Shown here: in pieces, positions 1-64,000 of the stretch
Numbering within the stretch: the first letter of the stretch is position 1
How the letters are laid out: each line of letters begins with the position of its first letter
DNA from: Magnetospirillum sp. SS-4
Lineage (GTDB): Bacteria > Pseudomonadota > Alphaproteobacteria > Rhodospirillales > Magnetospirillaceae
Reading direction: 5' to 3'
DNA length: 64,000 bases
NCBI RefSeq assembly: GCF_902729425.1
Contig: NZ_CACVCH010000049.1
Span: 1 to 64,000 of the forward strand
The notes under the pieces: generated by a model
Databases searched by the model: none
The model's input: only the letters and a program-made list of their open reading frames with translations
Told to the model about the DNA's origin: nothing
Position numbers and translations under genes: made by a program

Positions 1-114
1 TTTCAAACTGAGACACTACCGCTGTGGGCGGTCTCGCGCCTTCCCCTCGGGCTGGCGGAATGCGCGGGAATGGGTATAGTCTGCCTCCAGCTTTTTCCTA
101 CAATGGTCGCTTCC

Positions 115-1674
115 ATGTCTACCGCGCCTTTTTCCCGTCCGCGTCCCTTGGTCCTGTGCATCCTCGATGGTTGGGGCTGGCGGGAGGAGCGGGCCGACAA
201 CGCCATCGCCCAGGCCGACACCCCCAACTGGGACCGCTTCCTCGGCGCCTATCCCCATTCGTTGCTGCATAGCTCGGGCCTTCAGGTGGGGCTGCCCGAC
301 GGCCAGATGGGCAATTCCGAGGTCGGGCACATGAATCTGGGGGCCGGCCGGGTGGTGATGCAGGACCTGCCGCGCATCGACGCCGCCGTCGCCGACGGAT
401 CGCTGGCCCGCAATCCGGGGCTGTTGGACCTGATCGCCAGGGTCAAGGCCCGGGGCGGGGTCTGCCACCTGATGGGGCTCTTGAGCCCCGGCGGCGTCCA
501 TTCCCACCAGGACCACTTGGCGGCGCTGGCGCGCGCCGTCGCCGATGCCGGGGTGCCGGTCAGGGTTCACGCCTTCCTCGACGGCCGCGATGTGCCGCCG
601 TCCTCGGCCAGGGAATACCTGGAACGCTTCGAGGCCGACATCAGGGGCCATGACGCCAGCATCGCCACGGTGTCGGGGCGCTATTACGCCATGGACCGCG
701 ACAAGCGCTGGGACCGGGTCGCCTTGGCGTGGAACGCCATGGTCGAGGCCCGGGGCGAGACCGCCGCCGACGCCATCGGCGCGGTCGCCCAGTCCTACGC
801 CGCCGGCAAGACCGACGAATTCGCGCTGCCGACGGTGATCGGGGGCTATGGCGGCATGAAGGACGGCGACGGCCTGCTGATGGGCAATTTCCGCGCCGAC
901 CGGGCGCGGGAGATTCTCGCCAGCCTGCTGGACCCGGCCTTCGACGGCTTCGAACGGCCGAGACGGCCGGCTTTCGCCGCCAGCCTGGGCCTGACCGAAT
1001 ATTCCAAGGACCTCAACGCCCTGCTGGGGGCGCTATTTCCGGCGGAATCGCTCGCCAACATCCTGGGCGAGGTGCTGAGCGGCGCCGGCCTGACCCAGCT
1101 GCGCATCGCCGAGACCGAGAAATACGCCCACGTCACCTTCTTCTTCAACGGCGGGCGCGAGATGGTGTTTCCCGGCGAGGAGCGCATCCTGGTGCCCAGC
1201 CCCAAGGTCGCCACCTACGATCTCCAGCCGGAGATGTCGGCGGCCGAAGTCACCGACCGGCTGGTCGAGGCCATCGGATCGGGGCGCTTCGACGTGGTGG
1301 TGGCGAATTACGCCAATGGCGACATGGTCGGCCATACCGGCTTCCTCGACGCGGCCATCAAGGCCGCGCGGACCGTCGATGCCTGCCTGGGCCGGCTGGA
1401 GACGGCGGTCAAGGCGGCGGGCGGCGTCATGCTGGTCACCGCCGATCACGGCAACGCCGAACAGATGAGGGACCCGGCCACCGGCGAGCCCCATACCGCC
1501 CATACCACCGGTCCGGTGCCGCTGGTGCTGGTGGCACCGCCGGCCGGAATCGACGGCGTGGCCGATGGCCGGCTGGCCGACGTGGCGCCCACCATGCTGG
1601 CGCTGCTGGGGCTGGCCCAGCCCGCCGAGATGGGCGGGCATTCCCTGCTGGTCCGACGTGCGGCGGTGGCTTAG
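115..1674 (+). CDS. gpmI: 2,3-bisphosphoglycerate-independent phosphoglycerate mutase
   Basis: Interconverts 3- and 2-phosphoglycerate in glycolysis and gluconeogenesis as a cytosolic Mn-dependent monomer. The 519-residue product has the usual family length. The N-terminal metal-site motif LCILDGWGW, the nucleophile region with QMGNSEVGH (phospho-Ser), and the C-terminal metal ligands in TADHGNAEQM and HTAHTTGPVP are all visible. The ATG at 115 is preferred because MSTAPFSRPRP leads straight into the catalytic domain; an in-frame start at 70 would add 15 atypical residues. The stop overlaps the probable GTG start of the envC-like gene, so the two are probably co-transcribed. Confidence 0.96.
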   Translation: MSTAPFSRPRPLVLCILDGWGWREERADNAIAQADTPNWDRFLGAYPHSLLHSSGLQVGLPDGQMGNSEVGHMNLGAGRVVMQDLPRIDAAVADGSLARNPGLLDLIARVKARGGVCHLMGLLSPGGVHSHQDHLAALARAVADAGVPVRVHAFLDGRDVPPSSAREYLERFEADIRGHDASIATVSGRYYAMDRDKRWDRVALAWNAMVEARGETAADAIGAVAQSYAAGKTDEFALPTVIGGYGGMKDGDGLLMGNFRADRAREILASLLDPAFDGFERPRRPAFAASLGLTEYSKDLNALLGALFPAESLANILGEVLSGAGLTQLRIAETEKYAHVTFFFNGGREMVFPGEERILVPSPKVATYDLQPEMSAAEVTDRLVEAIGSGRFDVVVANYANGDMVGHTGFLDAAIKAARTVDACLGRLETAVKAAGGVMLVTADHGNAEQMRDPATGEPHTAHTTGPVPLVLVAPPAGIDGVADGRLADVAPTMLALLGLAQPAEMGGHSLLVRRAAVA

Positions 1675-3157
1675 CTCCGCCGCCGTCGCCATCATCCTGC
1701 TCGCGGGCGGGAGCGGCGCCGCTTTGGCCAGTTGGGACCGGCCGGTGGATGCCGGCCAGCGCCTGCGGGAACTGGAAGGCGAACTGGAACGGTTCCGCGC
1801 CGAGCACGACGAGATCAGGCGCAAGGCCGCCGCCCTGTCCCAGGAGACCAACAGCCTGCGGGCCGAGATGGTCCGGGCCGCCCGCGCCGCCCAGGAGAGC
1901 GAGGATATGCTGACCGGGCATGAAATCCGGCTGGAGGATCTGCGAACCCGCGAGATCGCCGATTCCGAGGCGCTCAAGCGCCGCTCGCAGCAGATGGTCG
2001 GCGTGCTGACCGCCTTGCAGCGTCTGGCCTGGCGTCCGACCGAGGCGCTGCTGGCCCAGCCCCAGACTCCGGCCGAGACGGTGCGCTCGGCCATCCTGCT
2101 GCGCGCGGCGGTGCCGCAGATCGAGCAATCGGCCCGCGACCTCAAGGTCGACATCGACCGAGTCACCCGGCTGCGCGCCGAGATCGGCGAACAGCACCAG
2201 AAGATCGCCATCACCACCGGCCATCTGGAAAAGGAGCATATCCGCCTCAAGGACATGTTCGAGCGCAAGAGCGTGGTTCATCAGGAAACCGAGCAGGAGC
2301 GCCGCGCCGCCGAACTGAGGCTGTCGGAATTGGCCAGTCAGGCCGAGGATCTGCGCGACCTGCTGGCCCGGCTGGAACAAGAGCGCGAGCGCCGGCTGAT
2401 GGAAGCGGCCGCCAAGGCCGCCGCCGAGAGGGCCGCCCGCGACGCCGAGGCCGCCGCCCGGCGTATCGCCCGCGAGGCCGAACTGGCTGCCGAGAGGGCC
2501 GCCCGCGAGGCCGAACAGGCGGCGTTGCGGGCGCAGCAGCAGGCCGCCGCCGACCGCGAGCGCGAACTGACCAAGGCCCAGGCCGCGGCCCGCGAGCGCG
2601 AGCAGGCCCAGGCCCAGGCGGCGCACGAGGCAGAGCTGAAGGCCCAGGCCGAGGCCAAGGAAAAGCAACTGGCGGCGCAGCAGGCCGCCCGGGACGCCGA
2701 GCAGGCCGCCCGCGAGGCCGCCGCCACCCGGCCGGTCAAGAGCGAGGTGCCGTTCAGCCAGTCGCGCGGCAAGCTGCTGTTTCCCGCCCGCGGCAAGGTG
2801 GTCGAGGGGTTCGGGCGGACCAACGAGGTCGGCCACGTCAACAAGGGCATCTCCATCCTGACCCGCAAGGCGGCCCAGGTCATCGCCCCCATCGAGGGAC
2901 AGGTGGTGTTCGCCGGCCCGTTCCGGGGCTATGGCCTGCTCTTGATCATCGAACACAGCGAGGGCTATCATACGCTGCTCGCGGGAATGGCTCAGCTCGA
3001 CTGCTCGGTCGGTCAGAGACTTGCCGCGGGAGAGCCCGTCGGCGTAATGGGGCAGGACGACGCCAAGCCCAAACTCTATGTCGAGCTGCGCCGCAGCGGC
3101 CAGCCGGTCAACCCGTTGCCTTGGCTCATGGCACAAAAAAGTAAGGCCAGTGGATGA
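1658..3157 (+). CDS. envC: EnvC-like murein hydrolase activator (degenerate M23)
   Basis: Predicted periplasmic activator of cell-division amidases. From the GTG at 1658 there is an N-terminal hydrophobic signal segment (LSSAAVAIILLAGG, cleavage near ALA), then about 340 residues of coiled coil very rich in Ala, Glu, Arg and Gln (densest at 2390-2730), and a C-terminal LytM/M23 domain (about residues 370-495). As in E. coli EnvC, the domain appears degenerate: the usual HxxxD position reads VNKGISI and the HxH position reads LYVELRRSG, so it should lack zinc hydrolase activity and act as an activator. The start codon is inferred; it overlaps gpmI by 17 bp and the stop overlaps ctpA (ATGA). 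Confidence 0.88.
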   Translation: MRRWLSSAAVAIILLAGGSGAALASWDRPVDAGQRLRELEGELERFRAEHDEIRRKAAALSQETNSLRAEMVRAARAAQESEDMLTGHEIRLEDLRTREIADSEALKRRSQQMVGVLTALQRLAWRPTEALLAQPQTPAETVRSAILLRAAVPQIEQSARDLKVDIDRVTRLRAEIGEQHQKIAITTGHLEKEHIRLKDMFERKSVVHQETEQERRAAELRLSELASQAEDLRDLLARLEQERERRLMEAAAKAAAERAARDAEAAARRIAREAELAAERAAREAEQAALRAQQQAAADRERELTKAQAAAREREQAQAQAAHEAELKAQAEAKEKQLAAQQAARDAEQAAREAAATRPVKSEVPFSQSRGKLLFPARGKVVEGFGRTNEVGHVNKGISILTRKAAQVIAPIEGQVVFAGPFRGYGLLLIIEHSEGYHTLLAGMAQLDCSVGQRLAAGEPVGVMGQDDAKPKLYVELRRSGQPVNPLPWLMAQKSKASG

Positions 3158-4554
3158 TTCGCAAGATAATGATGGCGGCGGGAACCGTTGCTCTGCTGTC
3201 GACGACCGCCCTCACCCCCGTTTCCGCCAGCGCCGCCGAGCGCAAGGAGACCTACAGGCTTCTCGACCTGTTCGCCGAGGTCTTCGACAAGGTCCGCTCG
3301 GAATATGTCGAGCCGGTCAACGAGGAGGAACTGATCGAGGCGGCCCTGAACGGCATGCTGACCTCGCTCGATCCCCATTCGGCATACCTGAACACCAAGA
3401 ATTCCAAGGATATGGATATCCAGACCCGTGGCGAGTTCGGCGGCCTGGGGCTTGAGGTGTCCATGGAAGGCGGCTGGGTCAAGGTGGTCTCCCCCATCGA
3501 CGACACCCCCGCCTATCGCGCCGGCATGCAGCCCGGCGATTTCGTCACCCACCTGGACGGCGAGCCGGTCCAGGGGCTGTCGCTGTCCGAGGCGGTGGAT
3601 CGCATGCGCGGACCGCCCAACACCGACATCAAGCTGACGGTGCGCCGCATCGGCATCGATGCTCCGTTCGACGTCAAGCTGACCCGGGCGATCATCAAGG
3701 TGCAGACCGTCAAGGTCCAGGTCCATGGCGACATCGGCTACATCCGGGTGTCGCAGTTCAGCGCCACCACCAATGACGACCTGAAGCGGCTGGTGGCCCA
3801 GATCAAGAAGGACATCGGCAAGACCCCGACCGGCTTCGTCCTGGACCTGCGCAACAATCCCGGCGGCCTGCTGGATCAGGCGGTGGCGGTGTCGGACGCC
3901 TTCCTCGACAAGGGCGAGATCGTATCGACCCGCTCGCGCCGGCCCGAGGACACCCAGCGCTTCAACGCCCGTTCCGGCGACATCGCCGAGGGGCTGCCGC
4001 TGGCGGTGCTGATCAACGACGGCTCGGCCTCGGCGTCCGAAATCGTCGCCGGCGCCCTCCAGGACCACAAGCGCGCCGTCATCATGGGCACCCGCTCGTT
4101 CGGCAAGGGGTCGGTCCAGACCCTGATTCCGCTGCCCGGCCACGGGTCCATGCGGCTGACCACGGCGCGCTACTACACGCCGTCGGGCCGGTCCATCCAG
4201 GCGGTCGGCATCGAACCGGACATCAAGGTCGCCCAGTCCAAGATCGAGCCCATCGCCGGGGCCGAGCGCGAGCGCCGTAGCGAGGCCTCGCTGCGCAAGG
4301 CCCTGCCCAATCCCAACGGCGGCAAGAATCCCGACAAGGACCGGGAGCTGAGGGAGAAGGAGCAGAAGGAGCGGGAGCAGAAGGAAAAGGACAAGGCGGC
4401 CACCGTCACGCCGCACGCCGATCCGGCCGCGCCCGGGGGCAAGCCCGAGACGCCCGCTCCCATCAAGCTGGGCGATCCCGCCCAGGACTATCAGCTGGCG
4501 CGGGCGCTGGACCTGCTGCGCGGACTGTCGGTCTATCGTCCGGCCGCCCGGTAG
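3154..4554 (+). CDS. ctpA: S41 family C-terminal processing peptidase
   Basis: Periplasmic serine protease of the CtpA/Prc family, 466 residues. It begins with a signal peptide (MIRKIMMAAGTVALLSTTALTPVSASA). The order is an N-terminal helical region, a PDZ domain around residues 90-170 (GGLGLEVSMEGG, AGMQPGDFV), and an S41 protease domain with the catalytic Ser in NDGSASASE and the Lys in SFGKGSVQT. A charged low-complexity linker (EKEQKEREQKEKDK, near residues 390-410) precedes a short C-terminal tail. It overlaps the EnvC-like gene by 4 bp. This matches the conserved envC-ctpA-yibQ-rppH order, which suggests a role in envelope and peptidoglycan-hydrolase turnover. Confidence 0.94.
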   Translation: MIRKIMMAAGTVALLSTTALTPVSASAAERKETYRLLDLFAEVFDKVRSEYVEPVNEEELIEAALNGMLTSLDPHSAYLNTKNSKDMDIQTRGEFGGLGLEVSMEGGWVKVVSPIDDTPAYRAGMQPGDFVTHLDGEPVQGLSLSEAVDRMRGPPNTDIKLTVRRIGIDAPFDVKLTRAIIKVQTVKVQVHGDIGYIRVSQFSATTNDDLKRLVAQIKKDIGKTPTGFVLDLRNNPGGLLDQAVAVSDAFLDKGEIVSTRSRRPEDTQRFNARSGDIAEGLPLAVLINDGSASASEIVAGALQDHKRAVIMGTRSFGKGSVQTLIPLPGHGSMRLTTARYYTPSGRSIQAVGIEPDIKVAQSKIEPIAGAERERRSEASLRKALPNPNGGKNPDKDRELREKEQKEREQKEKDKAATVTPHADPAAPGGKPETPAPIKLGDPAQDYQLARALDLLRGLSVYRPAAR

Positions 4555-4566
4555 GGCTTGCCGTTC

Positions 4567-5982
4567 ATGGCCGGTGACCGTCACGACGATCTCGACGACC
4601 TCGACGAGGATTCACCGCCCGAGATCGTCGTTGACGACTACCCGCAGAAGAAGTCGCTCAACCTCAAACCCATCCTCACCGGTCTTCTGGTGCTGGTGCT
4701 GGGCGGCGGGTTGGGCGGCGCCGTCTATCTGTTCTCCAATTACGAAATCCGCGACCTGATCGGCCTGCTGGACATCGCCGATTCGGAACCGCGCCTGTCC
4801 ATGTCGTTGCCGGGCAAGGGCGAGGCGGGCAAGGGCGAGGCTGCTCCGGCCGCCGTCGCCATCGGCGGCGGTCTGCTGACGCCGCCCGGCGTTTCTGGCC
4901 GCGGAGACATCCTCAAGGCGATCCCCGACGACACTCCGCCCGCCGATGCGCCGCCACCCAACGCGCCTTCTTCCGGTGTTCCGCCGCCGGCTGTCGCCGC
5001 GTCTCCACCGCCCGCGTCGTCTCCCGATCCCGAGGCCGACGCGCTGGCCCGGCTGGAGGCCGGATCTGCGCCGCCGCCGCCGGCCGCCAAGGCGGCGCCG
5101 GTGGACGCATCGGGGATTCCCACCCAGCCGTCGCCCCGCACCGCCGACAAGCCGCCCACCTTCGACCAGTTGGCCGGCGTCAAGGGCGATTCCAAGCCGC
5201 TGCCCCCCGCTCCGGCAAAGGATCTGCTGCGCAAGACCCAGGCGGGCGACCTGCCGTTTCCCGGCCCCGACGGCCGTCAGCCCTGGCAGGTCTATTCCCG
5301 GCCGTGGTCCGGTCCCGCCGACAAGGGCAAGGTGGCGGTGGTGGTGGTGGATCTGGGGCTGGACAAGGCCGCGACCGAGGCCGCCATCGCCAAGCTGCCG
5401 CCGGAGGTCACCCTGGCCTTCAGCCCCTATGCCCCGTCATTGGACAAGTGGGTGAAGAAGGCCCGCGATTTCGGCCACGAGGTGCTGCTGGTGCTGCCGG
5501 CCGAGGCCTCGGGCTATCCCAACCGTGATCCCGGCCCCTATGGCCTGCTGACCTCGCTGTCGCCGGAATCCAACCTGACCCGCCTGGAAACCGTGATGGC
5601 CAAGGCGGTGGGCTATGCCGGGCTGGTGTCGCTGGGCGGACTTTACGCCGCCTCGCCGCAGATGGCGGGAACCCTGGGGGTGGTCCGCGATCACGGCCTG
5701 ATGTTCATCGGTTCCGGCGCCGCGCCGCCCGACCGGGTGCCGGCCATCGCGCCGGTCGCCGGGGTGGTGGACAGCGATCCGTTCCGCGAGGCCATCGACA
5801 TGCGGCTCAATCAGGTCAGCATCGCCGCCCGCACCAAGGGACGCGCCGTCGCCGCCGTCACCGCCCGGCCGCTGTCGCTGGCCCGCCTGATGGCCTGGAT
5901 CAACGATCTGGAGGGCCAGGGACTGGTGCTGACCCCGGCCTCCGCCGTGGTGGTTCCGCCTCCCGCGCCAGGAAAGTCATGA
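4567..5982 (+). CDS. Divergent polysaccharide deacetylase (YibQ/DUF610)
   Basis: 471-residue inner-membrane-anchored protein. The cytoplasmic N-terminus is acidic (DDLDDLDED), followed by one membrane segment (about residues 38-60, ILTGLLVLVLGGGLGGAVYLF), a long Pro/Ala-rich linker (about residues 90-230), and a C-terminal divergent polysaccharide deacetylase domain (about residues 250-465) beginning VAVVVVDLGLDKAATEAAI. The family's function is not well defined; it is found beside envC and ctpA and has been linked to envelope maintenance. ATG 4567 is chosen over a TTG at 4558. Its last codons overlap rppH. Confidence 0.85.
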   Translation: MAGDRHDDLDDLDEDSPPEIVVDDYPQKKSLNLKPILTGLLVLVLGGGLGGAVYLFSNYEIRDLIGLLDIADSEPRLSMSLPGKGEAGKGEAAPAAVAIGGGLLTPPGVSGRGDILKAIPDDTPPADAPPPNAPSSGVPPPAVAASPPPASSPDPEADALARLEAGSAPPPPAAKAAPVDASGIPTQPSPRTADKPPTFDQLAGVKGDSKPLPPAPAKDLLRKTQAGDLPFPGPDGRQPWQVYSRPWSGPADKGKVAVVVVDLGLDKAATEAAIAKLPPEVTLAFSPYAPSLDKWVKKARDFGHEVLLVLPAEASGYPNRDPGPYGLLTSLSPESNLTRLETVMAKAVGYAGLVSLGGLYAASPQMAGTLGVVRDHGLMFIGSGAAPPDRVPAIAPVAGVVDSDPFREAIDMRLNQVSIAARTKGRAVAAVTARPLSLARLMAWINDLEGQGLVLTPASAVVVPPPAPGKS

Positions 5983-6494
5983 TGTCGAAAGATCGCAAGC
6001 TGCTGCCCCTGGATCAGCGTCCCTACCGTCCCGGCATCGGTCTGGTGCTGCTTAATTCCCGTGGGCTGGCCTTTGTCGCCCAGCGCATCGACACTCCGGA
6101 CGACGCCTGGCAATTTCCCCAGGGCGGCATGGACGAGGGCGAGGCTCCCCGCCAGACGGCGCTGCGCGAGATGAAGGAGGAGATCGGCACCGACAAGGCC
6201 GAGATCGTCGCCGAATCCAGCGACTGGATCGCCTACGACCTGCCGCCCGACATCGCAGACAAGGTCTGGAAGGGCCGGTATCGGGGGCAATCCCAGAAAT
6301 GGTTCTGCGCCCGCTTCACCGGCGCCGATGCCGATATCGATCTGGCGACCGCGCACCCCGAGTTCAGCCGGTGGCAATGGATGGATCTGGCCCGGGTACC
6401 GGAGCTTATCGTTCCGTTCAAGCGGGCGCTTTACGATCGCGTGGTGGCCGAATTCCTGCCGGTCGCGCGGGCGATGGGGCGACGGCCCGGGTGA
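5979..6494 (+). CDS. rppH: RNA pyrophosphohydrolase (Nudix)
   Basis: Removes pyrophosphate from the 5' triphosphate of RNA and so triggers 5'-end-dependent mRNA decay; dinucleoside polyphosphates are alternative substrates in the family. The 171-residue protein carries a full Nudix box, starting GGMDEGEAPRQTALREMKEE and followed by IGTD, at about residues 48-70, and the RppH-typical start YRPGIGLVLLNSRG. Two consecutive ATGs (5979, 5982) can initiate; the first overlaps the stop of the preceding deacetylase gene, implying translational coupling. It ends the gpmI-to-rppH run. Confidence 0.93.
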   Translation: MMSKDRKLLPLDQRPYRPGIGLVLLNSRGLAFVAQRIDTPDDAWQFPQGGMDEGEAPRQTALREMKEEIGTDKAEIVAESSDWIAYDLPPDIADKVWKGRYRGQSQKWFCARFTGADADIDLATAHPEFSRWQWMDLARVPELIVPFKRALYDRVVAEFLPVARAMGRRPG

Positions 6495-6576
6495 CGCCGC
6501 CGTCGGGCTCTTGCCGATTAAGCTTGTAATCTGCGGGGGACTGGCCCATGGTCGGTCCGTCCTTCTTCCTACCGTG

Positions 6577-6659
6577 GGAACCTGCTGACAGGTTCCGGTG
6601 CCGCCTTCGTGTGACATCGCTGGTCGATTGATCGAACCCCCGCATGACTTTGTGCGGGG
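6577..6659 (+). promoter_or_regulatory. Structured cspA 5' leader (two hairpins)
   Basis: The leader upstream of the cold-shock gene contains a perfect 8-bp stem (6577-6584 with 6589-6596, 4-nt loop). A second 7-bp stem (6638-6644 with 6653-6659) lies directly upstream of the ribosome binding site GGAGAG. A smaller TCGAT/ATCGA pair lies between them. Long folded leaders controlling translation by temperature are known for csp mRNAs. A thermosensing role here is inference from position and pairing only. Confidence 0.4.
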
Positions 6660-6685
6660 CGATACCGCTATTACTGGAGAGTTCC

Positions 6686-6895
6686 ATGCCGACTGGCACC
6701 GTGAAATGGTTCAACAGCACCAAGGGTTACGGCTTCGTTCAGCCCGATGACGGCTCCGCCGACGTCTTCGTCCACATCTCCGCCGTCGAGCGTGCCGGCA
6801 TGGGCAACCTCAACGAGGGGCAGAAGCTGTCGTTCGAGACCGAGCGCGACCCCCGCAAGGGCAAGACCTCGGCCGTGAACCTGAAGGCCATCTGA
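6686..6895 (+). CDS. cspA: Cold-shock domain protein
   Basis: 69-residue single cold-shock (OB-fold) domain that binds single-stranded RNA and DNA, typically as an RNA chaperone. Both RNP motifs are present: KGYGFVQP (RNP1, about residues 13-20) and VFVHISAV (RNP2, about 28-35). The start [14 protein letters not shown] follows a GGAGAG Shine-Dalgarno, and an upstream in-frame ATG at 6644 lies in leader hairpin sequence and is rejected. It is monocistronic, with a structured leader and a strong terminator. The exact csp paralogue cannot be named from sequence alone. Confidence 0.95.
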
Positions 6896-6922
6896 GCCTG
6901 CCGGTTTCCGGATGAAGATGAA

Positions 6923-6950
6923 GGGGCGCGGCTCGGCCGCGCCCCTTTTT
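6923..6950 (+). terminator. Rho-independent terminator of the cold-shock gene
   Basis: Perfect 10-bp GC-rich stem (6923-6932 with 6936-6945), 3-nt loop TCG, followed by five T residues (6946-6950). It lies 27 bp after the cspA stop. Confidence 0.9.
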
Positions 6951-7027
6951 CGTGTCCGCCGCATTGATGACGGCGCGTTCCGGGGCCATACTCAGAAGAT
7001 GACCCGACAATCGCAGGGAGTACCGCC

Positions 7028-7462
7028 ATGCCGCCCCGTCTGATCAAGGACGTCATCAGGAATCAGGCCATCCTCGCCATGGCGCCCGATGCCTCGGTGC
7101 GGGAGGCCGCCCGTCGGATGAAGCAGGATCGGGTCGGTTCCGTCATGGTGGTGGAGGATGGCCGGCTGACCGGAATCTTCACCGAGCGCGACGGCCTGTT
7201 CCGGGTGCTGGCCGAGGGGCTGGACCCCGAGACGACGCCGCTGGCGGCGGTGATGACCGCCCATCCGGCCACCATCACCGCCGACCGCAAGCTGGGCCAC
7301 GCCCTGCACATGATGAGCGACGCCGGATACCGCCACATGCCGGTGGTGGAGGACGGCCGCCCCATCGGCATGATCTCCATCCGCGACGCCCTGGGCTCGG
7401 AACTCAGCGCCTTCGAGCGGGAGGCCGAGGCCAAGGCGGAACTGGGCGAGATTCTGGGCTAG
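7028..7462 (+). CDS. CBS-domain pair protein
   Basis: 144-residue cytosolic protein made almost entirely of two CBS domains (about residues 10-65 and 75-130). Each carries the typical pattern (RVGSVMVVEDGRLTGIFTERD and YRHMPVVEDGRPIGMISIRD). Tandem CBS domains bind adenosyl nucleotides such as AMP, ATP or SAM and act as regulatory modules; no catalytic domain is attached, so the partner is unknown. An AGGGAG Shine-Dalgarno precedes the ATG. It stands alone between the cspA terminator and thrC. Confidence 0.88.
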   Translation: MPPRLIKDVIRNQAILAMAPDASVREAARRMKQDRVGSVMVVEDGRLTGIFTERDGLFRVLAEGLDPETTPLAAVMTAHPATITADRKLGHALHMMSDAGYRHMPVVEDGRPIGMISIRDALGSELSAFEREAEAKAELGEILG

Positions 7463-7518
7463 CCCATCCGGCCGTCCCTGGGTAGTGTATCCGACCCCAT
7501 TTTCGGAGAGTCTGTGCC

Positions 7519-8922
7519 TTGAAGTATGTGAGCACGCGCGGGAAAGCACCGGTTCTTGATTTCGACGACGTCCTGCTGGCCGGTCTGGCCCGCGACGGCG
7601 GCCTGTATCTGCCCGAAAGCTGGCCGGTGTTTTCCGCCGCCGAGATCAGGGCCATGCGCGGCCTGTCCTATGCCGAACTGGCGGCGCGGATCATGCGCCC
7701 CTTCGTCGAGGGCTGTCTGAACGACGCCGATCTCGCCCGGCTGTGCGCCGAATCCTATGGCGGCTTCACCCATCCGGCGGTGGCGCCGCTGCGCCAGATC
7801 GGCCACAACCAGTGGGTCATGGAACTGTTCCACGGCCCGACCCTGGCCTTCAAGGACTATGCCCTGCAACTGGTCGGCCGCCTGTTCGACCATGTGCTGA
7901 AAAAGAAGAACCAGCGCGTCACCATCGTCGGCGCCACTTCGGGCGATACCGGCTCGGCCGCCATCGAGGCCTGCCGCGACCGCGCCGCCGTGGACATCGT
8001 CATCCTGCATCCCCGGGGGCGGGTGTCCGAGGTGCAGCGCCGCCAGATGACCACGGTGCTGTCGTCCAATGTCCGCAACCTGGCGGTGGACGGCACCTTC
8101 GACGACTGTCAGGATCTGGTCAAGGCCCTGTTCAACGACGCCGCCTTCCGCGACGAGATCAATCTGTCGGCGGTCAATTCCATCAACTGGGCCAGGGTCA
8201 TGGCCCAGATCGTCTATTACTTCGCCGCCGGGGTGGCGCTGGGCGCCCCCGACGTCCCCATGAGCTTTTCGGTTCCCACCGGCAATTTCGGCAACGTCTT
8301 CGCCGGCTATGCCGCCCGGCTGATGGGATTGCCGGTGGACCGGCTGATCGTCGGCTCCAACGCCAACGACATCCTCACCCGCTTTTTCGAGGGCGGCGTG
8401 ATGAAGACCGAGGGCGTGGTTCCGTCGCTGTCTCCCAGCATGGACATCCAGGTCTCCAGCAATTTCGAGCGGCTGATGTATCTGGCGCTGAACGGCGACG
8501 GCGCCGCCGTGGACCGGCTGATGGGCGAATTCCGCGGTCATGGCGCCATGGTCATGCCCCAGGGGGCGTGGTCGTCCATGCGGGACGTGTTCGAGGCCTA
8601 TCGCTTCGACGACGAGGCGACCCTGGCCGCCATGCGCAGCCTGAAGCGCTCGACCGGCGAGAGTCTCGACCCCCACTCCGCCATCGGCGTGGCCGCCGCT
8701 CTCAAGGGGCATTCCCGCAAGGACGCCACCGTGGTGGCTCTGGCCACCGCGCATCCGGCCAAGTTTCCCGACGCGGTCGAAAGGGCGACCGGCATCCGCC
8801 CCGGCCTGCCCGCGCACATGGCCGACCTGTTCCAGCGCGCCGAACGTATGGATTCCATGGCCAACGATGTCGACGCGCTGAAGTCCTATGTCCGCGCCTT
8901 CGCCGGACGGACCGGGGCATGA
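7519..8922 (+). CDS. thrC: Threonine synthase
   Basis: PLP enzyme converting O-phospho-L-homoserine to L-threonine, the last step of threonine synthesis. The 467-residue length suits the long bacterial ThrC class. The PLP-lysine motif is FHGPTLAFKDYALQ (Lys near residue 114), and the phosphate-binding region includes ATSGDTGSAAIEA. Translation appears to start at a TTG (7519), with the N-terminus MKYVSTRGKAPVLDFDDVLLAGLARDGGLYLPE reading as family-typical in two parts. The stop overlaps the start of the M16 peptidase (ATGA), a pairing common in Alphaproteobacteria. Confidence 0.95.
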   Translation: MKYVSTRGKAPVLDFDDVLLAGLARDGGLYLPESWPVFSAAEIRAMRGLSYAELAARIMRPFVEGCLNDADLARLCAESYGGFTHPAVAPLRQIGHNQWVMELFHGPTLAFKDYALQLVGRLFDHVLKKKNQRVTIVGATSGDTGSAAIEACRDRAAVDIVILHPRGRVSEVQRRQMTTVLSSNVRNLAVDGTFDDCQDLVKALFNDAAFRDEINLSAVNSINWARVMAQIVYYFAAGVALGAPDVPMSFSVPTGNFGNVFAGYAARLMGLPVDRLIVGSNANDILTRFFEGGVMKTEGVVPSLSPSMDIQVSSNFERLMYLALNGDGAAVDRLMGEFRGHGAMVMPQGAWSSMRDVFEAYRFDDEATLAAMRSLKRSTGESLDPHSAIGVAAALKGHSRKDATVVALATAHPAKFPDAVERATGIRPGLPAHMADLFQRAERMDSMANDVDALKSYVRAFAGRTGA

Positions 8923-10181
8923 ACACAATCCGGGAGACCGTTCTTTCCTCCGGCCTCAAGGTGGTCACCGATCCCATGGACACGGTGGAGACCGTGTCGG
9001 TGGGGGTGTGGGTCGAGGCCGGCACCCGCCACGAGCCGGCCGAGATCAACGGCGTGTCGCATCTGCTGGAGCACATGGCCTTCAAGGGGACCGAGCGGCG
9101 TTCGGCCCAGGATATCGCCGAGGAGATGGATTCCTGCGGCGGCCACCTCAACGCCTATACCGCCCGCGACCACACCGCCTATTACGCCAAGGTGCTGAAG
9201 GAGGATGCCGGTCTGGCGCTGGACATCATCTCGGACATTCTTCAGCACTCGGTGCTGGATTCCGAGGAACTGGCGCGCGAGCAGGCGGTGGTGGTCCAGG
9301 AGATCAGCCAGGCCATCGACACGCCCGACGACATCATCTTCGATCATTTCCAGGCAGTGGCCTATCCCGACCAGCCGCTGGGCTGCGCCGTGCTGGGGAC
9401 CGAGGCGCTGGTACGGTCCATGAGCCGCGACAGCGTGCTGGGCTACATGCGCGACCATTACTCGGCGTCGCGCATGGTGCTGTCGGCCTCGGGCCGCATC
9501 GATCACGACACCCTGGTCGCGGCAGCCGAGACCGCCTTCGCCGGGTTGCCGCCCCACCTGGAGGCGACCACCCAGCCGGCCCGCTACCGGGGCGGCGATT
9601 TCCGCGAGGACCGCGACCTGGAGCAGGTCCATGTCGTGCTGGGCTTCGATGGCGTCGCCTACGACGATCCCGACTATTATTGCGCCTCGGTGCTGTCGAC
9701 CCTGCTGGGCGGCGGCATGTCGAGCCGGCTGTTCCAGGAGGTGAGGGAAAAGCGCGGCCTGGTCTATTCCATCTATTCCTTCGCCTCGTCGTATGCGGAT
9801 GGCGGCCTGTTCGGCGTCTATGCCGGCACCGGCGAGGACGAGGTGGCGGAACTGATCCCGGTGATGTGCGACGAGATCGTCAAGGTAGGCGGCGGCGTCC
9901 GCGAGGCAGAGGTTCATCGTGCCCGCGCCCAGCTCAAGGCCTCGATCCTGATGAGCCTGGAAAGCACCACGTCCCGCTGCGAGCAGTTGGCCCGCCAGAT
10001 CGCCGTCTACGGCCGGCCGCTGCCGGTGGCCGAGGTGGTCGCCAAGGTCGAGGCCATCACCGCCGAGGATTGCGCCCGGGTGGCGCGTCGCCTGTTCGCC
10101 GGCTCCCCCACCTTTGCCGCCATCGGCCCGCTGGCCAATGTGGAAGACTACGACCGGGTGGCGGCCCGCCTCAAGAACTGA
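8919..10181 (+). CDS. M16 family zinc peptidase (processing-peptidase-like)
   Basis: 420-residue member of peptidase family M16, related to the mitochondrial processing peptidase beta subunit. The inverted zinc motif HLLEH (HxxEH) is at about residues 49-53, with the downstream conserved Glu region EEMDSCGGHLNAYT and EQAVVVQEI. The C-terminal half has the typical GGGMSSRLFQEVREKRGLVYSIYSF segment, here read in pieces, which helps form the substrate chamber. It overlaps thrC by 4 bp. Substrates of the bacterial proteins are mostly unknown. Confidence 0.92.
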   Translation: MNTIRETVLSSGLKVVTDPMDTVETVSVGVWVEAGTRHEPAEINGVSHLLEHMAFKGTERRSAQDIAEEMDSCGGHLNAYTARDHTAYYAKVLKEDAGLALDIISDILQHSVLDSEELAREQAVVVQEISQAIDTPDDIIFDHFQAVAYPDQPLGCAVLGTEALVRSMSRDSVLGYMRDHYSASRMVLSASGRIDHDTLVAAAETAFAGLPPHLEATTQPARYRGGDFREDRDLEQVHVVLGFDGVAYDDPDYYCASVLSTLLGGGMSSRLFQEVREKRGLVYSIYSFASSYADGGLFGVYAGTGEDEVAELIPVMCDEIVKVGGGVREAEVHRARAQLKASILMSLESTTSRCEQLARQIAVYGRPLPVAEVVAKVEAITAEDCARVARRLFAGSPTFAAIGPLANVEDYDRVAARLKN

Positions 10182-10196
10182 GCCGGCTTCGGCTCA
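10179..10196. terminator. Inverted repeat between convergent stops
   Basis: 7-bp perfect inverted repeat TGAGCCG/CGGCTCA with a 4-nt loop. It contains both the M16 peptidase stop and the rlmE stop on opposite strands. There is no T-run, so it is a possible but weak bidirectional transcription stop. Confidence 0.4.
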
Positions 10197-10940
10197 GTCC
10201 TGCCCGTCCGGCGAACCGCCGCGATAGCCGGTGGCGACCACGTAGGTCTCGGCCGAGCCCTGGCGGCTGGCCGGCGGCTTGGCGTGGCGGACGCTGGCGA
10301 AGTTCTTTTTCAGCAGGTCCAGCAGGGTTTTCTCCGTGCCGCCCTGGAACACCTTGGCGACGAAGGCGCCGCCCGGCGACAGCACTTCCATGGCGAAGTG
10401 CAAGGCCACCTCCACCAGGCCGATGATGCGCAGATGGTCGGTGGACGGATGGCCGGTGGTGGGGGCGGCCATGTCGGACAGGACCAGATCGGCGGGGCCG
10501 CCCAGGGCCTGCTTCAGCCGGTCGGGGGCGTCGTCGGCCAGGAAGTCGCCCTGAAGGGTGATGGCCCCCGGCACCGGGTCCCATTCCAGGATGTCCATGC
10601 CGACGACGATGCCGCCCTTGGGGCCGTCGGGGTTGATCTTCTGCACCGCCACCTGGGTCCAGCCGCCGGGAGCCGCCCCCAGGTCCACCACCCGCAGGCC
10701 GGGTTTCAGCAGATGGAAGCGTTCATCCAGCTGGATCAGCTTGAATGCGGCGCGCGAGCGATAGCCCTGGCGCTTGGCCTCGTGGACATAGGGGTCGTTG
10801 AGCTGGCGTTGCAGCCACAGGGTCGACGACAGCTTGCGCCGCTTGGCGGTCTTGACCCTGACGGTCATTTCCCGCGAGGTTCCCGGCGCCGACCCCGTCG
10901 CCCGTCCGCCGCCCTTCTTCCTGCCGCCGCCGTTCACCAT
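10194..10940 (-). CDS. rlmE: 23S rRNA (uridine-2'-O)-methyltransferase RlmE/FtsJ
   Basis: SAM-dependent enzyme methylating the 2'-O of U2552 in the 23S A-loop late in 50S assembly. The 248-residue form begins MVNGGGRKKGGG. A basic N-terminus is followed by WLQRQLNDPYV, the catalytic Lys in SRAAFKL, SAM motif I VVDLGAAPGGWTQVA, the catalytic Asp in VLSDMAAPTTG, and a late Lys in GGAFVAKVFQG. This fits the K-D-K-E pattern of the family. ATG 10940 overlaps the 3' end of ppx by 7 bp; a longer in-frame start at 11069 would lie deep inside ppx. Confidence 0.95.
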   Translation of the reverse strand: MVNGGGRKKGGGRATGSAPGTSREMTVRVKTAKRRKLSSTLWLQRQLNDPYVHEAKRQGYRSRAAFKLIQLDERFHLLKPGLRVVDLGAAPGGWTQVAVQKINPDGPKGGIVVGMDILEWDPVPGAITLQGDFLADDAPDRLKQALGGPADLVLSDMAAPTTGHPSTDHLRIIGLVEVALHFAMEVLSPGGAFVAKVFQGGTEKTLLDLLKKNFASVRHAKPPASRQGSAETYVVATGYRGGSPDGQD

Positions 10941-11917
10941 GACCTCTTCGCCTTTCCGGCCGTATCCTCGCGCATCATACCCAGCAGGACGCCTTCGCGC
11001 ACGCCGCGATCCGCCACCTTCAGGCGCCCCAGCGGCCACAGCCGGCAGACCGCTTCCAAGATGGCGCAACCGGCCACCACCAGATCGGCGCGCTCGGGGC
11101 CGATGCAGGGGTGGGCGGCGCGCTCGTCCTGGGTCATGGCGGCAAGGCGGCGGGTGACGGCGGCGATATCCTTGAAGGACAGATCCAGCCCGTCCACCTG
11201 CGAGCGGTCATAGCGTTCCAGCCCCAGATGCAGCGCCCCCAGGGTGGTCACGGTGCCCGAGGTTCCCAGCATCTGCACCAGATTGCCGGCCATCATGGCG
11301 GCGATGGCGTGAATGCTCTCGAACGGGCGAAAGGCGCTGCCGATCCGCTCGACGATGGCGGCATAGCCGGCGTTGCTGGCCAGTTCGGCGGCCCATTGCT
11401 CGGCCAGGGTCACCACGCCGGTCGGAATGGACTGGGTGCCCATGATGGTCTGGCCGGACGGGGCGTTGCGAACCCAGACCAGTTCGGTGGAGCCGCCGCC
11501 GATGTCGAACACCAGCGCCCACGGCACATGCGGGTCCAGCAGCGAGGCGCAGCCGGTCATGGCCAGTCCGGCCTCCTCCGCCGGCGAGACGATCTCGGGG
11601 ATCAGGCCGGTGCGCTCGCGGATGCGGGCGGTGAATTCGGCGCCGTTGCTGGCGCGGCGGCAGGCCTCGGTCGCCACCAGGCGGGCGCGGTTGACCTGAT
11701 TGCGCTCCATCTTGACGACGCAGGCTTCCAGCGCGTCGAGGGTACGCTCCATGGCGGCCTCGGACAGCCTGCCGGAGGCGGACAGCCCCTCGCCCAGCCG
11801 GGTCACCCGGGAAAAGGCGTCCACCACCCGGAAACCGCGCTGGGTCGGACGCGCCACCAGCATGCGGCAATTGTTGGTGCCAAGGTCGAGCGCGGCGTAA
11901 AGCGGGGCAGGCGACAT
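10934..11917 (-). CDS. ppx: Ppx/GppA exopolyphosphatase-type phosphatase
   Basis: 327-residue member of the Ppx/GppA family (ASKHA fold), which hydrolyses polyphosphate or pppGpp. Phosphate-binding loops are seen in AALDLGTNNCRMLVA near the N-terminus and VFDIGGGSTELVW near the middle. It is a short form without the C-terminal HD-like extension of E. coli Ppx (513 residues), as is usual in Alphaproteobacteria. The ATG at 11917 gives MSPAPLYAALDLGTNN; the longer frame upstream has no family features. It forms a two-gene operon with rlmE. Confidence 0.88.
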   Translation of the reverse strand: MSPAPLYAALDLGTNNCRMLVARPTQRGFRVVDAFSRVTRLGEGLSASGRLSEAAMERTLDALEACVVKMERNQVNRARLVATEACRRASNGAEFTARIRERTGLIPEIVSPAEEAGLAMTGCASLLDPHVPWALVFDIGGGSTELVWVRNAPSGQTIMGTQSIPTGVVTLAEQWAAELASNAGYAAIVERIGSAFRPFESIHAIAAMMAGNLVQMLGTSGTVTTLGALHLGLERYDRSQVDGLDLSFKDIAAVTRRLAAMTQDERAAHPCIGPERADLVVAGCAILEAVCRLWPLGRLKVADRGVREGVLLGMMREDTAGKAKRSW

Positions 11918-12126
11918 GGATGGGATGACTCGGAAAGGGTGCTCTGGAACGCGGCGCGGGACCTGGACGGCACGGGCGGCGGATGTTACCCCGGATTGCC
12001 GCCGGCAGGGAAGCCCGCTCTCCCCCCGGAACGGCGAGGCCTCCTTCCTGGAATCGCGGGGGGCGGTTGCGTCTCCTTCCGGCAATCTCTACCATCCGCC
12101 TTCATCTCGCAGACCAGGAGAGTTTC

Positions 12127-12600
12127 ATGGCCGATCCGCTGTTGCCCGCCGACCAGAGCCGCATCCAGCATCTGGTGACCGTCTTCGGACGCATCGGCGA
12201 GGAACGGATGAAGGATCTCGGCCTCTACAATCCCGCGCTTCAGGTGGAAGCGGTTGGCTTTCGCCGATGGAACGGCTGGCTGGCCGGGGTGCTGGTGACG
12301 CCGTGGTTCATGAATTTCGTCATGCTGCCCGCCGACGCCTCCACCAGCCTGGAGAACGCCGAGGTCGGCTCGCGCCGGCGCATCGACCTGCCCAAGGGGC
12401 AGGTGGTGTTCGTGATCGGCGAGGTCGACGATGTCGGCCCCTATCTGTCTTATTCCATTCATTCGCCCATGGGCCAGTTTCCCGATCACGCCTCGGCCTC
12501 CACCACCGCCTGGGCCGCCGTCGGTCCCTATTTCCTGGAGCCGGGTGAGGAACCGGGCGGCGAATGCGGCTTTGGCTGGGGTGTCAACAAAGGGCCATGA
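12127..12600 (+). CDS. hybE: [NiFe]-hydrogenase assembly chaperone HybE/HupJ family
   Basis: 157-residue protein matching the HybE/HupJ family. These proteins assist maturation of membrane-bound uptake hydrogenases, probably by binding the Tat-exported small subunit or large subunit precursor. The diagnostic core WNGWLAGVLVTPWFMNFVMLP (two segments around residues 45-65) is present, plus GEVDDVGPYLSYSIHSPM. An AGGAGA Shine-Dalgarno (12115-12120) precedes ATG 12127. No hydrogenase structural gene is adjacent; the soluble hox operon lies 36 kb away and is not the type this chaperone usually serves. The stop overlaps the next gene (ATGA). Confidence 0.85.
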   Translation: MADPLLPADQSRIQHLVTVFGRIGEERMKDLGLYNPALQVEAVGFRRWNGWLAGVLVTPWFMNFVMLPADASTSLENAEVGSRRRIDLPKGQVVFVIGEVDDVGPYLSYSIHSPMGQFPDHASASTTAWAAVGPYFLEPGEEPGGECGFGWGVNKGP

Positions 12601-13382
12601 GGACGCTCGTTCTTCTTCTCCTTCTCCTGCTGCTGCCGTTGTCGGGCGCGGTTTTGCCGGCGCAGGCGGCGGAGATGCTGGTTCCCTGTCCGGGCTGTCC
12701 GCCCATGGCGATCGTTCCGGCCGGCGACTTCATCATGGGCGACGCCCGCACCGCCGCCAAGTCGGAGAAACCGGAGGTGGCGGTCGGCATTCCCCGCCGC
12801 TTCGCCCTCGGTGTCACCGAGGTCAGCTTCGACCAGTGGCAGGCATGCGCCGACGATGGCGCCTGCCGGGGCGGGCTCGACGATCATGGCTGGGGCAGGG
12901 GGGAACGGCCCGCCATCAACATGACCTGGGAGGAGGCCGCCGCCTTCGCCGCCTGGGTCGGCAGACGGTCCGGCCTTGCCTGCCGCCTGCCCGACGAGGC
13001 CGAATGGGAATACGCCGCCCGCGCCGGCACCCGTACCGGCTTCTGGTGGGGCGACCAGACCGGCGACGGCAACGCCAATTGCCGCGATTGCTCGGCCGCC
13101 ATCGATCATCCCTACGGTTCGGTTCCGGTGGCGAGTTATCCGCCCAATCCCTGGGGGCTGCACGACATGAACGGCAATGTGTGGGAATGGACCCGCTCGT
13201 GCTGGACGGCGACACACGCCGCGCCCTCGGGCGAGGACGCCGCGACCTGCCGCGACCGGGTGATCAAGGGCGGTTCGTGGTATTACTTCTCCACCATGTC
13301 GCGCGCCTCGGCCCGTGCCCGCAACGATGGCCGGGCGTGGAGCTACAATATCGGCCTGCGGGTGTTGTGCGAATTGCCGTGA
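12597..13382 (+). CDS. Secreted SUMF1/FGE-sulfatase-fold protein
   Basis: 261-residue protein with a signal peptide (MRTLVLLLLLLLLPLSGAVLPAQA) and a formylglycine-generating-enzyme-like fold. Visible motifs are MAIVPAGDFIMGD, LPDEAEWEYAARAGT, DMNGNVWEW and VIKGGSW. The region where true FGEs carry two redox cysteines (after GGSW) reads YYFSTMSRASARAR, with none, so formylglycine synthesis is unlikely. Cysteines CPGCPP near residues 33-37 and others could form disulfides in the periplasm. It overlaps hybE by 4 bp, implying co-expression; the role is unknown. Confidence 0.85.
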   Translation: MRTLVLLLLLLLLPLSGAVLPAQAAEMLVPCPGCPPMAIVPAGDFIMGDARTAAKSEKPEVAVGIPRRFALGVTEVSFDQWQACADDGACRGGLDDHGWGRGERPAINMTWEEAAAFAAWVGRRSGLACRLPDEAEWEYAARAGTRTGFWWGDQTGDGNANCRDCSAAIDHPYGSVPVASYPPNPWGLHDMNGNVWEWTRSCWTATHAAPSGEDAATCRDRVIKGGSWYYFSTMSRASARARNDGRAWSYNIGLRVLCELP

Positions 13383-13394
13383 CCGGAACGCGCC

Positions 13395-14021
13395 CTATTC
13401 GATCAGGCCGCGGCGCAGGGCATAGGCGGTCAGTTCCGCCGAATTGTGCAGGTCCAGCTTCTGCATGATCTTGGTGCGGTGGGTTTCCACCGTCTTGACG
13501 GCGATGCCGAGTTCATCGGCGATCTCGCGATTCTTCAGCCCCTGGGCGATCAGCTTCAGAACTTCGCTCTCGCGCGGGGTCAGGGCGGCGTTGCCGTCGG
13601 TCTCCTCCAGGTATTCCCGGACCAGATCCGCCGACAGGCCCGGCCCCAGATAGGTCTTGCCGGCGCAGACCGCGGTGATGGCGGTCATCAGTTCGCCGTG
13701 GCCCAGCTTCTTCAGGGCGTAGCCGTCGGCTCCGGCGGCCAGCGCCTCGGCGACGCGGCGTTCGCAATTGGCGGTGGTCAGCACCAGCACCCTGACCTTG
13801 GGGGCCAACTGCTTGATGCGGCGGGTCGCCTCGACCCCGTCCAGTTCGGGCATGGACAGGTCCATCAGCACCACGTCGGGCAGCAGGGATTGGGTCAGGG
13901 CGATGGCGGCCTTGCCGTCCTCGGCCTCGCCGACCACGGCGACGTCGTCAGCCGCCAGCAGGGCCACCAGTCCCTGACGGACCAGCTGCTGATCCTCGGC
14001 AATAACAATGCGAACCGTCAC
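13395..14021 (-). CDS. NarL/LuxR-type two-component response regulator
   Basis: 208-residue response regulator. The receiver domain (residues 1-118) has the acidic pair E9/D10, phospho-acceptor Asp54 (VVLMDLSMPELDG) and a conserved Lys in YALKKLG. The C-terminal LuxR/GerE HTH (about 142-205) has LTPRESEVLKLIAQGLKNREIADELGIAVKTVETH, here split for reading as LTPRESEVLKLIAQG and KTVETHRTKIMQKL. A GGAGAG Shine-Dalgarno upstream of GTG 14021 decides the start. There is no sensor kinase nearby, so it is an orphan regulator in this window. It is convergent with the SUMF1-like gene. Confidence 0.92.
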   Translation of the reverse strand: MTVRIVIAEDQQLVRQGLVALLAADDVAVVGEAEDGKAAIALTQSLLPDVVLMDLSMPELDGVEATRRIKQLAPKVRVLVLTTANCERRVAEALAAGADGYALKKLGHGELMTAITAVCAGKTYLGPGLSADLVREYLEETDGNAALTPRESEVLKLIAQGLKNREIADELGIAVKTVETHRTKIMQKLDLHNSAELTAYALRRGLIE

Positions 14022-14081
14022 GTCAGCTCTCCTCGACACCCGCCAGGATCATCGCCGAGATATCCCCATACATCAAGGGTC

Positions 14082-14324
14082 CTAAGACGTTTGACCCGAC
14101 AGTTCCCCATATCGTCCGGCGATGGCGGCGAAACTGTCGTAGCGCCGGATGGTCTCATCCGACAGGGCGACGCCGTAATGGCTCTCCAGGGCCAGCATCA
14201 CCGCCAGATGGCCGACGCTGTCCCAGGCGGGATGGCGTCCCAGGCCGCTGTCGGCGGTTATGGAATCCGGCCGGCAGTCCAGGGCGGCGGCGACAAGAGA
14301 ACGGGGGGCGGGCAACTCGGTCAT
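14082..14324 (-). CDS. Acyl/peptidyl carrier protein
   Basis: 80-residue phosphopantetheine-binding carrier protein. The attachment serine is Ser36 in PAWDSVGHLAVMLALE, a variant of the classic DSL motif that resembles the carrier proteins of discrete amino-acid-activating systems. It lies directly downstream of, and overlaps by 4 bp, the free-standing adenylation gene (ATGA), so it is the likely acceptor of the adenylated substrate. It is the last gene of a six-gene minus-strand cluster. No phosphopantetheinyl transferase is present in the window. Confidence 0.87.
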   Translation of the reverse strand: MTELPAPRSLVAAALDCRPDSITADSGLGRHPAWDSVGHLAVMLALESHYGVALSDETIRRYDSFAAIAGRYGELSGQTS

Positions 14325-15766
14325 GACGATTCCTGGACCAGCCGCCGCAGGGCGGCGAGGTCGATCTTGTCGTTGGCGTTGCGCGGCATCTCCGCCACCG
14401 GGTGAATGGTACCGGGAACCGCGTGGGAATCCAGCCGCTTTTCCAGGGCGCGCCGCAGGCCGTCCACGTCCAGCCCGCCGGAGGCCGGGACGAAGGCGTG
14501 CAGCCGTCCGTCCACCAGTACGGTGGCGGCCTCGGGATGCCCCAGCGCCCGGATGGCGGCGTTGACCTCGTCCAGTTCCAGGCGATAGCCGCGAATCTTG
14601 ACCTGAGTGTCGCGGCGGTGCTGGAAGAACAGCCGGTTTCCGGCATCCCGCCGGACGATGTCGCCGGTGAGATAGGCCCGGATTTCGCGTCCATCCACCG
14701 TGATGGCGCGGAAGGCCTCGCGGGTGCGGACCTCGTCCAGCCAATAGCCGTCGGCCAACTGGGGGCCGCTGATGGCCAGTTCGTCGCCCTGGTCGGTGGG
14801 CAGCAAGTGCAGGCCCATGCCGGGAATGGCGGCGCCCAGTTCCACGGTGTCGCCGCTTCCGGACGTCGGCCCGGCTTCATTCAGCCGTGCCAGGGTGCAC
14901 GACACCGTCGCCTCGGTGGGGCCGTAGGTGTTGTGGATCGCGGCGGCGGGATTGGCGGCCAGCAGGGCGGCCGCCTGGGCGGCGTAGAGCGGTTCGCCGC
15001 AGAAGGTGAACAGGCGGACCGAAGCCATGCGGTCCGGGGTCAGGTCGCCGGCCTTGGCCATCATGTCGATCACGCTGGGCACCGAGTTCCAGATGGTCAG
15101 CCGCCGCGCCGCGACGAAGCGGCCCGGCAGCATGCGGTCCATCGCCGATTGCAGCGGATGCAGGGCGGCGCCCGAGCACAGCGCGCCATAGACGTCGAGC
15201 ACGCTGAGGTCGAAGCCGATATTGGGATGCTGCGACCAGCGGTCCCCCGGTCCCGGATTCATCGCCTCCAGCGCCCAGGCGGCATAGTGGTTCAGCGCAT
15301 GGCGAGGGATCATGACTCCCTTGGGCAGGCCGGTGCTGCCCGAGGTGAAGATGACGTAGGCCAGCCGGTGGGGCGGCCTGGGCGAAAACGGAGCGGCGGC
15401 CGGCGGCGGGGGCGGCATCGCCTCGCACCCCTCCGGCAGTGACAGCCCCCCGGTTTCCGACGCGATCACCACGTCCGGCCGGAACAGATCCAAGATGGTC
15501 TCCAGCCTGGCCGGAACCGAGGCGGCGTTGCAGGGAAGGTAATAGCCGCCGGCCATCAGGGTGGCAAACATGGCGGCATAGGCGTCCGTCCCCTGGGGCA
15601 GCAGGATCGCCACCCGGGGATGGGGGCCGAACCGGGCCAGCGCGGCGGCCATGCCGGCGGCGCGGGCGACGAGATCGCGGTAGCTCGCCGTTCCGCCCTG
15701 TTCCACCACCGCCGGGGCGTCGGGGTGGCGGGCGGCGACGTCGAGCAGGCGGCCGACCACGTCCAT
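14321..15766 (-). CDS. Free-standing amino-acid adenylation enzyme (DltA-like)
   Basis: 481-residue AMP-binding enzyme expected to activate a carboxylic or amino acid with ATP and load it on the neighbouring carrier protein. Core motifs are YVIFTSGSTGLPKGVM (A3), FTFCGEPL (typical of DltA-like enzymes), NTYGPTEATVSC (A5), YLTGDIVRRD (A7), KIRGYRLELDEVNAAI (A8) and NANDKIDLAAL (A10 Lys). No condensation or thioesterase domain is fused. The substrate cannot be read reliably here. It starts 1 bp after the stop of the AAC(3)-like gene, so the two are tightly coupled. Confidence 0.9.
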   Translation of the reverse strand: MDVVGRLLDVAARHPDAPAVVEQGGTASYRDLVARAAGMAAALARFGPHPRVAILLPQGTDAYAAMFATLMAGGYYLPCNAASVPARLETILDLFRPDVVIASETGGLSLPEGCEAMPPPPPAAAPFSPRPPHRLAYVIFTSGSTGLPKGVMIPRHALNHYAAWALEAMNPGPGDRWSQHPNIGFDLSVLDVYGALCSGAALHPLQSAMDRMLPGRFVAARRLTIWNSVPSVIDMMAKAGDLTPDRMASVRLFTFCGEPLYAAQAAALLAANPAAAIHNTYGPTEATVSCTLARLNEAGPTSGSGDTVELGAAIPGMGLHLLPTDQGDELAISGPQLADGYWLDEVRTREAFRAITVDGREIRAYLTGDIVRRDAGNRLFFQHRRDTQVKIRGYRLELDEVNAAIRALGHPEAATVLVDGRLHAFVPASGGLDVDGLRRALEKRLDSHAVPGTIHPVAEMPRNANDKIDLAALRRLVQESS

Positions 15767-15767
15767 G

Positions 15768-16523
15768 TCATTCCCTCCGGGTCAGGGCATGGGGATCGGC
15801 CGCCAGCAGGTCCATGGCGGCGGCGTGCAGGTCGGACAGCAGGCAGCAATGGCTGCCGCCGAAGGCGCAAGGGGCCGAGCGCAGTTGTCCCCGCCGGCTC
15901 AGTTCCCGCGCCGCCGGCTCGAAATCAGTGGCGATATCCTCGCCGGAACGGGCGAAATAGCGCAGCCGCACGGTCCGCTCGTGCCCGCCGGAATCGACCA
16001 CCCGCCGCTCCACCCAGACCCAGCGGCGATAGGGGACGTTCGCCAGCGCCTCCACATGGTGCAGGTAGGTGCAGCCCTCGGAAAAGCCGCAGCCCAGCAG
16101 CAGCAGCTTGAAGCCGCGACGCATCATGTGGTCGAAATCCGATCCCTCGCCCAGCGAGCTGCCGGGGTCGCTGTCGTCGAGCAGGCGGGAATCGGGGCCG
16201 ATGCCGGCGTGGTTGTGAATCGGGCACCGGCTGCGCCGGGCGCCGGGCAACTGGCGGACATGCTCGGACAGGGCGCCGGTGGCTTCGCCCGGACGGGTGC
16301 GGGGATCGTAGGGCAGGGCGGGGTCGAAGGTGTAGCTGGGCACCACCAGGCTGCCGGCGGCGCCGACCCGGTCTCGCAGCATCGCCGCCAGCCCGGCGGC
16401 GCCGCCCTCCAGGTCGCCGAACGACAACAGCCGCGAATGCACCGCCAGCCGGTCGCCGTCGGCGACGCCAAGCGCGTCGAGATGACGGGCAAGCTCAGCC
16501 CGGCCGGTCTTGGGCAGCGGCAT
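15768..16523 (-). CDS. AAC(3)-family N-acyltransferase-like protein
   Basis: 251-residue member of the aminoglycoside 3-N-acetyltransferase (antibiotic_NAT) fold. Seen are LAVHSRLLSFGDLEGG, SLVVPSYTFDPALPYDPRTRPGEATGALSEHVRQLPGARRS (core segment, with its key residues in FDP, TG and R), and HNHAGIGPDS. The family also includes many acyltransferases in surface-glycan and natural-product clusters, and this context favours such a role over antibiotic resistance. It overlaps the DUF4910 gene by 29 bp and abuts the adenylation gene. Transfer of the carrier-bound acyl group to an amino sugar is a reasonable inference. Confidence 0.82.
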   Translation of the reverse strand: MPLPKTGRAELARHLDALGVADGDRLAVHSRLLSFGDLEGGAAGLAAMLRDRVGAAGSLVVPSYTFDPALPYDPRTRPGEATGALSEHVRQLPGARRSRCPIHNHAGIGPDSRLLDDSDPGSSLGEGSDFDHMMRRGFKLLLLGCGFSEGCTYLHHVEALANVPYRRWVWVERRVVDSGGHERTVRLRYFARSGEDIATDFEPAARELSRRGQLRSAPCAFGGSHCCLLSDLHAAAMDLLAADPHALTRRE

Positions 16524-17820
16524 GATCGTCCTCGGGAACGAGAAGGCCGGCCCCGGCCAGGATGGCGGCCTGCTCGGCCAGCGGCATGACCCCCAGGCCG
16601 GAGCGCTCGGCGATTGCGATGAGGTCGCGGCGGCCGTCGGCCTGGTTCATCAGCCACCGCCGCGCCAGCAATTGCCGGTCGGCCGAGGAATCCGGCCTGG
16701 ACAGGGTGGGCGCCAGATCGTGGCGGGAATAGAACGGCTCGCCGAATGGCCGGGTATTGCGCCATGTCCGATTGGCCTCCAGCACCCGGCAGATATCAAG
16801 ACAGGCCGAGACCGCCCCGATCAGGGAATCGGCGGCGACATGGTCGAGATTGTCGTCCGAGGTATGGTATTCGGGCGATTCCTGGAAATAGCCGCGCATC
16901 AGCGCCGCCACCGGGAAATCATAGCCGGGCGAGCAATAATTGCGCTCGTCGGCACCGCGCGGGTCGAAGTCGAGCACCCGGTGGGGAATGCCGCCGTCGC
17001 GAAAGGCTGTCCGCGCCGCCCGCTCGGCCAGGGTGCCGCCCCGCTGCGGCAGTTTCAGGCTGAGAGGCTGACGGTCGCCGATATTGGTCAGCACGTATCC
17101 GGCCAGCAGGTGGCGGCGCAGGTGCTCGCCATGGCGCGACAGATAGGCGATCGAGCCGATATTTTCCGGCCCCAGCACGAAGCGGTAGGTCAGCCGCCGC
17201 CGGGGCAGCGCCGCCAGGGCGCGATGGAGGAAGGCCAGCACCAGCGGTCCCGACAGCTCGTTGTTGGCCATGGAGGGATGGCAGGTATAGGACGAGAACA
17301 GCACCTCGCCCTCCTCGTCGCCGGGCAGGACGCAATCCGACACCCGCATGACTCCGTCGATCAGGTCGGTGTCGACCGTCACCCGGTAGCGGCCCTCGGG
17401 CAGGGTGGCGCGCAGGGCGTCGGGCAGGCAGAACCCCCAGCGCGGGGCGTAATAGCTGGTGACGTAGGGGATGGCGTGGGGGCGGTCGGGCAGCGAGTGC
17501 AGGTGCGGTTGCAGGTCGGCCAGGGCCAGGGTGCCGCTGAACGGGTGGGAGTAATTGACCAGATGCAGGGTGTGGTCGCGGGCATCGAGGATGCGCCGGC
17601 CGGACGGGTCCTCGACGAAGGCCTGGCGGAACACCCATTCCCGGGGCACCTCCCAGTCCAGGATCGGGGTTCCGGTCGGAATGTCCCAGTGGGAGAGCGG
17701 CAGCAATTCACCCAGCATGTCGTGGGTTTGGCGCTGGCCCTCGCCGGTGATGCTGCGCATGATCGGCCACAGCCGGCGCAACCAGGATTCGACCTCGTCA
17801 GGGCTGGGCAGGCAGGTCAT
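16495..17820 (-). CDS. DUF4910 aminopeptidase-like protein with winged helix
   Basis: 441-residue protein resembling the DUF4910 family: a zinc-aminopeptidase-like domain (about residues 1-340) followed by a C-terminal winged-helix region (about 360-430, RRWLMNQADGRRDLIAIAER). Candidate metal residues are in YTCHPSMANNELSGP (His/Asn/Glu), RGADERNYCSPGYDFP (Asp/Glu) and YHTSDDNLDHV (His/Asp). Members occur in glycan and flagellin-modification clusters; the substrate is not established. ATG 17820 overlaps the 3' end of the hexapeptide gene by 23 bp. It lacks a signal peptide, so it is presumably cytosolic. Confidence 0.84.
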   Translation of the reverse strand: MTCLPSPDEVESWLRRLWPIMRSITGEGQRQTHDMLGELLPLSHWDIPTGTPILDWEVPREWVFRQAFVEDPSGRRILDARDHTLHLVNYSHPFSGTLALADLQPHLHSLPDRPHAIPYVTSYYAPRWGFCLPDALRATLPEGRYRVTVDTDLIDGVMRVSDCVLPGDEEGEVLFSSYTCHPSMANNELSGPLVLAFLHRALAALPRRRLTYRFVLGPENIGSIAYLSRHGEHLRRHLLAGYVLTNIGDRQPLSLKLPQRGGTLAERAARTAFRDGGIPHRVLDFDPRGADERNYCSPGYDFPVAALMRGYFQESPEYHTSDDNLDHVAADSLIGAVSACLDICRVLEANRTWRNTRPFGEPFYSRHDLAPTLSRPDSSADRQLLARRWLMNQADGRRDLIAIAERSGLGVMPLAEQAAILAGAGLLVPEDDHAAAQDRPG

Positions 17821-18532
17821 CGAATCCCCCGTCCAGGGCCATCAGCCGGTTGTCACGCTCGTTCGGCTTGAACTTGATGTCGGTGCCGATGCCGAACACC
17901 ACCACGTCGTCGGGAACCTCGCGGTCGACCACCAGGGCGTTGGCGGCGATGCGGACATTGCGGCCGACCCGGCTGCGGCCCAGGATGGCCGAGCCCGGCC
18001 CCATCCACAATCCGCCGGCGATGGTGGGGTAGTGGCCGTGATTGTGGCCGATGGTGCAGTTCTGGGTCAGTACGATGAAGGGACCGAATTCGCCATAGCC
18101 GACGACGCTGCCCAGGGCGTGCATGGGAAAGAAGAAATCGATCTCGTCGGTCCGGTAGAAGATGTTCAGGCAGCACTGGCTCTTCATGACGTAGAACAGG
18201 CAGTCCAGCAGGGCCTCCGGCGCCTGGGCCAGGAACAGCCGGCGCGAGAACGGGTGCAGCAGGCGGGTCAGGTGCTCGATGTTGAGCGGGTTGACCAGCG
18301 GCGTCCCATCCTCGCCCCGATAATAGCGGGCGGTGCAGAACGAGTGCTCGCGGGCGATCTTGGCGTGAACGTCGCGGAAGGTGTCGCGGTATCCGGCCAG
18401 CGCCCCGGCCACGCCGGGCAGCGGTCCCTGCCGTTCCATCAGGTGGCGGAAGACTTCCCACGCCGTCTCCTCCGGCCAGCGTCCCGGCTGGGCGTCGAGG
18501 GCCAGGGCGGACAGGTCACGGGATCGCGTCAC
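17798..18532 (-). CDS. Left-handed beta-helix acyltransferase-like protein
   Basis: 244-residue protein with an N-terminal helical region (1-125) like that of serine acetyltransferases and a C-terminal hexapeptide-repeat segment (about 140-225: VVGYGEFGPFIVLTQNCTIG, NHGHYPTIAGGLWMGPGSAILG, RVGRNVRIAANALVV). The HNHG motif, with His available for catalysis, supports acyl-CoA- or acyl-ACP-dependent O/N-acylation. Translation apparently starts at GTG 18532. The final segment (KFKPNERDNRLMALDGGFDD) is unusual. It overlaps the DUF4910 gene and belongs to the same operon. Confidence 0.78.
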   Translation of the reverse strand: MTRSRDLSALALDAQPGRWPEETAWEVFRHLMERQGPLPGVAGALAGYRDTFRDVHAKIAREHSFCTARYYRGEDGTPLVNPLNIEHLTRLLHPFSRRLFLAQAPEALLDCLFYVMKSQCCLNIFYRTDEIDFFFPMHALGSVVGYGEFGPFIVLTQNCTIGHNHGHYPTIAGGLWMGPGSAILGRSRVGRNVRIAANALVVDREVPDDVVVFGIGTDIKFKPNERDNRLMALDGGFDDLPAQP

Positions 18533-18571
18533 GGCATTGCTCCATCTTGTCCGCTGGCGGGGCTTGTCCGC

Positions 18572-19570
18572 TCATGGGGCCGCGCCCGGTCTGCGAAACA
18601 TCCAGAGATAGCATGGCAGTCCGTACATCACGCCCAGGTCGCAGCCGACCTCCTCCATGCCGATTCGCGACATCATGTCCCGAACGGTCCGCCTGCCCCG
18701 ACAATAGCGCAGACTGCCGCCGGTGGTAATCATCACTCCGTCCGGCGCGGGAAAATCGGAAAAGGCGAACAGGCCGCCGGGGCGCAGGCACTGGAACACC
18801 GCCCGCCCCAGCGGCGCCAGGTCCCGGAAGTAATTGGCGGCGCCGCAGCAGACGACCAGATCGGCCACCCGTCCTTCCAGTTCCGCGACCACGTCGCCGA
18901 CGGTCAGGGAATCGTACAGGTCGCGCCGACGCGCCCGTTCCAGCATGGATGCCGACAGGTCGATTCCGGCAAGGGTGCGGGCCAGCGGTCTCAGGTGGGG
19001 GGCGGCGAGTCCGGTGCCGCAGCAGGCGTCGACGATGTCCAGGTTTCCGTCCGGTTCCAGCCGGGGCGACAGGAACGCCAGGAACCTGTCGACGGCCATG
19101 TCGTGCAGGAAGACCTCGTCGTAGGTGTCCAGTCCGTCGCGGTATTTCTCCTCGATGGCGTGGCGCTCGATCCGCGCGGGAAGCTCCGGCCCCAGGCAGT
19201 GGGAGAACAGGCGGACGGCGCTGTCGCCGCGCCCGAGCCTGACCGACAGGGCCGCGAAATTGCCGAAAAAATCGTATGCCTGGGGATCATCCCGGAAGGC
19301 GTCGGTCAGGATCACCTCGGCGATGTCGGGATTGCCGAACCGGCAGCCGGCGATCCAGCGCCCGGCCAGGGCTTCGACATGTGCCTCGGGCGCGGCGACC
19401 ATGATGCGCAGGACCAGGGTCTGAAGGCCGAGGTCGAGAAGCGCCGGTGAATCCGGCTCGCCTCCGAACGCCTTGATGCAGGCCTCGAAGGCATCCACAT
19501 ATCGTCCGTCGAGGCACATCCCGGCTGCGGTGGCGAAGTCCGGGCGGATGTCCTGGCTTTCTTCCATCAT
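18572..19570 (-). CDS. SAM-dependent methyltransferase with helical N-terminus
   Basis: 332-residue protein. The N-terminal ~150 residues are helical and TPR-like (DAFEACIKAFGGEPDSPALLDLG). The C-terminal class I methyltransferase domain (about 150-325) has motif I VDACCGTGLAAPHL, an acidic residue in AGIDLSASML and motif IV VADLVVCCGAANYF. The architecture resembles TPR-methyltransferases found in glycan or lipid tailoring. It is the first gene of the minus-strand cluster; a GAGGGG Shine-Dalgarno precedes two consecutive ATGs (19570, 19567). The substrate is unknown. Confidence 0.85.
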   Translation of the reverse strand: MMEESQDIRPDFATAAGMCLDGRYVDAFEACIKAFGGEPDSPALLDLGLQTLVLRIMVAAPEAHVEALAGRWIAGCRFGNPDIAEVILTDAFRDDPQAYDFFGNFAALSVRLGRGDSAVRLFSHCLGPELPARIERHAIEEKYRDGLDTYDEVFLHDMAVDRFLAFLSPRLEPDGNLDIVDACCGTGLAAPHLRPLARTLAGIDLSASMLERARRRDLYDSLTVGDVVAELEGRVADLVVCCGAANYFRDLAPLGRAVFQCLRPGGLFAFSDFPAPDGVMITTGGSLRYCRGRRTVRDMMSRIGMEEVGCDLGVMYGLPCYLWMFRRPGAAP

Positions 19571-19666
19571 CCCCTCGATCGAGCGGCACGGCCGGCTGTG
19601 GGCGAGTGTATTGAAACGCCGGGACGGAGCATACCCCTATCCCGGCACCTCACCATGGACCAGTTT

Positions 19667-19704
19667 TTGAATTCGCGTGTGATTCAAGGAGTCCGCCCTT
19701 GAAT
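19667..19704. promoter_or_regulatory. Repeated TTGAAT/ATTCAA elements
   Basis: TTGAAT at 19667-19672, its inverted copy ATTCAA at 19682-19687 and a third TTGAAT at 19699-19704 lie between the divergent methyltransferase gene and a small ORF. The spacing (9-nt spacer for the inverted pair) is compatible with a dimeric repressor site. This is suggestive only. Confidence 0.25.
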
Positions 19705-19978
19705 GAGCGGAGGCGTTGGAATGGGGGGAATCGAGCGTCTGGGCATGCGGTGTCAATGGATCAAACGCTTGCTGGCCAACGATCTGGTGGACAGCGACGA
19801 GGTCATGGCCCCTTACGGGCGCGAGGTTCTGGAGTGCGTGGCTGCCAGTGGGCGGGCGGGCGTTGCCGCTGGCGTGGCGGGTCTGTCCGCACCCTTGCGC
19901 GACATATTCGACGAGATGCGGCCCGCACCGGCAAGACCCTTGGACAATGACGCTCCGCCGCCGCAGTCGAACTGGTAG
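19703..19978 (+). CDS. Hypothetical small protein
   Basis: 91-residue open frame beginning MSGGVGMGGIERLGMRC. An AAGGAGT Shine-Dalgarno (19686-19692) lies 10 nt upstream. The predicted product is mostly helical in the middle (QWIKRLLANDLVDSDEVMAPYGREVLECV) and Pro-rich at the end (PAPARPLDNDAPPPQSNW). I do not recognise a family. Whether it is a real gene is uncertain: the codon pattern is like the host in its centre, and a good ribosome site supports it. It stands at the left edge of a lower-GC island. Confidence 0.45.
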   Translation: MSGGVGMGGIERLGMRCQWIKRLLANDLVDSDEVMAPYGREVLECVAASGRAGVAAGVAGLSAPLRDIFDEMRPAPARPLDNDAPPPQSNW

Positions 19979-20436
19979 GAAATCAGCTTCTGCATCTCGC
20001 CTCCACCGCAGGAACTGGGGTTTTTGCTTTTTTGAGCAGGGTTAGTACGTCTGTGCCACCAGTAGGTTCTCTAGTACGCACCTAACGCGCCAGAGTTGTT
20101 ACTTATGAAATAGTTATACGGCATATGATGTTATTTATTAAAAGTTTTACGGAGCATTCAATAATAGATTATATCGAATTTAGGGAAAGTGTTGTTGTTT
20201 AAGCCGCTCATGTGTGGTTTTATAACACTAAGGGCGTTTAAAATTAGTATGTATTGACCGTTTTTGTCGTCACCGCATTGGCATGCCGATCGGCAGTTGT
20301 GGGGCCATGCTGGGGCGGGATGGTCGTGGAATTTGCTGCTCGTATATGCGGAGTGCAGGTTCCAGGTGGTCACCGTCGGGAAGCCGAGCAAGTTCGCCGG
20401 GCGGTTCCAAATAATCACTGACAGAGGATGGGTGGA
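19979..20436. other. AT-rich intergenic stretch, no gene seen
   Basis: No convincing coding region. Base composition falls sharply (27% GC over 20101-20160, 33% over 20161-20220) against a generally high-GC window. A 12-bp palindrome, TGCCGATCGGCA, is at 20284-20295. An 86-codon open frame on the minus strand (20158-20418) has no recognisable family and no good start context. The composition suggests imported DNA or a promoter-rich leader for the lipoprotein pair. Confidence 0.6.
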
Positions 20437-20844
20437 ATGAGAAAATTGATCGCTTCTTTTATGGTATTTACAACTGTTGGCTGCGCATCGCAGCCCGATA
20501 AGATCGCAACCTCATATATTTCGCCAGTACAATATCAAAGCCATTCCTGCAGCGAGATTTCCGGCGAAATGCAGCGAGTGACTCGTCGAGCTAACGAATT
20601 GCACGGAAGCCTAGAGAAGTTGGCTGACAACGATGCTGCCCAGATGGGGGTTGGTTTGGCCCTGTTCTGGCCTGCCCTTTTCTTCCTCGAAGGTGGTGAT
20701 GGCGCAGAAGCGGCTGAATATGGCCGACTGAAGGGGGAGCGCGACGCGCTTGAACAGGCGGGTATTCAAAAAGCCTGCAATTTATCTCCAGTCGAAAGGC
20801 CCCAACCGGTGCAGCCAACCGAAGTCCAGAAGTCGGTGATCTGA
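20437..20844 (+). CDS. Putative lipoprotein
   Basis: 135-residue predicted lipoprotein. The signal MRKLIASFMVFTTVGC ends in a lipobox (TVGC, Cys16). A central helical part (SCSEISGEMQRVTRRANELHGSLEKL) is followed by a short hydrophobic segment (VGLALFWPALFFLEG) and another helix (AAEYGRLKGERDALEQAG). The architecture resembles small bacterial lipoproteins of unknown function that carry a glycine-zipper-free hydrophobic hairpin. ATG 20437 with upstream GGTGGA is preferred over 20428. Codon use is less GC-biased than its neighbours, consistent with transfer. Confidence 0.72.
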   Translation: MRKLIASFMVFTTVGCASQPDKIATSYISPVQYQSHSCSEISGEMQRVTRRANELHGSLEKLADNDAAQMGVGLALFWPALFFLEGGDGAEAAEYGRLKGERDALEQAGIQKACNLSPVERPQPVQPTEVQKSVI

Positions 20845-20857
20845 AATGGGTGGCGCT

Positions 20858-21331
20858 ATGAAATGGGTTATCCTTCTGGCTGCTTTCACGGTGTCCGCCT
20901 GCTCCACGACAATTTCTCAGCGCATGGCCTTGCCTTCGGAGCACCGCGCCTCGTTGGCGGTCGCGAAGATCGAAGCCACGGCCAATGTCATCGGCGTGAT
21001 GACTGATATTTCTGTGAAGTTGGAGAAAGCCGTCGCTGCCGAGCTGGCTAAGAGGCCGCAGGGCAACAAACTGATTTCGCTGAAGCTGGATATCCGTGAT
21101 ATGCGTGTCGCCAGCACCGCGTCGCGGTTTTTCGCCGGCGCGTTCGCTGGTGGTAATCGCATGCTGGTTTCCGTCAAGGTCTTCGATGTGGCTAGTAATG
21201 CCTTAGTTGCGGACTATGACGTACGTCGTGAGTCCAATCCCGGTGGTTATGGCGCATTCTATGACCAAGAGGAGGCGACGATCCGTGAAGCCGCTGAAGG
21301 TATAGTTAAGACGCTTTACGGAGAAACCTGA
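20858..21331 (+). CDS. Putative DUF4410-like lipoprotein
   Basis: 157-residue lipoprotein with signal MKWVILLAAFTVSAC (lipobox VSAC, Cys15). The mature part has alternating strand-like segments (KLISLKLDIRDMRV, NRMLVSVKVFDVASNALVADYDV) around a Gly/Ala-rich loop (RFFAGAFAGG). This resembles DUF4410-type outer-membrane lipoproteins; that assignment is tentative. It follows the first lipoprotein by 13 bp, so they are probably one operon. ATG 20858 is chosen for its GGGTGG ribosome site; ATG 20846 would add four residues. Confidence 0.7.
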   Translation: MKWVILLAAFTVSACSTTISQRMALPSEHRASLAVAKIEATANVIGVMTDISVKLEKAVAAELAKRPQGNKLISLKLDIRDMRVASTASRFFAGAFAGGNRMLVSVKVFDVASNALVADYDVRRESNPGGYGAFYDQEEATIREAAEGIVKTLYGET

Positions 21332-21355
21332 GGGTATCAGATTTATACGGAGGCG

Positions 21356-21388
21356 GGGTGTGGGATGACGTTAATTCCACACCCTTTT
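21356..21388 (+). terminator. Terminator of the lipoprotein pair
   Basis: Inverted repeat GGGTGTGG (21356-21363) and CCACACCC (21377-21384), extendable by two weaker pairs, followed by TTTT (21385-21388). It sits 25 bp after the second lipoprotein stop. Confidence 0.75.
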
Positions 21389-21650
21389 GCTTTCTGTCCT
21401 GGCGAAGCCCCGCCGGCAACCACGGTGAATGCCTCCGCGCCGGCCGCCGTGTCCATCTCCGTGGCGCCCTCCCCTGCGCCGGTTCGGAAAGCCATCGATT
21501 GATTCGCGGTTCCGTCGCCCTGTCGCGCGCTCCTTTACCCGACCGCTCTCGCGGCGGCGCCCTCGGAGTTGTCGCACTGCGAGATATCTGTTAGCTTGCG
21601 CCACAACGATTCCGGCCGAATTCGGCGCGGATTTCTGTTCCATCGACGGG
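21389..21650. other. Non-coding leader upstream of gyrA
   Basis: With the preceding terminator this makes a 319-bp stretch without a gene. An open frame in phase with gyrA extends upstream to 21429, but its Arg/Pro-rich product is unlike GyrA and it lacks a ribosome site, so it is treated as non-coding. A possible sigma70-like promoter is TTGTCG (21569-21574), 16-bp spacer, TTAGCT (21591-21596). This is a weak match. Confidence 0.35.
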
Positions 21651-24341
21651 ATGAACTCTTTGACAACGCCTCCTGCGTCGCCACAATTCGATATTACCCC
21701 GGTCACCATCGAAGACGAGATGAAGCGCTCCTATCTCGATTACGCCATGAGCGTGATCGTGAGCCGGGCGCTTCCCGACGTGCGCGACGGTCTGAAGCCG
21801 GTGCATCGCCGCATCCTCTTCGCCATGAAGGAGGCCGGATACGACTACAACAAGCCGTTCCGCAAGTCGGCCCGCATCGTCGGCGACGTCATGGGTAAGT
21901 ATCACCCGCACGGCGATTCCTCGATCTACGACGCCATGGTGCGCATGGCGCAGAACTTCTCCATGCGGCTGATGCTGATCGACGGCCAGGGCAATTTCGG
22001 GTCCATGGACGGCGACCCGCCGGCGGCCATGCGCTATACCGAGGCCCGGCTGGCGCGCTCGGGCCACGCCCTGATCGAGGACATCGACAAGGACACCGTC
22101 GATTTCCAGGCCAATTACGACGAATCGACGCACGAGCCGGTGGTGCTGCCGGCCCGCTTTCCCAATCTGCTGGTCAACGGCGCCGGCGGCATCGCCGTCG
22201 GCATGGCCACCAACATCCCGCCCCACAATCTGGGCGAGGTGATCGACGCCTGCTGCGCCTATATCGACGATCCCGAGGTGACGCCCGAGCGGCTGATGGA
22301 GTTGGTCCCCGGGCCGGACTTCCCCACCGGCGGCACCATTCTCGGCCGCTCCGGCATCCGTGCCGCCCAACTGACCGGGCGCGGTTCGGTGGTGATGCGC
22401 GCCCGCGTCCATATCGAGGACATCCGCAAGGACCGCGAGGCCATCGTCGTCACCGAGATGCCCTATCAGGTCAACAAGGCCCGCATGCTGGAACAGCTGG
22501 CCGAACTGGTGCGCGACAAGAAGATCGAGGGCATTTCCGACCTGCGCGACGAATCCGACCGCGACGGCGTCCGGGTGGTGATCGAGATCAAGCGGGACGC
22601 CATCGCCGACGTGGTGCTGGCCCAGCTCTACAAGTTCACCCCGCTTCAGACCAGCTTCGGCGTCAACTGCCTGGCGCTGAACGGCGGCCGGCCAATGATG
22701 ATGACCTTGAAGGACATCGTCAGGGCCTTCATCAATTTCCGGGAAGAGGTCATCACCCGGCGCACCATCTTCGAACTGGGCAAGGCCCGCGACCGCGCCC
22801 ACGTCCTGGCCGGGCTCGCCATCGCGGTGGCCAATATCGATCAGGTCATCGCCCTGATCCGCTCGGCCCCCGATCCCGCCACCGCCCGCGAGCAGCTGAT
22901 GGCCCGCGCCTGGCCGGTGGGCGACGTGGCGCCGCTGATCCAGCTGATCGACGAACCGGGGCGCGGCATCGCCGACGGCGCCTACAGGCTGTCGGAGATT
23001 CAGGCCAAGGCCATCCTGGATCTGCGCCTGCACCGCCTGACCGGGCTGGAGCGCGACAAGATCGGCGATGAACTGCGCGAGATCGGCCGCCAGATTCAGG
23101 AATACCTGGAAATCCTGTCGTCGCGGCCGCGTCTGTTCGAGGTGATGCGGGCCGAACTGCTGGAAATCCGCGAGCAGTTCGCCACGGCCCGGCGCACCAC
23201 CATCGAGGAGAACGAGTTCGAGGCCGACATCGAGGATCTCATCGCCCGCGAGGACATGGTGGTGACGGTGACCAACACCGGCTACATCAAGCGGGTGCCG
23301 CTGTCGGCCTATCGCGCCCAGAAGCGCGGCGGCAAGGGCCGTTCCGGCATGAACATCAAGGACGAGGACTTCCTCAGCCAGGTGTTCGTCGTCAACACCC
23401 ACACGCCGGTGCTGTTCTTCTCGTCGTCGGGCATCGCCTACAAGCTGAAGGTCTACCGCCTGCCGCTGGGCAATCCCCAGGCGCGCGGCAAGGCCATGGT
23501 CAACCTGCTGCCGCTGGACGAGGGCGAGACCATCTCCACCATCATGCCGCTGCCCGAGGATGAATCCACCTGGGGCGACCTGCATGTGGTGTTCACCACC
23601 TCGAACGGCGACGTCAGGCGCAACCTGCTGTCCGACTTCACCGAGGTCCGGGCCAACGGCAAGATCGCCATGAAGCTGTCGGACGGCGAACGGCTGATCG
23701 CGGTGCAGACCTGTTCCGAGACCGACGACATGCTGCTGGCGACCCGCATGGGCAAGGCCATCCGCTTTCCGGTTCCCGAGGTTCGGGTCTTCAAGGGCCG
23801 CGATTCCACCGGCGTTCGCGGCATCCGGCTGGAGGACGGGGACGAGGTCATCTCCATGTCCATCCTCCGCCATGTGGATTTCGAGTCCGAGACCCGCGAT
23901 TCCTACCTGCGCGGCGACCTGCCGGCCGACCAGTCCGAGAAGATGGCGGCGCAAGAGCAATATATCCTGACGGTCACCGAGAACGGCTTCGGCAAGCGCA
24001 CCTCGGCCTACGAGTACCGCATCACCGGCCGTGGCGGCCAGGGCATCGCCAATATCGACATGACCGACAAGACCGGTCCGGTGGTGGCCTCGTTCCCCGT
24101 CAATCATGAGGACGACATCATGCTGGTCAGCGACGGCGGCAAGCTGATCCGCATGCCGGTCGACGACATCCGCATCGTCGGCCGCCGCACCCAGGGCGTC
24201 ACCCTGCTGCGCACCGCCGAGGGCGAGCGGGTGGTGTCGGCGGCCAGGCTGTGCGACATCGCCGGCGGAAACGACGACGGCGAGGATGCCGGCGGGGACC
24301 TGGACGGTGACGAGGCCGTGGCGGGAGGCGAGGATGACTAG
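21651..24341 (+). CDS. gyrA: DNA gyrase subunit A
   Basis: 896-residue breakage-reunion subunit of the type II topoisomerase that introduces negative supercoils. The N-terminal domain has [20 protein letters not shown] and the catalytic Tyr in [10 protein letters not shown]. The quinolone-resistance region reads [17 protein letters not shown], keeping the Ser and Asp equivalent to E. coli Ser83/Asp87, so no target-site resistance is visible. The C-terminal beta-pinwheel includes the GyrA box [10 protein letters not shown]. An acidic tail ([16 protein letters not shown]) ends the protein. ATG 21651 gives [18 protein letters not shown]. The stop overlaps coaD. Confidence 0.97.
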
Positions 24342-24840
24342 ACGTGTCGGATTGTATCCCGGAACCTTCGATCCCATCACCAATGGCCATCTCGACATCG
24401 TCGCCCGCGCCGCCCGGCAGGTGGACCACCTGATCGTCGCCGTGGCGGTCAATGCCGGCAAGGGGCCGCTGTTCAACCTGGACGAGCGGGTAGCCATGGC
24501 CGAGGCCGAGATGGCGGATCTCATCGCCACCCAGGGCGTCAGCATCGAGGTCCGCCCCTTCGAGACCCTGCTGGTCAATTTCAGCAAGTCCTGCGGCGCC
24601 AATCTGATCGTGCGCGGCCTGCGCGCCGTGTCGGATTTCGAGTACGAATTCCAGATGGCCGGCATGAACGCCCGCATCAGCCCCGAGATCGAGACCATGT
24701 TCCTGATGGCCTCCGAACGCTGCCAGTTCATCTCGTCGCGCTTCGTCAAGGAGATCGGGCGGCTGGGCGGCGACATCTCCCAGTTCGTCAGCTCGCGGGT
24801 GAAGGCGAGACTGGACGAGAAATTCAGCCAGTTGGCATAG
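24334..24840 (+). CDS. coaD: Phosphopantetheine adenylyltransferase
   Basis: 168-residue enzyme converting 4'-phosphopantetheine and ATP to dephospho-CoA, the fourth step of CoA synthesis. The nucleotidyltransferase signature [17 protein letters not shown] (with TxGH) is at the N-terminus, and the C-terminal [17 protein letters not shown] is family-typical. ATG 24334 ([10 protein letters not shown]) follows GCGAGGATG context and overlaps gyrA by 8 bp; the longer frame from 24286 lies within gyrA. Coupling to gyrA suggests shared growth-linked expression. Confidence 0.96.
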
Positions 24841-24914
24841 CCAGTCGGCAGAGACAGTCATCGGTCCGGGCGGAAATGGTTCCGGCGGGCCGGCCCAAGG
24901 ACGAGGAGGACCGC

Positions 24915-25394
24915 GTGGACGCCGAGAATACTCTTTACCTGGACCTGAAGGATGGCCGCGTGGTCATCGAACTGCGCCCCGATCTGGCCCCCAACCATGT
25001 CGCCCGCATCAAGGAACTGGCGCGGGAGGGCTTTTACGACGGCCTCAAGTTCCATCGGGTGATCGACGGCTTCATGGCCCAGACCGGCTGTCCCAAGGGC
25101 ACCGGAACCGGCGGTTCCGGTCAGAACCTCAAGGCCGAGTTCTCCAAGGAGAAGCATGTGCGCGGCACCTGCTCCATGGCGCGGGCCGCCAGCCCGGACA
25201 GCGCCGATTCCCAGTTCTTCATCGTGTTCGAGCCCGCCTCGCACCTGGACGGCAAGTATACCGTCTGGGGGCAGGTCACCGAGGGCATGGACCATGTGGA
25301 CGCCATCAAGCGGGGCAGCGCCCGGGCCAATGGCAGCGTCGATTCTCCCGATTCCATCATCCGCCTGCGTGTCGCGGCGGATTGCCAGGACTGA
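24915..25394 (+). CDS. ppiB: Cyclophilin-type peptidyl-prolyl isomerase (cytosolic)
   Basis: 159-residue cyclophilin without signal peptide. Catalytic and binding residues are seen in KFHRVIDGFMAQTG (the catalytic Arg of FHRV) and DSADSQFFIVF, with HLDGKYTVWGQV near the end. A GAGGAGGA Shine-Dalgarno (24903-24910) before GTG 24915 decides the start; the upstream ATG at 24876 would add 13 residues. It lies directly upstream of a secreted paralogue, with which it shares long nearly identical segments, so the pair arose by tandem duplication. Confidence 0.92.
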   Translation: MDAENTLYLDLKDGRVVIELRPDLAPNHVARIKELAREGFYDGLKFHRVIDGFMAQTGCPKGTGTGGSGQNLKAEFSKEKHVRGTCSMARAASPDSADSQFFIVFEPASHLDGKYTVWGQVTEGMDHVDAIKRGSARANGSVDSPDSIIRLRVAADCQD

Positions 25395-25401
25395 CGACAC
25401 C

Positions 25402-25959
<558 letters not shown>

Positions 25960-25984
25960 GGCGCATTCGGTCAGGCCGCCCGCC

Positions 25985-28210
25985 ATGCGCCGTTTCGGCA
26001 TCGGGCAATCGCCATCGCGGCTGGAGGACCGGCGCTTTCTCGTCGGCGGCGGCCGCTACACCGACGATATCGACCTGGACGGTCAGGCATGCGGCTGGGT
26101 GGTGCGCAGCCTGCTGCCCCACGCCGACATCGTCGTCCATGCCGATTCCGCCCGCGCCATGCCGGGAGTCCTGCTGGTTCTGACCGCCGAAGACATGGCG
26201 CGTGACGGCATCGGCCCCATGCCGTGCGGCTTCATGCCCCAGGGGCAGCCGCCGCCCCGCCTGCGGCCGGTCCTGGCCGGCCCCCGGGTCCGCTATGCCG
26301 GCGAGGCGGTCGCCTTCGTGGTGGCGGAAACGGCGCTTCAGGCCCGCGATGCCGCCGAGGCGGTGACGGTGGATTACAGTGAATTGCCTGCGGCGGCCGG
26401 CACCATTGCCGCCGCCACCGAGACGGCTCTGGTCTGGGAAATGGGCGATCGGGCGGCGGTCGATGCCGCCTGTGCGGGCGCGGCGCGGGTGGTGGAGCTT
26501 GAGCTGGTCAACAACCGCCTCGCCCCCACCGCCATGGAACCGCGCGCCTGCCTGGCGCGGCCGCTGGCCGGCGGCAGGCTGGAAATGATCGCCGGCAGTC
26601 AGGGGGTGCATTCGGTCAGGGACGGGTTGGCCGGCATTCTGGGCGTCGCGCCCGAGACGCTGGATGTGATCACCCCCGATGTCGGCGGCGGTTTCGGCCT
26701 CAAGATCGGCCCGTTTCCCGAGCAGGTCATGGCCCTCGCGGCGGCGCGGCGCCTGGGCCGTCCGGTCAAGTGGGTCGCGGACCGCACCGAAAGCTTCCTG
26801 TCCGACACCCACGGGCGCGGCCATGCCAGTACCGCCCGGCTGGCGCTGGACAGGGACGGCCGCTTCCTGGGGCTCTGCGTCGAGACCACCGCCGACCTGG
26901 GGGCCTATGTGTCGCTTTACGGCGCCTTCGTTCCCACCCTGGCCGGCACCGGCATGCTGACCGGGGTCTACGACATTCCCGCCTTTCACGCCCGCGTGCG
27001 CGGCGTTTACACCAACACCTCTCCGGTGGACGCCTATCGCGGCGCCGGCCGGCCCGAGGCCGCCTACCTGATCGAGCGGCTGGTGGACGTGGCCGCCCGC
27101 GAAACCGGGCTATCACCGGTGGAGATCAGAGAGCGCAACTTTATTCGGCCCGAGGCGTTTCCCTATGCCACCCAGGGGCGTCACACCTATGATTCGGGCG
27201 AGTTCGCCCGGGTGATGGAAGCGGCGCTGGCCCGCGCCGACTGGGCCGGATTCGAGGCCCGCCGCGCCGAGGCCCGGACAAGGGGAAGGCTGCGCGGCAT
27301 CGGGCTGGCCTATTACATCGAGGTGTGCGGCGGCACCGGCGGCGAGGCCGCCGACCTGACGCTGCATCCCGATGGCACCGCCGAACTGCTGGTCGGCACC
27401 CAGTCCAACGGCCAGGGGCACGAGACCGCCTTTCCCCAGATGATCGCCGCCGAACTGGGACTGGCCCCGGAGGAAATCCGCTTCGTCCAGGGCGATTCCC
27501 GGCGCATCGCCACGGGGGGCGGTACCGGTGGGTCGCGGTCGCTGTCGCAGCAGGGCGGCGCCATCGTCCGGGCGGTCGAGGAACTGGTGGACCGGCTAAG
27601 GCCCCTGGCGGCAGGCCTGATGCAGGCGGAACCGTCCGAGACCACCTTCGCCGCCGGCCGCTTTGCCGCCGGGTCGCGTTCGGTCGCCTTCGCCGAGGTG
27701 CTGCGCGAGCACGGCCGTCCCATCACCGCGGTCTCGCGCTTCAAGCCCGAGGCCTCGACCTTTCCCAATGGCTGTCATGTCTGCGAGGTCGAGGTCGATC
27801 CCCAGACCGGCGAGCCCGAGATCAAGCGCTATACCATCGTCGACGATGTCGGCGTGGTGCTCAATCCGCTGCTGCTGAAGGGGCAGATCATCGGCGGCGC
27901 CGTCCAGGGCATCGGCCAGGCGCTGCTGGAACATGCCCGCTTCGATCCCGGCAGCGCCCAGCCGCTGACGTCGAGCCTGATCGATTATGCCGTGCCGAGG
28001 GCGGAACACATCCCCCATATCGACTTCTCCACCATCGAGATTCCTTGCCGCACCCATCCGCTCGGCATCAAAGGGGCCGGCGAGGCCGGCACCATCGGCG
28101 CCGCCCCGGCGGTGATCAACGCCCTGTGCGACGCGCTGGACATCCGTCACATCGACATGCCGGCGACGCCGCTGGCGATCTGGCAAACCCTGAGAAAGAC
28201 ACCCGCATGA
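25985..28210 (+). CDS. Xanthine dehydrogenase/CoxL-family molybdopterin subunit
   Basis: 741-residue large subunit of the molybdenum hydroxylase (xanthine oxidase) family. The N-terminal domain begins FGIGQSPSRLEDRRFLVGGGRYTDD. Mo-cofactor regions include DVGGGFGLKIG, the active-site loop SPVDAYRGAGRPEA (form II CoxL-type rather than the AYXCSFR of true CO dehydrogenase), SNGQGHETAFPQM and GIKGAGEAGTIGA with the conserved catalytic Glu. No medium (FAD) or small ([2Fe-2S]) subunit gene is adjacent, which is unusual. The substrate is unknown. It overlaps cysQ by 4 bp. Confidence 0.9.
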   Translation: MRRFGIGQSPSRLEDRRFLVGGGRYTDDIDLDGQACGWVVRSLLPHADIVVHADSARAMPGVLLVLTAEDMARDGIGPMPCGFMPQGQPPPRLRPVLAGPRVRYAGEAVAFVVAETALQARDAAEAVTVDYSELPAAAGTIAAATETALVWEMGDRAAVDAACAGAARVVELELVNNRLAPTAMEPRACLARPLAGGRLEMIAGSQGVHSVRDGLAGILGVAPETLDVITPDVGGGFGLKIGPFPEQVMALAAARRLGRPVKWVADRTESFLSDTHGRGHASTARLALDRDGRFLGLCVETTADLGAYVSLYGAFVPTLAGTGMLTGVYDIPAFHARVRGVYTNTSPVDAYRGAGRPEAAYLIERLVDVAARETGLSPVEIRERNFIRPEAFPYATQGRHTYDSGEFARVMEAALARADWAGFEARRAEARTRGRLRGIGLAYYIEVCGGTGGEAADLTLHPDGTAELLVGTQSNGQGHETAFPQMIAAELGLAPEEIRFVQGDSRRIATGGGTGGSRSLSQQGGAIVRAVEELVDRLRPLAAGLMQAEPSETTFAAGRFAAGSRSVAFAEVLREHGRPITAVSRFKPEASTFPNGCHVCEVEVDPQTGEPEIKRYTIVDDVGVVLNPLLLKGQIIGGAVQGIGQALLEHARFDPGSAQPLTSSLIDYAVPRAEHIPHIDFSTIEIPCRTHPLGIKGAGEAGTIGAAPAVINALCDALDIRHIDMPATPLAIWQTLRKTPA

Positions 28211-28986
28211 CCCTGCCCGCCGACCCGTCCACGCTGCTGGCCCCCCTGGAGGACCTGGCGCGCCGGGCCGGCGCCGCCATCCTGGAGGTCTATCACTCGG
28301 ACTTCGCGGTCGAGACCAAGGGCGATTCCTCGCCGGTGACAGCGGCCGACCAGCGGGCCGAGGCCATCATCCTGCCCGGCCTGGCGGAGCTGACCCCCGG
28401 CATTCCGGTGGTGGCCGAGGAGGAAGCGGCGGCGGGACGGATTCCCGAGGTCGGTGATGGTCCGTTCTGGCTGGTGGACCCGCTGGACGGAACCAAGGAG
28501 TTCGTCAAGCGCAATGGCGAGTTCACCGTCAATATCGGCCTGATCCGGGACGGTGTGCCGGTCCTGGGGGTGGTGCTGGCGCCGGCCCAGGGCGTGTTGT
28601 GGTCGGGAGCCGCCGGGCGAGGGGCCTTCCGGGTGGACCCGGACGGACACCGCGCCGCCATCGCCTGCCGGCCGCTGCCCGCCGTCGGTGCGGTGGTGCT
28701 GACCAGCCGTTCGCACCGCGAACCGGCGGCGCTGGAAGCCTGGATGGCCCGGTTTCCCGGCGCCAGCCTCGATTTCGCCGGCTCGTCGCTGAAATTCTGC
28801 AAGGTGGCGGAGGGATCGGCCGACCTGTATCCCCGTTTCGGTCCGACCTCGGAATGGGACACCGCCGCCGCCTCGGCGGTGCTGCTGGCCGCCGGCGGTA
28901 GCGTCACCACTTTCGACGGTCTGCCGCTGGCCTATGCCAAGCCCAATTTCCGCAATCCTGATTTCATCGCCCGGGGCAAGTCTTGA
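28207..28986 (+). CDS. cysQ: 3'(2'),5'-bisphosphate nucleotidase
   Basis: 259-residue inositol-monophosphatase-superfamily enzyme hydrolysing PAP (adenosine 3',5'-bisphosphate), the by-product of sulfate assimilation and of phosphopantetheine transfer. Metal-binding motifs are VVAEEEAAAG, WLVDPLDGTKEFVKRNGEFTV (DPLDGT, with CysQ-typical TKEF) and TSEWDTAAASAVL (WDxAA). The ATG overlaps the molybdoenzyme stop. Its product links to carrier-protein activation, but no direct partner is adjacent. Confidence 0.94.
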   Translation: MTLPADPSTLLAPLEDLARRAGAAILEVYHSDFAVETKGDSSPVTAADQRAEAIILPGLAELTPGIPVVAEEEAAAGRIPEVGDGPFWLVDPLDGTKEFVKRNGEFTVNIGLIRDGVPVLGVVLAPAQGVLWSGAAGRGAFRVDPDGHRAAIACRPLPAVGAVVLTSRSHREPAALEAWMARFPGASLDFAGSSLKFCKVAEGSADLYPRFGPTSEWDTAAASAVLLAAGGSVTTFDGLPLAYAKPNFRNPDFIARGKS

Positions 28987-29050
28987 ATTTCCTTGCTTTT
29001 TTGGCGATTTTCCCTTACTATTCCAAGGTGGCTGTCCCCTCGGCCACTTG

Positions 29051-29081
29051 ACGGTCACCGCGATGCACGAACGGTGACTGT
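29051..29081. repeat. Inverted repeat downstream of cysQ
   Basis: 10-bp inverted repeat (29051-29060 with 29072-29081, one G-T pair) with an 11-nt loop in the gap between cysQ and the convergent TRIC-type gene. There is no T-run on either side. It could be an RNA structure or a protein site. Confidence 0.4.
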
Positions 29082-29159
29082 GGGGGTGTCGGCAAGCCGA
29101 TGACGGTTGCGGTGGCGTTTCCGCCGCAGGCAGGCGCCCCGGAACCAAGCGTAAGTAAA

Positions 29160-29185
29160 GGCCGCCGGACCCAATGCCGGCGGCC
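29160..29185 (-). terminator. Terminator between cysQ and the TRIC-type gene
   Basis: Perfect 9-bp stem (29160-29168 with 29177-29185), 8-nt loop. On the minus strand it is followed by TTTACTT, so it terminates the channel gene; it could also stop readthrough from cysQ. Confidence 0.75.
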
Positions 29186-29208
29186 TTCTCGTTGGTGGGG
29201 GGCTTGGC

Positions 29209-29856
29209 TTACGGCTTGGGCGTCTTGCGGCCGATCAGGGCGCGGGCGGCCTTGGTCTGCCAGCCGAATCGCACCGAGACGAAGCGGATCAGCAAGATCG
29301 TGGCGATTCCGGCCAGGGCCGCCGGCTGTGCCGGAATTGCCAATCCCAGCACCAGTAGGGCGAAGACCGCGCTGCCGGCCAGGGCGGCGGCGGCATAGAA
29401 CTCGCCGGGGCGGAACACCAGCGGTTCCTCGCGGGTGATGAGGTCGCGGATCACGCCGCCGCCGACCGCGTTGATGACGCCGATCAGCAGGGCGGACCCC
29501 CACGACAGTCCGGCCATCAGCGCCTTTTGCGTGCCGACCATGGCGTAGAGGCCCAGTCCCAGCGCGTCCACCGACAAGAAGATCAGGGTGAAGCGGTTCA
29601 AGATGTCGCCGAACACCAGGCTGACCACCACGGCGGCGAAGACGGCGATCAGGTAATGGGACGCCATCACCGCCGGAACCTGTTGCAGGAACAGGCCGTC
29701 GCGCAGCAGGCCGCCTCCCAGTCCGGTGATCAGGGCCAGGAAGAAGACGCCGACGAAATCGTATTCCTTGCGCATGGCGGTCAGGCCGCCGGTGATGGCG
29801 AAGAAGAAGGTGGCGCCCACGTCGAAGGCCAGGGGAAGGGTGAACTGGTCGGTCAT
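29209..29856 (-). CDS. TRIC/UPF0126 family cation channel-like membrane protein
   Basis: 215-residue integral membrane protein of the TRIC-channel (UPF0126) family, with about seven predicted transmembrane helices. The two repeat signatures GLGGGLLRDG and AVGGGVIRDL (GGGxxRD) mark the inverted pseudo-repeat of this family. Prokaryotic TRIC proteins are trimeric monovalent-cation channels; some members were earlier annotated as YicG. A GGAAGGTG ribosome site precedes ATG 29856. It lies downstream of the FkbM gene on the same strand and ends at the terminator at 29160-29185. Confidence 0.9.
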   Translation of the reverse strand: MTDQFTLPLAFDVGATFFFAITGGLTAMRKEYDFVGVFFLALITGLGGGLLRDGLFLQQVPAVMASHYLIAVFAAVVVSLVFGDILNRFTLIFLSVDALGLGLYAMVGTQKALMAGLSWGSALLIGVINAVGGGVIRDLITREEPLVFRPGEFYAAAALAGSAVFALLVLGLAIPAQPAALAGIATILLIRFVSVRFGWQTKAARALIGRKTPKP

Positions 29857-29884
29857 CGGACACCTTCCCGTTGGTTGGGGGACG

Positions 29885-30775
29885 TTAACAATGGTCCTTG
29901 ATGTTGAGGAAATGCAGCAACAGGTTTCGTTGCCGCAGCGAGGCGAGATAGCGCGCCCGGATCTGGGTGCAGCGCCGGCGGTCGAATTCTCCCAGCAGCA
30001 ACGTCACCAGGTCGTACGAGCCGTAGACCACGTCCAGCACCGCCGCGGCCTTGAGCAGGGCGTCGTCGCCATAGGCATCCAGCCGGGTGAAGTCGCGAAC
30101 GAAAATGGCGTCGGCCCACAGCAGCTGGCTCATGGGCAGAAACGGATTGGGCGGCTGGAACGGCCGGAACGGACGGCCGGCGCAATCGATCATCTTGTGC
30201 AGCACGAATCCCTGATCGCGCAGGAACACCTGGATGTCGCCGAACAGCGGCTGATCCCGGTAAAGCGGCATGAACTCGACTTCGCACTCGATCACCACGG
30301 TATCGGCCAGCTTGCCGGTGCCATGCCGCATGACCTCCAGCTCCGATCCCTGGACATCCAGCTTGATGTAATCCACTTCCAGGTCGTCGATATCGTCCAG
30401 GCGGGTGGTTTGCACCTCCTCGGACCGGACCACGCGGAAATTATCCTCGGCCAGGGTGGCGCCGATGGTGGAAAACAGGTCGATCACCTCGGGGTTGGGG
30501 AGCAGCAGTGAGCTGCACCCCGGATACCGGGTGACGTTGAACGTTGCCGGTTCGCCATTGCCCAGGAATACCGGCAGATAGCGATAGGGACCGGGACGGC
30601 CTTGCAGGCGCGCGAATTCCTCGGGATTGGGTTCGAAGCCGGTAACCGTCGCCAGGCCGCTTCCCAGCAATTTGTCGTAGCGTTCCTGGCCTTCGCTCAT
30701 GGCGCCGACGTCAACGATGCTGATCTGGGGAATTGGATTGTCGATGATGTCTTGAAAACTGGGTGACTTGGCCAT
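29885..30775 (-). CDS. FkbM family methyltransferase
   Basis: 296-residue SAM-dependent methyltransferase of the FkbM family, which O-methylates sugars and natural products. The SAM-binding start ISIVDVGAMSEGQ, the acidic residue in VTGFEPNPEEF and the family-typical IDDLEVDYIKLDVQGSELEV (read in pieces) are present. The C-terminal ~90 residues (FVRDFTRLDAYGDDALL and on) are specific. An AGGAGT ribosome site precedes ATG 30775. It is downstream of the deoxysugar operon on the same strand, so it may methylate the sugar made there. Confidence 0.88.
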   Translation of the reverse strand: MAKSPSFQDIIDNPIPQISIVDVGAMSEGQERYDKLLGSGLATVTGFEPNPEEFARLQGRPGPYRYLPVFLGNGEPATFNVTRYPGCSSLLLPNPEVIDLFSTIGATLAEDNFRVVRSEEVQTTRLDDIDDLEVDYIKLDVQGSELEVMRHGTGKLADTVVIECEVEFMPLYRDQPLFGDIQVFLRDQGFVLHKMIDCAGRPFRPFQPPNPFLPMSQLLWADAIFVRDFTRLDAYGDDALLKAAAVLDVVYGSYDLVTLLLGEFDRRRCTQIRARYLASLRQRNLLLHFLNIKDHC

Positions 30776-30946
30776 GCCGACTCCTGGTCAATTCCGGCGG
30801 CCGAACCGCGTCAGACTCATCCCATACTATCCGGAGCGGATCAAGTCGGGCCAGACTGGCGACGGGCTTGTTTCTCCTGGATACTTTCACCGACGGCGAA
30901 TGCCGGGGGAAGCGATTGTGGTATGCGGACGGCCATCGGCATCATG

Positions 30947-31864
30947 TCACTGGCAGGCGGCCAGTGTGCGGACGACCGCGACGCCCAGGGCGTGGTCGCC
31001 GGTTCCGCCGGCCGCCACTGCCGCCGCGAACAGGCGGACGGCGCGGGTCAGCGGCAATTCCGGCTCCACGGCCAGGGGCTCGCCGGGGCCGGCGGGCCAC
31101 GCGAAGCCGTTGGTGGGCGGGTGGCGGGTCAGCTTGTCGGCGGCGGTGTCGTCCAGCAGCAAGATGCCGCGTTCGCCATGCGCGGCGAAGCGGCGCACCC
31201 GGTGCTCCATCAGATTGCCGCAGCGGATGCGGGCCTCGATTCCATCGGCGAAGGTCAGGGTCAGCGCCACCAGGGCCCCCTCGCCACCGTCCATGTCGCG
31301 CCGCTCCTCGGTGCGGGCCGAGCAGGATCGCGGCGGCCGCCCCATCAGGTCCAGCGCCATGGCGACGTCGTGGGCGCCCCAGTCCCACAGCACCGGGGGC
31401 TCGCGGCGGAAGGGGCCGTGATTGCCGGCCTCGCCGCGAATGGCGCGCAGCGGCCCCAGCGAGGGTAGGGCGGCTTTCAGCACCGCCCAGGCCGGCTGGA
31501 ACAATTGGGTATGCTCGACCCAGACCAGCACCCCGGCGGCTTCGGCGGCGCGCGCCACCGCCTCGGCCTCGGCCAGGTCCAGGGTCAGCGGCTTTTCCAC
31601 CAGAACCGGCTTGCCGGCCCTGATCGCGGCCAGGGCGATCCCGGCATGGGTGGCGGGAGGGGTGGCGACGATGACCGCGTCCACGTCGTCGGCGGCGACG
31701 ACAGTCCGCCAATCGGGCTCGACGATGCAGCCCGGTGGTGCCAGGGACAGCGTCCCGGCGTTGCCGCTGGCGATGCGGACGAGGCGCAGGCCCGGCAGGC
31801 CGGCGATGGTGCGGATGTAATTGCGGCCCCAGCGCCCGGCTCCGATCAGGGCGAGGCGCACCAT
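30947..31864 (-). CDS. Gfo/Idh/MocA family oxidoreductase
   Basis: 305-residue NAD(P)-dependent dehydrogenase with the Rossmann motif LALIGAGRWGRNYIRTI and the catalytic EKPLTLD at about residues 93-99. The C-terminal domain has the family alpha/beta fold (VLWDWGAHDVAMALDLMG). In sugar operons such enzymes oxidise or reduce nucleotide-sugar carbons (for example C3 ketone reduction of deoxysugars). It lies 1 bp after the epimerase gene and is the last gene of the operon. Confidence 0.87.
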   Translation of the reverse strand: MVRLALIGAGRWGRNYIRTIAGLPGLRLVRIASGNAGTLSLAPPGCIVEPDWRTVVAADDVDAVIVATPPATHAGIALAAIRAGKPVLVEKPLTLDLAEAEAVARAAEAAGVLVWVEHTQLFQPAWAVLKAALPSLGPLRAIRGEAGNHGPFRREPPVLWDWGAHDVAMALDLMGRPPRSCSARTEERRDMDGGEGALVALTLTFADGIEARIRCGNLMEHRVRRFAAHGERGILLLDDTAADKLTRHPPTNGFAWPAGPGEPLAVEPELPLTRAVRLFAAAVAAGGTGDHALGVAVVRTLAACQ

Positions 31865-31865
31865 G

Positions 31866-32927
31866 CTATTGCTCGCCGGTATAGACGCCGTCGGCCCAGC
31901 CGAGGAAGCGCCGGAGGCCTTCGTCCAGGTCCACCGAGGGCTCGAACTTCAGTTGCAGCCGCGCCTTCCTGATGTCGGGACAGCGGCGGTTGGGTTCGTC
32001 GGCGGGGTAGGAATCAGGATATTCGATGATGTTGTAGGTCACCGGATTGCCCGACACCGTCTGGATGCGCTGGACCAGATCCACCATGGAAATCTCGGGC
32101 TTGGGATTGCCGATGTTGTAGGCCTCGCCGGGCACGCCCCTCAGGATCACCAGCAGGAAGCCCACCATGGCGTCGGTGATGTAGCAGAAGGTCCGGGTCT
32201 GGTTGCCCGAGCCGTAGACGTTGAGCGGCAATCCCGCCTTGATGCGGTTGGCGAAATTGGGCAGCACCCGGTAATCGGTCTCCTGCATGCCGGGGCCGAA
32301 CACGTTGAACGGGCGGATGGTGTTGGTGCTGGTGCCGTGCTCGCCGTGGAAGATGTAGCACAGGGTCTCGCCTACCCGCTTGGACTCGTCATAGCAGGCG
32401 CGCGGCCCCTGGCACGAGACGTGGCCGCGATAGCTTTCCGGGGTGGGGACGTGCTTGGGATCGGGATCGCCGTAGATCTCGGACGACGAGAAGAAGGTGA
32501 AGCGGGCCTTGTGGCTGGTCGCCAGTTCCAGCATCCGCCGGGTGCCGGTGATGGCCACCTCCAGCGTTTCCAGCGGATAGGCGCGGTAGTAGAACGGGCT
32601 GGCGATGCCGGCGGCGTGGATGACGTAGTCGAGCCGGCCCTTCCACTTCAGTGGCTGGATGACGTCGTGCTGGATGAACTGGGTGTGGGGATATTCGGCG
32701 ATCTGGGCGCCTTCCTTGCCGGCGGTGATCAGGTTGTCCGCCGCCACCAGCGTCACCGGCTTTTTCAGCACATGGGCGTTGAGATGGGCGAACACCTCCA
32801 TGAAATAGCGGCCGAGAAAGCCCCGCCCGCCGGTCAGCAGCACGGTCTTGCCGGCGAAGTCGTGGGCGGCATCGCCCAGGCGGTCGCAGATCTCGGCGAT
32901 GTCGGATGTCAGGAGGAACTCGGTCAT
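31866..32927 (-). CDS. Extended SDR nucleotide-sugar epimerase/decarboxylase
   Basis: 353-residue extended short-chain dehydrogenase. A ~25-residue N-terminal extension precedes the NAD motif VLLTGGRGFLGRYF. The active-site YxxxK reads CYDESKRVGE, with upstream Ser in FFSSSEIYGDPD. The sequence resembles UDP-glucuronate decarboxylase-type enzymes; the exact reaction is uncertain. Start and stop overlap the C-methyltransferase gene (TGATG at 32925-32929), so translation is coupled. Confidence 0.87.
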   Translation of the reverse strand: MTEFLLTSDIAEICDRLGDAAHDFAGKTVLLTGGRGFLGRYFMEVFAHLNAHVLKKPVTLVAADNLITAGKEGAQIAEYPHTQFIQHDVIQPLKWKGRLDYVIHAAGIASPFYYRAYPLETLEVAITGTRRMLELATSHKARFTFFSSSEIYGDPDPKHVPTPESYRGHVSCQGPRACYDESKRVGETLCYIFHGEHGTSTNTIRPFNVFGPGMQETDYRVLPNFANRIKAGLPLNVYGSGNQTRTFCYITDAMVGFLLVILRGVPGEAYNIGNPKPEISMVDLVQRIQTVSGNPVTYNIIEYPDSYPADEPNRRCPDIRKARLQLKFEPSVDLDEGLRRFLGWADGVYTGEQ

Positions 32928-34171
32928 CACACGACCTCGACCTTGGGAATGGGAATGATGAAGCGGCCGCCGGCGGCGGCGAAGGCGGCGTTCTTGTCGA
33001 TGATCGGACGGGCGAAGTTCCAGGCCAGGATCACCAGATAGTCCGGTTTCCTCTCGGCCAGGGCGGCCGAGGACAGCACCGGCACATGCATGCCCGGCGT
33101 GAACAGCCCCTGCTTCAGCGGGCTGTCGTCGACGATGAAGTCGACCAGTTCGGGGCCGATGCCGAAATGATACATCAAGGTGGTGGCCTTGGCCGGGGCG
33201 CCGAAGCCGGCGATGCGCTTGCCCTCGGCCTTGAGGCGCTTCAGCAGGCCGGACAGTTCGGCGCCCAGGGCGTCGATGTCGCGGGCGAAGGCGCGGAAGG
33301 TCCCGGCCTTGTCCAGGCCGAGCCGCTCTTCCTCGGCCAGGGCTGTTGCCACCGAATCTCCGACCTTGCGGGGGCCGCCCTTCAACTGGGCGATGCCGCG
33401 CAAGCTGCCGCCGTGGGAGTCCACCCGGATGGCCTCGATCAGCTCCATGCCGTGGGCCTTGAAGAAGCCCACCAGCGGCTTGACCGAGTGATAGTCCAGA
33501 TGCTCGTGATAGATGGTGTCGAACAGGGTGTCCCTGACCACGTCGGCCAGATAGGACACCTCGAAGACGAACACGCCGTCCGGGCTCAGCAGGCCGCGCA
33601 CGCCTTCGGCCACGCCGCCCAGGTCGTCGATATGGGCGAAGACGTTGTTGGCGGTGACGATGGCGGCCTTGCCCCGGCCGGCGACGATTTCCACCGCCAG
33701 ATCGGGACCGAAGAAGCCGCACAGGGTCTCGATGCCGCGCCGGGTGGCGTCGGCGGCGATCTCACGCGCCGGATCGATGCCCAGCACCCGCATGCCGGCC
33801 TTGGCGAAGAACGACAGCAAGGTGCCGTCATTGGAGCCGATGTCCAGCACCAGCCCGCCTGCGGGCGGCCGGAAGCGTTCCATCACGAAGGCGGCGTAGC
33901 TTTCGAAATGGCGCACGAACACCGGCGAGGTGCCCGAGACGTAGACGTAATGCTCGAACAGCACGCGGGCGTCGACCACGTCCAGCAACTGGACGTGGGC
34001 GCAATCCTCGCAGAAGAACACGTCCAGCGGAAACCGCTCCTGCGGCCGGTCCAGCGCCGAGGCCGGGACGAAGGCATTGGCCGGCGGCGTCGGCGCCAGG
34101 GCCAGCACCAGGGGCAGGCGGCGGCTGCCGCACAGCCGGCAGGTGTCGCGGCGGTGGTGGTCGGAGCTCAT
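32927..34171 (-). CDS. Sugar C-methyltransferase (TylCIII/NovU type)
   Basis: 414-residue SAM-dependent C-methyltransferase like those methylating C3 or C5 of dTDP-4-keto-6-deoxyhexoses to make branched sugars. The N-terminal zinc site has Cys pairs CRLCG and FFCEDCAHV. The SAM domain has LVLDIGSNDGTLLSFF, and the catalytic His/Glu region is YHEHLDYHS. The C-terminal domain has RIAGFGAPAKATTLMYHFG and a last block LVILAWNFARPI. This architecture (Methyltransf_13, 11/12, 14) is diagnostic. It overlaps the cupin gene by 4 bp. Confidence 0.9.
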   Translation of the reverse strand: MSSDHHRRDTCRLCGSRRLPLVLALAPTPPANAFVPASALDRPQERFPLDVFFCEDCAHVQLLDVVDARVLFEHYVYVSGTSPVFVRHFESYAAFVMERFRPPAGGLVLDIGSNDGTLLSFFAKAGMRVLGIDPAREIAADATRRGIETLCGFFGPDLAVEIVAGRGKAAIVTANNVFAHIDDLGGVAEGVRGLLSPDGVFVFEVSYLADVVRDTLFDTIYHEHLDYHSVKPLVGFFKAHGMELIEAIRVDSHGGSLRGIAQLKGGPRKVGDSVATALAEEERLGLDKAGTFRAFARDIDALGAELSGLLKRLKAEGKRIAGFGAPAKATTLMYHFGIGPELVDFIVDDSPLKQGLFTPGMHVPVLSSAALAERKPDYLVILAWNFARPIIDKNAAFAAAGGRFIIPIPKVEVV

Positions 34172-34635
34172 TTATCGTCCGGTTTCCACGAGGTCAGGCC
34201 CTCGGCGGCCAGCAGGTCGATGCGGACCACGTCGGCCTCGTAGGAGTCCTGGTCGCGGGAATTGCGCGACAGGGTCAGGAAGGTGGTGTCCTCGGGAAAC
34301 ACCATGCCGTGATCGACCATGGGCGGCGTGAACACCATCTCGCCCGCCTTGACCAGCAGCTGGGTCGGTGGCTCGGTCGAGCCGGTGGGGCGGTGCCAGT
34401 ACTCGATGGAGCCCGAGACCACGTAGCAGTAATGCCAGTCGGTCTTGTGATAGTGGTTGGCGCGCAAGGAACCTTTCTTCGATTCGATCAGCACCGCGCT
34501 TTTCATCAGCCGGTCCACCAGCGGCTGGATGGTGCCCCGCGCATCGGTGAAGGCCTTCTCCAGCTTGACCACCTTGTCGAAAGGCGGCCAGCTCGCCTGT
34601 TCCTCGGGGGTGACGGGATCGATATGGGCGGTCAT
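34168..34635 (-). CDS. Cupin-domain protein of the sugar operon
   Basis: 155-residue single cupin. Metal-binding residues are visible in SLRANHYHKTDWHYCYVVSG (His cluster) and in FTPPMVDHGMVFPED. Such cupins accompany nucleotide-sugar C-methyltransferases and epimerases and may act as isomerases or epimerases; I cannot name the reaction. It lies 21 bp after rmlB, with a GGAGAC-type ribosome site (34642-34647 on the + strand as GTCTCC). Confidence 0.8.
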   Translation of the reverse strand: MTAHIDPVTPEEQASWPPFDKVVKLEKAFTDARGTIQPLVDRLMKSAVLIESKKGSLRANHYHKTDWHYCYVVSGSIEYWHRPTGSTEPPTQLLVKAGEMVFTPPMVDHGMVFPEDTTFLTLSRNSRDQDSYEADVVRIDLLAAEGLTSWKPDDK

Positions 34636-34656
34636 GGGAGGTCTCCAGGGATTGGT

Positions 34657-35709
34657 TCAGGCGAGGCCGCGCCGCGTCCGGGCGGCGTTGCCCTCGGCGA
34701 TGGCGTCGCACCAGGAGCGGTTGTTCAGGTACCAGCCGATGGTGGAGGCCAGGCCGTCGGCCAGGGTCCAGGTCGGCGCCCAGCCCAGTTCGGTCTTCAG
34801 CTTGGTGATGTCGGTGGCGTAGCGCCGGTCATGGCCGGGGCGGTCCTTGACATGGGTGATCAGCGATTTGTGCGGCGCCCAAGCGACATCGGGTCGCAGC
34901 GCGTCGAAGGCGGAGCACAGCGTCAGCACCAGATCCATGTTGGTGGATTCGGCCTCGCCGCCGATGCAATAGGTCTCGCCGATGCGGCCACGGGCGGCGA
35001 TCAGCCGCAGCGCCCGGGCGTGATCCTCCACATGCAGCCAGTCCCTGATCTGGCCGCCGTCGCCATAGATGGGAATCGGCTTGCCCTCGGCCATGTTGAG
35101 GATAGTCAGCGGGATCAGCTTTTCCGGATATTGCCGGGGGCCGTAATTGTTCGAGCAATTGGTGATGACGGCCGGCAGGCCGTGGGTCTTGACCCAGGCC
35201 CGCACCAGCAGGTCGGCCGAGGCCTTGCTGGCGGCATAGGGCGAATTGGGCTGGTAGGGCGAGGTCTCGCGGAACATGTCGTCGGGGGCCAGCGAGCCGT
35301 AGACCTCGTCGGTGGAGACGTGGACGAAGCGGAAGCCGTCCCTGGCGGCGCCCTCCAGGCTCCGCCAATGGGTCAGTGCAACTTCCAGCAGCACGAAGGT
35401 GCCGACGATGTTGGTGGTGATGAATTCGCCGGCGCTGTCGATGGAGCGGTCCACATGGGACTCGGCCGCCAGATGGAACACCACGTCCGGCTTGAACTGG
35501 GTGAACAGGCGTTCCATGGCGGCGCGATCCGCGATGTCTTCCCGCTCGAAGCCGTGGCGGGGCTGGCCCAGCACGCCGTCCAGATTTTCCATCCGCCCGG
35601 CATAGGTCAGCTTGTCGACCGTCATCACCTGCCAGTCGGTTTCCGCCATCAGCTGGCGGACCAGGGCCGAGCCGATGAAGCCGGCCCCCCCCGTCACCAG
35701 TGCCCGCAT
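34657..35709 (-). CDS. rfbB: dTDP-glucose 4,6-dehydratase
   Basis: 350-residue RmlB-type extended SDR that makes dTDP-4-keto-6-deoxyglucose. The NAD motif is VTGGAGFIGSALV, the catalytic Asp-Glu is in HVSTDEVYGSL, and the catalytic YxxxK is in SPYAASKASADLLV. NCSNNYGPRQYPEKLIP and RPGHDRRYA are typical of the family. ATG 35709 overlaps the stop of the upstream epimerase (TGATG); a GTG at 35712 would add one residue. No rmlA (thymidylyltransferase) is present in the window. Confidence 0.95.
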   Translation of the reverse strand: MRALVTGGAGFIGSALVRQLMAETDWQVMTVDKLTYAGRMENLDGVLGQPRHGFEREDIADRAAMERLFTQFKPDVVFHLAAESHVDRSIDSAGEFITTNIVGTFVLLEVALTHWRSLEGAARDGFRFVHVSTDEVYGSLAPDDMFRETSPYQPNSPYAASKASADLLVRAWVKTHGLPAVITNCSNNYGPRQYPEKLIPLTILNMAEGKPIPIYGDGGQIRDWLHVEDHARALRLIAARGRIGETYCIGGEAESTNMDLVLTLCSAFDALRPDVAWAPHKSLITHVKDRPGHDRRYATDITKLKTELGWAPTWTLADGLASTIGWYLNNRSWCDAIAEGNAARTRRGLA

Positions 35710-36653
35710 CACGCCGCCCCGCCGTTCATGTTGCGCAGCCGGGCGATGGTCTCGGCCAGCCCGGTCTGGAGGCTGCCCTTGAACTGGAAGCCGGCCGCCA
35801 GCATGCGGGTGTTGTCCACCTCGTAGGACAGTTGGTTCATGATGCGCTCGTCCACGAAGGTGACCTCGGTCGAGGGCACGCGGGCGCGGATGGCCTCGAC
35901 CACGTCGCGGACGGTGTGGTTGGAGGTGACCACGTTGTAGACGCGGGCATCGAACATCTTCTTCTCGACGGCGAAGGCGATGGCCTCGACCGCGTCGGAC
36001 AGGTCGAGATAGGGCCGCATCTGGTCATAGGCGGTGCGCCACACCGTCAGCTTCTGGCCTAGCACCGCCTGCCAGCAGAATTTGTTGACGGCGGTGTGGA
36101 AGCGCATGCCGGGCGAGACGCCGAAGATGGTGCCGTAGCGGAAGATGGTGGCCTTCAGCCCCCGGCCGGCGGCCAGTTCGGCCACCAGGGCTTCCTCGCG
36201 CAGCTTGGTCTCGGCATAGGGGCTTTGCGGCGCGAGGTCGGAGGCCTCGCAATCCTCGTCCACCCGACTTTTCTGGGTGCCGTAGACGCTGGTGGACGAC
36301 GCGGTGATCAGCGGCGCCCCCACCGCGACGCAGGCCAGGGCCACCCGCTCGGTGATGCCGTAATTCTCGCGCTCCACCTTCTCGCGGTTGGCGAAGCTGC
36401 CAGCGGCGTCGGTGATGGCCGCCAGATTGACCACCGCGTCGGCGCCCTCGAACAGCGGCTCCAGCGCCACGGTGGTGGCGTCGGCCTCGACGAAGCGGTA
36501 GCGGCCCTCGTCCGGCAGGTCGAACAGCGACGGATAGCGCTGGGTCGCCATGTTGTCGATGATGACGATCTCGGCGCCCTTGAAGCGCTGCGGCAGATAT
36601 CTGATCAGACGCGAGCCGATATGGCCCAGCCCCCCGGTGACGACGAAACGCAT
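35709..36653 (-). CDS. NAD-dependent epimerase/dehydratase
   Basis: 314-residue extended SDR. The Rossmann motif is FVVTGGLGHIGSRLIRYL; the active site has TASSTSVYGTQKS and YAETKLREE (YxxxK). It probably acts as a nucleotide-sugar C4-reductase or epimerase; the exact specificity cannot be read. It starts 4 bp after the 3,4-ketoisomerase-like gene and overlaps rmlB by one base. There is no signal peptide, so it acts in the cytosol. Confidence 0.88.
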   Translation of the reverse strand: MRFVVTGGLGHIGSRLIRYLPQRFKGAEIVIIDNMATQRYPSLFDLPDEGRYRFVEADATTVALEPLFEGADAVVNLAAITDAAGSFANREKVERENYGITERVALACVAVGAPLITASSTSVYGTQKSRVDEDCEASDLAPQSPYAETKLREEALVAELAAGRGLKATIFRYGTIFGVSPGMRFHTAVNKFCWQAVLGQKLTVWRTAYDQMRPYLDLSDAVEAIAFAVEKKMFDARVYNVVTSNHTVRDVVEAIRARVPSTEVTFVDERIMNQLSYEVDNTRMLAAGFQFKGSLQTGLAETIARLRNMNGGAA

Positions 36654-36657
36654 GCTC

Positions 36658-37092
36658 TCACCCCTCCCCCTTGGCGCGGTAAGTCAGGAAATCCTGATAG
36701 ACTCTAAGGTAGTCCGCCGGGTCGTAGGGCTGGTCGCACAAGACCATCAGCGTCGATGAATCGGCATAGTCCTGGCTGGCCCAGATACCGGCGGGCACGA
36801 ACAGGCCGCGGCCGGGCGTGTCCAGCAGCACATGCGAGCGATGGCTGCCGTCGTCGCAGACGACCTCGATGCGGCCGGTCAGGCAGACCAGGAACTGGTT
36901 GCACAGAATGTGGGCGTGCTCGCCCCGATGGGCGGCCTTGTCCACATGGACCGAGAACACCCGCCGGATGGTCATGCTGACGCGGGAATCTTCCAGCGCC
37001 ACCAGCCACTCGCTGCCGTCGGACACCATGGGCAGGTCGATCTGGCGCAGATCGGCAAGCCGGGGCAAGGACGCGGGTCTAACCAAGCTCAT
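36658..37092 (-). CDS. FdtA/QdtA-type dTDP-sugar 3,4-ketoisomerase-like cupin
   Basis: 144-residue WxcM-like cupin related to FdtA/QdtA, which convert dTDP-4-keto-6-deoxyglucose to the 3-keto isomer. Key residues: the catalytic His pair in HRGEHAHILCNQFLVCLTG and the C-terminal PYDPADYLRVYQDF block. It is the first gene of the operon with rmlB. The usual partner aminotransferase (FdtB/QdtB) is absent from the window, so a 3-keto sugar may instead feed the C-methyltransferase or the Gfo/Idh enzyme. The name is inferred by family. Confidence 0.83.
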   Translation of the reverse strand: MSLVRPASLPRLADLRQIDLPMVSDGSEWLVALEDSRVSMTIRRVFSVHVDKAAHRGEHAHILCNQFLVCLTGRIEVVCDDGSHRSHVLLDTPGRGLFVPAGIWASQDYADSSTLMVLCDQPYDPADYLRVYQDFLTYRAKGEG

Positions 37093-37152
37093 GATGCATG
37101 TTTCCTGCCGGTGGCGGATCGCCGACCTGTTTACCCTGGATTATCTACCCTG

Positions 37153-40100
37153 TCACGGGGTCTGGCGTTGTGTTCCGCCGCCGTCGCCAACCAGGGCGTA
37201 AGGGGCCCAGAACAGCGGATGGGCGTAGGAATATCGGGTTTTTCCGGTCCTGGGGTCGACCGCTCCCGGTCCGTCGATCAGCGACAGCATGGTCTGGCGC
37301 AGGGCTTCGGCCCGCGACAGCCCCCTGATTTCGCCCACCCGCTTGAACAGGCCGGAGGTGATCGCCGCCGCCGAGGTCGTCTCCACCGCCCAGTGGGTCA
37401 CCAGCACCGCGCGGGTGCCGGCATAGAAGAACGCCCGTCCCAGACCGGAAATGGCCTCGCCGTCGGCGACGTCGCCCGACGCGGTGTTGCAGGCCGACAG
37501 CACCACCCAATCCGCATCCAGCTTCAGGCTGAGAACGTTGTCCATGGTCAGCAGGCCGGTGCCGGAGATTCCGGTGACGTTGGGCGGCGACAGGGCCAGC
37601 GCCGGTTGGGTCAATCCGTCGATGTCGCCGGGAATCAGTCCGTGGGTGGCGAACATCACCACCTTGCGGTCGGACAACGTCATGGACAGGATCGTTTTCT
37701 CGTTGACCCGGGCGCCCACAAGAACGTCGACGGCGGGGTCGGCGTTGAGCGCCCTGGCGACGTTGATTACCTCGTCGGCGGTTTCCGGCAGGCGCGGCAG
37801 CCTTTGCAATCCGGCGCTGTCCATGCCGCGAGTCGTCGGTACGGCGCGAAGATCGAGTGAAATTCCCGTCGCCGGCCGGTCCGGCGGACGCGGGGCGCCG
37901 CGCGAGGCGAGGCCGAGACCGCGCGCGGCCAGTTCGGACGCGCCGCGCCGCGCCTGATCGGGATTGAACCACGGGTCGGCGAATCCGATGAACGGCTTGC
38001 GCGCGTCGGACCCCGGCGCCATCTGTCGCAATCCGACCAGAGAGGCCACCGACGGCAATTGAGTGACCGCCATCCGGCGGATCAGCCAGGGAACCGGACG
38101 ATAGCCGGACAGGAAGGCCTGTCCGTCCACCTCCGGAATCCGCTGGTGGGGTTCGGTGACCAGGATGGCGAAGGGCAGTTGTCCCAGCGCCTTGTCGGCG
38201 ACCACCAGCAGGCTGTCGGCGCCGTTCCAGCCGGCCTTCACCGGTTCCAGGAACGCCAGATAGGCGCGATGGGCCTCGGCGATGTCGTAGTCCGGAAGAT
38301 CGCTCAGATCGGAGAAGTCGGCTTCCATGGGGGCGCGCAGGTTGGCGACCAGCTTGCGGACCTCGTCGCGTCCCATGGGCACCACCGAGAAGGCGGCGCG
38401 TCCTCCGTGCGGCACCGCCCAGACATAGCTGCGTCTGGCGCCGACCAGGATTGAGATCAGGGACTCGCCTTTTCGCAGCACGGCTTGCGCCTGATCGAGA
38501 CCGGGCGGTGGCGGGTCGCGCAGCCGGGCATAGGCGGGAAAGCGCCGTTCGATCTCGGTTCGCAGGGCGATGCGCGATGCCTTCAGCCTGGACACCTGCT
38601 GACGCAACGCCTCCACCACCTTGTCGTCGCGCTGGTCGGGGGACAATCCCAGCAGATCGGCCAGCATGCTCTGTTGCGCGACGAACTGCTGGTCGGCGTC
38701 CTGCTCGCGCCGGACCAGGTCGCTCAGGTCCGGGTCGTTGGTGGCCGAACGGGCCGCCGATGCCGCCAGGGATTTCTGGACGACCTGGCTGCGGACCGAA
38801 TCGGCGGCGCGGAAGGCTTCCGCCACCGCGGCCGGCTCGGCCCTTCCGGCGGTGAGGTGGCCGATATAGGATTCCAGGATCAGGCGGCGACGGTTCTCGT
38901 GGGCGACGCTGGCCTCGCCGGAATCCTCGGCCTGGGAGCGGTTGGTCCGGGACAGCAGCACCGGAACCGCCTGCCGGAACGAATCGGCGGGCGAGATTCC
39001 GACCTCGGTCTGGACCACCGCCAGCATGCCGCGTGCTTCGGCGGTGTCGGGATGGTCGGGGCCGAAGGTGGCGGCGCGGCGTTCCGCCATGCGTTCCAGC
39101 AGGGGGTGGGCCTTCGCCATCCGGCCGGCGGCGATCAGGGCGTCGGCGAAATACATGTTGCGGTTCAGGAAGCGCCAGGCCATGAGCTGGTCATTGCCGA
39201 TGTCGGCGGCCAGGGACTGAAAGGTTTCCAGCGCCTCGGCGGGGCGGTCGGCCAGCATCAGCACCATGCCGAGATTACTTCTGGCTCCGGCCAGCGACCA
39301 CGAGTTGGGGCCGTGACCGGTGCGGCGGTAGATCTCGATGGTGGCCTCGGCCAGTTTTTCCGCGTCCTTCCACCGGCCCTGCTGCGCCACCACCTCGGTC
39401 AGGGTCATGAGCATCTCGGCGGTTTCGGGAGAGAAGCGCCCGGTTTCGCGCAACTGGTCCAGCAGGCCCCGCCGGGCCTCGACCTCGGCCTCGACCACCC
39501 GGCCCTGGCGCGAGAGAAGCCTGGCCAGATGCTTCTGGGCCTGATTGCGGAACGGACGGAACCCCTGGCGGGCGGGGGCGCCGCCATCGAGGATCCGGTT
39601 CCAGCCCATGATCTCGCGGCGGCGCAGTTCCTCCGCCTCGGCCAGCTTCCCGGTCTGCTCGTGGAAGACCGACTGCGCCGCCAGATACTGGTTTTCCCAG
39701 ATGTCGCCGTTCTCGGCGTAGGCGGCCCCGCGTCCCCAGTTCCGCGATTGCTCCAGCAGATCCTTCATGCGGTCGAGATAGGCGTGGGCTTCCCCCAGTT
39801 CGCCCTGGTTGGCCAGGGCGGCGATCAGGCTCGAATAGATGCCGAACAGGCGGCCTTGCGGCGCTCCGGCCTGCTCGTGAACCTTCTGCTGTTCCTTGCG
39901 GATGCGGGTCGCCTCGTCCTGGTTGCCGGCCTTGAAATGGGCATAGGAGAGCTGTTGCAGCAATTGCGAGATGTCGCTGCGGCCGGCGGGGCGCGCGCGG
40001 GTGATCTCCAGCGCCTTCGTCAGGTCGTCGATCTGTTGCCCGGTGCGGCCGAGGGCCGCCGCCGCCATGGCGCGAGCCTGATAAAAGGCGGCCAGTTCCC

Positions 40101-40368
40101 TGGGGGGGAGGGTGGCCGGGGGCAGGGCGTCGGCCTTGGCCCGTTCCCGGGCGATGCGCTCCCCGTCGGGCTTTTCCTGGTCGAGCAGGGCAAGGATGTC
40201 GTTGGCCGAACGCGGCGGCGCCACGAAGCCCTGGGCGCTGAAGCCGGCGGTGATCTTGCGGGCCTCGTCCAGCGATACCACCGGGCGGGTATCGGCCTGA
40301 CAGGCGGTCAGGCCGGCCAGGACCGCCAGCGGGAACAGGAAAGCGGCGGGAAAACGCGATCTCGCCAT
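37153..40368 (-). CDS. TPR-CHAT domain lipoprotein
   Basis: 1071-residue predicted lipoprotein. The signal ends in lipobox LTAC (AAFLFPLAVLAGLTAC), so it is probably anchored in the envelope. Residues ~60-560 form TPR-like helical repeats (RPAEALETFQSLAADIGN, AHPLLERMAERR). A C-terminal CHAT domain, a caspase-like peptidase fold, spans ~740-1060. The catalytic dyad is intact: His909 in VVMFATHGLIPGD and Cys960 in VVLSACNTASGD. The family includes separase-like proteases and the gRAMP-associated TPR-CHAT, but here it is secreted and stands alone, so the substrate is unknown. ATG 40368 (MARSRFPA) gives the signal peptide. Confidence 0.88.
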   Translation of the reverse strand: MARSRFPAAFLFPLAVLAGLTACQADTRPVVSLDEARKITAGFSAQGFVAPPRSANDILALLDQEKPDGERIARERAKADALPPATLPPRELAAFYQARAMAAAALGRTGQQIDDLTKALEITRARPAGRSDISQLLQQLSYAHFKAGNQDEATRIRKEQQKVHEQAGAPQGRLFGIYSSLIAALANQGELGEAHAYLDRMKDLLEQSRNWGRGAAYAENGDIWENQYLAAQSVFHEQTGKLAEAEELRRREIMGWNRILDGGAPARQGFRPFRNQAQKHLARLLSRQGRVVEAEVEARRGLLDQLRETGRFSPETAEMLMTLTEVVAQQGRWKDAEKLAEATIEIYRRTGHGPNSWSLAGARSNLGMVLMLADRPAEALETFQSLAADIGNDQLMAWRFLNRNMYFADALIAAGRMAKAHPLLERMAERRAATFGPDHPDTAEARGMLAVVQTEVGISPADSFRQAVPVLLSRTNRSQAEDSGEASVAHENRRRLILESYIGHLTAGRAEPAAVAEAFRAADSVRSQVVQKSLAASAARSATNDPDLSDLVRREQDADQQFVAQQSMLADLLGLSPDQRDDKVVEALRQQVSRLKASRIALRTEIERRFPAYARLRDPPPPGLDQAQAVLRKGESLISILVGARRSYVWAVPHGGRAAFSVVPMGRDEVRKLVANLRAPMEADFSDLSDLPDYDIAEAHRAYLAFLEPVKAGWNGADSLLVVADKALGQLPFAILVTEPHQRIPEVDGQAFLSGYRPVPWLIRRMAVTQLPSVASLVGLRQMAPGSDARKPFIGFADPWFNPDQARRGASELAARGLGLASRGAPRPPDRPATGISLDLRAVPTTRGMDSAGLQRLPRLPETADEVINVARALNADPAVDVLVGARVNEKTILSMTLSDRKVVMFATHGLIPGDIDGLTQPALALSPPNVTGISGTGLLTMDNVLSLKLDADWVVLSACNTASGDVADGEAISGLGRAFFYAGTRAVLVTHWAVETTSAAAITSGLFKRVGEIRGLSRAEALRQTMLSLIDGPGAVDPRTGKTRYSYAHPLFWAPYALVGDGGGTQRQTP

Positions 40369-40489
40369 GGTGGCCTCACGATTTCGGGGATGGGCGGCCG
40401 TGGGGCCTGTCACCTCGCCTTCCATCCTTACCACAAAAGGCCCTTTCCTGGCGACCGTGGCGAACGGCGCGCCCCACATGCCGTCCTGG

Positions 40490-40861
40490 TCACGGTAGGG
40501 GAGAGAGGTCGAGGCGGACGGTCTCGCCGGTCCCCAGGGCGGCCCTGGACAACAGCAGGCTGACCGCCGCCATGGCGGATTCGACCCCCTGGCGGATCTG
40601 GGCCTCGCCGGCCTGATTGCGGTGCGCCACCGCCTCGGGAAGCAGTTGTTTCTGCAAGACGGCGGCGAAGCCGGCGAAGGCCCGGGCGGTCAGTTCCAGC
40701 CGGTCGGCCGCCACGATCATCGGCGTGGCGGCTTCGGCATGGCCGGCGGCCTCGCGCAGGATGCCCGCCAGGGTGGCGGCGCGTGGATCGGCGGCCTGGG
40801 ATTGCTCAAGCTTGCCGGCGACGAAGCGCAGCATGGGGGCGTGAAGGGCAAGATCGGACAC
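40490..40861 (-). CDS. Hypothetical helical protein
   Basis: 123-residue protein beginning at GTG 40861 (VSDLALHAPMLRF), with an upstream GGGGAG ribosome site. It is predicted to be all-helical (FVAGKLEQSQAADPRAATLAGILREAAGHAEAATP, read as pieces) and Ala-rich. I do not recognise a family. A longer frame to 41125 overlaps the divergent phosphoesterase and has no start support, so it is rejected. The gene lies 122 bp upstream of the CHAT lipoprotein and on the same strand. Confidence 0.6.
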   Translation of the reverse strand: MSDLALHAPMLRFVAGKLEQSQAADPRAATLAGILREAAGHAEAATPMIVAADRLELTARAFAGFAAVLQKQLLPEAVAHRNQAGEAQIRQGVESAMAAVSLLLSRAALGTGETVRLDLSPLP

Positions 40862-40952
40862 CGGCGGCAACTCCCCTGGATCACTTGGCGCTGTTGTCGC
40901 TTTCGAAGCCGCCGCCGTCAAGCTATGGTGCGGCCGGCGCGACGGAGGGACG

Positions 40953-41708
40953 ATGGTCAGGCTGGCGGTGATGAGCGACCTGCATGTGGAGAAGGGGGAC
41001 TGGACTCCGCCCGCCTTCTCCTGCGACCTGCTGGTCCTGGCCGGCGATGTCGGCTGGGGGCTCGACGGCCTGGCCTGGGTCGCCCGCCACCTCGCCGGCC
41101 GTCCCATGGTGATGGTGGCTGGCAATCGCGAGTACTGGCATCATGCCGACGGGGCCTCGCCCATCGCCGAACTGCGCCGGGCGGCGGCCGGAATCGCCGG
41201 GTTGCGCTTTCTTCAGGACGAGGCGGCGGTGCTGGACCTGGGGGGGCGCCGCCTGCGCCTGCTGGGCGCCACCTTGTGGACCGATTACAGCCTCGACGGC
41301 GACGTGGCGGCCACCATGGCGTCGGCCGGCCAGACCATGCCCGATTACCGCCACGGCGCCGCCGGCAACGGTGAACGCCTGAATCCGGCGGCGGTTCTGA
41401 CGGCCAACCGGGCCTCCCGCGATTTTCTTGCCGCCGAACTGGCGAAGCCGCTGGATATCCCCACCGTCGTGGTCACCCATCACCTGCCGTCCGAGCGCGG
41501 CTTGCCCCGCCGCCGGCCCGGGCATGTTCCCCAGGCCGCCTCGGTGACGCCGTTGGACGATTTGTTGATCGAGGCCGGTCCCGACCTGTGGATACACGGC
41601 CACAGCCACGCCGATTGCGATTATCGCATCGGCCGGACCCGGGTGGTCAGCCGCCAGCGCGGCACGCCCGAGAACAGCGATTTCGAGCCTCTGCTGCTGG
41701 ACATATGA
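40953..41708 (+). CDS. Calcineurin-like metallophosphoesterase
   Basis: 251-residue cytosolic metallophosphoesterase. The metal-site motifs are MSDLHVEKG (DxH), LAGDVGWG (GD), VAGNREYW (the GNHE motif with Arg in place of His), VVTHHLPS and IHGHSHAD (GHxH). The R for H change in the third motif is a departure from the consensus and may affect catalysis or substrate choice. The substrate is not predictable. It is divergent from the small hypothetical gene. Confidence 0.88.
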   Translation: MVRLAVMSDLHVEKGDWTPPAFSCDLLVLAGDVGWGLDGLAWVARHLAGRPMVMVAGNREYWHHADGASPIAELRRAAAGIAGLRFLQDEAAVLDLGGRRLRLLGATLWTDYSLDGDVAATMASAGQTMPDYRHGAAGNGERLNPAAVLTANRASRDFLAAELAKPLDIPTVVVTHHLPSERGLPRRRPGHVPQAASVTPLDDLLIEAGPDLWIHGHSHADCDYRIGRTRVVSRQRGTPENSDFEPLLLDI

Positions 41709-41795
41709 CGCGGCGCGGATGTGATCGCCGCCACTGTCGCTGAACCGCCGGGTGGTTTATCGTCGGCGGGTGGTTCAATCAGGAAAGGTGCGTCC

Positions 41796-42167
41796 ATGAG
41801 GAAAATTCTGCTGGCCATGGTTTCCGTGGCGCCGCTGCTGGGCGGTCCCGCCCTGGCCGCCGATGGTCCCGACCTGGGGACGGTTCTGAAGGATGCGGCC
41901 GGGCAGGCCGCCAAGGACACCATCGACAAGACGGTCAAGCCGTCCGACCGTGACCGGGATTATCGGGACCGCGACAGGGACCGCAAGGACGGGGATCGCA
42001 AGGACAGGGACCGCAAGGACAAGGATCGCAAGGACGGGGATCGCAAGGACAAGGATCGGGGCTATCGCGATCGCGGCGACGCCCCCGGAAAGTCCTACGA
42101 ACATCGCCGGGATGGCCGCGGCCTTGAAGACAATCCGGGGCGGGGCCGCGGCAAGGACCGCGATTGA
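41796..42167 (+). CDS. Secreted protein with charged DRKD repeats
   Basis: 123-residue protein with signal peptide (MRKILLAMVSVAPLLGGPALA). The mature N-terminus has a helical segment (GTVLKDAAGQAAKDTIDK) followed by a highly charged region of Asp/Arg/Lys. Five tandem 15-bp DNA repeats (41979-42053) encode DRKDG, DRKDR, DRKDK, DRKDG and DRKDK. The tail is Gly/Arg-rich. I do not recognise a function; repeat-number changes by slippage are likely between strains. An AGGAAAGG ribosome site precedes ATG 41796. Confidence 0.72.
   Translation: MRKILLAMVSVAPLLGGPALAADGPDLGTVLKDAAGQAAKDTIDKTVKPSDRDRDYRDRDRDRKDGDRKDRDRKDKDRKDGDRKDKDRGYRDRGDAPGKSYEHRRDGRGLEDNPGRGRGKDRD
41979..42053 (+). repeat. Five tandem 15-bp repeats
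   Basis: Units at 41979, 41994, 42009, 42024 and 42039, each GAYCGCAAGGAC plus a variable codon. They are in frame within the secreted charged protein. Confidence 0.9.
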
Positions 42168-42187
42168 CGCCGGACATCGGCCGACCG

Positions 42188-43096
42188 CTATTTCATGACG
42201 CGGCCGAGGAATTCGAACATCCGTTCCTCGGCATCCCGCGTTGCTTCCTCGTTGTAGCGATAGTCGACCCGGTTGCCGCGCACGTCGGTCCTGGAATGTC
42301 CGTCCAATTGCCGGCAATCCCAGCAATGGGTGGCGTCGGGATAGAGGTGCAGTTCCACCGGCGCGCCGGCTGACCTGAGCGGTTCCAGCCGCGCCAGGCA
42401 GTCGGCGGGCGGGGTTTCGGTGTCCAGTTCCCCCATCAGCACCAGCAGCGGCCGGTCGATGTCGTCGCGGGCGGTCTCGTAAGCCGGTGATCTGGGTGGG
42501 CGAAGGGTGAAGCAGCCGGGATACATGGACACCACCGCCCGGAAGCGCCGGCCGTCGCCCAGGACCTCGCTCCATCCCTTGCTGCTGGCCAGCAGCCCCA
42601 CCATGGCGCCCCAGGAATAGCCGGCCAGCGCCACCCGGTCGCGGTCGACGTAGTCCAGGCGGCGCAGATGATCCGCCGCCTGGAAGGCGTCCTTGACGCC
42701 ACGGGCGAAGACCAGTCCGTTCCTGGGGCCATAGCACACCGTGTCGATGTCGCGCGGCCCCATGGCGTCGATCAGCAGGGCGACATAGCCCCTGGCCACG
42801 GCCTTTCTCGCCCAGTCGATCATGGAGGCGTTGGGGCGTTTGCCGTTCTGGCCGAGGCCGGCGCATTGGTGGAACAGCACCAGCGCCGGAAACGGGCCGG
42901 GGCCGTCGGGCTTGAAGATGCCCATGCCGGGCCGGGTCGTCTCCGACAGCGGCGACGGCGCGGCCGGAAACATCAGGTCGGGGGCCTGCATGGCCGAGCG
43001 CCTGAGGGCGTCGGCGTCAACCGCCTCGGCCGCCAGGCCGGCGGAACTCCAGGCGAGGATGGCGAGAATGGCGATCAGTAGGCTCCGGTCGGTCAT
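42188..43096 (-). CDS. Secreted dienelactone hydrolase-like alpha/beta hydrolase
   Basis: 302-residue alpha/beta-hydrolase of the dienelactone hydrolase family, with an N-terminal signal peptide ([21 protein letters not shown]). The nucleophile elbow is [11 protein letters not shown] (Ser in GYSWG), the acid is in [13 protein letters not shown], and His is in [13 protein letters not shown] 43096 (MTDRSLL) is preferred over a longer frame reaching 43198. It is convergent with the DRKD protein. The substrate is unknown; an esterase-type activity is the family expectation. Confidence 0.86.
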
Positions 43097-43184
43097 CCTC
43101 GCGCCTCTTCGAATTCCATCGACGGTCGGGACGATCCTACATCGACGCTCCAGGTCTGGCATCCTGCTTTCCGTTGAGGTACAC

Positions 43185-43209
43185 CGGGGCTGTCCCATTC
43201 ACAGCCCCG
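43185..43209 (+). promoter_or_regulatory. Leader hairpin upstream of tex
   Basis: 9-bp perfect inverted repeat (43185-43193 with 43201-43209) with a 7-nt loop, ending 8 nt before the tex ATG. It would cover the ribosome-binding region GCAGAGC. This could modulate translation of tex. Confidence 0.45.
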
Positions 43210-43217
43210 CAGAGCGC

Positions 43218-45584
<2,367 letters not shown>

Positions 45585-45587
45585 TTC

Positions 45588-45613
45588 CTATCTGCTTTGC
45601 GGATAGCTTTTCT
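45588..45613 (+). terminator. Possible tex terminator or higBA operator
   Basis: 8-bp inverted repeat CTATCTGC/GCGGATAG (one G-T pair, loop TTT) followed by CTTTTCT. It can end tex transcription, and an overlapping GCGGAT (45599-45604) ... ATCCGC (45622-45627) inverted pair could be a HigA operator. The two readings cannot be separated from sequence. Confidence 0.45.
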
Positions 45614-45630
45614 CGGGTTATGATCCGCGT

Positions 45631-45909
45631 ATGATCAAGTCAGCGGCCGACAAGCGCAGCGCCAGATTCCTTCAGGGGCACCGCGTTCCCGAGTTCCAGG
45701 CGTTCGAGCGGCAGGCACAGCGGCGGGTGGCCATCCTCAATGAAGCGACGTGTCTTGAGGACCTGATGAGATTGCCGTCCAATCGCTTCGAGGCCCTGCA
45801 CGGTGACCGGGACGGCCAATACAGCATCCGCATCAACGACCAGTGGCGGATATGCTTCACCTTCCACGAGGGAGATGCCCATGACGTCGAAATCGCCGAT
45901 TACCATTGA
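45631..45909 (+). CDS. higB: HigB-type toxin (RelE superfamily)
   Basis: 92-residue ribosome-dependent mRNA endonuclease toxin of the RelE/HigB fold. Typical segments are RRVAILNEATCLEDLMRLPSNRFEALHGDRDGQYSIRINDQWRICF, here split as LPSNRFEALHGDR and GQYSIRINDQWRICF, and the terminal DVEIADYH. The gene overlaps the antitoxin gene by 29 bp, in the toxin-first order characteristic of higBA. TATGATC repeats surround the start codon. It is probably autoregulated by HigA. Confidence 0.9.
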   Translation: MIKSAADKRSARFLQGHRVPEFQAFERQAQRRVAILNEATCLEDLMRLPSNRFEALHGDRDGQYSIRINDQWRICFTFHEGDAHDVEIADYH

Positions 45910-46201
45910 CGCCGTCGTGCTGCCTCCTCTGCATCCAGGTGAAGTCCTGATGGAGGAACTGGGAGAGATCGGAATATCGGTCGCGGCATTGTCGCGTGCC
46001 CTCGACGTCCCGCAAAGCCGGATGGCGGAAATCGTCGCAGCCAAGCGTTCGGTGACGGCCGATACCGCATTGCGTCTGGCGGCCTATTTCGGGACGTCGG
46101 CCCGGCTGTGGCTCAATTTGCAGGCGGCCTACGATCTTGCCACGACCCAGGCCAGGGAGGGTGAGCATATTGCCGCCGTGGTCAGGCCGCATGCGGCCTG
46201 A
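45881..46201 (+). CDS. higA: HigA-type antitoxin (XRE family)
   Basis: 106-residue XRE-family antitoxin. The N-terminal HigA motif PLHPGEVLMEELGEIGISVAALSRALDVPQ (split as HPGEVLMEELGEIGIS and AALSRALDV) leads into the helix-turn-helix RMAEIVAAKRSVTADTALRLAAYFGTSARLWLNLQAAYDL, conserved in pieces. It neutralises HigB and represses the operon. ATG 45881 lies inside higB (29-bp overlap), so translation is coupled. The following gene begins 21 bp after its stop. Confidence 0.92.
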   Translation: MTSKSPITIDAVVLPPLHPGEVLMEELGEIGISVAALSRALDVPQSRMAEIVAAKRSVTADTALRLAAYFGTSARLWLNLQAAYDLATTQAREGEHIAAVVRPHAA

Positions 46202-46222
46202 CCGGAAATGCCAGGGAACACG

Positions 46223-47545
46223 ATGACACCGGTCGGGAATCGAATGACCTCTGTTCGGACACGCCTCGCCGTCGCCTTGCTGCTGGTCCTGCTGACCGTC
46301 CAGACGGCCCGGGCCTTGCCGGCCAGCACGGCGGCGGGCAATCCGACCATCGTGGTCGGCGTCATCGCCACCCTCAGCGGGCCGGGGGCCATGGCCGGCC
46401 AGGATTCCCTGGACGGCTTCACCACGGCGCTGCGCCAGATGGGCGGGCGGTTCGCCAATCAGGAGGTCCGGGTGGTGCCGGTGGACGACCGCGGTTCCCC
46501 GGACGTGGCGATGCAGGTCACCCGCCGTCTGCTGGAACGCGAGAAGGTGGACTTCATCCTGACGGCGGTGTCGCAGGCCTCCATGGCGGCCATCGTCAAG
46601 CCGCTGAACGAGTCCCGCACCTTCATCCTCAATCTCGACGCCTATCCCGATGGTCTGTTCGGTGCTCGGTGCTCGGCCTCCCTGTTCGGGCTGGGAACTC
46701 CGCCCGACGCCGTCAGCGAGGCGGCAGGGATGCATTTCGCCAACGAGAAATACCGCCGGCTGGTGGTGATCGGCCACGACACCCGCCAGACCGACATGGC
46801 GGTGGCGGCGCTGCGCCGGACCTGGGGTGGCGAGGATGTCACGGTCTTGAAGGCCCGCCACGGCGCGGCCACCTTCGCGCCGGAAATCAGGCGCATCCGC
46901 GAGCTTGCCCCCGACGCGGTCTATACCTTGCTGAGCGGCGGCATGGGGCTGGCGCTGGTGCGCGATTACGCAGCCGCCGGCCTCAAGGCCGACATTCCGC
47001 TGCTGGGCGTTTGGAGCAATTTCGAGCGGCCCCACCTGACCGCCATGGACGACCAGGGGCTGGACCTGCTCAACGTGGCGCCGTGGAGTCCCGACCTGGA
47101 TTCGCCGCTCAACAAACGCATGATCAGCGATTTCGAGCTGGAATACGGCCGCCCCGCCACCTCGTGGGTGGCGCAGGGTTACGATTCCGCCTTGCTGCTG
47201 GAGGCGGCCATGAAGGTCACCGCCGGCCGGACCTCTGATCGCGAGGCCGTGCGCAACGCCCTGCGGCGGGCGGAATTCGCCTCGGTGCGGGGCGGGTTCC
47301 GCTTCGAGACCAACCATGCGCCGGTGATCAACCTCTATCTGCGTCGGGTGGCCCGCGATGCCAAGGGACGCCTGACCGAGGAGACGCGCGGCGTGTTGGC
47401 CAGGGAATGGCGCGGCCGCGACGCGGCGCATTGTCCCATGCATTGGGGCGACGAGGCGGCGACGGCAAAGCCCGGGGCCGCCACCGCGCCCAAGCCGGTT
47501 CAGGCGCCGCCCAGAAAGCCGCCCCCGAAGACGCCGCCGCAATAG
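46223..47545 (+). CDS. Branched-chain amino-acid-type ABC substrate-binding protein
   Basis: 440-residue periplasmic binding protein of the LivJ type (type I fold). It has a signal peptide (TRLAVALLLVLLTVQTARA), then VVGVIATLSGPGAMAGQDSLDGFTTAL, DFILTAVSQASMAAIV, and a C-terminal Pro/Lys-rich tail (PPRKPPPKTPPQ) that is unusual. ATG 46223 is chosen for its AGGGA ribosome site 6 bp upstream; 46208 and 46244 are alternatives. No permease or ATPase gene is adjacent, so it may be a solitary sensor or a receptor for a distant transporter. Confidence 0.86.
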   Translation: MTPVGNRMTSVRTRLAVALLLVLLTVQTARALPASTAAGNPTIVVGVIATLSGPGAMAGQDSLDGFTTALRQMGGRFANQEVRVVPVDDRGSPDVAMQVTRRLLEREKVDFILTAVSQASMAAIVKPLNESRTFILNLDAYPDGLFGARCSASLFGLGTPPDAVSEAAGMHFANEKYRRLVVIGHDTRQTDMAVAALRRTWGGEDVTVLKARHGAATFAPEIRRIRELAPDAVYTLLSGGMGLALVRDYAAAGLKADIPLLGVWSNFERPHLTAMDDQGLDLLNVAPWSPDLDSPLNKRMISDFELEYGRPATSWVAQGYDSALLLEAAMKVTAGRTSDREAVRNALRRAEFASVRGGFRFETNHAPVINLYLRRVARDAKGRLTEETRGVLAREWRGRDAAHCPMHWGDEAATAKPGAATAPKPVQAPPRKPPPKTPPQ

Positions 47546-47554
47546 GAACCCGGC

Positions 47555-47965
47555 TCAGCGGCCGCGTTCCACCATCTTGATCATGGTGTCCAGGGTGATG
47601 GACGCGAAGGTGGCCCTGGCGGTGTCCTCGATTTCCATCAGCACCTGGCACAGCGCCTTGCCCTCGGAGGTGTTGTCGCCATCTTCCCGTTCGCCGTTGC
47701 GGATGGGGTCGATGGTCTCGAACAGCTGGATGATGTCCAAAAGCGTGGTGCGCCGCCGGTTGCCGGAAAAGCGATAGCCGCCGCCGGCCCCGCGCACCGC
47801 CTCGACCAGTCCGACCCGGCCCAGCGACCGGAGTACCTTGGCGAGATGGTTGGTGGATATGCCGTATTTCTCGGCGATTTCGTTGGCCGACAATTGACGG
47901 TCCTGACCGGCGGCCAGTTCGAGAATCGCGAACAGGGCGCAACGGGTGGCTTTTTGCAGTTTCAT
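47555..47965 (-). CDS. Rrf2 family transcriptional regulator
   Basis: 136-residue Rrf2-type winged-helix regulator. The N-terminal HTH has LSANEIAEKYGISTNHLAKVLRSLGRVGLVEAVRGAGGGYRFSG, typical of the family. The cysteine pattern CX5CX7C of IscR/NsrR is absent; only Cys9 and a Cys in KALCQV are seen, so either the cofactor is bound differently or it is cluster-free. The GNAT gene overlaps its ATG (TGATG at 47963-47967), coupling them. It is divergent (with GNAT) from hoxF, so it may control the hydrogenase. TTG 47968 is an alternative start. Confidence 0.87.
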   Translation of the reverse strand: MKLQKATRCALFAILELAAGQDRQLSANEIAEKYGISTNHLAKVLRSLGRVGLVEAVRGAGGGYRFSGNRRRTTLLDIIQLFETIDPIRNGEREDGDNTSEGKALCQVLMEIEDTARATFASITLDTMIKMVERGR

Positions 47966-48468
47966 CAAAGCTCCTTCTCAAGCTCGATGAAGGGGCCGGC
48001 CATCATTCCCTGGCTTCGGAAGAAGCTCATGATCAAGGTGTGGTCGCGGGCCAGCATGGTGCGCACCTTGTAGACCCCGGCCTTGCGGAAACGATCGCAG
48101 AGAGCGTCGAACAGCGTGTTGCCGACGCCGCCCTGGCGCAGATGGTTGTGAACGCCGATGGCGAACACCCAGCCGCAGGGCGGCGAGCCAAATTCCCATG
48201 CCCGGACTTCGCCGATGATGAAACCGAGAACCGAGTCGCCGTCGCAGGCGACCAAGAAAAATCGGTACCGATTTACTGATTTCAAAGGAGCATCTTCGTC
48301 GGCGTCGCTGGGGCGTCTATTATAGCGCTCATACAAGTCTTTCCAATACTCATCCTTGGAAAGGCCTGTGTTTTCTGCGTCAATGGCAATCACTTGCGAA
48401 ATGTCGGCCTCTCTGGCAAGCCGGACAGTGCATTTCTTTTCAGGTTGCTTCAATTGAGAATTTGCCAT
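47965..48468 (-). CDS. GNAT family N-acetyltransferase
   Basis: 167-residue GNAT acetyltransferase. The acetyl-CoA motif region reads AIGVHNHLRQGGVGNTLFDALCDRF (R/QxxGxG/A variant), preceded by VLGFIIGEVRAW. The protein has the N-terminal part typical of RimI-like enzymes (TVRLAREADISQVIAIDAENTG). Base composition at its 5' end (about 50% GC) is lower than that of the surrounding genes. It is translationally coupled to the Rrf2 gene and shares the divergent intergenic region with hoxF. The target is unknown. Confidence 0.85.
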   Translation of the reverse strand: MANSQLKQPEKKCTVRLAREADISQVIAIDAENTGLSKDEYWKDLYERYNRRPSDADEDAPLKSVNRYRFFLVACDGDSVLGFIIGEVRAWEFGSPPCGWVFAIGVHNHLRQGGVGNTLFDALCDRFRKAGVYKVRTMLARDHTLIMSFFRSQGMMAGPFIELEKEL

Positions 48469-48494
48469 TCGGTGCGGCTCTCCCTGATTGAGTC

Positions 48495-48523
48495 TTTCTA
48501 GAGCACTAATGACTTGAATACAA
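48495..48523 (-). promoter_or_regulatory. Candidate sigma70 promoter of GNAT-Rrf2
   Basis: On the minus strand TTGTAT (48523-48518), 17-bp spacer, TAGAAA (48500-48495). It lies about 27 bp before the GNAT start. Position and spacing support it; the -10 match is moderate. Confidence 0.35.
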
Positions 48524-48586
48524 CTGCAATTCTTCCGGCATGTTTTCCGGAGCCCCGCCGGTGATGTCAAAAGGGGCAGGGAGGGG

Positions 48587-48615
48587 TTGGCGCATTGCGG
48601 CATCGGGTGTAGCAT
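48587..48615 (+). promoter_or_regulatory. Candidate sigma70 promoter of hoxF
   Basis: TTGGCG (48587-48592), 17-bp spacer, TAGCAT (48610-48615). An inverted repeat GGGAAC/GTTCCC (48644-48649 and 48665-48670) follows downstream, in the leader, and could be a regulator site. Confidence 0.4.
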
Positions 48616-48717
48616 CGGATAACCCTGCGCGACCTGGGGGATTGGGAACGGCAGTGGTTGCGCGGTTCCCGCTCCCGATGGCGCCGGGCGCGGACAAGCC
48701 TGGTGGGGAGAAACCGA

Positions 48718-50583
48718 ATGCCGAATGCAAGTTCCAACGGCGCGACAGCCGGGGACAGGGCGGTCATCGAGGCGGTGCTTGTCCGCCATGGCGGCGACGC
48801 CGTCCGCCTGATGCAGATTTTGCGGGAGGTTCAGGAAGAACTGGGCTGGCTGTCGCCCGCCACCCTGACCGCCATCGCCGACGGAACCGGACTGCCCCGG
48901 GCCCGGGTCGAGGGCGTGGCCGGGTTCTACCACTTCTTCCACACCGAACCGCTGGGCCGCTACCGGGTCCTGTGGAGCGACAACATCACCGACCGCATGC
49001 TGGGCAGTTCCGACCTGATGGCCCGCATGTGCAAGAAGCTGTGGCTGAAGCCCGGCCAGGTGTCCGAGGACCAGTTGGTCAGCGTCGACACCACCTCGTG
49101 CACCGGCATGTGCGACCAGGGCCCGGCCCTGCTGGTCAATTATCGTCCCGTCACCCGCATGACCGCCGAGCGGGTCGACCAGATCGTCGACCTGATCCGC
49201 CGCAAGATACCGCTGGACGACTGGCCGGCCGAGTTCTTCGCGGTGGAGGACAATATCCGCCGCAGGGATGCCCTGCTCGACGGCGGTCTGGCCCCCGGCG
49301 ACGCCCTGCGGGCGCTGCGGAGCCCCCAGGAGACGCTCGACGCCATCAAGGCGTCCGGCCTGCGCGGACGCGGCGGCGCCGGCTTTTCCACCGGCCAGAA
49401 ATGGGAGTTCTGCCGCAACGCGGTGGGCAGCGGCGCCAATCCCGCCCATTACGTGGTCTGCAACGCCGACGAGGGCGAGCCCGGCACCTTCAAGGACCGG
49501 GTGCTGCTGTCGTCGTGCGCCGATCTGGTGTTCGAGGGCATGACCGTCGCCGGCTACGTCGTCGGCGCCCGCAAGGGTCTGGTCTATCTGCGCGGCGAGT
49601 ACCGCTACCTGCTGGAGCCGCTGAACGCGGCGCTGGAGCGCCGCCGCGCCGCCAATCTGCTGGGCAAGAGCATCCTTGGCCGGATCGGCTTCGACTTCGA
49701 CATCGAGATCCACATGGGGGCCGGCGCCTATGTCTGCGGCGAGGAGACCGCGCTGCTGGAAAGCCTGGAGGGCAAGCGCGGCGTGCCGCGCAAGCGCCCG
49801 CCCTTCCCGGTGACCAACGGCTTCCTCGGCCAGCCCACCGCCGTCAACAATGTCGAGACCCTGGCCTCGGCGGCGCTGATCGCCGTCAGGGGCGCCGCCT
49901 GGTACAAGGCCATCGGCACCGCCAAGTCGTCGGGAACCAAGCTGCTGTCGGTGTCGGGCGATTGCGCCCGTCCCGGCATCTACGAATATCCCTATGGCGT
50001 GAAGGTCGAGCAGGTACTGGCCGATTGCGGCGCCAGGGACACCCAGGCGTGCCAGATCGCCGGCGCCTCGGGCCTGTGCGTCGCTCCGGCCGAGTTCAAG
50101 CGCCGCATCGCCTTCGAGGACATTCCCACCGGCGGTTCGTTCATGATCTTCGACAATTCCAGGGACATGTTCGCGGTGGCGCGCAACTTCGCCCACTTCT
50201 TCGTCGATGAAAGCTGCGGCTTCTGCACGCCGTGCCGGGTCGGCACCACGCTGCTGAAGAACGCCATGGACAAGATCAACGACGGCCACGGCGGCGAGTA
50301 CGACATCAACGACATCTGGCGAATCATCCGCACGCTGAAGACCGCCAGCCATTGCGGCCTGGGCCAGACCGCCGGCAATTGCGTCGCCGATACCTTGCAG
50401 AAGTTCCGCCCCAGCTATGAATTGCGGCTGAACGTCCATGACTTCGAACCGGCCTTCGACCTGGACAAGGCCTTGTCCAAAATGCGGGAGGTGACGGGGC
50501 GCGACGATCCCGGCGCCCACTTCCACATCGCGCATCGCAAGTCGAAATCCGGCATCGGCACCAAGGCGGGGGACCCGGCATGA
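48718..50583 (+). CDS. hoxF: NAD-reducing hydrogenase diaphorase subunit HoxF
   Basis: 621-residue HoxF, the FMN/NAD-binding diaphorase subunit of a soluble [NiFe] hydrogenase. The N-terminal NuoE-like domain (about 1-165) retains only the second Cys pair, Cys128/Cys132 in SCTGMC; the first pair is replaced by Ser/Thr (WSDNITD). The NuoF-like part has GRGGAGFSTGQKWEF, GEPGTFKDR (NAD/FMN), GAYVCGEETALLESLEG and the [4Fe-4S] motif ESCGFCTPCRVGT with a later HCGLGQT Cys. A GGGGAG ribosome site precedes ATG 48718. It overlaps hoxU by 4 bp. Confidence 0.95.
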   Translation: MPNASSNGATAGDRAVIEAVLVRHGGDAVRLMQILREVQEELGWLSPATLTAIADGTGLPRARVEGVAGFYHFFHTEPLGRYRVLWSDNITDRMLGSSDLMARMCKKLWLKPGQVSEDQLVSVDTTSCTGMCDQGPALLVNYRPVTRMTAERVDQIVDLIRRKIPLDDWPAEFFAVEDNIRRRDALLDGGLAPGDALRALRSPQETLDAIKASGLRGRGGAGFSTGQKWEFCRNAVGSGANPAHYVVCNADEGEPGTFKDRVLLSSCADLVFEGMTVAGYVVGARKGLVYLRGEYRYLLEPLNAALERRRAANLLGKSILGRIGFDFDIEIHMGAGAYVCGEETALLESLEGKRGVPRKRPPFPVTNGFLGQPTAVNNVETLASAALIAVRGAAWYKAIGTAKSSGTKLLSVSGDCARPGIYEYPYGVKVEQVLADCGARDTQACQIAGASGLCVAPAEFKRRIAFEDIPTGGSFMIFDNSRDMFAVARNFAHFFVDESCGFCTPCRVGTTLLKNAMDKINDGHGGEYDINDIWRIIRTLKTASHCGLGQTAGNCVADTLQKFRPSYELRLNVHDFEPAFDLDKALSKMREVTGRDDPGAHFHIAHRKSKSGIGTKAGDPA

Positions 50584-51359
50584 GCAACGGACAGGACGGC
50601 AAGAGCTTCTTTCTCGACGACGAGGAAATCCCGTTCGAGGACGGCCAGACCATCATCCAGGCGGCACTGAGCGCGGGAAAGTACATTCCGCATCTCTGCT
50701 ACCACCCGGAATTCAAGCCGCATGGATCGTGCAAGCTGTGCACGGTGCGCATCGATTCGCGCACCATCACCACAGAGGACGGCCAGACCGTCAAGATTCC
50801 CGGCCGCGCCGCCGCGTCGTGCACCACGCCGGCCCAGGACGGCCAGCATGTGGAGAGCGAGACCCCGGAGCTGCTGGACCTGCGCCGCACCCTGGTGCAG
50901 ATGCTGCTGGTCGAGGGCAACCACTACTGTCCGTCCTGCGAAAAGAGCGGCAAATGCATGCTCCAGGGGCTTGGATACGACCTGGGGGTGATGAGCCCGC
51001 ATTTCCCGCAATACTTCTCGAAGCGCGAGGTGGACGCCAGCCACCCCGACATCCTGCTGGACTTCAACCGCTGCATCCTGTGCGAATTGTGCGTCCGGGC
51101 CAGCGCCGAGGTGGACAAGAAGAACGTCTTCTCGCTGTCGGGGCGCGGCAACACCAAGCACCTGATCTGCAACTCGGAAAGCGGCCTGCTGGGCGACACC
51201 AACATCGCCGCCACCGACAAGGCCGCCAATGTCTGTCCGGTCGGCGTGATCTTGCACAAGCGCCACGGCTTCGAGGTGCCCTACGGCCAGCGGCGCTTTG
51301 ACAGGGCCCCCATCAGCGACAATCCCGTGCAATACGCACCGGTGAAGGAGCAGGTCTGA
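50580..51359 (+). CDS. hoxU: NAD-reducing hydrogenase subunit HoxU
   Basis: 259-residue iron-sulfur subunit related to NuoG's N-terminus, linking HoxF to the hydrogenase module. Cluster motifs: [2Fe-2S] CYHPEFKPHGSCKLC with distal SCTTP; the [4Fe-4S] with His ligand in GNHYCPSCEKSGKC; and a ferredoxin-like CILCELC with later VCPVG. It overlaps hoxF (ATGA) and hoxY (one base) so the operon is translationally coupled. Confidence 0.95.
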   Translation: MSNGQDGKSFFLDDEEIPFEDGQTIIQAALSAGKYIPHLCYHPEFKPHGSCKLCTVRIDSRTITTEDGQTVKIPGRAAASCTTPAQDGQHVESETPELLDLRRTLVQMLLVEGNHYCPSCEKSGKCMLQGLGYDLGVMSPHFPQYFSKREVDASHPDILLDFNRCILCELCVRASAEVDKKNVFSLSGRGNTKHLICNSESGLLGDTNIAATDKAANVCPVGVILHKRHGFEVPYGQRRFDRAPISDNPVQYAPVKEQV

Positions 51360-51913
51360 TGAATGCCGCCACCCCCGTCAGGCGCAAGCTGAAGGTGGCC
51401 ACCACCTCGCTGGCCGGCTGCTTCGGTTGCCACATGTCGTTCCTCGACATCGACGAACGCATCCTCGATCTGGTGGAACTGGTCGAGTTCGACCGCTCGC
51501 CCATCACCGACATCAAGCATTGCAGCCCCGATTGCGACATCGGCGTCATCGAGGGCGGTGTCTGCAACGCCGAGAACGTCCATGTGCTGCACGAGTTCCG
51601 CAAGAACTGCAAGATCCTGATCGCCATGGGGGCCTGCGCCATCAATGGCGGCCTGCCCGCCCAGCGCAACAGCCTGGATATCAGGGACATCCTGGCCGCC
51701 GTCTACGCCCAGCCGGGACGCGGCGTCCACGTTCCCAACGATCCCGAGATTCCGCTGCTGCTGAACGAGGTGCATCCGCTGCACGAGGTGGTCAAGATCG
51801 ACTACTTCCTGCCGGGCTGCCCGCCCAGCGGCGACGCCATCTGGACGTTCCTCACCGACCTCCTGGCCGGCCGCACGCCCACCTTGGGCCACGGCCTGAT
51901 CCACTACGACTGA
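51359..51913 (+). CDS. hoxY: NAD-reducing hydrogenase small subunit HoxY
   Basis: 184-residue cytosolic [NiFe] hydrogenase small subunit carrying the proximal [4Fe-4S] cluster. Cys ligands are in SLAGCFGCHMSFLD (first pair), GACAINGGLPAQRN and FLPGCPPSG. It has no Tat signal peptide, as expected for a soluble HoxY. The start overlaps the hoxU stop; hoxH follows 19 bp downstream. Confidence 0.95.
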   Translation: MNAATPVRRKLKVATTSLAGCFGCHMSFLDIDERILDLVELVEFDRSPITDIKHCSPDCDIGVIEGGVCNAENVHVLHEFRKNCKILIAMGACAINGGLPAQRNSLDIRDILAAVYAQPGRGVHVPNDPEIPLLLNEVHPLHEVVKIDYFLPGCPPSGDAIWTFLTDLLAGRTPTLGHGLIHYD

Positions 51914-51932
51914 ACGCAAGGACCCCTTCGTC

Positions 51933-53432
51933 ATGATGCATCAGTTCGAATTAGAGACCGCCAGGAACCCCGAGGCGCTGAGGCGCATCGTCATCGAGCC
52001 GGTGTCGCGCGTCGAGGGCCACGGCAAGGTCACCATCCTGCTCGACGACGACAACAAGGTGCATCAGGTGCGCCTGCACATCGTCGAATTCCGCGGCTTC
52101 GAGAAATTCATCGAGGGCCGCCCCTATTGGGAGGTGCCGGTGCTGGTGCAGCGCCTGTGCGGCATCTGCCCGGTGTCGCACCATCTCGCCGCCTCGAAGG
52201 CCATGGACATGATCGTCGGGGCGGCGCAACTGACGCCGACCGCGGAAAAGATCCGCCGGCTGATGCATTACGGCCAGATGCTGCAAAGCCACGCGCTGCA
52301 CTTCTTTCATCTGTCCTCGCCCGACCTGCTGTTCGGCTTTGATTCCGACGTGGCCCAGCGCAACATCGTCGGGGTCGCGGCCGCCAATCCCGACGTGGCC
52401 AAGAAGGGCGTCCTGCTCCGGAAGTTCGGCCAGGAGGTGATCCGCGTCACCTCGGGCAAGCGGGTCCACGGCACCGGTTCGGTGCCCGGCGGCGTCAACA
52501 AGCCGCTCACCCCCGAGGAACGCGACTATCTGCTGAAGGACGCCGACCAGATGGTGGCGTGGAGCGTCGACGCGGTCCGCATCATCAAGCAGCTGCACCG
52601 CGCCAATCCGGGGCTTTACGACAGGTTCGGCGAGGTGGAATCGACCATGATGAGCCTGGTCGACCCCAGCGGCGACCTGGATTTCTACCATGGCGCGCTT
52701 CGTGCGCGGGATGCGGCCGGCGAGGTGATGTTCGACCAGGTCAGCTACCAGGGCTATCACACCTTGCTGACCGAGGGCGTCAAGCCGTGGAGCTACATGA
52801 AGTTCCCCTACATCACCGCGCTCGGCGACGAGAAGGGCTGGTACAAGGTGGGACCGCTGGCCCGCATCCAGAATTGCGACCGCATCCCGACGCCCCAGGC
52901 CGAGAAGGAGCGGCTGGAATTCGTCGCCCATGGCAACGGCAAGCCCATGCATGGCTCGCTCGGCTTCCACTGGGCGCGGATGATCGAGATGCTGTGCGCC
53001 GCCGAGACCATAAAGACGCTGCTGCTGGACCCCGACATCACCGGGGCCGACATCATGACCGGCGGTCCGCGCGGTTACGAGGGCATCGGCGTCATCGAGG
53101 CTCCGCGCGGCACCTTGTTCCACCATTACCGCGTCGATGACGACGATCTGGTGACCTATGCCAACCTGATCGTGTCGACCACCAACAACAATACCGCCAT
53201 GAACGTGGCGGTGCGCGACGTGGCCCGGCACTATCTCGACGGCCGCGAGCTGACCGAGGGGCTGCTGAACCACATCGAGGTGGCCATCCGCTGCTTCGAT
53301 CCCTGCCTGTCCTGCGCCACCCACGCCTTGGGCAAGATGCCGCTGGAGGTTGAATTGCTGGATGCGGCCGGCATCCTGGTGGACCGCATGGTCAAGGATG
53401 AAACGGGCGGGGTCAGGCAGTCCCTGGCGTGA
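51933..53432 (+). CDS. hoxH: NAD-reducing hydrogenase large subunit HoxH
   Basis: 499-residue precursor of the catalytic [NiFe] large subunit. Active-site cysteines are in RLCGICPVSHH (Cys76, Cys79) and DPCLSCATH (Cys458, Cys461). A C-terminal extension of about 35 residues after His464 is the expected substrate of the HoxW protease, removed once Ni is inserted. Group 3d features such as the N-terminal EPVSRVEGHGK are present. Two consecutive ATGs (51933, 51936) are possible starts. It overlaps hoxW. Confidence 0.96.
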   Translation: MMHQFELETARNPEALRRIVIEPVSRVEGHGKVTILLDDDNKVHQVRLHIVEFRGFEKFIEGRPYWEVPVLVQRLCGICPVSHHLAASKAMDMIVGAAQLTPTAEKIRRLMHYGQMLQSHALHFFHLSSPDLLFGFDSDVAQRNIVGVAAANPDVAKKGVLLRKFGQEVIRVTSGKRVHGTGSVPGGVNKPLTPEERDYLLKDADQMVAWSVDAVRIIKQLHRANPGLYDRFGEVESTMMSLVDPSGDLDFYHGALRARDAAGEVMFDQVSYQGYHTLLTEGVKPWSYMKFPYITALGDEKGWYKVGPLARIQNCDRIPTPQAEKERLEFVAHGNGKPMHGSLGFHWARMIEMLCAAETIKTLLLDPDITGADIMTGGPRGYEGIGVIEAPRGTLFHHYRVDDDDLVTYANLIVSTTNNNTAMNVAVRDVARHYLDGRELTEGLLNHIEVAIRCFDPCLSCATHALGKMPLEVELLDAAGILVDRMVKDETGGVRQSLA

Positions 53433-53896
53433 CCGCGCCCACCCTGATCTTCGGCTGGGGCAATCCCAGTCGGGGAGACGACGCCCTGGGGCCGCTGCTG
53501 CTGGACCGGATCGAGGCGCTGCTGCCCCATCATCCCGAATGGGGGGCGGTGGACCTGCTGACCGATTTCCAGCTTCAGGTGGAACACGCCCTCGACCTGG
53601 ACGGGCGGACGCGGGTGCTGTTCGTCGACGCCTCGGCCCGGCCGGACCAGTCGCCGTTTCGGGCCGGGCGGTTGGAGCCCGCCCGCGATTCCAGCTTCAC
53701 CACCCACGCCCTGTCGCCCCAGGGCGTGATGCATGTGTACGAGACGATGAGGGCGGTTCCGCCGCCACCCTGCTGGTTGCTGGCCATCGCCGGCGAAGCG
53801 TTCGATCTGGGAACGCCGCTTGGCCGGGCCGCCGCCGCCAATCTGGAGGCGGCGGTGGACTGGACCGCGGCGTGGCTGGAAGCCGGCCGCCGGTGA
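53429..53896 (+). CDS. hoxW: Hydrogenase maturation endopeptidase HoxW
   Basis: 155-residue Ni-dependent endopeptidase that trims the C-terminus of HoxH. Family motif at the start is LIFGWGNPSRGDDALGPLL (with conserved Asp for Ni sensing); a second conserved segment is VLFVDASARPD, and a His lies in FTTHALSPQGVM. GTG 53429 overlaps the hoxH stop, implying coupling with its substrate gene. It overlaps the next small gene. Confidence 0.93.
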   Translation: MTAPTLIFGWGNPSRGDDALGPLLLDRIEALLPHHPEWGAVDLLTDFQLQVEHALDLDGRTRVLFVDASARPDQSPFRAGRLEPARDSSFTTHALSPQGVMHVYETMRAVPPPPCWLLAIAGEAFDLGTPLGRAAAANLEAAVDWTAAWLEAGRR

Positions 53897-54132
53897 CGCC
53901 CGCCCGGCCCGCCTTTGGCGCCCCCTGCAACGGATGCGGGGTCTGCTGCCTCGAGGAATGCTGTCCGCTGGCGATCGTGGTTCACCGCCGGCGTCGCGGA
54001 CCCTGTCCGTCCCTGATCGGGGGCGAGGATGGGGAAATCCATCGCTGCGGCCTGCTGATCCGGGCGCCGCGTCTCCTGCGGCCGCTGGTGGCCCGCTGGA
54101 TTGCCGCCGGCACCGGCTGCGACAGCGGGTGA
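53893..54132 (+). CDS. Small cysteine-rich protein downstream of hoxW
   Basis: 79-residue protein starting at GTG 53893, overlapping the hoxW stop. It is Cys-rich: CNGCGVCCLEECCP near the N-terminus and Cys further on in GPCPSLIG and HRCGLLI. The spacing resembles YkgJ-type zinc/iron-chelating domains, but the protein is short and the match is not certain. Basic stretch HRRRRG is in the middle. Its place as last gene of the hox operon suggests a metal- or cluster-related role in hydrogenase maturation or electron transfer. Confidence 0.68.
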   Translation: MTPARPAFGAPCNGCGVCCLEECCPLAIVVHRRRRGPCPSLIGGEDGEIHRCGLLIRAPRLLRPLVARWIAAGTGCDSG

Positions 54133-54206
54133 CGGTGGTCCGGCGAGATCCTCGCAAGCGTCATCACCGCATGAATCCTTTATCCGATTTTCCTGGGCCG
54201 GCGTCG

Positions 54207-54224
54207 CTGTAACAAAAGCTTCAT
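54207..54224 (+). promoter_or_regulatory. Candidate Pho box upstream of pstS
   Basis: CTGTAACAAAAGCTTCAT resembles the two-half PhoB site (CTGTCAT-like direct repeats about 11 bp apart) and lies 83 bp before the pstS start. The second half, CTTCAT, is a partial match. PhoB is encoded downstream in the same operon. Confidence 0.5.
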
Positions 54225-54306
54225 CAAACCGCCACGGAGATGTAACCGGGGGCCGTTATGGTGTCGCCATACAGGAATGACTTTGGCCTGCTCCATCGGA
54301 GGTTTC

Positions 54307-55338
54307 ATGCTCAGGAAGACCTTGACCGTCGCCGCCATCGCGGTTGCCGCCACCACCGTCGCCGGCGCCGCCCAGGCCCGCGACCAGCTCCGCATCGTCG
54401 GTTCGTCCACCGTCTACCCGTTCACCACCGCGGTGGCCGAGCAGTTCGGCAAGACCGGCAAGTTCAAGACCCCGGTGGTGGAAAGCACCGGCACCGGCGG
54501 CGGCATGAAGCTGTTCTGCGCCGGCATCGGCCCGGAACATCCCGACCTGACCAACGCTTCGCGCCGGATCAAGTCGTCCGAGGTCGAGATGTGCGCCAAG
54601 AACGGCGTCGCCGACATCGTCGAGATGAAGGTCGGCTATGACGGCATCGTGCTCGCCAATTCCAAGAAGGGCAAGGTGATCACCATCACCCGCGAGCAGG
54701 TGTACCTGGCCCTGGCCAAGGACATCGTCCAGGGCGGCAAGCTGGTACCCAATCCCTACACCACATGGAATCAGGTCGACCCGTCCCTGCCGTCGACGAA
54801 GATCGAGGTGCTGGGACCGCCGCCGACCTCCGGCACCCGTGACTCCTTCGCCGAGATGGTGATGGAGGGCGGCTGCAAGAAGAATGCCGCCCTGACGGGG
54901 CTGAAGCTCGACGAGAAGGCCCATGCCAAGGCCTGCATGACCGTCCGCGAGGACGGCGCCTATGTTGAAGCCGGCGAGAACGACAATCTGATCGTCCAGA
55001 AGCTGGACGCCAACCCGAATGCCTTCGGCGTGTTCGGCTACAGCTTCCTCGACCAGAATTCCGACAAGATCCAGGGCAGCCTGATCGATGGCGTGGCTCC
55101 CAGCTTCGAGACCGTCGCCTCGGGCAAGTACCCGGTGTCGCGCCCGCTGTTCGTCTACGCCAAGAAGGCCCATGTGGGCCAGATCCCCGGCGTGAAGGAG
55201 TTCCTGGCCGAGTACACCTCGGAAAAGGCCTGGGGCAAGTCCGGCTATCTCGGCGACAAGGGGCTGATCCCCATGGTCGACGCCGAGCGCAAGGACTGGG
55301 CCGCCAAAATCAATGGCCTTGAAAACCTGAAGATGTAA
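54307..55338 (+). CDS. pstS: Phosphate ABC transporter substrate-binding protein
   Basis: 343-residue periplasmic phosphate-binding protein. It has a signal peptide (MLRKTLTVAAIAVAATTVAGAAQA) and the Pi-binding signature IVGSSTVYPFTTAVAEQF, ESTGTGGGMKLFC and PPTSGTRDSFAE. A CGGAGG ribosome site (54297-54302) precedes ATG 54307; the frame extending to 54277 is less likely. It heads the pstSCAB-phoU-phoB operon behind a candidate Pho box. Confidence 0.95.
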   Translation: MLRKTLTVAAIAVAATTVAGAAQARDQLRIVGSSTVYPFTTAVAEQFGKTGKFKTPVVESTGTGGGMKLFCAGIGPEHPDLTNASRRIKSSEVEMCAKNGVADIVEMKVGYDGIVLANSKKGKVITITREQVYLALAKDIVQGGKLVPNPYTTWNQVDPSLPSTKIEVLGPPPTSGTRDSFAEMVMEGGCKKNAALTGLKLDEKAHAKACMTVREDGAYVEAGENDNLIVQKLDANPNAFGVFGYSFLDQNSDKIQGSLIDGVAPSFETVASGKYPVSRPLFVYAKKAHVGQIPGVKEFLAEYTSEKAWGKSGYLGDKGLIPMVDAERKDWAAKINGLENLKM

Positions 55339-55350
55339 TCCTCTCCGGCG

Positions 55351-55384
55351 GGGCGGCCATCGTCCGTCCGGACGATGGCCGCCC
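55351..55384 (+). terminator. Strong hairpin between pstS and pstC
   Basis: 16-bp perfect inverted repeat (55351-55366 with 55369-55384). It follows the pstS stop by 12 bp and has only a short T-poor tail. Such hairpins stabilise pstS mRNA or attenuate transcription, giving more PstS than PstC. Confidence 0.75.
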
Positions 55385-55422
55385 TTGCTCGTGCCTTTTC
55401 CCCGCTGATCCCCACGGATTTC

Positions 55423-56799
55423 ATGCAGCTTCTCATTCTGACCGCCGCCCTGGCCCTCCTCGTGGTCTTCGGTTACGCCAGCGGACAGCGCCGTGCCCTG
55501 GCCGTCGCCGGGGGCAACCCCCGCCTGCTCCATTCCCTGCCGCGCTATCACGGCCATTTCGTCGCCCTGTGGTGCGGCCTGCCCGCCCTGCTGGTGATCA
55601 CCGCATGGCTGGTGCTGGAGCCGACCCTGCTGCGCCTGCTGGTCACCAACGCCCTGCCCGCGGAAATGGCGGACCAGCCGGCCGAGCGTCTGGCGCTGTT
55701 CTACAACGAAATCCGCAACGTCGCCCGTCACGGCCATGCCGCCACCTCCGACGTGGTGGCCGATGCCGCCCGCCATTATGCCGGCCTGCGCCAGACCATG
55801 TTCATGGCGGTCGGGTCGCTGGCGCTGGCGCTGGCCATGGCCGGCGTCGTCTTCGCCCGCCGGCGCGTCAGCCCCGACATGCGTGCCCGCAACCGGGTCG
55901 AGCGGGTGGTGGCGGTGTTCCTGGTGGCGTCGTCGACGGTGGCGATCTTCACCACCATCGGCATCGTCTTGTCGCTGCTGTTCGAAACCCTGCGCTTCTT
56001 TCAGTTCGTTCCGGTGACCGAGTTTCTGTTCGGCACCTCGTGGAGCCCCCAGATCGCCATGCGCGCCGATCAGGTCGGCAGTTCGGGCGCCTTCGGCGCG
56101 GTGCCGCTGTTCGCCGGCACCTTGCTGATCGCCGGCATCGCCATGGTGGTGGCGGTTCCGTTGGGATTGCTGGCGGCCGTCTACATGGCCGAATACGCCC
56201 AGCCGCGCTTCCGTTCGGTGGTCAAGCCGCTGCTGGAGGTGCTGGCCGGCATTCCCACCGTGGTCTACGGCTTTTTCGCGGCGCTGACCGTCGCCCCGTT
56301 CGTGCGCGACGCCGGCGCCATGCTGGGCCTTTCGGTCGCGTCCGAAAGCGCCCTGGCCGCCGGCCTGGTGATGGGGATCATGATCATCCCCTTCGTTTCG
56401 TCGCTGTCCGACGACGTCATCACCGCCGTGCCGCGATCCCTGCGGGAAGGCGCCTACGGCCTGGGCGCCACCAAGTCGGAGACCATCAAGCAGGTGGTTC
56501 TGCCGGCGGCGCTGCCCGGCATCGTCGGCAGCATCCTGCTGGCGGCGTCCCGGGCCATCGGCGAGACCATGATCGTGGTGATGGCCGCCGGGCTGGCCGC
56601 CAATCTGACCGCCAATCCGCTGGAGGCGGTGACCACCGTCACCACCCAGATCGTCACCTTGCTGGTGGGCGACCAGGAATTCGACAGCCCCAAGACCCTG
56701 GCGGCCTTTGCCCTGGGGCTGGCGCTGTTCGTCATCACCCTGGGGCTTAACGCCATCGCCCTGTCCATCGTCAACAAATACCGGGAAAAATATGACTGA
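55423..56799 (+). CDS. pstC: Phosphate ABC transporter permease PstC
   Basis: 458-residue inner-membrane permease, longer than E. coli PstC (319) as usual for Alphaproteobacteria because of an N-terminal extension (residues 1-190) with extra membrane segments. The core permease has six helices, and the EAA-like loop LREGAYGLGATKSETIKQVVLPAALPGIVG, read in pieces. ATG 55423 is chosen; an ATG at 55375 lies in the 3' arm of the pstS-pstC hairpin. It overlaps pstA by 8 bp. Confidence 0.93.
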   Translation: MQLLILTAALALLVVFGYASGQRRALAVAGGNPRLLHSLPRYHGHFVALWCGLPALLVITAWLVLEPTLLRLLVTNALPAEMADQPAERLALFYNEIRNVARHGHAATSDVVADAARHYAGLRQTMFMAVGSLALALAMAGVVFARRRVSPDMRARNRVERVVAVFLVASSTVAIFTTIGIVLSLLFETLRFFQFVPVTEFLFGTSWSPQIAMRADQVGSSGAFGAVPLFAGTLLIAGIAMVVAVPLGLLAAVYMAEYAQPRFRSVVKPLLEVLAGIPTVVYGFFAALTVAPFVRDAGAMLGLSVASESALAAGLVMGIMIIPFVSSLSDDVITAVPRSLREGAYGLGATKSETIKQVVLPAALPGIVGSILLAASRAIGETMIVVMAAGLAANLTANPLEAVTTVTTQIVTLLVGDQEFDSPKTLAAFALGLALFVITLGLNAIALSIVNKYREKYD

Positions 56800-58105
56800 C
56801 ACCGCCCAGATGGCCGCCGCCTCCAGCGCCCGTCCCGCCGTCCAGATCATCGCCGCCCGGCTGAAGCGCCGGCATGCCGCCGAACGGCGTTTCCGGCGGA
56901 CCGGACTTGCTGCCGTGGTTGTATCGCTGGGGTTCCTGGCGATATTGCTGTTCACCATCCTGGGTAACGGATTGTCGGCGTTCTCGCAGACCTATGTCCG
57001 TCTGGACGTCACCCTGGACGCCGAGACCCTCGGCATCGGCGATCAGCGTTCGGCGGACGCCCTGGCCTCCGCCAACTATCAGGGCGTGGTCAAGGAGGCG
57101 CTGTACAAACGTTTCCCGTCGGTGCAGGGCCGGGTGGAAAAACGCGAGCTGGCCGGTCTGGTCTCGTCGGGCGCCGACACCGACCTGCGCCGTCTGCTGG
57201 CCGCCGACCCGGGCGCCGTCGGCACCACCCATACCCTGTGGCTGGTGGCCGACGATAATGTCGACATGGCCATGAAGGGCTATATCTCGCGCAAGCCGGG
57301 AGCCGACGGCAACCGCCTGAGCGATCGCCAGTTGGGCTGGCTGGCGGAACTGGAGGCCGAGGGCGCCGTCGTCAAGCGTTTCAACTCCATCCTGTTCAGT
57401 TCAGGCGATTCGCGCGAGCCGGAACAGGCGGGGCTTTGGGGCGCGGTGGTGGGATCGATCTATTCGCTGGCCATCACCTTGCTGGTGTCGTTTCCCCTGG
57501 GCGTCGCCACCGCCGTCTACCTGGAGGAATTCGCGCCCAAGAACCGCTGGACCCACCTGATCGAGGTCAACATCAACAATCTGGCGGCGGTGCCGTCGGT
57601 GGTGTTCGGCCTGCTGGGGCTGGCGGTATTCCTGAATTTCTTCGGCATGCCGCGCTCGGCGCCGCTGGTGGGCGGCCTGGTGCTGGCGCTGATCTGCCTG
57701 CCCACCATCATCATCGCCGGCCGTGCCGCCCTGAAGGCGGTGCCGCCCTCGATCCGCGAGGCCGCGACCGGGCTGGGCGCCTCCAGGCTCCAGGTGGTCA
57801 CCGACCATGTCCTGCCGCTGGCCATGCCCGGAATCCTGACCGGCACCATCCTCGGCATGGCCCACGCCCTGGGCGAGACCGCGCCGCTGTTGATGATCGG
57901 CATGGTCGCCTTCATCGTCGACATTCCCGCCTCTCCGCTCGATCCGTCGGCGGTGCTGCCGGTGCAGGTCTATCTGTGGGCCGATTCTCCCGAACGCGCC
58001 TTCGTCGAGCGCACCTCGGCGGCGATCATCGTGCTGCTGGTCTTTCTGGCGGTGATGAATCTGGGGGCCATCTGGCTCCGCAAGAAATTCGAACACCGGT
58101 GGTAG
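56792..58105 (+). CDS. pstA: Phosphate ABC transporter permease PstA
   Basis: 437-residue permease with an N-terminal DUF3333-type extension (about 30-200) characteristic of alphaproteobacterial PstA, then the six-helix permease core. The coupling loop is [29 protein letters not shown] (conserved EAA region, read in two parts). Membrane segments include [20 protein letters not shown] near the N-terminus. ATG 56792 overlaps pstC. Confidence 0.93.
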
Positions 58106-58110
58106 CCCAC

Positions 58111-58890
58111 ATGAACAAGATCGTGCCCCAGAACTCCTTCAAGATCATTGCCCGCGCCCTGTCCGTCCATTACGGCGAGAAGCAGGCGCTGCACCAGGTC
58201 GACCTGGATATCCGCGCCGGCGAGGTCACCGCCCTGATCGGGCCGTCGGGCTGCGGCAAGTCCACCTTCCTGCGCTGCATCAACCGCATGAACGATCTGG
58301 TGGATGGGGCCCGCGTCAGCGGCAGCCTGACCCTGGACGGCCAGGACATCTACGATCCCGCCGTCGACGTGGTGCAACTGCGCGCCCGCGTCGGCATGGT
58401 GTTCCAAAAGCCCAACCCGTTCCCAAAATCCATCTACGACAACGTCGCCTATGGGCCGCGCATCCACGGCATGGCCCGCGATCAGGCCGAGCTTGACGCC
58501 ATCGTCAACGGCAGCCTGGAAAAGGCCGGCCTGTGGGCCGAGGTCAAGGACCGGCTGGCCGATTCCGGGACCAGCCTGTCGGGCGGCCAGCAGCAGCGCC
58601 TGTGCATTGCCCGGGCGATCGCGGTCGAGCCCGAACTGATCTTGATGGACGAGCCGTGCTCGGCGCTGGACCCCATCGCCACCGCCAAGGTCGAGGAACT
58701 GATCGACGAACTGCGCGAGAACTACACCATCGTCATGGTGACCCATTCCATGCAGCAGGCGGCCCGGGTGTCGCAGCGCACCGCCTTTTTTCACATGGGC
58801 AAGCTGATCGAGGTCGGCGATACCGAGCAGGTGTTCACCAATCCACGCGAGCCCCTGACCCAGGGCTACATTACCGGCAGGTTCGGCTGA
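58111..58890 (+). CDS. pstB: Phosphate ABC transporter ATPase PstB
   Basis: 259-residue ABC ATPase powering phosphate import through PstCA. Walker A is GPSGCGKST, the Q-loop is VFQKPNPFP, the signature is LSGGQQQRL and Walker B is [13 protein letters not shown]. It begins 5 bp after the pstA stop and its own stop overlaps phoU, so the operon is coupled. Confidence 0.97.
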
Positions 58891-59585
58891 TGAATGATCA
58901 TACGGTAAAGTCCTACGACGAGGAACTGGCCCACCTGTCCGGCCAGATCGTCCGCATGGGCGGCCTCGCCGAGGCGCAGTTCGCCGCCGCCATCCAGGCG
59001 CTGGCCCGGCGCGACCAGGAACTTGCCCGGCGGGTGGTGGACGGCGATTGCCGCATCGACGAACTGGATCACGATGTCCAGACCTTCGCGGTGCGGCTGC
59101 TGGCCCTGCGCCAGCCCATGGCCGGCGACCTGCGCCAGATCGTCGGGGCGCTGAACATCTCGGGCGAGATCGAGCGGATCGGCGATTACGCGGCCAATAT
59201 CGCCAAGCGCAGCAAGGTGCTGGACCAACTGCCGGTCTCGGTGCCGGTCGACGGCGTGGTGAGGCTGGGCGAACTGGTGCGCGGCCTGATCAAGGACATC
59301 ATCGACGCCTATGCCGACCGCGATGTCGACAAGGCGCTGCGGGTCTGGAGCCGCGACGAGGAGGTGGACGCCGCCTACAACACCGTCTTCGGCGATCTGA
59401 TCAAGGGTATGACCGCCGATTCCGGCGCCATCACCGCTTCGACCCACCTGCTGTTCATCGCCAAGAACATCGAGCGGATCGGCGATCACGCCACCAATAT
59501 CGCCGAGGCGCTGCATTACCAGATCATCGGGGTTCCGCCCCACGGCGAGCGCCCCAAGGGAAACACGGTGGGAGCCGGCGAATGA
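58890..59585 (+). CDS. phoU: Phosphate-signalling regulator PhoU
   Basis: 231-residue cytosolic protein of two three-helix PhoU repeats; metal-binding ExxxD-type segments occur in each repeat: ISGEIERIGDYAANIA and AKNIERIGDHATNIAEA. It represses Pho signalling when phosphate is ample, by bridging PstB and the PhoR kinase. The ATG overlaps the pstB stop and its stop overlaps phoB. Confidence 0.95.
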   Translation: MNDHTVKSYDEELAHLSGQIVRMGGLAEAQFAAAIQALARRDQELARRVVDGDCRIDELDHDVQTFAVRLLALRQPMAGDLRQIVGALNISGEIERIGDYAANIAKRSKVLDQLPVSVPVDGVVRLGELVRGLIKDIIDAYADRDVDKALRVWSRDEEVDAAYNTVFGDLIKGMTADSGAITASTHLLFIAKNIERIGDHATNIAEALHYQIIGVPPHGERPKGNTVGAGE

Positions 59586-60307
59586 GCGTCCGCGATACTA
59601 CGTCCGGCCAGGCGAGGCCGCTGATCCTCGTGGTCGAGGACGAGGCCTCGCTGGTCACCCTGCTGCGCTACAACCTGGAAAAGGAAGGCTATCGGGTGGC
59701 CGAGGCTGGCGACGGCGAAGAGGCGCTGACCGTGCTGGCCGAGCGCAAGCCCGATCTGGTGCTGCTGGACTGGATGCTGCCCACCCTGTCGGGAATCGAG
59801 GTCTGCCGCCAGATCCGGCGCAAGCCCGCCACCCGCGAGCTGCCGGTGATCATGCTGACCGCCAGGGGCGAGGAAGGCGACAAGATCAGGGGGCTCAACA
59901 CCGGCGCCGACGATTATCTCACCAAGCCGTTCTCGCTGCCCGAACTGACGGCCCGCATCCGCGCCCTGCTGCGCCGCGCCCAGCCGGTGGCCGAGAAGGG
60001 AACCCTGGCCTGGGGCGACGTCACCATGGACATGGCCGCCCATCGCGTCACCCGCGCCGGCAAGGCCATCCATCTCGGTCCCACCGAATTCCGCCTGCTC
60101 CAGTTCTTCATGCAACATCCCGGCACCGTGTTCTCGCGGGAGGAATTGCTGGACGCGGTGTGGGGGCCGGACATCTACGTGGAGCCGCGCACCGTCGACG
60201 TCCACATCCGACGCCTGCGCAAGGCCTTGCACTGCGATACCGAGACCGACATCATCCGCACCGTGCGCGCCGCCGGCTATGCGCTGGAGGCGGCCTCGGC
60301 GGCATAG
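59582..60307 (+). CDS. phoB: Phosphate regulon response regulator PhoB
   Basis: 241-residue OmpR-type regulator. The receiver domain has VVEDEASLV, phospho-acceptor Asp63 in DLVLLDWMLP, and KPF in DDYLTKPFSLPEL. The winged-helix DNA-binding domain has LGPTEFRLLQFFMQHPGTVFSREELLDAVWG and the recognition region TVDVHIRRLRKAL, in pieces. It activates the Pho regulon including, by inference, pstS upstream. PhoR, its kinase, is not in the window. Confidence 0.96.
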   Translation: MSVRDTTSGQARPLILVVEDEASLVTLLRYNLEKEGYRVAEAGDGEEALTVLAERKPDLVLLDWMLPTLSGIEVCRQIRRKPATRELPVIMLTARGEEGDKIRGLNTGADDYLTKPFSLPELTARIRALLRRAQPVAEKGTLAWGDVTMDMAAHRVTRAGKAIHLGPTEFRLLQFFMQHPGTVFSREELLDAVWGPDIYVEPRTVDVHIRRLRKALHCDTETDIIRTVRAAGYALEAASAA

Positions 60308-60397
60308 CCGCCCACGCGGCGGGCGAAGAGGTAGCGCTTGCGTCGAGGCCGGCGGCGGGAGCATGATGACCGGGAAAGCAACTCCGTGCGGCCCGCC

Positions 60398-60700
60398 ATG
60401 ATTTCCTCGGTTTCCCTGTCGTCCCTGGTCAGCGGTCTTGGAGTCCAGTCCCGCGTCGTCGAGACGGCGGCGGCCAATATCGCCAATGCGACCACCGGCG
60501 ATTACGAAAGCGCCCGGGGGCAAGTGGTGTCCAGGCCGCTGCAAGGGGCCGCCTATGTCCCTCTGCCGCCGGAAGGCGAGGTCGATCTGGGGCGCGAGGT
60601 GGTCAACCTGGCCCTGGCGAAGCACAGCTACACCGCCATGGCGCGGGCCTATTCCAGCATCGCCGAGACCGAGAAGCGGGGCCTCGACGCCCTGGCCTGA
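60398..60700 (+). CDS. Small flagellar basal-body rod-like protein
   Basis: 100-residue protein resembling the FlgB/FlgC/FlgG rod-hook family in its terminal regions. The N-terminal motif VVETAAANIANATTGDYES resembles the ANNIAN signature, and the C-terminal segment VDLGREVVNLALAKHSYTAMARAYSS is like the rod protein C-terminal helix. It lacks the central domain, being much shorter than FlgC (about 135). ATG 60398 (MISSVSLSS) begins it. It stands alone between phoB and the aminomutase gene, away from any flagellar cluster seen here. Confidence 0.72.
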   Translation: MISSVSLSSLVSGLGVQSRVVETAAANIANATTGDYESARGQVVSRPLQGAAYVPLPPEGEVDLGREVVNLALAKHSYTAMARAYSSIAETEKRGLDALA

Positions 60701-60711
60701 GGGAATGTTCA

Positions 60712-61749
60712 TTGTCGCGTCCGACCACCTTGCGCAGTGCCGGCGACCTGATCGCCGCCGGCCTGATCGATGCCGCCGACGCAGCCGCCATCCAGCAGGT
60801 CGCCGCCCGCTATGCGGTGGCGGTGACGCCGGCCGTGGCCGGCCTGATGGATGCGGCCGACCCCGATGATCCCATCGCCCGGCAATATCTTCCAAGCCCG
60901 GCCGAACTGACGTCGACGGCCGGGGAACGGAACGACCCCATCGGCGACGCCGCCCACTCGCCGGTCAAGGGGGTGGTTCACCGCTATCCCGACCGGGTGC
61001 TGCTGACGCCGGTCCTGGCCTGTCCGGTCTATTGCCGGTTCTGCTTTCGCCGCGCCAGGGTCGGGCAGGGGGAAAGCGCCCTGTCGGAGGCCGAGATCGA
61101 GGCGGCGCTGGGCTACGTTTCCGCCCGTCCCGAATTGCGCGAGGTCATCGTCACCGGCGGCGACCCCCTGATGCTGGGGGCGCCAAGGATCGCCGCCCTG
61201 CTGGCGCGGCTGTCGGCGATTCCCCACCTGGAGGTGGCGCGCTTCCATTCGCGGATTCCAGTGGCCGATCCCGACCGGATCACCGAGGCGATGGCGGCGG
61301 CGTTGCGGCCGCCACCGGGGGCGGCCCTGGCGGTCTGGCTGGCGGTTCACGTCAACCATCCGCGCGAATTGTCCGCCCCGGCCCGCGCCGCCATCGCCCG
61401 GCTGGCCGATGCCGGCCTGCCGCTGGTGTCGCAGACGGTGCTGCTGAAAGGGGTCAACGACAGCGTCGGGGTGCTGGAGGACCTGATGCGGGCACTGGTG
61501 CGCAACCGCATCCGTCCCTATTACCTGCACCATCCCGATCTGGCGCCGGGAACCGGCCATTTCCGCCCGACCGTCGCCGAGGGCCGGCACCTGATGCGGC
61601 AATTGCGCGGGCGTCTGTCGGGGCTGGCCCAGCCGACCTACGTCCTGGATATTCCGGGGGGGCTGGGCAAGGTTCCGGTGGGGCCGGATTACTGGGATGG
61701 GGATGGGGTCACGGATTCCCGAGGCCGCCGCCATCCCTACCGGGGATAG
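60712..61749 (+). CDS. Lysine 2,3-aminomutase family radical SAM enzyme
   Basis: 345-residue radical SAM/PLP enzyme of the KamA/EpmB family. The radical SAM cluster motif is CPVYCRFC (Cys104, Cys108, Cys111); the PLP Lys is in IPGGLGKVP. The length fits EpmB (342) better than catabolic KamA (about 416), which has a C-terminal zinc segment. EpmB isomerises lysine for modification of elongation factor P; no epmA or efp is adjacent, so the role remains inferred. TTG 60712 with GAGGGA 8 bp upstream is the likely start. Confidence 0.85.
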   Translation: MSRPTTLRSAGDLIAAGLIDAADAAAIQQVAARYAVAVTPAVAGLMDAADPDDPIARQYLPSPAELTSTAGERNDPIGDAAHSPVKGVVHRYPDRVLLTPVLACPVYCRFCFRRARVGQGESALSEAEIEAALGYVSARPELREVIVTGGDPLMLGAPRIAALLARLSAIPHLEVARFHSRIPVADPDRITEAMAAALRPPPGAALAVWLAVHVNHPRELSAPARAAIARLADAGLPLVSQTVLLKGVNDSVGVLEDLMRALVRNRIRPYYLHHPDLAPGTGHFRPTVAEGRHLMRQLRGRLSGLAQPTYVLDIPGGLGKVPVGPDYWDGDGVTDSRGRRHPYRG

Positions 61750-61758
61750 GGACGCGGC

Positions 61759-63306
61759 TTACCGGCTGGTATTCCAGAAATCGTCCCTGGCGGCCATCAG
61801 GCCGCGGACCTGCTGCATCATGGCGTCGTTCGGGGCCTGCGGCGAGGCGACGGTCGCCGGGGCCGGGGCCGGGGTCGGGACCTGGGGCGGGGGTGGGGCG
61901 AGCCGGGCCGTCGGCGACAGGGTATGGGGCGCCATCCGGTCGGCGGCCCCGGCCGGCGACAGGTTGGGGGCGGAGGCGGGGGTGGCGCGGGCGAGGCTCT
62001 CGACCTCCAGGCGGCCCATCCCCGACAGCAATTCGTACGCCGCCTGATACATGTCGTAATAGGCGCCGGTATAGGCGATGCGGGCCTCGTTGATCTTGGT
62101 TTCCTCGTCGAGGACTTCCTGAACGGTGGCCTTGCCGGCCTCGCGCTTCTTCCTCTGGGCTTCCCAGACCTCCTCGGCCAGGATGGCGGCGTTCTCCAGC
62201 AGGTCGAGACGCTGGCGGGCGGTTTGCAGCTTGTGCCAGGCGATGCGCACCGCTTCCGAGATCTTGCGGCTGGTATAGGCGCGGTTGTCCTTGCTGGCGG
62301 CGTGATCCCACGATGCCTGGGCGACGGCCGCGTCGGTCTTGAAGCCGGAGAACAGTTCCCAGTTGGCGACCAGCAGCACCGACCAGTCCCGGCGGGAGCC
62401 GATGACGGCGTTCTTGCCGTTCTCGTAATCGGCCTTGCCGACCAGATCGAGGGTCGGCCAGTAGCCGGCCTCGGCGACGCGGCGCTTGTCGTCGGTGAGA
62501 TCGATGGTCCTGGTGGCGGAAAACAGCGACGGATTCTCGCGCTCGGCGGTGTCCAGGCTGTCCTCGACGGTTTCGGGGATGAGATCCATGGGCAGCGGCG
62601 GATCGGTCAGCGAGGCCACGTCCGGGCTGTGGCCGAACACCTGGGTATAGCGGGCGACGGCGGCCTGGAAGGCGCCCTCGTAATTGACCCGCCGTTCCTT
62701 GGCGATCTGAAGCCGCTGCTTGGCCGCCAGCACGTCCGAGGCGATGCCGGCCCCCTTCTGGACCCGCTCGTCCTCCAGGTTCAGTTGTTCGGTCACCTTG
62801 CGCTCGTTCTCGCGCGACAGCGCCACCAGCTTGGTCTGGCGCAGGATCTCCAGATAGGCGATGGCGCCTTCCAGCAAGGTGGTCTGGCGGGTGGAACGCA
62901 GGTCCGACCCCGAGATCTCGTGACTGGTCCGGGCGGCGTCGACGGCGGCGCTGGTCTTGAACCCGTCGAACAGCTTCTGGGTGACGGTCAGGCTGCTGGT
63001 GTGGCGCTTGTCGAAAAAGGCCTTGCCCTGGGTCAGGCGGCGGTCCGGGCTGTCGATGTATTCGTGGCCCTGGTCGCCGCTGAGCTTGGCCGAGGGCAGA
63101 TAATCGCCGCGGGCGCCGCGGATGGCTTCCTCGGCCGAATTGACCGCCTTGGCCTTGGCCTGGATCTGGGGATGGTTGGCGACAAGGTCGCGCATTTCCT
63201 CGTCAAGCGAGGCGGCGACGCCGACATTCGGCACGGCCGAGGCCAGGACGGCCACGGCGATACCGGCGATCAAGCCTGCATTCTTTCGGGAGGTTCCCAA
63301 AAACAC
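61759..63306 (-). CDS. TolC family outer-membrane protein
   Basis: 515-residue (from GTG 63306) TolC-family channel. A signal peptide (AGLIAGIAVAVLASAVPNVGVAA) is followed by two homologous halves, each with amphipathic helices and beta strands: first half HTSSLTVTQKLFDGFKTSAAVDAA, second half WSVLLVANWELFSGFKTDAAVAQA, the classic TolC pattern. The C-terminal ~90 residues are Pro/Ala-rich (APPPPQVPTPAPAPATV) and unusual. No inner-membrane pump or fusion protein is adjacent; the start (GTG 63306, or GTG 63345) is uncertain. Confidence 0.87.
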   Translation of the reverse strand: MFLGTSRKNAGLIAGIAVAVLASAVPNVGVAASLDEEMRDLVANHPQIQAKAKAVNSAEEAIRGARGDYLPSAKLSGDQGHEYIDSPDRRLTQGKAFFDKRHTSSLTVTQKLFDGFKTSAAVDAARTSHEISGSDLRSTRQTTLLEGAIAYLEILRQTKLVALSRENERKVTEQLNLEDERVQKGAGIASDVLAAKQRLQIAKERRVNYEGAFQAAVARYTQVFGHSPDVASLTDPPLPMDLIPETVEDSLDTAERENPSLFSATRTIDLTDDKRRVAEAGYWPTLDLVGKADYENGKNAVIGSRRDWSVLLVANWELFSGFKTDAAVAQASWDHAASKDNRAYTSRKISEAVRIAWHKLQTARQRLDLLENAAILAEEVWEAQRKKREAGKATVQEVLDEETKINEARIAYTGAYYDMYQAAYELLSGMGRLEVESLARATPASAPNLSPAGAADRMAPHTLSPTARLAPPPPQVPTPAPAPATVASPQAPNDAMMQQVRGLMAARDDFWNTSR

Positions 63307-63460
63307 TACCCCTACTGGCCCCCATCCTAGGCATCCGATATACACCGGATTATCCCGCTTGTGAACCTCTTGAGCGAAGTTAACCCGGTGTTGAAGAAAT
63401 ACTTCTTACCACTATGATCGTTAAAAGTTTCCGGGGCGTTGACGAAAACGGGGAATAGCC

Positions 63461-64000
63461 ATGCCGACCTCCAGTCCCCCACCAGCGGCGGCGGCTGGCG
63501 CCGATGCCGCCGACGAGCGTTTTCTTGCCGGGCTGGCGGCGCGGGTTCCCGACGACCCCGAGATATTCCGGCGGCTGGCGCAGGCGCGGTTGCGGCTGGG
63601 CCAGTTGGAGGAGGCGCGGAATGCGGCCGAGCGGGCGCTTCAACTGGCCCCGGACGCCGCCGCCGGTCATTTCGCCCTGGGGCAGGTCCGGCGCGGCCTG
63701 CGCGATTTCGAACAGGCGCGGCGATCGCTGGAGACCGCCGTCTCCCTCGATCCGAAAATGGGATTGGCCTGGATGGGGCTGGGCGAGGTTCTGGCCACCT
63801 TGCCGGGCGGCACCGACAAGGCGGTCGAGGCGCTCCGCCGCGCCGTCAGCCTGCTGCCGCGCGATCCGCGCCCGTTGAACGGCCTGGCGACGGTGCTGAT
63901 GGCGGCGGGCCGGTACGAGGATGCCATCACCGCCTACCGTTCCGCCGTCGCCCTGGTCGGCGATCCCAACCCGGCCGACCTGCTCAACAACCTGGGAGTG
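63461..64000 (+). CDS. TPR-repeat protein, cut by window end
   Basis: Open frame from ATG 63461 with 180 codons and no stop before the window ends, so it is incomplete. The N-terminal 15 residues are Pro/Ala-rich, followed by tandem TPRs (PEIFRRLAQARLRLGQLEEARNAAERALQLAPD, EDAITAYRSAVAL, in pieces). Such repeats often precede glycosyltransferase or other enzymatic domains, which cannot be seen here. It is divergent from the TolC-family gene, with AT-rich intergenic DNA between them. Confidence 0.8.
   Translation, partial: MPTSSPPPAAAAGADAADERFLAGLAARVPDDPEIFRRLAQARLRLGQLEEARNAAERALQLAPDAAAGHFALGQVRRGLRDFEQARRSLETAVSLDPKMGLAWMGLGEVLATLPGGTDKAVEALRRAVSLLPRDPRPLNGLATVLMAAGRYEDAITAYRSAVALVGDPNPADLLNNLGV

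Follow-up and report, generated by a model that had tools for sequence, protein, structure and literature searches.

What does a six-gene cluster accomplish that sets an adenylation enzyme and a carrier protein beside an acyltransferase and a DUF4910 protein, and on which molecule does it act? We examined such a cluster in the window, by which we mean the whole 64-kb stretch of DNA analyzed here, from a relative of magnetic bacteria. All six open reading frames listed by the first-pass annotation were confirmed, each on the minus strand, within 14082-19570. They encode a class I SAM methyltransferase extended at its N terminus by ~150 aa (18572-19570; Pfam Methyltransf_23/11/25); a hexapeptide (left-handed beta-helix) acyltransferase-like protein, similar to serine acetyltransferases and with a GTG start (17798-18532; sub-cut-off Pfam and NCBIfam matches); a DUF4910, DUF2172 and HTH_47 protein of the Cj1295/CA_C2195 family, which we propose to be a sugar N-deacylase (16495-17820; Pfam and PDB matches); an N-acyltransferase of the AAC(3) (Antibiotic_NAT) family (15768-16523; Pfam E 1e-33); a stand-alone amino acid adenylation enzyme (14321-15766; Pfam AMP-binding E 6e-59, TIGR01733 E 1e-85); and an acyl/peptidyl carrier protein whose translation carries the phosphopantetheine serine, S36, in a WDSVGHL motif (14082-14324). 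The hexapeptide and DUF4910 frames share 23 bp, the DUF4910 and AAC(3) frames 29 bp, and the adenylation and carrier frames 4 bp; gaps of 1 bp and 39 bp separate AAC(3) from the adenylation gene and the methyltransferase from the hexapeptide gene. Because of these overlaps and short gaps, the six genes likely form one transcription unit.

The adenylation enzyme scored 287.7 vs. 317.4 bits with TIGR01733. Reading its pocket at ten positions, taken from GrsA numbering and placed on alignments, gave the code DLLNTCTVSK, identical in 7 clusters, including that of the window. In a search of 385 genomes of the class (E 1e-95), with at most four candidates per genome scored, only the own copy was recovered, a result of little weight. 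The DltA code (7vhv), read by eye with the final Lys assumed, was DLMVFCTVAK and matched the window code at 6/10 positions. The pocket appears related to those of small-residue/D-Ala enzymes, and the substrate is probably an alpha-amino acid. Like DltA and DltC, the window encodes a stand-alone adenylation enzyme with a carrier, and its enzyme shares several pocket residues with DltA, as well as a Cys just ahead of the GE motif; the difference is that here the acyl group would pass to an AAC(3)-like enzyme. The first-pass annotation had set a D-Ala/teichoic-like role with dlt partners against its own reading. That role was rejected: the DltA models were not reached (221.3 vs. 476 and 214.4 vs. 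559.85 bits), and DltD had no match in the own genome, the one genome searched. The carrier protein had no Pfam match and a weak NCBIfam ACP match (E 3e-4, 20.7 vs. 72 bits); its W-D-S motif, and D35-S36 within it, was invariant in 18/18 aligned carrier rows, window included. In the AAC(3)-like protein, H155 was kept in 37/39 and E158 in 39/39 aligned rows, again window included. This protein belongs to the broad Antibiotic_NAT family, not to the aminoglycoside AAC(3) resistance enzymes, as it fell under every NCBIfam resistance-enzyme cut-off (best 98.9 vs. 270 bits).

Going by the descriptions of their families, Cj1295 of Campylobacter jejuni probably matches DUF4910 and Cj1296/7 is probably AAC(3)-like, while Cj1299 would encode a carrier protein and Cj1300 would encode a methyltransferase. 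Without Cj1295, the pseudaminic acid of flagellin no longer bears its 2,3-di-O-methylglyceroyl amide at C5, a phenotype for which the authors proposed acetyl removal; the gene after it, Cj1296/7, is entered in their Table 1 as an N-acetyltransferase (PMC3068675). The locus also has an FkbH-domain gene, Cj1302. It is a pseudogene in strain 12664, and the flagella of that strain are without the glyceroyl group; strain 12661 also misses this group, yet the loss reported there is of cj1301, not cj1302 (PMC7099621). Likened by these descriptions, both systems would place a DUF4910-type protein with an AAC(3)-like protein and a carrier, and in Campylobacter the DUF4910-type protein is needed for a non-acetyl N-acyl group at pseudaminic acid C5. 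They differ in acyl supply, which is FkbH-type there; the window has no FkbH match and an adenylation enzyme in its place. Cj1295 is the closest described relative, and the module resembles a modified form of a flagellin-sugar modification that is already known.

We reasoned that the core exchanges the N-acyl group on one of the amino sugars in the flagellin glycan, with pseudaminic acid or a precursor the likeliest target, a reading to which we give about an even chance. The adenylation enzyme would activate an alpha-amino acid and load it onto the carrier, a reaction established for its family. DUF4910, with its metallopeptidase-like fold, would strip the acetyl group derived from UDP-GlcNAc and free the amine; here deacetylation is suggested by the phenotype of the Cj1295 mutant, by the fold and by pathway logic. 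The AAC(3)-like enzyme would take the aminoacyl group off the carrier and attach it to the freed amine, as gene fusions support (see below). More tentatively, the hexapeptide enzyme and the methyltransferase would further modify either this acyl group or the sugar. Lastly, the modified CMP-sugar would be attached to flagellin by a Maf transferase, whose gene adjoins the module in relatives and lies at another place in the own genome. Where the Campylobacter module handles a glyceroyl group, probably supplied by an FkbH-domain protein, this one would handle an amino acid. The first-pass proposal of acid activation, carrier loading and transfer to an amino sugar is right in outline, with a surface glycan the probable target.

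The core also recurs elsewhere. Co-occurrence across genomes, on which the first-pass annotation had staked its six-family unit, was found for DUF4910, AAC(3), the adenylation enzyme and usually the carrier protein, hence for four genes and not six; no carrier gene was recognizable at the G003 and L036 loci. No methyltransferase was seen at the module loci of other genomes that were examined, and its homologues in same-genus genomes sit away from the module; it is accessory. The hexapeptide gene is there in part, with copies at the modules of G007 (79% identical) and G001 (70%) and an invariant H138 (4/4 aligned). Its product scored under the cut-offs of Pfam (23.6 vs. 27 bits) and of NCBIfam EpsC/CysE (E 3e-12/1e-8), its PDB matches were weak ones to serine acetyltransferases, and its structure model was poor (pLDDT 55) and unsuited to a fold search. 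In the literature searched, which covered few subscription papers, no adenylation-carrier-AAC(3)-DUF4910 module was described.

Of 149 genomes, 38 and 39 were positive for DUF4910 and Antibiotic_NAT, respectively, and 25 had both, compared with ~10 expected (Fisher p 1e-9). Among the matches listed, 21/51 Antibiotic_NAT places had a DUF4910 place no more than 3 kb away. We also inspected 80 DUF4910 loci picked irrespective of their neighbors, 14 of them on stretches <10 kb with some neighbors cut off. A gene for the acyl donor, whether adenylation, FkbH or carrier, lay within 6 kb at 15/25 loci with AAC(3) vs. 4/55 without (p 1e-6), counted with profiles built partly from the same loci; for FkbH by itself the counts were 4/25 vs. 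1/55. A phylogeny-aware test of AAC(3) against donor genes was not significant (median p 0.5), its 5 supported pairs averaging 2.4 in the same direction, 0.0 in the other and 2.6 without difference. Fusions join the same partners. At L126, a single formyltransferase-AMP-binding-carrier-Antibiotic_NAT protein adjoins DUF4910; at L122, Antibiotic_NAT is fused to part of DUF4910; and at L044, L100 and L110, Antibiotic_NAT-FkbH fusions adjoin DUF4910, with TylF-type O-methyltransferases next to those of L100 and L110. The 29-bp overlap, from which an obligate partnership had been read, is no proof of one, because 55/80 DUF4910 loci are without AAC(3) within 5 kb.

DUF4910 proteins are widespread, with relatives encoded in 572/592 candidate stretches among the matches listed. 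The family is also less uncharted than first annotated, as earlier work covers a Cj1295 mutant and the structure and gene neighborhoods of CA_C2195; an assigned chemistry was not found in the literature examined. The window protein exceeded the Pfam cut-offs for DUF4910 (259.6 bits), an inserted DUF2172 (110.2) and a C-terminal HTH_47 (42.3), three domains that it has in common with CA_C2195 of Clostridium acetobutylicum (PDB 3k9t). Its model (pLDDT 91.3) matched 3k9t best (TM 0.89/0.93; 404 query residues aligned, E 9e-83), and M28 aminopeptidases ranked next. The zinc ligands His189/Asp195/His324 of 3k9t correspond to His181/Asn187/His319, so that CA_C2195 and the window protein differ at the Asp ligand; this position is Asn in 92/107 aligned rows and Asp in 12/107. 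The positions of the M28 catalytic Asp and Glu, roles taken from PMC4000134, are Ser183 and Pro218 in the alignment to 3k9t, in line with the account there of DUF4910 as without these residues. Glu219, adjoining Pro218, is conserved in 103/107 aligned rows. Because the zinc-ligand set is incomplete, we file the protein by sequence under the DUF4910/CA_C2195-Cj1295 family only, not as a demonstrated zinc enzyme, and because the catalytic Asp/Glu are also missing, hydrolysis is not assured.

These replacements, of the catalytic residues and of the zinc ligand, could also be read as the same pathway with DUF4910 not a deacetylase but a transacylase, or a non-hydrolytic partner of AAC(3) (a lid or scaffold), that moves the carrier-bound acyl group onto the sugar. 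The partial AAC(3)-DUF4910 fusion is consistent with a partner role, and transacylation is among the suggestions of the CA_C2195 authors (PMC4000134 section 10). We consider this unlikely, if a serious contender. A second transferase is not needed, because AAC(3) retains its conserved His/Glu and sits behind a carrier domain in L126. Furthermore, a non-acetyl N-acyl group at C5 requires that acetyl be removed somewhere if the sugar starts as UDP-GlcNAc.

Is the target of the proposed exchange module flagellin? In the three other same-genus genomes with the module and an identical adenylation pocket (G001, G003 and G007), the neighboring gene encodes a Maf flagellin glycosyltransferase, co-directional in two of them by simple gene calls (8-bp overlap in G001, 48 bp apart in G007). 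The same-genus G011 has DUF4910, AAC(3) and a different AMP-binding enzyme, with a Maf match ~8 kb from its AAC(3). Maf and flagellins lie inside the 19-kb stretch of Kiloniellales L038; a flagellin lies 1.8 kb from the module (L117) of the same-family G048, whose adenylation code differs (DLIVYCAVSK); and in Riflebacteria L044, a Flagellin_N protein is encoded 7.7 kb from DUF4910. The window itself yielded no gene for Maf, NeuB/PseI or flagellin. The own genome probably has a pseudaminic acid pathway, as judged by PseB (483.2 bits, cut-off 407.75) and PseI (499.5 bits, cut-off 340.25), and it encodes Maf, along with flagellin-type genes, on contig C69. Across the 80 DUF4910 stretches, NeuB was present in 32, Maf in 3 and flagellin in 1 (the flagellin profile missed L044).

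Other flagellar systems resemble parts of the module. The nonulosonate-type neighborhood of CA_C2195 has carrier, MAF_flag10-annotated and aminosugar N-acetyltransferase genes, with an ATP-grasp aminoacyl ligase and no adenylation enzyme (PMC4000134 Table 2). In the peptidylamido flagellar glycan of C. difficile RT027, an amide bond joins amino acids to an amino sugar, with a putative acyltransferase and a D-alanine ligase gene nearby; likened by description, it differs in its target, Fuc3N in a rhamnose glycan (PMC5207245). Aeromonas group II flagellar islands hold a carrier, an AMP-dependent synthetase and Maf beside pse genes, but also LuxC/LuxE and 3-oxoacyl-ACP reductase, which led the authors to a link with fatty acids; their text on these islands mentions neither aminopeptidase nor Cj1295 (PMC7874193).

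Alternatively, the aminoacylated sugar might belong not to flagellin but to LPS or to some other polysaccharide of the surface, and might for instance be a product of the 29.9-37.1 kb locus. That deoxysugar locus (FdtA, RmlB-like, epimerases, C-methyltransferase and Gfo/Idh) lies 10 kb from the module, 46/80 DUF4910 stretches have neither Maf nor NeuB, and other DUF4910 loci have been interpreted as surface polysaccharide loci (PMC4000134). The deoxysugar product is weakened as a target because a scan of nine proteins of that locus revealed no aminotransferase, and Maf adjoins the module in the three relatives; we regard an LPS-type target as improbable. The surface glycan first annotated holds in outline, the likeliest one being a nonulosonic-acid glycan of flagellin.

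A stand-alone adenylation enzyme with a carrier and an AAC(3) fold would also suit a small-molecule tailoring or resistance operon, nonribosomal-peptide-like or aminoglycoside-like and unrelated to surface sugars. We consider this very unlikely, given the flagellar and nonulosonate context and an AAC(3) far under all resistance cut-offs. As first annotated, the six proteins have no condensation or thioesterase (release) domain at E 0.001 in Pfam, so they do not form a nonribosomal peptide synthetase. A decayed or misassembled, functionless copy, suggested by the missing adjoining Maf and by a junction whose flanking response regulator and gyrA lie >1 Mb apart in the one-/two-contig genomes G008, G010 and G016, is barely credible against six open frames, gene-like GC3 in the five longer ones (0.83-0.89; the caller did not pick the short carrier gene), a DUF4910 73-80% identical to those of G001, G003 and G007, and a Maf encoded elsewhere in the genome.

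Taking the exchange model further, DUF4910 and AAC(3) may form a general N-acyl exchange cassette with an interchangeable donor, of which the DLLNTCTVSK version in the window would put an amino acid on flagellin; we hold this tentatively, at somewhat less than an even chance. On bacterial nonulosonates and related amino sugars, DUF4910 would strip the acetyl group and AAC(3) would install the new acyl group. FkbH would supply glycerate, adenylation enzymes with different pockets would supply amino acids, and the formyltransferase-adenylation lines would supply formyl-amino acids. If the exchange model is true, the Cj1295 phenotype would be explained, surface-sugar tailoring would become a function of AAC(3)-fold enzymes, and one could tell the acyl group of such sugars in advance by looking at the neighboring donor gene. 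Overall, the cassette suggests a testable job for the uncharacterized DUF4910 enzyme family.

The minus strand of the window carries six open frames at 14082-19570, in the order methyltransferase (18572-19570), hexapeptide acyltransferase-like protein (17798-18532), DUF4910 protein (16495-17820), AAC(3)-like acyltransferase (15768-16523; Antibiotic_NAT), adenylation enzyme (14321-15766) and carrier protein (14082-14324), bearing out the presence of the six-gene cluster proposed in the first-pass annotation. Spacing is tight: three neighbouring pairs overlap (by 23, 29 and 4 bp), and the other two are separated by 39 and 1 bp. A HybE-type [NiFe]-hydrogenase chaperone gene lies nearby (11983-12600, plus strand), ~40 kb from what appear by eye to be hydrogenase genes at 50-54 kb.

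We surveyed conservation by tblastn with the six proteins on 111 loci and by profile searches. The DUF4910, AAC(3) and adenylation genes occurred together in three other genomes of the genus (G001, G003 and G007), in G132, in G048 of the same family and at the loci L038 (named Kiloniellales) and L036; further DUF4910/AAC(3) loci, such as that of the same-genus G011, have more distant AMP-binding enzymes. A carrier gene accompanied the module in G001, G007, G132, G048 and L038, and these searches recognized none at the G003 or L036 module. The hexapeptide gene was present in G001 and G007 and missing from the G003 module, while methyltransferase homologues exist in relatives but none was seen at a module. 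Of the six families, DUF4910, AAC(3), adenylation and usually carrier genes therefore recur together, as a core of four genes to which accessory genes are added. The G003 locus (L112, 10814-14191) pairs the adenylation gene with a Maf gene, without a recognizable carrier gene. L036 (4949-11290) also encodes a class III aminotransferase and, between the adenylation and DUF4910 genes, a formyltransferase; its Mesoflavibacter label is doubtful because its GC content is 63%. Among the matches listed in the DUF4910 scan, from which the window's own record was possibly left out, the nearest named genome was an uncultured Magnetospirillum (L032), contained in the same contig as G007. Second, divergent DUF4910 genes (L113, 5708-7042; L115, 7725-11491) lie near Maf in G007 and as a convergent pair in G001 contig C522.

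Across 149 genomes (the window's own included), DUF4910 was found in 38, Antibiotic_NAT in 39 and both in 25 (Fisher p 1e-9), and 21 of 51 listed Antibiotic_NAT places were within 3 kb of DUF4910 (27 within 12 kb). Among named loci, the best 80 of 572 confirmed from the DUF4910 scan, AAC(3) lay ≤5 kb from DUF4910 in 25. An acyl-donor gene (adenylation, FkbH or carrier) lay ≤6 kb away at 15 of these 25 and at 4 of the 55 without such an AAC(3) gene (p 1e-6, for loci that are related to one another and include 14 short stretches). In a phylogeny of 81 DUF4910 proteins the AAC(3) state changed at least 12 times, and an independent-pairs test on that tree, with only five supported pairs, was not significant.

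The window adenylation enzyme has the Asp typical of amino-acid-activating enzymes; in our alignment its code, DLLNTCTVSK, was identical in G001, G003, G007, G132, L036 and L038; that of G048 was DLIVYCAVSK. The window pocket shares with DltA the Cys that precedes GE, among other residues, so the substrate is likely a small or small polar alpha-amino acid. Other DUF4910 loci in the same alignment carried different codes, e.g., DVSHHSMIEK (L126) and DPFFLTMI[IV]K (L118, L125), and the enzymes of L094, L120 and L123 lacked this Asp.

An AlphaFold2 model of the DUF4910 protein (pLDDT 91) matched 3k9t, the structure of Clostridium acetobutylicum CA_C2195, and then M28 aminopeptidases. Where M28 enzymes have their catalytic Asp and Glu, this protein has Ser and Pro, a replacement that PMC4000134 also describes for CA_C2195. 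The two proteins differ at a zinc ligand, Asp195 in CA_C2195 versus Asn187 here; Asn is the residue in most close relatives too (92 of 107 aligned rows), and His181, Glu219, Asp291, Glu292 and His319 are conserved in 103-106. Given these substitutions, hydrolysis would be plausible only with an unusual site, and the main rival reading is that DUF4910 acts as a transacylase or scaffold.

Domain fusions suggest an order of events. In L126, a 1417-aa protein joins formyltransferase, AMP-binding, carrier and Antibiotic_NAT domains beside DUF4910, suggesting that AAC(3) occupies the point at which the assembly-line product is handed over. FkbH domains make glyceryl-carrier thioesters; in L044, L100 and L110, an AAC(3)-FkbH fusion adjoins DUF4910, with a carrier profile match inside the same or next frame where Pfam has no PP-binding. 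A TylF-type O-methyltransferase is also encoded at L100 and L110. In L122, the partner fused to AAC(3) is a DUF4910 fragment covering positions 3-130 of the 247-position profile. Campylobacter jejuni offers a comparison in Cj1295, a probable DUF4910-family protein. As described in PMC3068675, loss of Cj1295 leaves C5 of pseudaminic acid without its 2,3-di-O-methylglyceroyl amide; the authors proposed Cj1295 as the enzyme that takes off the acetyl group at C5. According to PMC7099621, the glyceroyl group is missing from strain 12664, in which the FkbH-domain gene cj1302 is a pseudogene, and also from strain 12661, for which the reported loss is of cj1301, not cj1302. Acetyl off, new acyl on would be the simplest scheme common to the window, the fusion loci and C. 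jejuni, with the adenylation enzyme supplying the acyl group in the window.

Maf proteins are transferases that place nonulosonic acids on flagellin. In the three genomes of the genus that share the window's adenylation pocket, Maf (PF20157 and PF01973) is the next gene: in G001 it has an 8-bp overlap with the hexapeptide gene, in G007 it follows the carrier gene by 48 bp, and in G003 it converges with the adenylation gene. L038 has Maf and flagellin genes on either side of its module, G048 has a flagellin gene 1.8 kb past its module, and L044 encodes a Flagellin_N protein 7.7 kb from DUF4910. The window's own genome encodes PseB and PseI above curated cut-offs, with Maf and flagellin-type genes on another contig (C69). 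Among the DUF4910 stretches (best 80 of 572), NeuB-family genes occurred in 32, Maf in three and flagellin in one. In two genomes, flagellin or hook-type genes have as their neighbour a 583-aa TPR protein (L160, 4545-6296; L117, 12570-14321) that weakly matches heptosyltransferases and is perhaps another flagellin glycosyltransferase.

Two observations count against a flagellin pathway. The window has no Maf, NeuB or flagellin match, and it contains a deoxysugar locus (29885-37092, minus strand), which encodes an FkbM methyltransferase, a Gfo/Idh oxidoreductase, two epimerases and an RmlB-like dehydratase, a C-methyltransferase (Methyltransf_13/14), a cupin and FdtA. No aminotransferase was detected among the scanned proteins of this locus. 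A 1108-aa TPR-CHAT-domain protein (37153-40479, minus strand) adjoins this locus. In G008, G010 and G016, the two genes that flank the module here, a response regulator gene (13395-14039) and gyrA (21429-24341), are separated by >1 Mb; the module therefore sits at a rearrangement or assembly junction. GC is lower at 20-22 kb.

Gene content, linkage, fusions and genomic context were observed directly; the individual reactions, which sugar and which amino acid take part, and attachment to flagellin are inferred. The initial proposal of carrier-protein acylation, perhaps for surface-glycan tailoring, was right in outline and can be sharpened: the module would tailor a flagellin sugar in the manner of the Cj1295-type module, but with an aminoacyl group.
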